Origin: a virus
Strand: one strand, 5' to 3'
IMG/VR virus record: IMGVR_UViG_3300017776_000272
Location: 1-20,543 of that record
DNA length: 20,543 bases
Both the position numbers and the translations under genes were made by a program. Shown piece by piece: positions 1-20,543 of this stretch. How positions within the stretch are numbered: position 1 is the stretch's first letter; each line of letters opens with the position of its first letter. The notes under the pieces are model-generated. The model was given only the letters and a program-made list of their open reading frames with translations. It did no database searches and had not been told where the DNA came from.

Positions 1-149
1 ATCCCTGTTCTTTGCATAAGGTATTTATGGCTTATCCTACATCCATGAGGGGCATTACGAAAAGAATAACAAATTAAATAGATTAATTTCTCATGACTAT
101 TTAAAACCTTATTGTTTAATAATAATTTATCAAATTTTTCAAAAGCCAT
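1..149 (-). CDS. HTH replication-type protein, N-terminal part
   Basis: An open frame starts with ATG at 149-147 and runs off the left edge, so only about 49 residues are visible (start MAFEKFDKLL; later CRISHKYLMQRTG). The pattern is a short lead-in, then 'EKLIYLICYSF', then a helix-turn-helix 'ISHKYLMQRTG'. It resembles the N-terminal winged-helix (HTH_36-like) domain of phage and plasmid replication-initiation proteins. Its ATG overlaps the TAA of the glycosyltransferase gene (TAATG), so it is the next cistron of the same leftward operon. It could equally be a transcription regulator with the same HTH. The missing C-terminus would decide. Confidence 0.6.
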   Translation of the reverse strand, partial: MAFEKFDKLLLNNKVLNSHEKLIYLICYSFRNAPHGCRISHKYLMQRTG

Positions 150-1021
150 TATAAAGAAATCTCCTTTAACACCATGCCATAGTTATTTACTCCTATAGGG
201 GTAATCAGATCTTTCTTTTTAATTGGTAAATTCTTTTTATAAGGTGAATAATCTACAAAGTGATGCCACCTATTAAAACGCCATACAACTTTAGCTACAT
301 CAGGGTGCATTTTTTCTAACATTTTTGATTTATTCATAGTTCCTTCTTCATCATAAAATTCTTTAGAGTTACCGCCACTGATCCTTTGTGTAGTAGCCTT
401 CTCTTGTAAGAAAGCATTAAATTGAAGGGTGCAATCTCCATCTTTTAAAACCCTTAAAGACAAATCAGTATCTTCGTTATATCTTCCTCTCCATCTATAT
501 TTAGTAGAGTTATCTATTAATAGTGTTGAGTAAATTCTTGTATTAAATAAAAATGGTGGATATTTCTCACTAGCTATACAAAACTTACAATAGTTAAATC
601 CACTTATCTTAACATTTTCGTACCGATCATGAAAATCTTCTGCAGCTTTAAATATTGTCCCAGTTTGTACTATGTTTTTTGCATTACGATTTAATCTATA
701 AAAATCATAAATATTATCATCCATAACCCAATGCTTTTTATGGCCATTACTTATGGAGTGTTCCCAACAAAAATTTCTTGCTGCACCTGGCCCTGTGCCG
801 TTGCCCTTGCCAATCTCATCATCAAAGATGTCATAATCTTTTTGGAATTGTTTATCTAATATTAAAACTTTAGACTCATCAATAACACTACAATATTGTT
901 CGTATTCTTGTTCCTCTACTACTACAAAATAAGGAACTTTCATTCTTTCTAAAGACTTAACGGTCAGCCTACTATCCCATCTAGCTTTAGAAACTACATA
1001 AATTGGATATTTAGGATTCAT
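149..1021 (-). CDS. TET-associated-type glycosyltransferase (TAGT-like)
   Basis: This 290-residue protein has a GT-A-like glycosyltransferase pattern. The N-terminus is a beta-alpha-beta unit (PIYVVSKARW, residues 6-15; YFVVVEE, 31-37). An arginine/asparagine motif GPGAARNFCW lies at 77-86, the metal/sugar-nucleotide motif WVMDDN at 98-103 (D101, D102), and a second acidic motif EDTDLSLR at 183-190, followed by GGNSKEFY. This arrangement matches, from memory, the TET-associated glycosyltransferase family described in phages, thought to glycosylate modified bases in DNA. The gene follows an MT-A70 methyltransferase and a small conserved protein, with an 11-nt overlap upstream, which supports a DNA-modification role. 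No TET/JBP dioxygenase or hydroxymethylpyrimidine synthase is visible, so the substrate base is unknown. Family assignment is fairly confident; substrate is not. Confidence 0.8.
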   Translation of the reverse strand: MNPKYPIYVVSKARWDSRLTVKSLERMKVPYFVVVEEQEYEQYCSVIDESKVLILDKQFQKDYDIFDDEIGKGNGTGPGAARNFCWEHSISNGHKKHWVMDDNIYDFYRLNRNAKNIVQTGTIFKAAEDFHDRYENVKISGFNYCKFCIASEKYPPFLFNTRIYSTLLIDNSTKYRWRGRYNEDTDLSLRVLKDGDCTLQFNAFLQEKATTQRISGGNSKEFYDEEGTMNKSKMLEKMHPDVAKVVWRFNRWHHFVDYSPYKKNLPIKKKDLITPIGVNNYGMVLKEISL

Positions 1022-1280
1022 CTTTGTCCAAGTACCTTTTGTTAAAATGATTTGCGAATTTAAGTTTTGGATGCCAAATACTTTTAGTTTTATTATTTAT
1101 ATCTTGCCCTATAAGTTTGGCAAAATTTTGAAGTTCTTCCTCACTATCAAACCTTACAATAATTTTGTGATAAGCCTCTTTAGGATATTGCTCAAACTCA
1201 GGCATCCCATCCCACTCTTTACGCCAATCCTCTTGTATCTCCTCTTGGCCAAACAAATTGTTTTGCTTATCATCACTCAA
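1011..1280 (-). CDS. Small conserved phage protein (KTKSIWHP motif)
   Basis: An 89-residue acidic-to-basic protein of unknown function. It has a conserved-looking core: WRKEWDGMPEF near the start, KIIVRFDSEEELQNFAKLIG in the middle and NKTKSIWHP near the end. I recognise this pattern from many phage genomes, often beside DNA-modifying or ParB-like genes, but no biochemical role is known to me. I prefer the TTG start at 1280-1278, which nearly abuts the methyltransferase TGA. A GTG at 1307-1305 would add nine hydrophobic residues (frame IIGVI) that look like read-through of the methyltransferase end. It lies between the methyltransferase and the glycosyltransferase and overlaps both. Confidence 0.75.
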   Translation of the reverse strand: MSDDKQNNLFGQEEIQEDWRKEWDGMPEFEQYPKEAYHKIIVRFDSEEELQNFAKLIGQDINNKTKSIWHPKLKFANHFNKRYLDKDES

Positions 1281-1815
1281 AATGATTACCCCAATTATCC
1301 CAACCACTTACTTTTTGTCTAGCAAAGAGTTCTATTCTTGGTTTATCTCCACATAATTGAACTATTCTATCTCTTGAACAATCTGGTTTTCTTGAGTGTT
1401 CTCTACGCTTATCAATAATTAATTGTTTTACATTTTTAAAAAATCTTTTTGGCTTACCTTTAGTGGCCAACAAACACATTTCTGGATTTGATCTTGTCCA
1501 ATAACCTAGCCCCATAAACAAGTTATCATTTGTTTTATTTTTTTTAGCCCAAGTAAAAGCAACTGTCTTATAGGTGAAACCCCATTTTTTAATAAGCTCA
1601 AAAGATTTCTCAAGTAAAGGATCAACAACCCACATAAACAATACGCAATCCACACTAGCAATACTGTTAATATCAAGATCCAATAGATCGTTAAATTCCA
1701 TACATGGATAATGTTTTGTAGCATTTCTTCCTTCTCCTTTTTTTGAATAACTTTTAAAATACCAGGGGGGATCTGCCAAAATTATATCGTATTTCTTTTT
1801 AGGAAAAGGAATCAT
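1273..1815 (-). CDS. MT-A70 family N6-adenine DNA methyltransferase
   Basis: A 180-residue protein with the hallmark DPPW catalytic motif at residues 15-18 (ILADPPWYF). A long methyltransferase core follows, including VLFMWVVDPLL, and it has the typical MT-A70 ending PRIELFARQ...GWDNWGNHFE. The family transfers a methyl group from S-adenosylmethionine to the N6 of adenine, and in phages usually acts on DNA. At 180 residues it is a compact but full-length member. Its ATG overlaps the TGA of the zinc-ribbon gene (ATGA), so the two are translationally coupled. It may protect phage DNA from host restriction or act with the downstream glycosyltransferase. The target sequence cannot be read from the protein. 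Confidence 0.93.
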   Translation of the reverse strand: MIPFPKKKYDIILADPPWYFKSYSKKGEGRNATKHYPCMEFNDLLDLDINSIASVDCVLFMWVVDPLLEKSFELIKKWGFTYKTVAFTWAKKNKTNDNLFMGLGYWTRSNPEMCLLATKGKPKRFFKNVKQLIIDKRREHSRKPDCSRDRIVQLCGDKPRIELFARQKVSGWDNWGNHFE

Positions 1816-2003
1816 GGCTTAACCACCTTTAGTAAAGTGTCATCTTCAATAACTTCTTTTGTTAATGTATTAATATTTTTACCAGTCCATTTACGACTTA
1901 AACAATCTGCACAATAATTAGTTCCCTTTTCAACCACATCAGCAGGATCACCACATTTTGAACAAACTCTAATATCACCAAAAATATTTATTTTATTTGC
2001 CAT
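1812..2003 (-). CDS. Small zinc-ribbon protein
   Basis: A 63-residue protein (start MANKINIFGD) with two CxxC knuckles, CSKC and CADC, about 16 residues apart, a classic small zinc ribbon. I chose the ATG at 2003-2001 because it forms a TAATG overlap with the upstream stop. A TTG three codons further upstream is possible. It ends in an ATGA overlap with the methyltransferase. Zinc ribbons of this size in phages usually bind nucleic acid or another protein. Its position directly before the methyltransferase suggests an accessory role in the modification cassette, but that is inference. Confidence 0.8.
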   Translation of the reverse strand: MANKINIFGDIRVCSKCGDPADVVEKGTNYCADCLSRKWTGKNINTLTKEVIEDDTLLKVVKP

Positions 2004-2512
2004 TAGTTCCAAGCCCCATTTTTTAGTAAGTCTATTGGCGTTAATAAATTAATTGGGATCGCATGGCATTTAGGCCTATTAGGAATATTAAAATCAGTTA
2101 AGTATTTTTCACTTCCCAATACATAAGTTGAATTTACAAAACCATGAATTTCAAAGATCGGTGCTTTGTCTATGACTAAAATATAAATCTCCCCTACCTT
2201 ACTTCCTTGAGGTCTAATAATTAGACTATTATTTTTTTTTGGTAATTGAGATCGTATTTGTAAATGAGTGTCATGAAATATAAGATCGGCATTGTTGCCA
2301 TGATTGACATGGTAAGTGTGTTCAATTTGTAAATATTTTGCAACCACTAATTCTGCTTGCGATCCACTTATTGATTTAGCAATTTTTTCATTAAGACTAC
2401 CTTTAAATCCATGCCCCCAATCATGACCAAGACGCATTGATTCATAGACTCTCATCAAACCATTTTGAGAAGTAATCATTAACTCATATAGGTCTAATTT
2501 TATTTCTATCAT
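2003..2512 (-). CDS. PD-(D/E)XK-like phage protein, degenerate active site
   Basis: A 169-residue protein resembling a widespread phage family with a PD-(D/E)XK nuclease-like core: helix motif SQAELVVAKYL (E54), then NADLIF (D76), then LQIRSQ at 84-89, where an active nuclease would have E/D-x-K. Strands SLIIRPQ and IYILVI follow, then a C-terminal part with PKCHAIPINLLTP. The active site would read E54, D76, Q85-x-R87, so catalysis is doubtful unless the family uses a variant site. It overlaps its neighbours by ATGA upstream and TAATG downstream. The fold call is from motif reading only. It could be a non-catalytic DNA-binding relative. Confidence 0.65.
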   Translation of the reverse strand: MIEIKLDLYELMITSQNGLMRVYESMRLGHDWGHGFKGSLNEKIAKSISGSQAELVVAKYLQIEHTYHVNHGNNADLIFHDTHLQIRSQLPKKNNSLIIRPQGSKVGEIYILVIDKAPIFEIHGFVNSTYVLGSEKYLTDFNIPNRPKCHAIPINLLTPIDLLKNGAWN

Positions 2513-2760
2513 CTAACCCAATTCCCATCTTTGTCTTTGCAATAATGTAAAAAAATTGGCTTACCTTCATAAACATAGTAACCCCACACTTCTCCGTTGC
2601 CTTCTTTGTAATTAGGATTTTCTACAAACTTTGTATTTTTCTCAAATGCTTGATCACAAGTTATTTTTTTTACACCTTGCGATATAGGAATTTTAATTAA
2701 GTGCATGGCTGGATTTACATCAGCACTTGCAACACCTAGTATTAAAAAAAAAATACTCAT
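2509..2760 (-). CDS. Small exported protein of unknown function
   Basis: An 83-residue protein beginning MSIFFLILGVASA followed by D, which reads as a short Sec signal peptide with a signal peptidase I site after ASA. The mature part has two cysteines (ITCDQ and LHYCKD), a GEVWGYYVYEGKPIF motif and a tryptophan near the end. It is probably periplasmic with one disulfide. It is the first clear cistron of the leftward operon, and its stop overlaps the next ATG. No strong Shine-Dalgarno sequence precedes the ATG. Superinfection exclusion or envelope action is possible but unsupported. The function is unknown. Confidence 0.65.
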   Translation of the reverse strand: MSIFFLILGVASADVNPAMHLIKIPISQGVKKITCDQAFEKNTKFVENPNYKEGNGEVWGYYVYEGKPIFLHYCKDKDGNWVR

Positions 2761-2990
2761 ATCAATAATTTGTGTTTTGATTCGTTAGGCCTACTAAATA
2801 AGCTGAAAAAAAATAAAACTTGTTGGGGAATTTTGTTGAATTTGTAGTTTAGAACTGTTTTAAAGAAGAAAATTTTTAAAAAATTAATTTTAACTTTATT
2901 AAATGATGGTCTAAAAACCTTGATTTTACTTATGTTTTCTCTCATTTTTATCATTATTAATTTTTAAATTTAATTATGAATCGTAAGTTA

Positions 2991-3020
2991 TTTATAAACC
3001 AATCTTAAACAAGTTGACAA
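2991..3020 (-). promoter_or_regulatory. Sigma70-like promoter for the leftward modification operon
   Basis: On the minus strand TTGTCA (3020-3015) is followed after 18 bases by TATAAA (2996-2991), a plausible -35/-10 pair. Its -35 box lies within the same GTTGACAAC palindrome that supplies the -35 box of the rightward promoter. The start site would leave a leader of over 200 bases before the first clear gene. Confidence 0.45.
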
Positions 3021-3047
3021 CCATTATTAAGTCAATGTAATGTCAAT
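3013..3047. promoter_or_regulatory. Operator-like repeats in the divergent control region
   Basis: GTTGACAAC at 3013-3021 is a perfect palindrome around a central A. GTCAAT occurs at 3031-3036 and again at 3042-3047, a spacing of 11 bases or about one helical turn. TTGACA (3014-3019) and TGTCAA (3041-3046) are inverted copies. This clustering over the -35/-10 area of both divergent promoters is what a phage repressor operator looks like. The binding protein is inferred, with the 236-residue HTH protein just downstream the obvious candidate. Confidence 0.45.
3014..3041 (+). promoter_or_regulatory. Promoter for the putative repressor gene
   Basis: A consensus TTGACA (3014-3019) is followed after 16 bases by TGTAAT (3036-3041). 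Transcription would start within a few bases of the ATG at 3050, and there is no Shine-Dalgarno sequence, so the message is probably leaderless. Lambda cI from PRM is the known parallel for a leaderless repressor mRNA. Confidence 0.45.
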
Positions 3048-3049
3048 AA

Positions 3050-3760
3050 ATGGATAATAAAAAAGAAATTAATTATTTGGATATAATGTATAGTCCAAAC
3101 AATATGAATAATAATGATTTTAGAAAAGAAGGATTAGAACTTTTAAAAAGTAAATATAAAAAAACAACTCAAGACTTTATTAAAGATACTTACCCAAAAA
3201 AAGAATGGGCTAACATGGAAGTTAAAATATCTAGGTTAATTAATAAACCTAAAAATGCACCTAAATATTATGATCATTTTCAATTAGCAAAAGATTTATC
3301 TAAATATTTTAACAAACATAGAACTAATGGAGATTTTTTTATTTCACCTAATTATTTTTTAGGAGAATCAAATTATATTAATATAGTTGGGGCAAGTTAT
3401 AGTAATGCTCAAGTTGGTTTATTTAAAAAAAATGAAATGAAAAAAGTTGGTGTTCCATCAAGATATAATGGTTATCATGCAATTACTTCAAAAAATCCTA
3501 TATCAAATGGAATGATAAGATTATTTAAACCTAGAAAGTTTGTTCATTTTGGGGCTGATAATAAATTTAGTTTGGCTCAAGATAAAAAAACTAAAATTAT
3601 TTGGATAGGTTTTTTAGAGCCTAGAAGTAATGGAAGATATGATATTTTAGATAAATCTTCATCAACAGGTAAAACAATCCAACCCTTGATTGAAGATATT
3701 AATTTGTCATGGTCATCACAAATTGAATATTCGTCTTTCCCACAATATTACGATTATTGA
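3050..3760 (+). CDS. Putative HTH transcriptional repressor (CI-like position)
   Basis: A 236-residue protein. Residues about 28-90 read like an XRE-type helix-turn-helix: KKTTQDFIKDTY, then ISRLINKPKNAPKYYDHFQLAKDL. The rest is beta-rich (YHAITSKN...GMIRLFKPRKFVHFG, KIIWIGFLEPRSNGRYDIL), comparable in size to the oligomerisation domain of CI/LexA-like repressors, but I cannot point to a Ser-Lys self-cleavage dyad. It sits alone behind operator-like repeats, divergent from the modification operon and probably on a leaderless message. All of this suits a lysogeny repressor. The assignment rests on context and a weak HTH pattern and could be wrong. Confidence 0.5.
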   Translation: MDNKKEINYLDIMYSPNNMNNNDFRKEGLELLKSKYKKTTQDFIKDTYPKKEWANMEVKISRLINKPKNAPKYYDHFQLAKDLSKYFNKHRTNGDFFISPNYFLGESNYINIVGASYSNAQVGLFKKNEMKKVGVPSRYNGYHAITSKNPISNGMIRLFKPRKFVHFGADNKFSLAQDKKTKIIWIGFLEPRSNGRYDILDKSSSTGKTIQPLIEDINLSWSSQIEYSSFPQYYDY

Positions 3761-3814
3761 CACTTATCATTGAGTATTAAGTGAATTGACTTTTAATATC
3801 AATTAGCTTATTAC
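3761..3814 (+). promoter_or_regulatory. Promoter and inverted repeat before the recombination operon
   Basis: TTGACT (3786-3791) is followed after 17 bases by TATTAC (3809-3814), putting the start of transcription at or next to the ATG at 3821. Just upstream, CACTTA (3761-3766) and TAAGTG (3778-3783) form an inverted repeat with an 11-base loop. The sequence TTATTGAC (3754-3761), inverse of GTCAATAA seen in the other control regions, runs into it. This looks like a regulated early promoter. Confidence 0.5.
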
Positions 3815-3820
3815 TCTTGG

Positions 3821-4054
3821 ATGAGCAAGAGAATCAAAATAATAGGTGACTGTTATAAAAAATTTAATTTAAAACACACTTCCAAATCACAAAATACAAT
3901 TCCAGAAGATATACGATTTAGAAATTATATCGTAATGACCACTAAAGAAAAAATGAATATGCCAAAATCATCTTCATTTGAAGGTGGAACTTTGATTCAT
4001 GAAATTGTTCAAGCCCATTTAGTTAAAAAAATAAAACTTGAGGAAATATCATGA
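3821..4054 (+). CDS. RecB/Cas4-like exonuclease, N-terminal piece (motif I)
   Basis: A 77-residue ORF whose C-terminal half contains GGTLIHEIVQAHL (H60, E61), the typical helix motif I (G-x-x-x-H-E) of RecB/Cas4-type PD-(D/E)XK exonucleases. The remaining motifs are on the next ORF, which starts at an ATGA overlap, so this looks like the first part of one nuclease made as two chains. There is no Shine-Dalgarno sequence. The promoter just upstream implies a leaderless message. A short motif-I protein has no obvious function alone, so it should act with the next gene product. A sequencing error cannot be excluded, but the second ORF has its own ribosome binding site. Confidence 0.7.
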   Translation: MSKRIKIIGDCYKKFNLKHTSKSQNTIPEDIRFRNYIVMTTKEKMNMPKSSSFEGGTLIHEIVQAHLVKKIKLEEIS

Positions 4055-4722
4055 TAGAAAAAATTGTTGAAAGAATAGAAAACTATACACCAACTGATGA
4101 AAAAGATGGTTTTAAATTTGAGAACATAGTTAAAAATAGAAATTTAATTTCTCAAAATCACATAGATAATATTAATGAATTACCAAAGCAAGAATGGGAA
4201 GAAGAAAAAGAATTTACCCATTGGGATGAGCAAGGAAGAATCCAAACTTATTTTTTATGTTATGTAGATTTAATTGGTGCTGCAGTTGATCAAACAATGA
4301 AGTCTTATTTTGGAGATATTAAAAATGTTTTTGGAACTGTAATGACTACAAAAAAAGGATTGTCTTACACAAAAAAGAAATGTCCGACCAAACCATTTCA
4401 TAGTGATTGCCTTCAAATTGCCTTATATCAAAAAGTTTTACCAAACCATATCCCCTTTTTAACTTATGCAAGTGATTATGATAGAAAACTTTTTACTCCT
4501 GATAATTGTGAGGAATTACAAAAAGATAATCTTGAAAAATATTATAACGAATTAGTTTTATATCAAAGATGTTGGGAAAAGAAATTAGAGTTTGCCAATG
4601 GTGATCCAAAAGTTTTGGCTTTACTTTGTAAGCCTGACTTTAGTGAAATAAGAAAAAATGGTTTTTGGTGGAAGGGTTTCCCAAAAGAAATTACTCAAAG
4701 ATTTAGAGGATATTATGAATGA
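4051..4722 (+). CDS. RecB/Cas4-like exonuclease, catalytic piece
   Basis: A 223-residue protein carrying the later motifs of a PD-(D/E)XK exonuclease: YVDLIG (D73), GDIKNV (D89-x-K91) and LQIALYQ (Q122...Y126), in the family order. The missing motif I is on the 77-residue ORF upstream. GAGG at 4040-4043 lies seven bases before the ATG and serves as a Shine-Dalgarno sequence inside the upstream gene, so coupled re-initiation is plausible. Paired with the Rad52-like protein encoded two genes later, it would resect double-strand ends for single-strand annealing recombination, as in lambda Red-type systems. The cysteines (C70, C111, C120) do not form a clear Fe-S ligand set. Confidence 0.75.
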   Translation: MIEKIVERIENYTPTDEKDGFKFENIVKNRNLISQNHIDNINELPKQEWEEEKEFTHWDEQGRIQTYFLCYVDLIGAAVDQTMKSYFGDIKNVFGTVMTTKKGLSYTKKKCPTKPFHSDCLQIALYQKVLPNHIPFLTYASDYDRKLFTPDNCEELQKDNLEKYYNELVLYQRCWEKKLEFANGDPKVLALLCKPDFSEIRKNGFWWKGFPKEITQRFRGYYE

Positions 4723-4903
4723 TCAAGGAATTATAAAACCTTTACGCCAAAGAATTAAAGATTTGGAAACAATTAATGATGCTCATCAAAAAAAGAATGG
4801 CCAATTAAGAGTTGAAATTCAAGACAAAGATAAAAAAATTCAAGAACTACAAGAACAAATAACAAACCCAACCAAAAAAATGAGAGATAAAGGACAACTA
4901 TGA
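4715..4903 (+). CDS. Small coiled-coil protein
   Basis: A 62-residue charged protein (start MNDQGIIKPL). Heptad-like leucines and isoleucines run through LRQRIKDLETINDAH and LRVEIQDKDKKIQELQEQI, which predicts one long coiled coil. The ATG at 4715 is chosen because AGAGGA lies a few bases upstream and it overlaps the nuclease stop. An in-frame ATG at 4658 lacks this support and lies deep in the nuclease gene. It ends in an ATGA overlap with the annealing-protein gene. It may be an adaptor between nuclease and annealing protein, but nothing in the sequence proves that. Confidence 0.7.
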   Translation: MNDQGIIKPLRQRIKDLETINDAHQKKNGQLRVEIQDKDKKIQELQEQITNPTKKMRDKGQL

Positions 4904-5544
4904 GTAAAGAAAAAACATTGGAGAGTGCAATACAAGAATTTAAAAATGGAATTAAGCAAAGCGATTATGTAAAGCTAGGTGCTAAAGGGGAATACCTTAC
5001 AGTTCCTTATCGTATAAAATTTGTAAGAGAATATTTTGGAAATAGATTACAAATTGTAACTTTTAGTAGTGAGTTGGCCAATGGCTCTAGTAAATTTAGA
5101 GCAAGTGTTTTATTAGATGGCAAAGAATTAAGCGTTGGTGAATCAAAACAAATGCTAAATAGAGATAAAGAGTTTGAAAAGGCTCAAACAGTCAGCGTTG
5201 GTAGAGCCTTAAGTATATTAGGTTTTATGGGTAATGAGATCGCTACCGCGGAAGAAATAGAGGATTTTATTAAAGATAGAGAGCCACCTAAACAAGTAAA
5301 AAAAGTAATAAAAAATATTCCAACACCTACTAAAGATACAAAAATAGTAGCTAATGAATGGATTGCTAAACTTAAAGAACAAGCAAAGCACTCCGTAGGT
5401 GTCAATAAATTTGAGCAAGGGATTCAATCATTATCAAATGAATATTTAGATGAACTTAAACAAATAGCCCTTGATCCTCTTGAGGAATTAAGAGTTGAGC
5501 AAGAATACAATAAACTTAAAACACAAATACAAGGAAGGAAATAA
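4900..5544 (+). CDS. Rad52-like single-strand annealing protein
   Basis: A 214-residue protein. Residues about 25-125 match the beta-beta-beta-alpha pattern of Rad52/ERF/Sak-type annealing proteins: YLTVPYRIKFVREYFG, LQIVTFSSELANG, FRASVLLDGKELS, then the family-typical VGRALSILGFMGNEIATAEEIEDF. A charged linker (PKQVKKVIKNIPTPTKD) and a helical tail follow. Such proteins anneal complementary single strands during phage recombination and replication, normally with an exonuclease encoded next to them, here the split RecB-like nuclease. AGGA precedes the ATG and the start overlaps the coiled-coil gene. The exact subfamily is uncertain. Confidence 0.75.
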   Translation: MSKEKTLESAIQEFKNGIKQSDYVKLGAKGEYLTVPYRIKFVREYFGNRLQIVTFSSELANGSSKFRASVLLDGKELSVGESKQMLNRDKEFEKAQTVSVGRALSILGFMGNEIATAEEIEDFIKDREPPKQVKKVIKNIPTPTKDTKIVANEWIAKLKEQAKHSVGVNKFEQGIQSLSNEYLDELKQIALDPLEELRVEQEYNKLKTQIQGRK

Positions 5545-5545
5545 G

Positions 5546-5797
5546 ATGGCTGACGATAAATACGATAATAGTTTGGCGTTATGGAAAAGACAAAAAAGAG
5601 ATACTGATGTTGCAGGTAAGGCTTATCCACATTACCAGGGCAAGATGACCGTAGATGGCAAAGCAAAAGATGTAGCTATTTGGCTTAATACAAATAAGAC
5701 AAAAGAAGGACAACCTGACATGAGTGGAAAAATTAAACCACCTTATGTTAAAGGTGAACAAGGTGAGCAAGGTGGTCAAGATGAGGCTCCGTTTTAA
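5546..5797 (+). CDS. Conserved small early phage protein
   Basis: An 83-residue protein starting MADDKYDN behind a strong AAGGAAGGA ribosome site. An in-frame ATG at 5495 lies inside the annealing-protein gene and is rejected. The pattern LWKRQKRDTDVAGKAYPHYQG, then MTVDGKAKDVAIWLN, then SGKIKPPY resembles a very common phage early protein family. I know that family only as hypothetical, though the strand pattern would suit a small OB-type or similar beta domain. The tail EQGEQGGQDEAPF is acidic and ends like the acidic tips of single-strand DNA-binding proteins. An SSB-like role next to an annealing protein is attractive but not shown. Confidence 0.7.
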   Translation: MADDKYDNSLALWKRQKRDTDVAGKAYPHYQGKMTVDGKAKDVAIWLNTNKTKEGQPDMSGKIKPPYVKGEQGEQGGQDEAPF

Positions 5798-6102
5798 TGG
5801 ATAACGAAAGTGTTAATCCACCTCATTATAAAAAGGCCATACCAACTTGTGATGCCATTTTATCTCAACAAACCCATGAGGAAAATATTGGTTACTTAAA
5901 GGGTGCTGGTCTAAAGCACCTTTTTCGTTTTGGTGCAAAGCATGGAACATCAGTAGATAGTATCATTATGGATTTAGAAAAATGCTTATGGTATTTAAAA
6001 AAATTGTTGAATTACCTCAAAGCCTTAAAAGATGATGGAATGGATGTAAAACAAACCAAAGAGAATGTCACAAATTTATTTAAGAAGGATGATAATGAAT
6101 AA
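5797..6102 (+). CDS. DUF3310 protein (T7 gp1.7-related)
   Basis: A 101-residue protein with the DUF3310 signature: VNPPHYKK at the start, then GYLKGAGLKHLFRFGAKHG and DLEKCLWYLKKLL. The domain is widespread in phages and occurs in T7 gp1.7, which is reported to be a nucleotide kinase. Here only the short domain is present, so enzymatic activity is uncertain. The ATG overlaps the preceding stop (TAATG). It probably acts in early nucleotide or DNA metabolism in the cytoplasm. Confidence 0.85.
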   Translation: MDNESVNPPHYKKAIPTCDAILSQQTHEENIGYLKGAGLKHLFRFGAKHGTSVDSIIMDLEKCLWYLKKLLNYLKALKDDGMDVKQTKENVTNLFKKDDNE

Positions 6103-6379
6103 AGATTATATTTATTTAAGTGAAATTAAATGGAAAGTTCTCCAATACATAAATAATTTTACTCAAGAAAAAAAATTTAGTCCTACCTATAAAGAAATTG
6201 CAGAGTCGCATAATTTTTCTAGGGCTAGAGCAGGTGCAATATGTGGAGAGTTATTTAAGTTAGGATTAATTTCTAAAGGTAAGTCAGCTCATAGAAAGAT
6301 TAGATTATCAAGAAAACAAGTTAATTTAATTCCAACCTTACATTTTAACAAAGAATATCCAACAATGAAAGTCCATTAA
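6095..6379 (+). CDS. LexA-type winged-helix protein without protease domain
   Basis: A 94-residue protein that matches the N-terminal DNA-binding domain of LexA: KWKVLQYINNFTQEKKFSPTYKEIAESHNFSRARAGAICGE and LFKLGLISKGKSAHRKIRL, including the P-T-x-x-E-I-A turn and the basic wing. LexA's self-cleaving domain is absent, so it cannot respond to RecA by cleavage. It could compete for LexA-type sites or have its own operators. The ATG at 6095 has AAGGA upstream. ATGs at 6065 and 6089 are weaker choices inside the DUF3310 gene. It is one of three regulator-like proteins in this operon. Confidence 0.85.
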   Translation: MNKDYIYLSEIKWKVLQYINNFTQEKKFSPTYKEIAESHNFSRARAGAICGELFKLGLISKGKSAHRKIRLSRKQVNLIPTLHFNKEYPTMKVH

Positions 6380-6567
6380 TGAGCAAAGCTATTAAAGAAT
6401 CTTTTTATGAAATTAATGCAAAGTTTGAAGAAGAATTTGAAACAGTGGAGAAAGCCCACTCATCAAATAAACCAAGTGAAAATGCTAAAGTAGATGTCAT
6501 TGACATTAAATTAGAAAAATCAAGAGTTAAATTAAAACAAGGAGAGAAAGAAGATGGGAAACAATAA
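6379..6567 (+). CDS. Small acidic protein of unknown function
   Basis: A 62-residue charged protein (MSKAIKESFYEINAKFEEEFETVEKAH at the start, split here by residues 17-20 rich in E). It is mainly helical and has no cysteines or membrane segment. Its start overlaps the upstream stop as TAATG and its end overlaps the XRE regulator gene by 14 bases, so it is co-translated with both. I do not recognise a family. Its position between two DNA-binding proteins suggests a regulatory partner or antirepressor-like peptide, which is inference only. Confidence 0.65.
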   Translation: MSKAIKESFYEINAKFEEEFETVEKAHSSNKPSENAKVDVIDIKLEKSRVKLKQGEKEDGKQ

Positions 6568-6955
6568 AAAATCATTTTTTTTAACAAGCAAACAACAAGA
6601 AATAAATATAGCTATTGGTAAAAGATTAAAACAAGCAAGGCTAGGAAGAAAAATAATTATAGATGGTAGTAATAAAGAAAGAATAAGACCATGCACTCAA
6701 ACTGAATTAAGTAAAAAATTAGATTGTACTTTTCAGCAAGTTCAAAAATATGAAAAAGGCTCAAATACTATGTGTACTTTAAAAATGGTTTTGGCTAGTA
6801 AGTTTTTAAATATTCCATTGGATTCATTTACAAACATTTACGATCTTCATGTTGGCCAAAATACTACATTCACTCTTGATATGTGTGATGATGAAAAATT
6901 GTTAAGTGAAAGTAAGCAACTTGATGATAGTCCTACAAGTAAGGATTTAAATTAG
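6554..6955 (+). CDS. XRE-family HTH regulator
   Basis: A 133-residue protein with a Cro/CI-type helix-turn-helix at about residues 20-92: IGKRLKQARLGR (helix 1), a 12-residue insertion, CTQTELSKKLDCTFQQVQKYEKG (helices 2-3, recognition helix around TFQQVQKYE), then MVLASKFLNIPLDSF. The insertion between helices 1 and 2 contains KERIRP and is unusual for such a short protein. The C-terminal tail is acidic (CDDEKLL, DDSPTSKD). GGAGAG precedes the ATG. As the last larger gene of the early operon it could be a Cro-like or late regulator acting on the repeated operator motifs. Confidence 0.85.
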   Translation: MGNNKKSFFLTSKQQEINIAIGKRLKQARLGRKIIIDGSNKERIRPCTQTELSKKLDCTFQQVQKYEKGSNTMCTLKMVLASKFLNIPLDSFTNIYDLHVGQNTTFTLDMCDDEKLLSESKQLDDSPTSKDLN

Positions 6956-6973
6956 CTTACATAAGTTGTAAAT

Positions 6974-7030
6974 AGAGAGGGAGAGGTTTCATTATTTAGC
7001 TCTCTTATTGTTAATTCCTCTCTCTCTTTT
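6974..7030 (+). terminator. GA/CT-rich hairpin, possible terminator or attenuator
   Basis: AGAGAGGGAGAGG (6974-6986) can pair with CCTCTCTCTCT (7017-7027), and TTTT follows at 7027-7030, which resembles a factor-independent terminator after the XRE gene. A second pyrimidine tract, GCTCTCTT (6999-7006), can pair with the same purine arm, so two alternative hairpins are possible. A 56-residue gene begins only two bases after the T run. The element may therefore control its expression rather than simply end transcription. Confidence 0.5.
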
Positions 7031-7032
7031 AT

Positions 7033-7203
7033 ATGTATTTTATAATTCATAAGCCTAAAGATAAATTCACTTCATTCACTAATGTTGTTTTCTCAACGGA
7101 CAAAGAGGCTAGAGAATTTGCAAAAAAAAGTATTAAAAAAAAAATAGAATGGGATGTAGTCCTCTATGATAAAGAGAACTACGATAAATATTGGTACGCT
7201 TAA
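7033..7203 (+). CDS. Small 56-residue protein with beta-alpha-beta pattern
   Basis: A short frame with clear coding character: MYFIIHKPKDKFTSFTNVVF (strands), STDKEAREFAKKSI (helix), EWDVVLYDKENY (strand), ending KYWYA. Its layout resembles the 60- and 82-residue proteins encoded on the opposite strand around the integrase gene. No Shine-Dalgarno sequence lies before the ATG. Instead the start follows the T run of the GA/CT hairpin. It is convergent with the integration operon. The function is unknown. Confidence 0.6.
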   Translation: MYFIIHKPKDKFTSFTNVVFSTDKEAREFAKKSIKKKIEWDVVLYDKENYDKYWYA

Positions 7204-7268
7204 TTAGTTATTAAATAATAAGTAATTGCCACCAACTCTATAATTATAAAAGCCTCAAGCATTTTTAA
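7204..7268. terminator. Convergent gene end with weak hairpin
   Basis: The rightward early operon and the leftward integration operon meet here. AAAAGC followed by a five-base loop and GC-A-TTTTT (about 7249-7268) forms a short imperfect stem with A and T tails on both strands, which could act as a weak bidirectional terminator. Little else is visible. Confidence 0.3.
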
Positions 7269-7437
7269 TAGACTCCACATTTTTAACAAATTGCTTTGCA
7301 TCTTTTTCATTTATAAAAAACTTTTGTGAAAAACTCATATTATTTACAGCATTAATAAACTTTTTAAGTTTTATTTTTTTTGTTCTTTTATTGCCAAATT
7401 TAATCCTATAAACATATAAATTACTTTTTGTGGTCAT
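7255..7437 (-). CDS. Small basic protein downstream of integrase
   Basis: A 60-residue lysine-rich protein. Strands LYVYRIKFGNKRTKKIKL and FSQKFFI are followed by a helix EKDAKQFVKNVESI. GGAGAG lies just before the ATG, as with the other genes of the operon, and the integrase stop is only seven bases upstream, so it is co-transcribed. Its strand-strand-helix form resembles the 56- and 82-residue neighbours. An excisionase-like or DNA-bending role is conceivable for a small basic protein beside an integrase, but there is no recognisable Xis winged helix. Confidence 0.65.
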   Translation of the reverse strand: MTTKSNLYVYRIKFGNKRTKKIKLKKFINAVNNMSFSQKFFINEKDAKQFVKNVESIKNA

Positions 7438-7444
7438 ATCTCTC

Positions 7445-8623
7445 CTAATAATTAAATTGTTGATTTTGCCAATCGCTTTTGTCTAACTCCAAACTTTTTG
7501 TTTCATAAGGCTTGATGTAGGTACGATTAACAAAATTTATGTCTTTATCTCCAAGTGCTTTTGCCAAGTCCATTGGATCTGTGTATTTTTTATTTTTAGC
7601 CCACAAAGTCGCTGTGTAGTGGCGGAAAAAGTAGCACTTCCGATTAATAGGTAGTTGCAATCGCATTTTAGCTAAAGCCTTGTCTAAATGGCTAATAAGT
7701 ACCTTTAAAGCTATGTATTGATTAAGATTACTTTTAAATAGACTATTTTGATCTTTTGGAAGTTCATCTACATATTTTCTTAATCTATCTCTTAAACTTG
7801 AAGAAATAATTAAATCTCTTTTACCACCTTTAGTTTTTGGTAGTCCTAAAGTTCCATTTCTTTTTACAGCACTATTTATAGTTATGTAAGCACCTTGATT
7901 AGAGTCTAAATGTAAATGATGTCTAGCAAGACCTCTAGCCTCACTTGGCCTACAAGCTGTCTCTAACATAATAAAAAATAATAATTTAACTTGAGGATGA
8001 GGAATTAGTTCTATTAGTTGAACTATTTTATCTATTGTCCAATAATCAAAATCTATTGGATCAAACTCTCTATTGTATATTTCAATGTCAGATAAAAAAT
8101 CTTGAGAGTTGCAAGGGTTTTTATTAATTTTATTTTTACTAACTGAATAATCTATAATTGTTTTAAATACATTATAAATTTTACTTAATGTTTTAGAGTT
8201 GATTTGACCATTATTAACTTTCTCCTCTAAATTATCTACAAAATCAACTATGTTATTTTTATCAATTAATCTTATGTCTTGGCTTTGAAAGTGTGGAAAT
8301 ATATGATTTCTATAAAAGCTATCATAATCTTTAAGACAACTCTTGGAAGGCTTTCCATAATTTTTTTCTTTATATAATTGTCTATTGTACCATAGTTCGT
8401 ATGCTTGAACATAAAACCAAGATTTAGAATTGGTTTTAATAAAACCTTCTTCTTCAATCTTATCAACAATAGCTAACTTTAAATCTTTTTTATTTATTCT
8501 TGTTAAAAATTTAGGCTTACTATCTCTACCTGTATAAGCAATTCTCCATTTAGTTTTGCCATCTATTTCAACAGGCTCAATATTATTATATTCTATTTTC
8601 TGGGGGGTATTCTCTTGGCTCAT
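7445..8623 (-). CDS. int: Tyrosine-recombinase integrase
   Basis: A 392-residue phage-type integrase. Residues about 65-165 form the SAM-like core-binding domain (WFYVQAYELWYNRQ ... NVFKTIIDYSVSKN). The catalytic domain follows: R225 in ETACRPSEARGL, a lysine of the beta-hairpin in LPKTKGGKRDL (K263-K268), box II CYFFRHYTATLWA with R334 and H335, and the probable nucleophile Y369 in FVNRTYIKPY. The box II histidine (H-x-x-R) is Y331, and the usual G-H before the nucleophile is G358-D359, so it is a divergent member. AGGAGAG precedes the ATG. The partial tRNA-Asn about 700 bases upstream is the likely attP. Confidence 0.93.
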   Translation of the reverse strand: MSQENTPQKIEYNNIEPVEIDGKTKWRIAYTGRDSKPKFLTRINKKDLKLAIVDKIEEEGFIKTNSKSWFYVQAYELWYNRQLYKEKNYGKPSKSCLKDYDSFYRNHIFPHFQSQDIRLIDKNNIVDFVDNLEEKVNNGQINSKTLSKIYNVFKTIIDYSVSKNKINKNPCNSQDFLSDIEIYNREFDPIDFDYWTIDKIVQLIELIPHPQVKLLFFIMLETACRPSEARGLARHHLHLDSNQGAYITINSAVKRNGTLGLPKTKGGKRDLIISSSLRDRLRKYVDELPKDQNSLFKSNLNQYIALKVLISHLDKALAKMRLQLPINRKCYFFRHYTATLWAKNKKYTDPMDLAKALGDKDINFVNRTYIKPYETKSLELDKSDWQNQQFNY

Positions 8624-8810
8624 TTCTCTCTCCTATATTTTCATTTTTAATTAATTCATTCCAACTCTTACAAAGATCAGTGACAATTAATGGTAAGCTA
8701 GTTTTAAATACAGCGTCAGGCTTATCTTTGAAAGTGTGCATTTTTCTCACAAGTATATCAAGTGATCTTGATACATTCTCAATCTTCTCTATTTCATTAT
8801 TTGTACTCAT
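8586..8810 (-). CDS. Small protein overlapping the integrase start
   Basis: A 74-residue mainly helical protein (MSTNNEIEKIENVSRSLDI; LPLIVTDLCKSWNELIKNE) whose 3' end overlaps the integrase start by 38 bases. GGAG lies nine bases before its ATG. I do not recognise the family. The overlap makes integrase translation likely to depend on it. It may be a directionality or regulatory factor by position only. Confidence 0.65.
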   Translation of the reverse strand: MSTNNEIEKIENVSRSLDILVRKMHTFKDKPDAVFKTSLPLIVTDLCKSWNELIKNENIGERNEPREYPPENRI

Positions 8811-8815
8811 TTTCT

Positions 8816-9064
8816 TTACTCCTCTCTAATAGTTTTAAGTAAAGCCCAATTCGTATCTTTAACACTATAAATAAGTATCTTTGCTTTTGGGTTTTTACTT
8901 ACTATTAGTTTTCCATTTGTTATAGCCTCATCTAAAGTTTTATATTCAGTTGACTTTTGTTTTCCTAAAGGCTTGTAGTCAACCAAAGTATAATGTTGAG
9001 CATGGCTAATGGCCTCTTGTTCTCTAACATTATGACCTTCAATCGTATTCATTTTCATAACCAT
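8816..9064 (-). CDS. Small protein, first gene of the integration operon
   Basis: An 82-residue protein with AGGAGAG directly upstream of ATG at 9064-9062. The second half reads as strand-strand-helix-strand: YTLVDYKPLGKQ, EYKTLDEAITNGKLIVSKN, AKILIYSVKDTNWALL. This is similar in plan to the 56- and 60-residue neighbours, and TLDEAI-type helices are common in small phage proteins. In-frame ATGs three and five codons downstream are alternative starts. It is transcribed from a strong promoter about 40 bases upstream and leads the operon ending in the integrase. The function is unknown. Confidence 0.7.
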   Translation of the reverse strand: MVMKMNTIEGHNVREQEAISHAQHYTLVDYKPLGKQKSTEYKTLDEAITNGKLIVSKNPKAKILIYSVKDTNWALLKTIREE

Positions 9065-9103
9065 AATCTCTCCTTTATGTTATATACGCTTGTTTATAAC
9101 CTG

Positions 9104-9132
9104 ATTATATGTGAATGATAAGCGAATTGCAA
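9104..9132 (-). promoter_or_regulatory. Strong sigma70-like promoter of the integration operon
   Basis: On the minus strand TTGCAA (9132-9127) is followed after exactly 17 bases by a consensus TATAAT (9109-9104). Transcription would start near 9097, giving a leader of about 33 bases that includes the AGGAGAG ribosome site. Two direct repeats abut the -35 box from upstream. Confidence 0.7.
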
Positions 9133-9166
9133 TAGTCAATAAACCCTTAATTATAGTCAATAAACC
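9132..9166. repeat. Tandem 14-base direct repeats, 21-base period
   Basis: ATAGTCAATAAACC occurs at 9132-9145 and 9153-9166, identical in both copies and spaced by 21 bases (two helical turns). The repeats touch the -35 box of the integration promoter and lie about 160-190 bases from the presumed attP core. They could be regulator sites or arm-type integrase sites. The core GTCAATAA also occurs in the divergent control region (3042-3049) and, inverted, at 3754-3761. Confidence 0.75.
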
Positions 9167-9303
9167 TTTATTATTGTAAAATATAATAAAAATATATTTT
9201 TTAAGAGTATTGATTCGATATAAATTTTTAAAAAAAAATTCTTTTTCCTTATATTTAGCCGTAAAAAAAAGTGGCCTACATATCATTAAAGATATATAAG
9301 CCT

Positions 9304-9309
9304 TATAAT
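9304..9309 (+). promoter_or_regulatory. -10 box in front of the tRNA fragment
   Basis: TATAAT at 9304-9309 lies 16 bases before the first base of the tRNA-Asn fragment, the right place for a tRNA promoter. The -35 region around 9281-9286 (TATCAT) is poor. If the phage restores the tRNA on integration, this phage-borne promoter would drive it. Confidence 0.4.
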
Positions 9310-9325
9310 TGTTTAAAAAGTTTAT

Positions 9326-9368
9326 TCCTCGGTAGCTCAGTTGGTAGAGCAGTTGACTGTTAATCAAT
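9326..9368 (+). tRNA. 5' half of tRNA-Asn(GTT), presumed attP core
   Basis: The 43 bases read as the first part of a tRNA: acceptor strand TCCTCGG (9326-9332), TA, D-arm GCTC...GAGC (9335-9350), then an anticodon arm with stem GTTGA (9352-9356) and TCAAT (9364-9368) around loop CTGTTAA, anticodon GTT at 9359-9361. The sequence agrees well with bacterial tRNA-Asn. After the anticodon arm no T-arm or 3' acceptor strand follows, so it is not a complete gene. Fragments like this next to an integrase gene normally mark the phage attachment site. Confidence 0.85.
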
Positions 9369-9581
9369 GTATAGCCCCAATAACTAGCTTTAATCCTATT
9401 CTTTTTAGAAAAAGTATAAAATTAATATTTTTTTTCATTTTTTTTACATTCATTACATATAACCAATGTGAATCAAACGATAACACAATGCTAGGTAAAA
9501 TCAAATGTAATTTCCCACCCAAACCCTCTAACAAAGTTAGAACAAAGCCATATAATAATATGAGCCACCTATTCTTAAATT
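9369..9581. other. Non-coding stretch after the late operon
   Basis: This is the space between the tRNA fragment and the last late gene. It holds the palindrome CTTTTT-AG-AAAAAG (9401-9414), T-rich runs near 9430-9450, and a perfect short hairpin TCTAAC-AAA-GTTAGA (9527-9541). No good gene is seen. The hairpin and T runs may help end leftward late transcription before it enters attP, but no single canonical terminator stands out. Confidence 0.45.
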
Positions 9582-9725
9582 CTATGAAGTTCTATATGCT
9601 TTAGCACTTATGGTACTTTTGGCTTTTGACCGACTAATACCTTTTTTCTTTCTCCGATTTACATTAAACCAAAGACCTTTTTTTGCAATTTTTCCAGATT
9701 TAGTTTTGTGGTAACCTTTTTTCAT
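9582..9725 (-). CDS. Very small basic phage protein
   Basis: A 47-residue protein (MKKGYHKTKSGKIAKKGLWF at the start, then NVNRRKKKGISRSK). It is strongly basic, with the pattern YHKTKSGK...KKGLWFNVNRRKKKG...SRSKAKSTISAKAY. I recognise this pattern as a recurrent tiny protein of marine phages. AAGGAT lies upstream of the ATG, and the gene overlaps the preceding one by 26 bases. It is the last gene of the late operon. Its charge suggests nucleic-acid binding; the function is unknown. Confidence 0.7.
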   Translation of the reverse strand: MKKGYHKTKSGKIAKKGLWFNVNRRKKKGISRSKAKSTISAKAYRTS

Positions 9726-9900
9726 TCTTATCCTTTATTAGTTGTTTAAAGTATTGTTTTCTATCGCACTCAAAATGAGCATGAGTCTTGTCATGAAAAG
9801 CTAAAAAACTCATATCGTTTGTAATAGGTTTATTACATACTCTACATTCACCTACTTGAATTATAGTTGTAGGTTTAGCCCATAATTTTTTAGTTGCCAT
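9700..9900 (-). CDS. Small zinc-finger-like protein
   Basis: A 66-residue protein with ECRVCNKPI (C19, C22) and, about 20 residues later, HDKTHAHFECDRKQ, giving C-x2-C plus His/Cys ligands for one zinc. The tail KQLIKDKNEKRL is basic. Its ATG directly abuts the TAA of the upstream DUF5872-like gene. It is probably a DNA- or protein-binding accessory protein. No specific family is recognised. Confidence 0.7.
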   Translation of the reverse strand: MATKKLWAKPTTIIQVGECRVCNKPITNDMSFLAFHDKTHAHFECDRKQYFKQLIKDKNEKRLPQN

Positions 9901-10161
9901 TTATCTCCATGCTTTTCTTGACCAATAATTAGCAGATAGAGTTTTTTGGCCTTTAGTCTTAATCCCACCACTTCTAGCTAAATAACTTTTTCTAGCTTTA
10001 GGATTGTTTTTTCTGATCTTCATGTTGGGATCACCAAAAGTAACTTTATTAACTTTGCCTGTCTTTTGATTTTTTACATAAACACCACTCTTTTTAGAAC
10101 TACCTTGAGGCAATCTAAAAGGTTTATTGAGTGTTACTTTTTTTCCTTGATATTCAGCCAT
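9901..10161 (-). CDS. DUF5872-like small basic protein
   Basis: An 86-residue basic protein. It has the series GVYVKNQKTGKVNKVTFGDP, NMKIRKNNPKARKSYLAR and NYWSRKAWR, which matches the DUF5872 pattern (GDPNM-x-I-R...KSYRAR...YWS-x-KAW) common in phages. Most members carry a cysteine-containing centre. Here that part is GGIKTKGQK, without cysteine. The function is unknown. It is coupled to the upstream gene by TAATG and to the zinc-finger gene by a direct abutment. Confidence 0.8.
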   Translation of the reverse strand: MAEYQGKKVTLNKPFRLPQGSSKKSGVYVKNQKTGKVNKVTFGDPNMKIRKNNPKARKSYLARSGGIKTKGQKTLSANYWSRKAWR

Positions 10162-10382
10162 TATGTATTTACTTTCGGTATTTCTTCACAAACAAATTTC
10201 ATGTAAGCACCTTGTTTATTTACAAACTCTCTACTCATATTAGAAATCATTTTGTGTGAAAAATCATAACCGAATGAAACACAATCATAATGATCTTTAA
10301 AATTGTCTAATGGTAAAGGAACTTGTTGACATTTGTTTCCATCAATCACACTACAAATAACCATGACTAAAACAAAATCCAT
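10161..10382 (-). CDS. Small cysteine-containing exported protein
   Basis: A 73-residue protein with a hydrophobic start MDFVLVMVICSVIDG and four cysteines (C10, C18, C34 and the one in FVCEE). The pattern resembles small secreted or periplasm-facing proteins found near the lysis genes of marine phages. The first segment is short for a membrane helix and may be an uncleaved anchor. Starts right after the stop of the 41-residue gene. The role is unknown; lysis accessory is a guess from location. Confidence 0.65.
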   Translation of the reverse strand: MDFVLVMVICSVIDGNKCQQVPLPLDNFKDHYDCVSFGYDFSHKMISNMSREFVNKQGAYMKFVCEEIPKVNT

Positions 10383-10508
10383 TTATTTTTTCTTTCTTCC
10401 TAAATAATGTTCTGATGGCTCATAATCCCATCTTTTTCCATGATGGCCTCTTATATCTGCATAAAACATTCTTAATTTGACTATTAATTTTTTAGTTACT
10501 AACCACAC
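10383..10508 (-). CDS. Tiny basic protein, GTG start
   Basis: A 41-residue frame that begins GTG at 10508-10506, immediately after the holin-like gene's TAA, and ends directly before the next ATG. It reads (V)WLVTKKLIVKLRMFYADIR, then GHHGKRWDYEPSEHYLG, then RKKK. The RGHHGKRWDY...EH motif looks conserved and coding. The tight fit between neighbours supports it. An ATG at residue 14 is an alternative start. The function is unknown. Confidence 0.6.
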   Translation of the reverse strand: MWLVTKKLIVKLRMFYADIRGHHGKRWDYEPSEHYLGRKKK

Positions 10509-10886
10509 TTATTTTCTCTTAATTAAATCTGTTGCTTTTAATCCGTAAACACTAGCTATGACACCAACAAAAATTGTTTGATACCAAAACGGAAGATTAC
10601 CAAAATGTTCAAAAAATAGATTCATCTTTTCCATGTGTTTTGGATTATCTGACCATACAGAAAATGCTAACATTCCAATCGGCAGACTCAGTAAGACCAA
10701 AATAAATTCATCTTTCCAGTCAGAGTTTCTACTTTCTAAAAGTTTTCCTTGATATTCTGCTTGACCGTTGGCCATTTTTTCAGCATGGTGCATTTGTGCA
10801 TCTGCCATTAACATTTTAGTTTTTTGTTTATTTTTATATATATGACTACCTGCTTGAACAGCTAGTTTAATTGCACTTAACCACAT
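10509..10886 (-). CDS. Holin-like membrane protein (GTA_holin_3TM type)
   Basis: A 125-residue protein starting MWLSAIKLAVQAG at the TAATG overlap with the endolysin stop. An ATG nine codons upstream lies inside the endolysin and is rejected. The first half is a charged helix (KQKTKMLMADAQMHHAEKM). The second half has two membrane segments, FILVLLSLPIGMLAFSV and TIFVGVIASVYGLKA, preceded by the typical WKDE. This fits the gene-transfer-agent/phage holin family, which permeabilises the inner membrane. Being the neighbour of the endolysin strengthens the call. Confidence 0.75.
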   Translation of the reverse strand: MWLSAIKLAVQAGSHIYKNKQKTKMLMADAQMHHAEKMANGQAEYQGKLLESRNSDWKDEFILVLLSLPIGMLAFSVWSDNPKHMEKMNLFFEHFGNLPFWYQTIFVGVIASVYGLKATDLIKRK

Positions 10887-11371
10887 TATGATTTTACCTT
10901 TCCGTCTTTCCATTCCATTTCTGGTAGTCCGTTGGAATAGGTCTTGCCATCAAATGTTAAGACTTGTTTTCTATTAGTACCTTTTTCATTGTAAGACACA
11001 TGAATCCAACCAGCATTTGCATCACCTTTTTTATAAAATTCTAAAATAAGCTGATCAAAGTCACAGTTGTTTTCAATCCAATAAGCTACTTGAATATTGG
11101 GTACTCCAATAATTTCAAAATCTGTTGCCATTCCTTTACAATGCTGTGATGTAGTTTTTGATCCAATAGCCTCTGAAAGTTTTGGGCTACGATAACCACT
11201 TGTTATAATAACTGGTTTTTCAAACTTGGCTCTAACTGGCTCAAGTATTTCATAAGCCACATTTTCTAGGTTTTTTATTTCCCCAGATCCTGGCATATTA
11301 TCTATACCATTCCGTGTAGCCACCATTGATTTAGTAAATTCTTCTAGCTTAAAGTGTTTTGATAACTGCAT
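10886..11371 (-). CDS. Endolysin, M15-family peptidase
   Basis: A 161-residue peptidoglycan peptidase of the Peptidase_M15 (D-Ala-D-Ala carboxypeptidase/VanY-like) type. It has FKLEEFTKS at the start, PVIITSGYRSP (53-63), the zinc motif SQHCKGMATDFE (H77, D84), DQLILE (catalytic-type E111) and GWIHVSY (third zinc ligand H124). Nearly the whole protein is the catalytic domain, with no signal peptide or cell-wall-binding domain, so export depends on a holin. AGGA precedes the ATG. It cleaves the peptide stems of host murein at the end of infection. Confidence 0.92.
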   Translation of the reverse strand: MQLSKHFKLEEFTKSMVATRNGIDNMPGSGEIKNLENVAYEILEPVRAKFEKPVIITSGYRSPKLSEAIGSKTTSQHCKGMATDFEIIGVPNIQVAYWIENNCDFDQLILEFYKKGDANAGWIHVSYNEKGTNRKQVLTFDGKTYSNGLPEMEWKDGKVKS

Positions 11372-11377
11372 ATATTC

Positions 11378-11575
11378 CTAACATTTACAGGTTGAACAAG
11401 TACACAAATCACCATCATAATGATGAGAGTGCAAATCATCTTTGCAGTGACATCCACAATGACAATTTCTACATTTCTTTTTTTTTCGTTTTTTAGGTTT
11501 AGATTCAAAAAGTTTAGCAATAGAATTACAAAAGTTATCTATGCTTGTTAAAAATTTAATTATATATTTATCCAT
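11378..11575 (-). CDS. Cys/His-rich metal-binding protein
   Basis: A 65-residue protein with a helical start (MDKYIIKFLTSIDNFCNSIA), a basic stretch (KPKKRKKKK), then a very dense cluster CRNCHCGCHCKDDLHSHHYD and CTCSTCKC. About ten cysteines and five histidines lie in the last 32 residues, enough for several metal ions. Similar short proteins occur in marine phages; no function is known to me. It sits just before the endolysin gene and is coupled upstream by TAATG. Confidence 0.75.
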   Translation of the reverse strand: MDKYIIKFLTSIDNFCNSIAKLFESKPKKRKKKKCRNCHCGCHCKDDLHSHHYDGDLCTCSTCKC

Positions 11576-11787
11576 TATTCTAAAATAAGTTTCTTAATTG
11601 ATTGTGAGCCATCTATATTAGTTTCAAGTTCAGCTTTAGATTTAATACATCTATACTCAACATTGTTAGAAACATCCCTGTTGGCTATTCTTTTTCCTTT
11701 TAGGCAAGAACTTAAATCAGGTTGTAATCTTGCTTCTTTAATTTCGTTATTGACTAGCATTAATAAAGCTATGACCATTTGTTCCAT
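11575..11787 (-). CDS. Small probable exported protein
   Basis: A 70-residue protein with a short hydrophobic start MEQMVIALLMLVN and a mature part containing two cysteines, DLSSCLKGKRIA and EYRCIKSKAE, likely paired. It resembles a small protein seen beside lysis genes in marine phages (pattern QPDLSSCLKGKR). The ATG overlaps the preceding stop (TGATG). A spanin-like or envelope role is possible but it lacks a lipobox. The function is unknown. Confidence 0.65.
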   Translation of the reverse strand: MEQMVIALLMLVNNEIKEARLQPDLSSCLKGKRIANRDVSNNVEYRCIKSKAELETNIDGSQSIKKLILE

Positions 11788-12158
11788 CAGTGATCTCCAT
11801 TAAGTTTGCCAATATTTGCTCTAACGCTATCTTTTAATTTTTCTATATCGTTTAATGCTTTATCTAAATCTTTATCAATAGAACTAATCATGACTTTGTT
11901 GTGCATCATGTCATCAACTCTTTCAGTTAATTTTTCTACTTGTAAAGCCAAGTGTTCAATTAACATAAATTGTTCTTGATCTATTGGTTTTTGAGTTGAG
12001 GCCTCAAGTAAATCTTGTTCCATCAATGCTTTAGATGTTTCAAGGTGTATTATTCTTGAATTAATTTCTGCATAAGTCCACACAGCTATTGAAATTCCAA
12101 CAGCTATCATTACTAAAGTTTTTAAATCTGTTTTAAATGATGTTTGTTCTGTAATCAT
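11787..12158 (-). CDS. Membrane-anchored coiled-coil protein
   Basis: A 123-residue protein. A short cytoplasmic start is followed by one membrane helix, LVMIAVGISIAVWTYAEI (about residues 15-32), and then a long helical, coiled-coil region (HLETSKALMEQDLLEAS; HLALQVEKLTERVDDMM; DKALNDIEKLKDSVR). This topology fits an inner-membrane spanin or a lysis/holin accessory protein, and it lies in the lysis module. No outer-membrane lipoprotein partner is certain, though the next two upstream small frames are candidates. Confidence 0.65.
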   Translation of the reverse strand: MITEQTSFKTDLKTLVMIAVGISIAVWTYAEINSRIIHLETSKALMEQDLLEASTQKPIDQEQFMLIEHLALQVEKLTERVDDMMHNKVMISSIDKDLDKALNDIEKLKDSVRANIGKLNGDH

Positions 12159-12252
12159 AATTTAAATATTGTATTTTTGAATTAGCTGGTTTTACGCAAA
12201 ACGCTAATAGCGTCATAAGTATTATCAAAACACCTGTAAAATAATAATTCAT
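12133..12252 (-). CDS. Tiny membrane or signal-peptide protein
   Basis: A 39-residue frame starting MNYYFTGVLIILMTLLAFC and continuing VKPANSK, with GGAG seven bases before the ATG. The hydrophobic core followed by AFC could be a lipobox (L-x-F-C), which would make this a mini-lipoprotein and possible o-spanin for the adjacent anchored coiled coil. It overlaps that gene's start by 26 bases. It is short, so the call is tentative. Confidence 0.5.
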   Translation of the reverse strand: MNYYFTGVLIILMTLLAFCVKPANSKIQYLNYDYRTNII

Positions 12253-12268
12253 ATCTAAACTCCATAAG

Positions 12269-12598
12269 TTAGTTTCCATGATCAACCATTACTATTTTGA
12301 TTCCTAATTTTTTTTGTTTGGCAGAGGGTATTCTCCAAATCTTACGCCTATAAGACTTGACATTCTTCCTGTAAGTATTTGTTTTTATATCAACAAGTTC
12401 AATCTTCCCATCAGGGCTTACCAAAACTAAATCAAAAGGGCATTGTGGATCACATGACTTGGCTACCCAATAGCCTTGTCTAGTATAATCAGCTATACAC
12501 TGATATTCTCCAATAGTTCCTTTTTGAGTTTTATTTAACTTATTAGGTTTGATATTAGATTGAGCAAGGTTGATAGACTTATCAATCCTACTGCCCAT
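12269..12598 (-). CDS. PD-(D/E)XK nuclease, resolvase-like
   Basis: A 109-residue protein with a complete PD-(D/E)XK active-site set: GTIGEYQCIADYTRQGYWV (E31), PFDLVLVSPDG (D56) and ELVDIKTNTY (D70-x-K72). The small size and GxxGE start resemble archaeal Hjc-type or phage Holliday-junction resolvases. It lies among late genes, where phages often keep a resolvase-like nuclease for packaging or for clearing branched DNA. The start is uncertain: the ATG overlaps the 68-residue gene by 64 bases and has a weak ribosome site, but no later ATG precedes the motif. Confidence 0.75.
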   Translation of the reverse strand: MGSRIDKSINLAQSNIKPNKLNKTQKGTIGEYQCIADYTRQGYWVAKSCDPQCPFDLVLVSPDGKIELVDIKTNTYRKNVKSYRRKIWRIPSAKQKKLGIKIVMVDHGN

Positions 12599-12741
12599 AA
12601 TAATTTATAAATTGAATTTACTTTAGCATCTAAATGAGCCAAGTGATTATCTTTAATTACAGAAATTTTATTATGAATTAATTTTATTTCACCTTGTAAT
12701 TTTATAATTTGTTCAGAGTTTTTTTGAGATTGAGTGGCCAT
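12535..12741 (-). CDS. Small coiled-coil protein with C-terminal membrane helix
   Basis: A 68-residue protein. QIIKLQGEIKLIHNKISVIK forms a coiled-coil-like helix and LLWAVGLISLSTLLNLISNLI a C-terminal membrane segment. It starts in a TAATG overlap with the stop of the large virion protein gene and overlaps the nuclease gene downstream. Tail-anchored proteins of this form are common in phage lysis regions (holin or holin-regulator candidates). No family is recognised. Confidence 0.65.
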   Translation of the reverse strand: MATQSQKNSEQIIKLQGEIKLIHNKISVIKDNHLAHLDAKVNSIYKLLWAVGLISLSTLLNLISNLIS

Positions 12742-15272
12742 TATCTATACCTATCTAAAGATTTAATAACACCATAACCCTCTAAAGCTGAAGCATTAGG
12801 TATAACTTTTTCGTTATAAGTTACATTTTCCTCTGCATTTTTTAAAATAGGTCTTTTCTCTATTGCTTGATCAACAACACCTGCACCACCACTTGATTCT
12901 GGTATTCCAAGTTTAAATATAGCTTCTTCTATTTCTTTTAATTGTTGAACTTTAACATTATTTTTTGCAACAGAGTCGTATAAAAATCTTCCACTAATAG
13001 TACCTTGTATGCCAAAAGTTTGAAAACCTGCAATTCCAACTGCACTTCTTGCGAAAGAGTTCCAAATACCCATAAAAGCATTTGCACCTTCATCAGCATT
13101 GACAAAAGTTTTTCTAGGTATTTTGCTTTCAATTTCTTTTGCAAAAGCTAATAATTGTTTTTGTTCTTGGGGAGTAAATAAAAGTTTTGAAACATTTTTT
13201 CCACTTCCATTAAAAGCCTCATTTGTAGCTTTAACAAATTGAATAGGATCAAATACTTCTCTACTACCTTGTTTTTTAAAACTATTTTGAATGATTCTTA
13301 AATAAGCACCATCTTTAATTAATTGTCTGCCTTCTGTATTTGGTTTAAATATGTCATGTAATTTATTAATTACTTTAACACTTTTGTCTTGCCATGCTTT
13401 ACCAGATGCTGAATTACCATAAACAAAATTAGCAATTTCTGTAGAAGTATAATCACCATCAATTACATTTCTAACAAATTTACCACCTGAATCTATTTGC
13501 TTAACACCTTTTTTAGTAATATTTGAAACACTAAAAGTTTTCATAAATTCTGTGTTAGCAGCTCTAGCTTTTTTAACTGCGTCTAAAACATCTTTACTTC
13601 CACTTGTTAAACCTTTTTCAATAGCGTCATCATAAAAAACATCAAACCTTTTTTTAATAACCATTAACGCAGATTTATCTACACCATTTGGCATATTTGA
13701 CATCATTTTAACTATTTTTTTTCTTTCAGTTTCTAACATTCCAACTGTAATTTTAGATAAATTTTTGTTTTCTAAAGATGACATAAATTTATTTAAACTT
13801 TTCATAACCACACTAGATTGAGGCATAAGTTCTTTATTTAATACTTGTCCTATTCCATCATCAGCGTCTAGCAAGGCTTTATTAATATGATATGTAAAGT
13901 TTTTTAATACAGGTTTTTTAAAACTTAATTTAGCGTTTTTATCTACAGCTGAATATTTAGCTTGAACACTATTATACATTTTTTCTTCTGTTTCTTTTAT
14001 AAGTTGTTCAACTTGTTTAATATTTTCATCAACATTTTTTCCAACTTCATTTTTCATATTAGGTGGAATTTGATCAACACTATTTTTTTGATTTAATAAT
14101 TTTGATCTATATTTACCAAGATACTCAAATACTTGTTTTAATTGTTTATCATCCTGTGCTTGTATAATTTTTTGAATATCATCACCATAAGCACCATCCC
14201 TCATTAATTGAATTTTATTTAAAACTTTTTTATTACCACTAGCTTGAGCCAACCAAATAGATATTCCAAATTCATTTAGACCTACCATATTTCCTGCGGT
14301 TGTTTTATCTAAACCAGATTCAAGTGCTTTAGCAAAGTCAACCATTAAAGTCTTATTGGCCAAAACTTTATCATTAGCACCATATTCTTTTGCTAATTTT
14401 ATTGTAGCGTTTGTAACTGTTCCCTTATTATCAAAGTAAAGACCAGATCCTGATGCTATATTAAATCTACTTGGAATTTGATTTTTAACTACATTTTTAA
14501 CTGCATTAAAACCACTCCAAGTTTTTAAAAATTGTCCAACTTTTTCACCACCTGCACCTGCTACTAAATTTATTAATGCTTTATCTTCTTCAAGAATAGG
14601 AATCATTCCTTCACCTTGTTTTGATCCAAGAGTATAGCTTATAACATCACTTGCACCACCTGTGGCCATAGCACTTCCACCATGAGCAACAACTTTAGCA
14701 ATAGTTCCTTTAGCTACATTTCTTTCAACCCAACCAGCACCTGGAATATACATTAAAGTCATACCAACTGTATTAACAAAACCATCTACACTAATTCCAG
14801 GTTTATCAAGATAGAAACTATTATTACCATCTTTAACTGTGTTTTGAGGAAGGGTAACTATAATATTATCAAATTTGTCTTTAGATAAAACTGTACCTGG
14901 ATATTGTTTCATGATCATATCAAGTCTAGCATCACTATTAGCATTTGATAACCAACCAACATTTAAAGCTAAACCTTTTGCCAAAGAATCTGTTTTAATT
15001 TGATACACTTCACCCATTTGTTTAAATTCAGTTTTGCTATCTCCAGTAACTGCGTCAACAGTTACATCTAGCATTTTTTCAAACCAAGTAGGCTCACTCT
15101 CTTTTTTTTCTATTTTTTTTAATTTTTGGGCGTTTAATTCTTCAATAGTTTTTTGATCAAGAACAATTTCACCTTCTTTAATATCGTATTCTTTTTCAAC
15201 TTTCTTTTTTTCACTTTGAGCATTTAAATTTTTAATTAATTCTTCATCTGTAACTATTTGACCTATTTCCAT
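12741..15272 (-). CDS. Large internal virion / DNA-ejection protein
   Basis: An 843-residue protein, the largest here. The N-terminus is charged and repetitive (DEELIKNLNAQ and QKTIEELNAQ). A Gly/Ala-rich hydrophobic part follows (FVNTVGMTLMYIPGAGW; AMATGGASDVISY). The centre is long and helical, and a second Gly-rich segment lies near residues 745-775 (AVGIAGFQTFGIQGTISG). I see no lytic transglycosylase or lysozyme motif. Size, composition and position after two other ejection-type genes fit a podovirus internal core protein that enters the host envelope with the DNA. AAGGA precedes the ATG. Assignment is by context. Confidence 0.65.
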   Translation of the reverse strand: MEIGQIVTDEELIKNLNAQSEKKKVEKEYDIKEGEIVLDQKTIEELNAQKLKKIEKKESEPTWFEKMLDVTVDAVTGDSKTEFKQMGEVYQIKTDSLAKGLALNVGWLSNANSDARLDMIMKQYPGTVLSKDKFDNIIVTLPQNTVKDGNNSFYLDKPGISVDGFVNTVGMTLMYIPGAGWVERNVAKGTIAKVVAHGGSAMATGGASDVISYTLGSKQGEGMIPILEEDKALINLVAGAGGEKVGQFLKTWSGFNAVKNVVKNQIPSRFNIASGSGLYFDNKGTVTNATIKLAKEYGANDKVLANKTLMVDFAKALESGLDKTTAGNMVGLNEFGISIWLAQASGNKKVLNKIQLMRDGAYGDDIQKIIQAQDDKQLKQVFEYLGKYRSKLLNQKNSVDQIPPNMKNEVGKNVDENIKQVEQLIKETEEKMYNSVQAKYSAVDKNAKLSFKKPVLKNFTYHINKALLDADDGIGQVLNKELMPQSSVVMKSLNKFMSSLENKNLSKITVGMLETERKKIVKMMSNMPNGVDKSALMVIKKRFDVFYDDAIEKGLTSGSKDVLDAVKKARAANTEFMKTFSVSNITKKGVKQIDSGGKFVRNVIDGDYTSTEIANFVYGNSASGKAWQDKSVKVINKLHDIFKPNTEGRQLIKDGAYLRIIQNSFKKQGSREVFDPIQFVKATNEAFNGSGKNVSKLLFTPQEQKQLLAFAKEIESKIPRKTFVNADEGANAFMGIWNSFARSAVGIAGFQTFGIQGTISGRFLYDSVAKNNVKVQQLKEIEEAIFKLGIPESSGGAGVVDQAIEKRPILKNAEENVTYNEKVIPNASALEGYGVIKSLDRYR

Positions 15273-15288
15273 AATATTCCTTTTTTAA

Positions 15289-16311
15289 TTATTCGTAACC
15301 AATCCACATCCAGTTACCATTAGGTAATTCGTAATATTTTTTTCCATTCTTTATTTCAATTTTAGCACCATCTGCTAAATCAACTTTTTTAGATAAATCA
15401 AACATTTGAGCTTTTTCTTCTTTACTAAATAAAGGATTTAATAATTCACCATCTTTACCTTTAGCATTAACATAGCCACTCCACATTTGGTTAAAAGTTT
15501 GCATTTTACCATCAACCATTTTTTTTGATCCAGGCATTGTTCCATCTGAAGTCCATTCTTCAATCGCTTGAGCCTTAAGTATTTTTCTATCATTTATAGC
15601 TGTATTAATTTCAATTACATTATTAATACCCTCTTTACTCATACTTAAACTAGGTGCTAGTGACATAAAAAATGTCATTTCTTTGTCGGAAATTGATCCT
15701 TTAGTTTTGCTAATAGCGTCTAAAGTAAATGAAGAAGATAAAATTTGTAAAACTTCTGCGTTTGCAATAGTTCCTTTTAAACCTTCTCCTTTATCATAAC
15801 TTGATAACCAGTTAGTATCTATTCCAAATCTTTCACCAAGTTTTGCAATATCTAATAATGTTGTTCCACCTGCTCCTGTTTCTATTTCTTGAGAAACTTC
15901 GCTTAAAAGTTCAAGTGATGTGTTTTGTTCCATAGCTTTATTACCATCATCTTTAACAGTATTAACAAATTCACCTTCACCTTTTCCAACTATTTCATTA
16001 AATTTACTTTCTTTTTTTGATGAAGCATCAACATTTATATTAGTATTATTAGGTTTTGAAGGAATAGGTATTAGAGTTCCATTACTAGCTTGAATTTCTG
16101 CCTCTGTTGCAAATTGTGTACCACCTGTTAAAGTATTTAAAACACCTTTAGTTTTTTTAAGAGTTGGGGCAAAGGCTTTTTTTATTTTCGCAGCTTGTAA
16201 AACAGAGTTCATTCCTGCCTCACCTAAACTTTTTCCTTTAGCACCTTCACTCATTAGACCTAAACCTATTAATAAATCTTCGTTCTCTAATAAACCTTTT
16301 AATATACTCAT
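15289..16311 (-). CDS. Putative DNA-ejection (internal virion) protein
   Basis: A 340-residue protein. The start is MSILKGLLENEDLLIGLGLM, then comes a low-complexity part (IPIPSKPNNTNINVDASS) and a helical domain with GSISDKEMTFFMSLAPSLS, MSKEGINNVIEINTAINDR. That last pattern recurs in DNA-transfer proteins of many podoviruses. The C-terminus IEIKNGKKYYELPNGNWMWIGY looks like a small beta hairpin. It is coupled upstream by TAATG and followed after 16 bases by the large virion gene. It probably acts in genome ejection. Confidence 0.65.
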   Translation of the reverse strand: MSILKGLLENEDLLIGLGLMSEGAKGKSLGEAGMNSVLQAAKIKKAFAPTLKKTKGVLNTLTGGTQFATEAEIQASNGTLIPIPSKPNNTNINVDASSKKESKFNEIVGKGEGEFVNTVKDDGNKAMEQNTSLELLSEVSQEIETGAGGTTLLDIAKLGERFGIDTNWLSSYDKGEGLKGTIANAEVLQILSSSFTLDAISKTKGSISDKEMTFFMSLAPSLSMSKEGINNVIEINTAINDRKILKAQAIEEWTSDGTMPGSKKMVDGKMQTFNQMWSGYVNAKGKDGELLNPLFSKEEKAQMFDLSKKVDLADGAKIEIKNGKKYYELPNGNWMWIGYE

Positions 16312-17345
16312 TAAATTAACCCCTGATCTTTAAGGTAATCTATAAAAAAAGGATTACCTGTTGTGTTTGTTTGTGTAAATGGCGTATGGCCATTTCTATT
16401 TAACCCATATTGATTGTCATTCATTGTATTTATTCTTGCAGTTATATCTGTTTTAGCTTTTTCATATCTTTCTAAAAGTCCTTTAGAAACTGTGTTTGTT
16501 GAATTATTATTAAAATAATCATTAACCATTGAGTTCTCATTTGTTTCAATAGTTTTTACATCTTCAGGATTATCATATAAAACTACATTATTATTTCCAC
16601 CACCACCACCATCATTATTATTATTATTATCACCTAGTGTGCTACGATAATCTGTTTCATTAAATAAATAATTATATTCAGGTGATCCCTCTACAATAAC
16701 TCCATTAGGATTCCAATTTAATCCTGTACCTAATTCGTATGCTTTTATATCTGCTGTAGACATATATTTATTTCTTCTTTTTTTATTTGCAGCATTGGCA
16801 AAAGGAGAGATAATTTCTTTTAAAATATTTAAAGTAATAAATGGTGAACTTGTAATTCTTTCAAATCTAGTTTTTCCAGTTAAAGCATCATTAATATTTA
16901 CACCTTGATCTACAAGATCAACTATGTTTTGTGCAACAGCAGTATCTTGTTGAGATTGAGTCATAGCAGTATTGTAAGAAGTGTCTGTAATTCCTTGATA
17001 TGCTTGAGTTGATCCACCACCAGATGATGATTGATTATTGTCATTACCACCTCTGTCCATTGAACTAGATACATCACCACCAGCTCTATTTTGGCCAGGA
17101 TCAGTTGATCCAAAACCATCATAACTTAATAGACCAGATGCACCGACATTCGGTTGATCATTTTTTAAAGAGCCATGTAAATTAGCGTCTAGCAACAAAC
17201 CTTTTTCAGCTTCAGTTATGTAAGCTAATTCTGTTGATGGTGATTCAGGTGATGATTTCCAATATTTAGGTGCTTGAACTTCTTCAGTTTCACCTAGATA
17301 ATTTCTAACGCCACCTTGCATTACAAAGTCTTTTTCTAAAAGCAT
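16311..17345 (-). CDS. Structural protein with conserved VRNYLGE start
   Basis: A 344-residue protein. The start contains GGVRNYLGETEEVQAPKYW and STELAYITEAEKGLLLDANL, a conserved block that I recognise from marine phage virion proteins. The following part is low-complexity (Gly/Ser/Asn/Gln runs, including a DNNNNND-GGGGG stretch coded by trinucleotide repeats) and the end is helical. I chose the ATG at 17345, which has AGGA eight bases upstream. An ATG at codon 9 is an alternative. It lies in the ejection-protein group between the Gly-rich protein and the 340-residue protein. The precise role is unknown. Confidence 0.7.
   Translation of the reverse strand: MLLEKDFVMQGGVRNYLGETEEVQAPKYWKSSPESPSTELAYITEAEKGLLLDANLHGSLKNDQPNVGASGLLSYDGFGSTDPGQNRAGGDVSSSMDRGGNDNNQSSSGGGSTQAYQGITDTSYNTAMTQSQQDTAVAQNIVDLVDQGVNINDALTGKTRFERITSSPFITLNILKEIISPFANAANKKRRNKYMSTADIKAYELGTGLNWNPNGVIVEGSPEYNYLFNETDYRSTLGDNNNNNDGGGGGNNNVVLYDNPEDVKTIETNENSMVNDYFNNNSTNTVSKGLLERYEKAKTDITARINTMNDNQYGLNRNGHTPFTQTNTTGNPFFIDYLKDQGLI
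16597..16632. repeat. Trinucleotide repeats CCA and TTA inside a virion gene
   Basis: Five CCA units (16597-16611) are followed by TCA and a run of about six TTA/ATT units to 16632. On the coding strand they give Asn and Gly runs. The unit of three keeps the frame, so length change would alter a linker without breaking the protein. Confidence 0.85.
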
Positions 17346-17354
17346 TTAAAATTC

Positions 17355-17465
17355 CTATAAAATTATTGAAACTACAAATAACACACCAAGAATAATAATA
17401 TATTTAGATGTATTGTTATCTATATCTGTTTTTAAATCATAAATTATTTTATTTATTTTTTCCAT
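17355..17465 (-). CDS. Tiny single-pass membrane protein
   Basis: A 36-residue frame: a charged start MEKINKIIYDLKTDIDNNTS followed by a membrane helix YIIILGVLFVVSIIL that ends the protein. It starts in a TAATG overlap with the upstream stop and ends nine bases before the next gene's ATG, filling an otherwise empty gap in a compact operon, which supports it. It may be a minor virion or membrane component. The function is unknown. Confidence 0.6.
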   Translation of the reverse strand: MEKINKIIYDLKTDIDNNTSKYIIILGVLFVVSIIL

Positions 17466-18187
17466 TATAATAACCCCCCTAATAATGCACCAGCAATAGC
17501 ACCTTGAACTCCAAATGCAGCACCCCCCATAGTTCCTAATTGTGATCCAATTAATGCACCACCAGCAGCTTGAGTAAATCTGTTTGGATCTGTATTACTT
17601 GTTGTGTTTTGTTGTGGTAATCCTGTTGCAATAGGATTAACTAAAGAACTATATTGTTGTAAGGCACTAAACGGAGCCATGTTTTTTTGTCTTTCAAGAT
17701 TTTCTAACTGCGCTCCAGTTTGAACTAAACTTGGTGTACTACTAGCTATGTTTAATTGATTTGCTCTCTCTGTGTTGTATTGTTGAAAAGCTAAAGGCAT
17801 CGCAGCATCTGCAATACTTCCCATAATCATTTGTTGATTTACAGGAGAGCCTGGTGTTCTGCCCATTCCACTAAATTCTGAATTAATTGAAGTAGCAATA
17901 TCATTAGCTGAACTTTGTAGCAAAGGTTGTAAAAAAGGATTTAAATAATTCCCTGCTAAAGTATCTTGTAATTGTTGTTGAGAAGCTACTCCTAAATTTT
18001 CTTGAGCAGCTAGGCCTTGTAAAGTTTGAGTAGTCGGTGCAACATAACCAGCCGCAGCAACTCCTTGATTATATAAGTTTCCTGACTCTGAAATAATTTG
18101 ATTAAGAGCAGGTTTTGCAGGATCATAAGGATCGTTTTTTACAACTTGCGTCCCATTCCCACCACTTGATCCACCACCGAATGACAT
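17465..18187 (-). CDS. Gly-rich virion/ejection protein with glycine zipper
   Basis: A 240-residue protein. The start MSFGGGSSGGNGTQ is followed by a Gln/Ala/Asn-rich helical middle (QQQLQDTLAGNYLNPFLQPLL; DAAMPLAFQQYNTERANQL). The C-terminal segment GSQLGTMGGAAFGVQGAIAG and ALLGGLL forms a glycine zipper that can insert into membranes. This build is typical of small podovirus ejection proteins that form a channel for DNA. AAGGA precedes the ATG; the preceding gene's stop is three bases upstream. Confidence 0.65.
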   Translation of the reverse strand: MSFGGGSSGGNGTQVVKNDPYDPAKPALNQIISESGNLYNQGVAAAGYVAPTTQTLQGLAAQENLGVASQQQLQDTLAGNYLNPFLQPLLQSSANDIATSINSEFSGMGRTPGSPVNQQMIMGSIADAAMPLAFQQYNTERANQLNIASSTPSLVQTGAQLENLERQKNMAPFSALQQYSSLVNPIATGLPQQNTTSNTDPNRFTQAAGGALIGSQLGTMGGAAFGVQGAIAGALLGGLL

Positions 18188-18189
18188 AT

Positions 18190-18630
18190 TTATTTATCCT
18201 TTTTGTTTATTGATTTTTCAAGAACTACATGAGTCCTTTTGTATTTGTAATTTTGTAAAACTTTTTGCCAACCAGGTCTAGCAATAAGTTCCATTCCATC
18301 ACATTCGTTTTCTTTTGCAAATTCTTCTAATACTTGAATAAGAGGAATCCACTTTTGTCTTTGATTGCCTGTCACTATAAATACATGACAAACTTTTCTT
18401 AAAGTTCTTTTTATTATTTCTGTAACTACTACACCAAAATATTTTTCTTTTGTAGTAGGCTTGTCTTTATCCCAAATAATCCATAATTGCATTTCTTCTT
18501 TTCTTAAAGTGTCTAATACAAATTGTGCATTATGATTATCTCCAGAATAGGTTAAGGCATTGGCTATATCTTTTTTAACCAATACCCAAACCTCATCTAA
18601 ATTAGATGTGGGTATTCTTACTATTTTCAT
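18190..18630 (-). CDS. GNAT-like phage protein
   Basis: A 146-residue protein with the pattern of a phage GNAT-fold family: MQLWIIWDKD, YFGVVVTEIIKR, KVCHVFIVTGNQRQKWIPLI, VLEEFAKENECDGMELIA and RPGWQKVLQNYKYKRTHVVLEK. The family regularly lies among podovirus head and tail genes. Its acetyl-CoA-binding loop (usually R/Q-x-x-G-x-G/A) is not clear here (TGNQRQKW), so activity is doubtful and a structural role is possible. It is coupled upstream by TAATG. Confidence 0.7.
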   Translation of the reverse strand: MKIVRIPTSNLDEVWVLVKKDIANALTYSGDNHNAQFVLDTLRKEEMQLWIIWDKDKPTTKEKYFGVVVTEIIKRTLRKVCHVFIVTGNQRQKWIPLIQVLEEFAKENECDGMELIARPGWQKVLQNYKYKRTHVVLEKSINKKDK

Positions 18631-18959
18631 TATGTAATATTTAAATAACTTATTCCTATGTGAATTGAATCACTTGATGAAACTGTTGCCTTTAAAATAT
18701 CTGAATTTTCTAACACTAAAGGTACTGTTAAAATTTCAACACTACTATTAGCTGTTAATGATTGTGTTTTTAAAATAGTAAATTCAGCATTACTTTGAGA
18801 ACTATCCAATATATCCATAGATATTGTTGGAGTATTCCCTGTGTTATTTGTAATTCTAATTGATTTAACAATTAAAACTTCTTTTGATCCTGATGTTAAT
18901 AGAGGGGTTTCATTAGTTGTAGCTAAAGCCACCCCTTTAAATTTATATTGATTAGCCAT
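18630..18959 (-). CDS. Small beta-rich tail-associated protein
   Basis: A 109-residue protein. It begins MANQYKFKGVALATTNETPL and reads as a beta sandwich (VLIVKSIRITNNTGNTPTIS; SSVEILTVPLVLENSDILK; IHIGISYLNIT). I recognise the VALATTNET...SIRITNNT...SLTANSS...ISYLNIT series from marine phages, where it follows tail-fibre genes. It is probably a decoration or tail accessory protein. It starts two bases after the tail gene's stop and its end overlaps the GNAT-like gene. Confidence 0.7.
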   Translation of the reverse strand: MANQYKFKGVALATTNETPLLTSGSKEVLIVKSIRITNNTGNTPTISMDILDSSQSNAEFTILKTQSLTANSSVEILTVPLVLENSDILKATVSSSDSIHIGISYLNIT

Positions 18960-18961
18960 AA

Positions 18962-19996
18962 TTATCTAGCAGTGCATGGTACATTGTTTGAACCTACTAA
19001 TGATTGACCTATTGCCATGTAGATGTATGTGTGACCATTATCGTTTACTCCACCACCAAGACTTCTCCACTTAATACCATTAGATAAAAAGTCTGGATTT
19101 GGGTAATTGTTATCTGTTATTTCTGAAGCATTTGAATTTGCTCTTAAAAAAATACCAAGTCCATTGTAAGAAGTTCTTTTATTATCAAAAAGTTCCCAAA
19201 CACCATCTGCATTACTATCCTTTACCAAAATAAAGGATGGTTTAAATCCTGTGTAAATAAAGCTACCATCATCATTACCATTACCAGTATATTTACCAAA
19301 TTTACTATAACCAGTTTTCTCTGCGAAACAGTAGCCAATATAATTTGAACCAGAATTATTTACATATACTGAACCATCTATAGAAAAAACAGAAGAAGTA
19401 GGTGTTGTGCTATTAAATACAGTAGAAGCTCCTTCTGCAACAGTATCATTTAATTTTAATCTTTTATTATTTCCTACACTTGCATGATAAACAAACCAAT
19501 CTCTAGTATTAGACAAATCTTTAATTATTATCATTTTAGGTACAGCACCTAAACCATGACCAATAGTTCCTGCACTTCCTGTTCCTGTCCATTTACATAT
19601 TGAAAATCCTGCTGTTGTATTAACAGAAGTGTAAGTAGTATTTATAGAACCTGCTGTATTTGATGAACCTTGACCATTTGCTTTCCAGTTCCATGATGCG
19701 AAAGTATTTCCATTACCATTTACATCTGTATTAGTACCAAGAGTAAAACCATCTGAACCAAAAGCTGTTATACCATCAGCATTTGTTCCTTCAGCTTGGG
19801 TTGAATTACTAAAAATATTTTTTGAACTTCCTCTAACAGCATCAGTCCACCAATGCCAATTAGCATTACTTCTGCCTTTTAACCAAACTAAGTCCGGTTG
19901 AAATCCTACACCAGTAATAGCATTAGAACTTCCTGTTCCTGTATAAAGTTTAGTATTAAAATAATCTGTAGATTTATTAATTGTTGTGTATGCCAT
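18962..19996 (-). CDS. Tail protein with three tandem DUF7483-like repeats
   Basis: A 344-residue protein built from three related units of about 100 residues: LYTGTGSSNAITGVGFQPDLVWLKGR, CKWTGTGSAGTIGHGLGAVP-KMIIIKDL and KYTGNGNDDGSFIYTGFKPSFILVKD. Each has the order Thr-Gly-x-Gly, G-F/L-x-P, a hydrophobic strand with Lys, and then a Trp-containing segment (WHWWTDAVR, DWFVYHASV, VWELFDNKR). This is the layout of DUF7483-type domains found in marine phage tail proteins. It is probably part of the host-recognition apparatus. It starts in a TAATG overlap with the SPRY protein gene, so the two are probably made together. Confidence 0.75.
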   Translation of the reverse strand: MAYTTINKSTDYFNTKLYTGTGSSNAITGVGFQPDLVWLKGRSNANWHWWTDAVRGSSKNIFSNSTQAEGTNADGITAFGSDGFTLGTNTDVNGNGNTFASWNWKANGQGSSNTAGSINTTYTSVNTTAGFSICKWTGTGSAGTIGHGLGAVPKMIIIKDLSNTRDWFVYHASVGNNKRLKLNDTVAEGASTVFNSTTPTSSVFSIDGSVYVNNSGSNYIGYCFAEKTGYSKFGKYTGNGNDDGSFIYTGFKPSFILVKDSNADGVWELFDNKRTSYNGLGIFLRANSNASEITDNNYPNPDFLSNGIKWRSLGGGVNDNGHTYIYMAIGQSLVGSNNVPCTAR

Positions 19997-20543
19997 TATA
20001 AGTTTAATCCTTTTGTTGATAAAGCAGTAAAGCCTGTTGGAACATCATATTCAAATATTCCATTACCACTTGCGTTAGTTCCTGCACTAGATACTGCTGT
20101 TGTTCCGAAGTAGCCATTGCCATAATTTACAGAAGCTGTTGTACTAAATATTGACATAGAAATTGACCAATCTGATAATGCTGAATTTAAAGAAACTGCA
20201 CCTGTACCAGTAGAACCACTTGTAGGAACACCACTATTTTGCCATGTACCATTTTTAGAAAAATAAACTTTATAATTATCTAAATCTAAAGCTACTCCAA
20301 TAATATCATTAGTTGTATAACTTGAGCCAGAATAAACTGTTGAATTACCTTTTATAACACTACCAGATTTATCATATCCAACACTTTCTGCTTCTGAACT
20401 TGAACCTGCACCTATTGTTTCATCATAAAATTTATTCCATGATTGTTGAGGTGCTACTCCAAAAACAGTATAAACATTTGGATTTGATATAATTTTAAAT
20501 TCTGCATAATATTTTCCAGAAGATGGTGCTAAAGTTGATGGTC
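19996..20543 (-). CDS. SPRY-domain tail protein, C-terminal part
   Basis: The open frame enters from the right edge and ends at TAA (19998-19996). About 181 residues are visible. They hold a SPRY/B30.2 domain: SSGKYYAEFKII, VGYDKSGSVI, then the hallmark DIIGVALDLDNYKVYFSKNG, then SVNYGNGYFG, ending with IFEYDVPTGFTALSTKGLNL. Phage SPRY domains with the 'P-x-G-F/Y-x-A-L' ending occur in tail proteins, where they probably bind host surface ligands. The N-terminus, which would show how it attaches to the virion, is outside the window. Confidence 0.85.
   Translation of the reverse strand, partial: PSTLAPSSGKYYAEFKIISNPNVYTVFGVAPQQSWNKFYDETIGAGSSSEAESVGYDKSGSVIKGNSTVYSGSSYTTNDIIGVALDLDNYKVYFSKNGTWQNSGVPTSGSTGTGAVSLNSALSDWSISMSIFSTTASVNYGNGYFGTTAVSSAGTNASGNGIFEYDVPTGFTALSTKGLNL

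Follow-up and report, generated by a model that had tools for sequence, protein, structure and literature searches.

A small acidic partner domain accompanies a subfamily of phage TAGT glycosyltransferases

We found that a small protein domain, recognizable by the signature W-x-x-M-P-E ... K-T-K-S-I-W-x-P, travels almost always with one subfamily of TAGT glycosyltransferases and is often fused to it. The two are linked in 178 of 187 distinct loci, and the claim is made for this subfamily rather than for all TAGTs. The pair is present in the window, by which we mean the whole stretch of DNA that was analyzed, a viral record of 20,543 bases that is probably a genome fragment. The explanation we prefer, with somewhat better than even confidence, is that the pair is a two-component DNA glycosyltransferase, composed of a catalytic TAGT and its partner, which would be expressed early and would glycosylate phage DNA bases as a defense against host nucleases. 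Within a known enzyme family, the pair is a variant that is real, conserved, and open to test, and what is surprising about it is an obligate partner and a missing acceptor pathway.

The gene pair and the phage that carries it

Six genes on the minus strand, mostly overlapping, run from 2760 to 149 (Table 1). A sequence-only reading of the window had singled out three overlapping genes among them, encoding an MT-A70 methyltransferase with DPPW, a small protein, and a glycosyltransferase with MDDN and EDTD motifs, and all three are indeed present at that place on the minus strand. The small-protein gene overlaps the TAGT gene by 11 nt and the MT-A70 gene by 8 or 35 nt, depending on which of its two possible starts is used; the length of 89 residues given in that reading corresponds to the TTG start.

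Table 1. Genes of the minus-strand run in the window, with the matches and remarks that characterize them
Feature	Position	Strand	Matches and remarks
TAGT glycosyltransferase, 290 aa	149..1021	-	PF20691 E 1e-44; phrog_842 E 1.2e-53; DDN 101-103, EDT 183-185
Partner protein, W-x-x-M-P-E ... K-T-K-S-I-W-x-P domain	1011..1307	-	98 aa from GTG; 89 aa from TTG at 1280; no Pfam family
MT-A70 methyltransferase, 180 aa, DPPW	1273..1815	-	PF05063 E 1.1e-31; phrog_359 E 3e-80
Zinc-ribbon-like protein, 66 aa	1812..2012	-	Sub-threshold zinc-ribbon matches only; family at matching place in 12 loci
Conserved phage protein, 169 aa	2003..2512	-	phrog_18407 E 2.6e-8; family at matching place in 12 loci
83-aa protein	2509..2760	-	Family at or near matching place in 11 loci

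Since the record, which is identical to the window, is only 20,543 bases long, part of the phage genome lies outside it. The view is extended by a 29,166-base contig (G001), which aligns in reverse orientation with 99.74% identity to window positions 1-11286 and with 99.95% identity to 11234-17033 and which, by arithmetic from this alignment and its length, reaches ~12.1 kb beyond the left edge of the window. On this contig, a replication-initiator-like gene directly follows the TAGT gene, and then come terminase, portal, and scaffold genes (PHROGs). Beyond the scaffold gene lie a 318-aa ORF that we take to encode a coat-like protein and then ORFs that we take to be tail-side, judging by their position. 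The window has an integrase match, and a weak DNA-ejection match and a tail-fiber match were found as well. Judged by these genes, the phage looks like a temperate podovirus, of which ~32.7 kb are in view across both records. Its 843-aa protein and its integrase have no match in phage isolates at 1e-3 and 1e-5.

The assignment of the 290-aa protein as a TAGT-type glycosyltransferase, proposed in the sequence-only reading, is upheld. Residues 5-213 match PF20691 with 153.4 bits (cut-off 27.5), and this is the sole Pfam family listed at E up to 1, the families of the T4 alpha- and beta-glucosyltransferases (PF11440 and PF09198) giving no match to the protein at that threshold. No LPS or polysaccharide glycosyltransferase family that might fit better than TAGT appears in the Pfam listing; a resemblance in fold to GT2 enzymes does exist, as described below. 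In an alignment of the window protein with 91 representatives, the MDDN (residues 100-103) and EDTD (residues 183-186) motifs are strongly conserved: D101, D102, N103, E183, and D184 are kept in 92/92 sequences and T185 in 88/92. The acidic motif residues (D101, D102, E183, and D184) are expected to have a role in the active site. The TAGTs are basic, with a median pI of 9.2 (n = 95), and a search of plasmids returned no match at 1e-10.

The fold was approached through a fused relative of the window protein, L077, which was modeled from 11 sequences (pLDDT 65, pTM 0.72, with low confidence over the partner part). The TAGT part of this model aligns to GT2-type GT-A glycosyltransferases with Z scores up to 11.5, many of them tied, the first having an rmsd of 4.3 over 192 residues. 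The model of this relative, rather than of the window protein, thus predicts a GT-A fold for the TAGT. With Foldseek alone, the same model had no match at E <= 0.001, and the best match of the window TAGT among PDB sequences was no better than E 0.13.

Linkage, fusion, and properties of the partner domain

We pooled loci from a TAGT-first viral scan (best 80 of at least 597 confirmed), a domain-first viral scan (best 80 of 137), a TAGT scan of bacterial genomes (45 loci), the first viral scan, and 8 isolate phages. Once copies were removed, 187 distinct loci were left, 142 viral or phage and 45 genomic. The domain directly precedes the TAGT in 136 loci, is fused to it in 27, and lies elsewhere nearby on the same strand in 15, these last comprising three with the order TAGT-domain and an overlap, 11 with one ORF in between, and one partial match at a contig end (L211). 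Eight loci have a TAGT without the domain; six of these have fewer than 300 bases upstream, and the other two (L212 and L219) are partial TAGT matches. In the one remaining locus, the contig ends at the domain, before any TAGT. Of the domain calls in the linked loci, only one has a best domain E-value above 1e-3 (L193, one of the 27 fused). Two further scans were run: a hand-made domain consensus matched 20 phage records, 20/20 of which also have an adjacent TAGT match, and a scan with the TAGT paralogue of one operon yielded 9 loci.

Fusion is seen in isolate phages of Aeromonas, Tenacibaculum, Pectobacterium, Shewanella, and Vibrio, in which the KTKSIWxP region makes up 101 to 140 residues at the N-terminus of the TAGT polypeptide. 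The motif is degenerate in Kuja, and in Vibrio phage henriette the domain and TAGT parts lie in different frames; fusion counts follow the ORFs as read, some of which sequence errors might have split or merged. Fusion has occurred repeatedly. On a tree of 90 sequences, parsimony gives 10 changes of fusion state, at least 7 of them forced by well-supported branches; in this tree, 28 inner branches stayed open, the T6 row is very long, and bootstrapping had not converged. The near-universal linkage and the repeated fusion support the small protein as a candidate partner of the TAGT, as the sequence-only reading had proposed.

How specific is the domain? Among 398 Pseudomonadota genomes, its profile matched once in the centre genome, which had been picked for holding the locus, and in 0/397 others, which rules out a generic, widespread small domain. 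A TAGT above the cut-off was likewise found in the centre genome only, eight other genomes having weak TAGT matches below it (E 3.6e-5 to 8.4e-4) and lacking the domain. Since the centre genome was selected for its locus, this control shows specificity rather than independent co-occurrence. In each of five genomes picked for holding the locus, the domain profile matched exactly once.

The partner has few relatives that can be named. The small protein of the window matched no Pfam family, and 101 members of the partner family gave only scattered weak matches in Pfam, the best having E 0.0033 among the 25 families listed. The partner alone was modeled with a pLDDT of 78 and a pTM of 0.46. Compared with the PDB by Foldseek, this model found nothing at E up to 10, a result that does not demonstrate a new fold; in BFVD it had four matches at E <= 0.001, two labeled uncultured Caudovirales phage and two nameless. 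Partners are acidic, with a median pI of 5.2 (range 4.2 to 10.4, n = 90), so that partner and TAGT have complementary charge (median pI 5.2 vs 9.2). This acidity weakly disfavors the partner being a basic DNA-binding domain.

In 36/186 TAGT loci, the partner carries an N-terminal ParB-like region (local profile, E up to 0.01). It is part of a separate partner protein in 35 of them, and in one (L198) ParB, domain, and TAGT form a single ORF. When six such partners were scanned with Pfam, ParB_N scored above the cut-off in three (L073, L155, and L162), below it in L076, and was absent from L049 and L070; the partner in the window has no ParB_N domain by Pfam. The genomic ParB-like loci are on contigs assigned to Pseudomonadota, Bacteroidota, Acidobacteriota, Verrucomicrobiota, Planctomycetota, Actinomycetota, and Chloroflexota, and since many of these contigs are metagenome bins, their hosts are unsure.

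Known TAGTs and the search for an acceptor-making enzyme

TAGTs were reportedly predicted by Iyer et al. in 2013, the TET/JBP-associated TAGTs of phages among them. That TAGTs are known from phages with TET/JBP enzymes, as stated in the sequence-only reading, is too narrow: the second glucosyltransferase of T6 is also a TAGT according to PMC13390438 and PMC13216743. These papers state that the T6-type enzyme likely adds a second glucose (PMC13390438), that the T2/T6 enzyme adds glucose onto already glucosylated cytosine, and that a model of the T6 enzyme has a GT-A fold (PMC13216743). This beta-glucosyl-HMC-alpha-glucosyltransferase belongs to the same family as the window enzyme, and its GT-A fold is shared by the window clade as predicted by the L077 model, but T6 ggt scores 35.8 bits against PF20691 whereas the window enzyme scores 153.4. 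The surroundings differ as well. T6 ggt adjoins the gp42 hydroxymethylase, whereas none was found for the window clade, and the 15 kb around T6 ggt contain no match to the partner domain (best E 0.14), whereas the window clade has the partner. The TET/JBP-associated TAGTs share their family name and profile with the window enzyme; no TET/JBP match was found in the window or the relatives searched, in a search without a working control.

In Aeromonas phage Aeh1, partner and TAGT are one 399-aa protein, unlike the two overlapping genes of the window. This fused relative, locus tag Aeh1p093, is presumably the product named Aeh1ORF087c, on our assumption that both names denote the same gene. Table 2 of PMC8056088, in the accessible part of that paper, has Aeh1ORF087c as a glucosyl transferase with "unknown base," citing Iyer 2013. 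Solitary TAGTs, without alpha-GT or beta-GT, are reported for 288/753 phage genomes in the accessible part of PMC13216743; the window enzyme fits this description, and no partner domain is named there. "ParB" has no hits in the main text of PMC13216743 or in the accessible text of PMC8056088, and the partner is not mentioned in the literature found on TAGT with ParB, a search that did not extend to Iyer et al. 2013, where an earlier note is possible. Solitary TAGTs and the action of the T6 TAGT on glucosylated hmC are thus already in print, whereas the near-obligate partner and the ParB link were not seen in the literature searched.

We then consider which enzyme might make the acceptor. PF00303, the family of thymidylate synthases and hydroxymethylases, had no match in the window or in the 40 further viral records that carry the pair, and these records are possibly fragments. 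The control worked on T6, where the td thymidylate synthase was found in two pieces and gp42 at 56 bits. Six of the eight isolates have a PF00303 match, mostly fitting thymidylate synthase itself. In addition, a second thymidylate-synthase match occurs in PTm1 (37 bits, interrupted by an internal stop) and, below the cut-off, in Aeh1 (18.6 bits), and either could be a base-modifying synthase. PF12851, for TET/JBP, matched 0/18 and 0/42 records in a search without a working positive control. It was equally absent from 396 genomes belonging to the same phylum as G049, the Frankia metagenome bin in which L187 lies. As this control never rang, the absence of TET/JBP is weaker evidence than that of PF00303.

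In the ~12.1 kb that G001 adds to the window, neither PF00303 nor PF12851 matched, the latter again without a working control, and the same is true of Vibrio phages 1.124 and 1.076, whose records are partial genomes of ~48 kb each. Among the 25 of 63 Pfam families listed for the latter two phages, covering 121/143 annotated proteins, there is no base hydroxylase; Vibrio phage 1.124 encodes a short protein resembling cytosine methylases (PF00145, 29.5 bits). For the window, the sequence-only reading had noted neither an oxidase nor a hydroxymethyl-base synthase. The second part holds by PF00303, also for the additional ~12.1 kb seen in the nearly identical phage, whereas the first agrees with the PF12851 result and is only as good as a search without a working control. 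Its suggestion that an oxidase is encoded elsewhere in the genome has become less likely, given this nearly identical longer contig. The acceptor is probably neither TET-oxidized 5mC nor 5hmC made by a phage enzyme of the thymidylate-synthase type.

Substrate and role of the pair

In a two-component DNA glycosyltransferase, the TAGT would be the catalytic part, with a GT-A fold and presumably dependent on a nucleotide sugar. The obligate acidic partner domain would dock on the TAGT or complete it, the two being made from overlapping genes or as one polypeptide. Since the pair lies just before a replication-initiator-like gene, early expression is probable. The pair would most likely transfer a sugar from a nucleotide-sugar donor onto bases of phage DNA, and such a sugar would block host nucleases. 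DNA as the substrate is suggested by analogy with distant relatives, the low score of T6 ggt to PF20691 being a measure of that distance, and the contact between partner and TAGT, the early expression, the protective role, and the exact job of the partner are likewise inferred.

A conventional pathway is possible although on the whole unlikely: an unrecognized phage or host enzyme would make a hydroxylated base, the TAGT would add a sugar to it, and the partner would be a processivity or targeting subunit. Known DNA glycosyltransferases use hydroxylated bases or sugars already present. The T2/T6 case, as given in the accessible part of PMC13216743, fits this pathway, as do the many family-less genes of these phages, the second, weak thymidylate-synthase match of PTm1, and the PF00145 protein of Vibrio phage 1.124. 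It is opposed by the PF00303 result for the 41 viral records, by the TET/JBP result for the same records (without a working control), and by the lack of a conserved third gene: within 8 genes of the pair, no other family reaches more than 18/142 loci.

A bolder form of the two-component enzyme is rather doubtful. Here the partner, alone or with its ParB-like domain, would supply the missing chemistry, so that the TAGT could act on an unmodified base or on an acceptor made by the partner. The pair would then be a complete system of one or two proteins, independent of TET oxidases and hydroxymethylases, present in phages and in contigs assigned to seven or more bacterial phyla (metagenome bins in many cases), and methylated oligosaccharides would be an occasional extension of it. 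Should the pair work on unmodified DNA, it would be a new way of coating DNA with sugar and might serve as a tool. According to the accessible part of PMC13216743, hundreds of phage genomes have a TAGT without the alpha- or beta-glucosyltransferase that prepares the substrate in T6, and the partner gives a handle on this question. Since this TAGT subfamily nearly always comes with the partner, co-expression of the two is advisable, and a negative assay of the TAGT alone would not settle the matter.

Other genes around the pair bear on the nature of its product. Eleven loci have an ORF between partner and TAGT, and nine of these ORFs were scanned (L005 and L137 were left out). Four are methyltransferase-like and of a non-DNA type (one of the FkbM type and one just at the cut-off). 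L120 has a second TAGT at this place, and the ORF of L075 matches a DNA-methyltransferase PHROG. In L196 there is a weak, sub-cut-off resemblance to a GT-B glycosyltransferase, and the ORFs of L129 and L135 belong to no family. NAD-dependent epimerases account for 3/70 scanned immediate downstream genes (71 in the set), and in L159 the TAGT is fused to a methyltransferase domain. These second TAGTs, methyltransferases, and nucleotide-sugar epimerases in the operons of other phages suggest that some of them may elaborate the sugar further.

The epimerases and the non-DNA-type methyltransferases beside some copies are also what one might expect if the pair glycosylated a protein, RNA, or surface glycan (a virion protein, host factor, or receptor) instead of DNA, a reading that we consider quite unlikely. 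The predicted GT2-like fold, common to polysaccharide and protein glycosyltransferases too, would be compatible with it, and in Vibrio phage 1.076 the TAGT gene is among virion genes, inside the head-gene block, which could suit a protein substrate. It is countered by Pfam, which gives TAGT only, by the place of the gene just before the replication-initiator-like gene in the phage of the window, and by several immediate neighbors elsewhere that are replication, recombination, and packaging genes.

That a three-gene cassette, in which MT-A70 makes N6-methyladenine as the acceptor for the TAGT, operates as a unit is very improbable, despite the overlapping genes and an order (MT-A70, small protein, TAGT) kept in 9/9 close relatives (some near-copies of each other), and we rejected it because MT-A70 is lineage-specific, being linked in only 15/142 viral and phage loci, in 14 of which it directly precedes the partner. 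The place of MT-A70 as a core member of the cassette, as the sequence-only reading had it, is therefore not retained. Among 79 same-strand immediate upstream genes, taken from TAGT representatives below 75% identity, 75 were scanned (those of L005, L184, L194, and L211 were left out) and one is MT-A70; the one of L005 is also MT-A70, which makes 2/79 known. The methyltransferase of the window (PF05063, 110.6 bits, cut-off 23.9) is a member of the phrog_359 MT-A70 phage methyltransferases, with nothing unusual seen. In L005, one of the nine close relatives, the ORF between the small protein and the TAGT is a further TAGT according to the local profile.

Copies and arrangement of the partner domain

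In the phages POP12 and Aeh1, the gene in which the partner (KTKSIWxP) domain is fused to the TAGT glycosyltransferase is directly followed by a second, stand-alone protein of 59 to 66 residues, which matches the partner-domain profile. TAGT and the partner domain, both unannotated, occupy different frames in Vibrio phage henriette 12B8, which reflects either a true split or a sequence error.

Coordinates of features in the window and in relative loci (L-numbers)
Feature	Source	Position	Basis
Tail-fibre-like protein	Window	18962-19996	phrog_24898
Second partner-domain protein	POP12	L011:6852-7031	Profile match
Second partner-domain protein	Aeh1	L013:6894-7094	Profile match
TAGT and partner domain	henriette 12B8	L014:7300-9000	
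Second thymidylate-synthase match	PTm1	L012 (NC_049340):123231-123866	37 bits
C5-cytosine-methylase-like protein	Vibrio phage 1.124	L173:18011-18661	PF00145
PF04488-ParB_N-partner ORF		L155:3218-4522	
Fused gene	Vibrio phage 1.076	L174:6534-7703	
276-278-residue protein		L186:1253-2083	
276-278-residue protein		L192:4478-5314	
Similar protein		L206:6514-7344	By eye

Fusions and neighbours of the partner-TAGT gene

At L155, a single ORF combines a DXD-type sugar transferase domain (PF04488), the ParB-like domain ParB_N and the partner domain, and TAGT comes directly after it. The fused gene of Vibrio phage 1.076 is flanked by portal and head-morphogenesis genes. L186 and L192 encode, upstream of the fused gene, proteins that are alike. 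By eye, a protein at L206 resembles them. The L186 protein, searched by itself against Pfam and PHROGs, matched no family.

Right end of the window

Beyond the tail-fibre-like gene lies another ORF cut by the right end of the record, and further tail genes are therefore probably located past it.

Possible base-modifying genes in relatives

The second thymidylate-synthase match of Tenacibaculum phage PTm1, which contains an internal stop, might be a base-modifying synthase. Amid the tail-side genes of Vibrio phage 1.124 is a short C5-cytosine-methylase-like protein, whose Pfam match is limited to residues 5-111.
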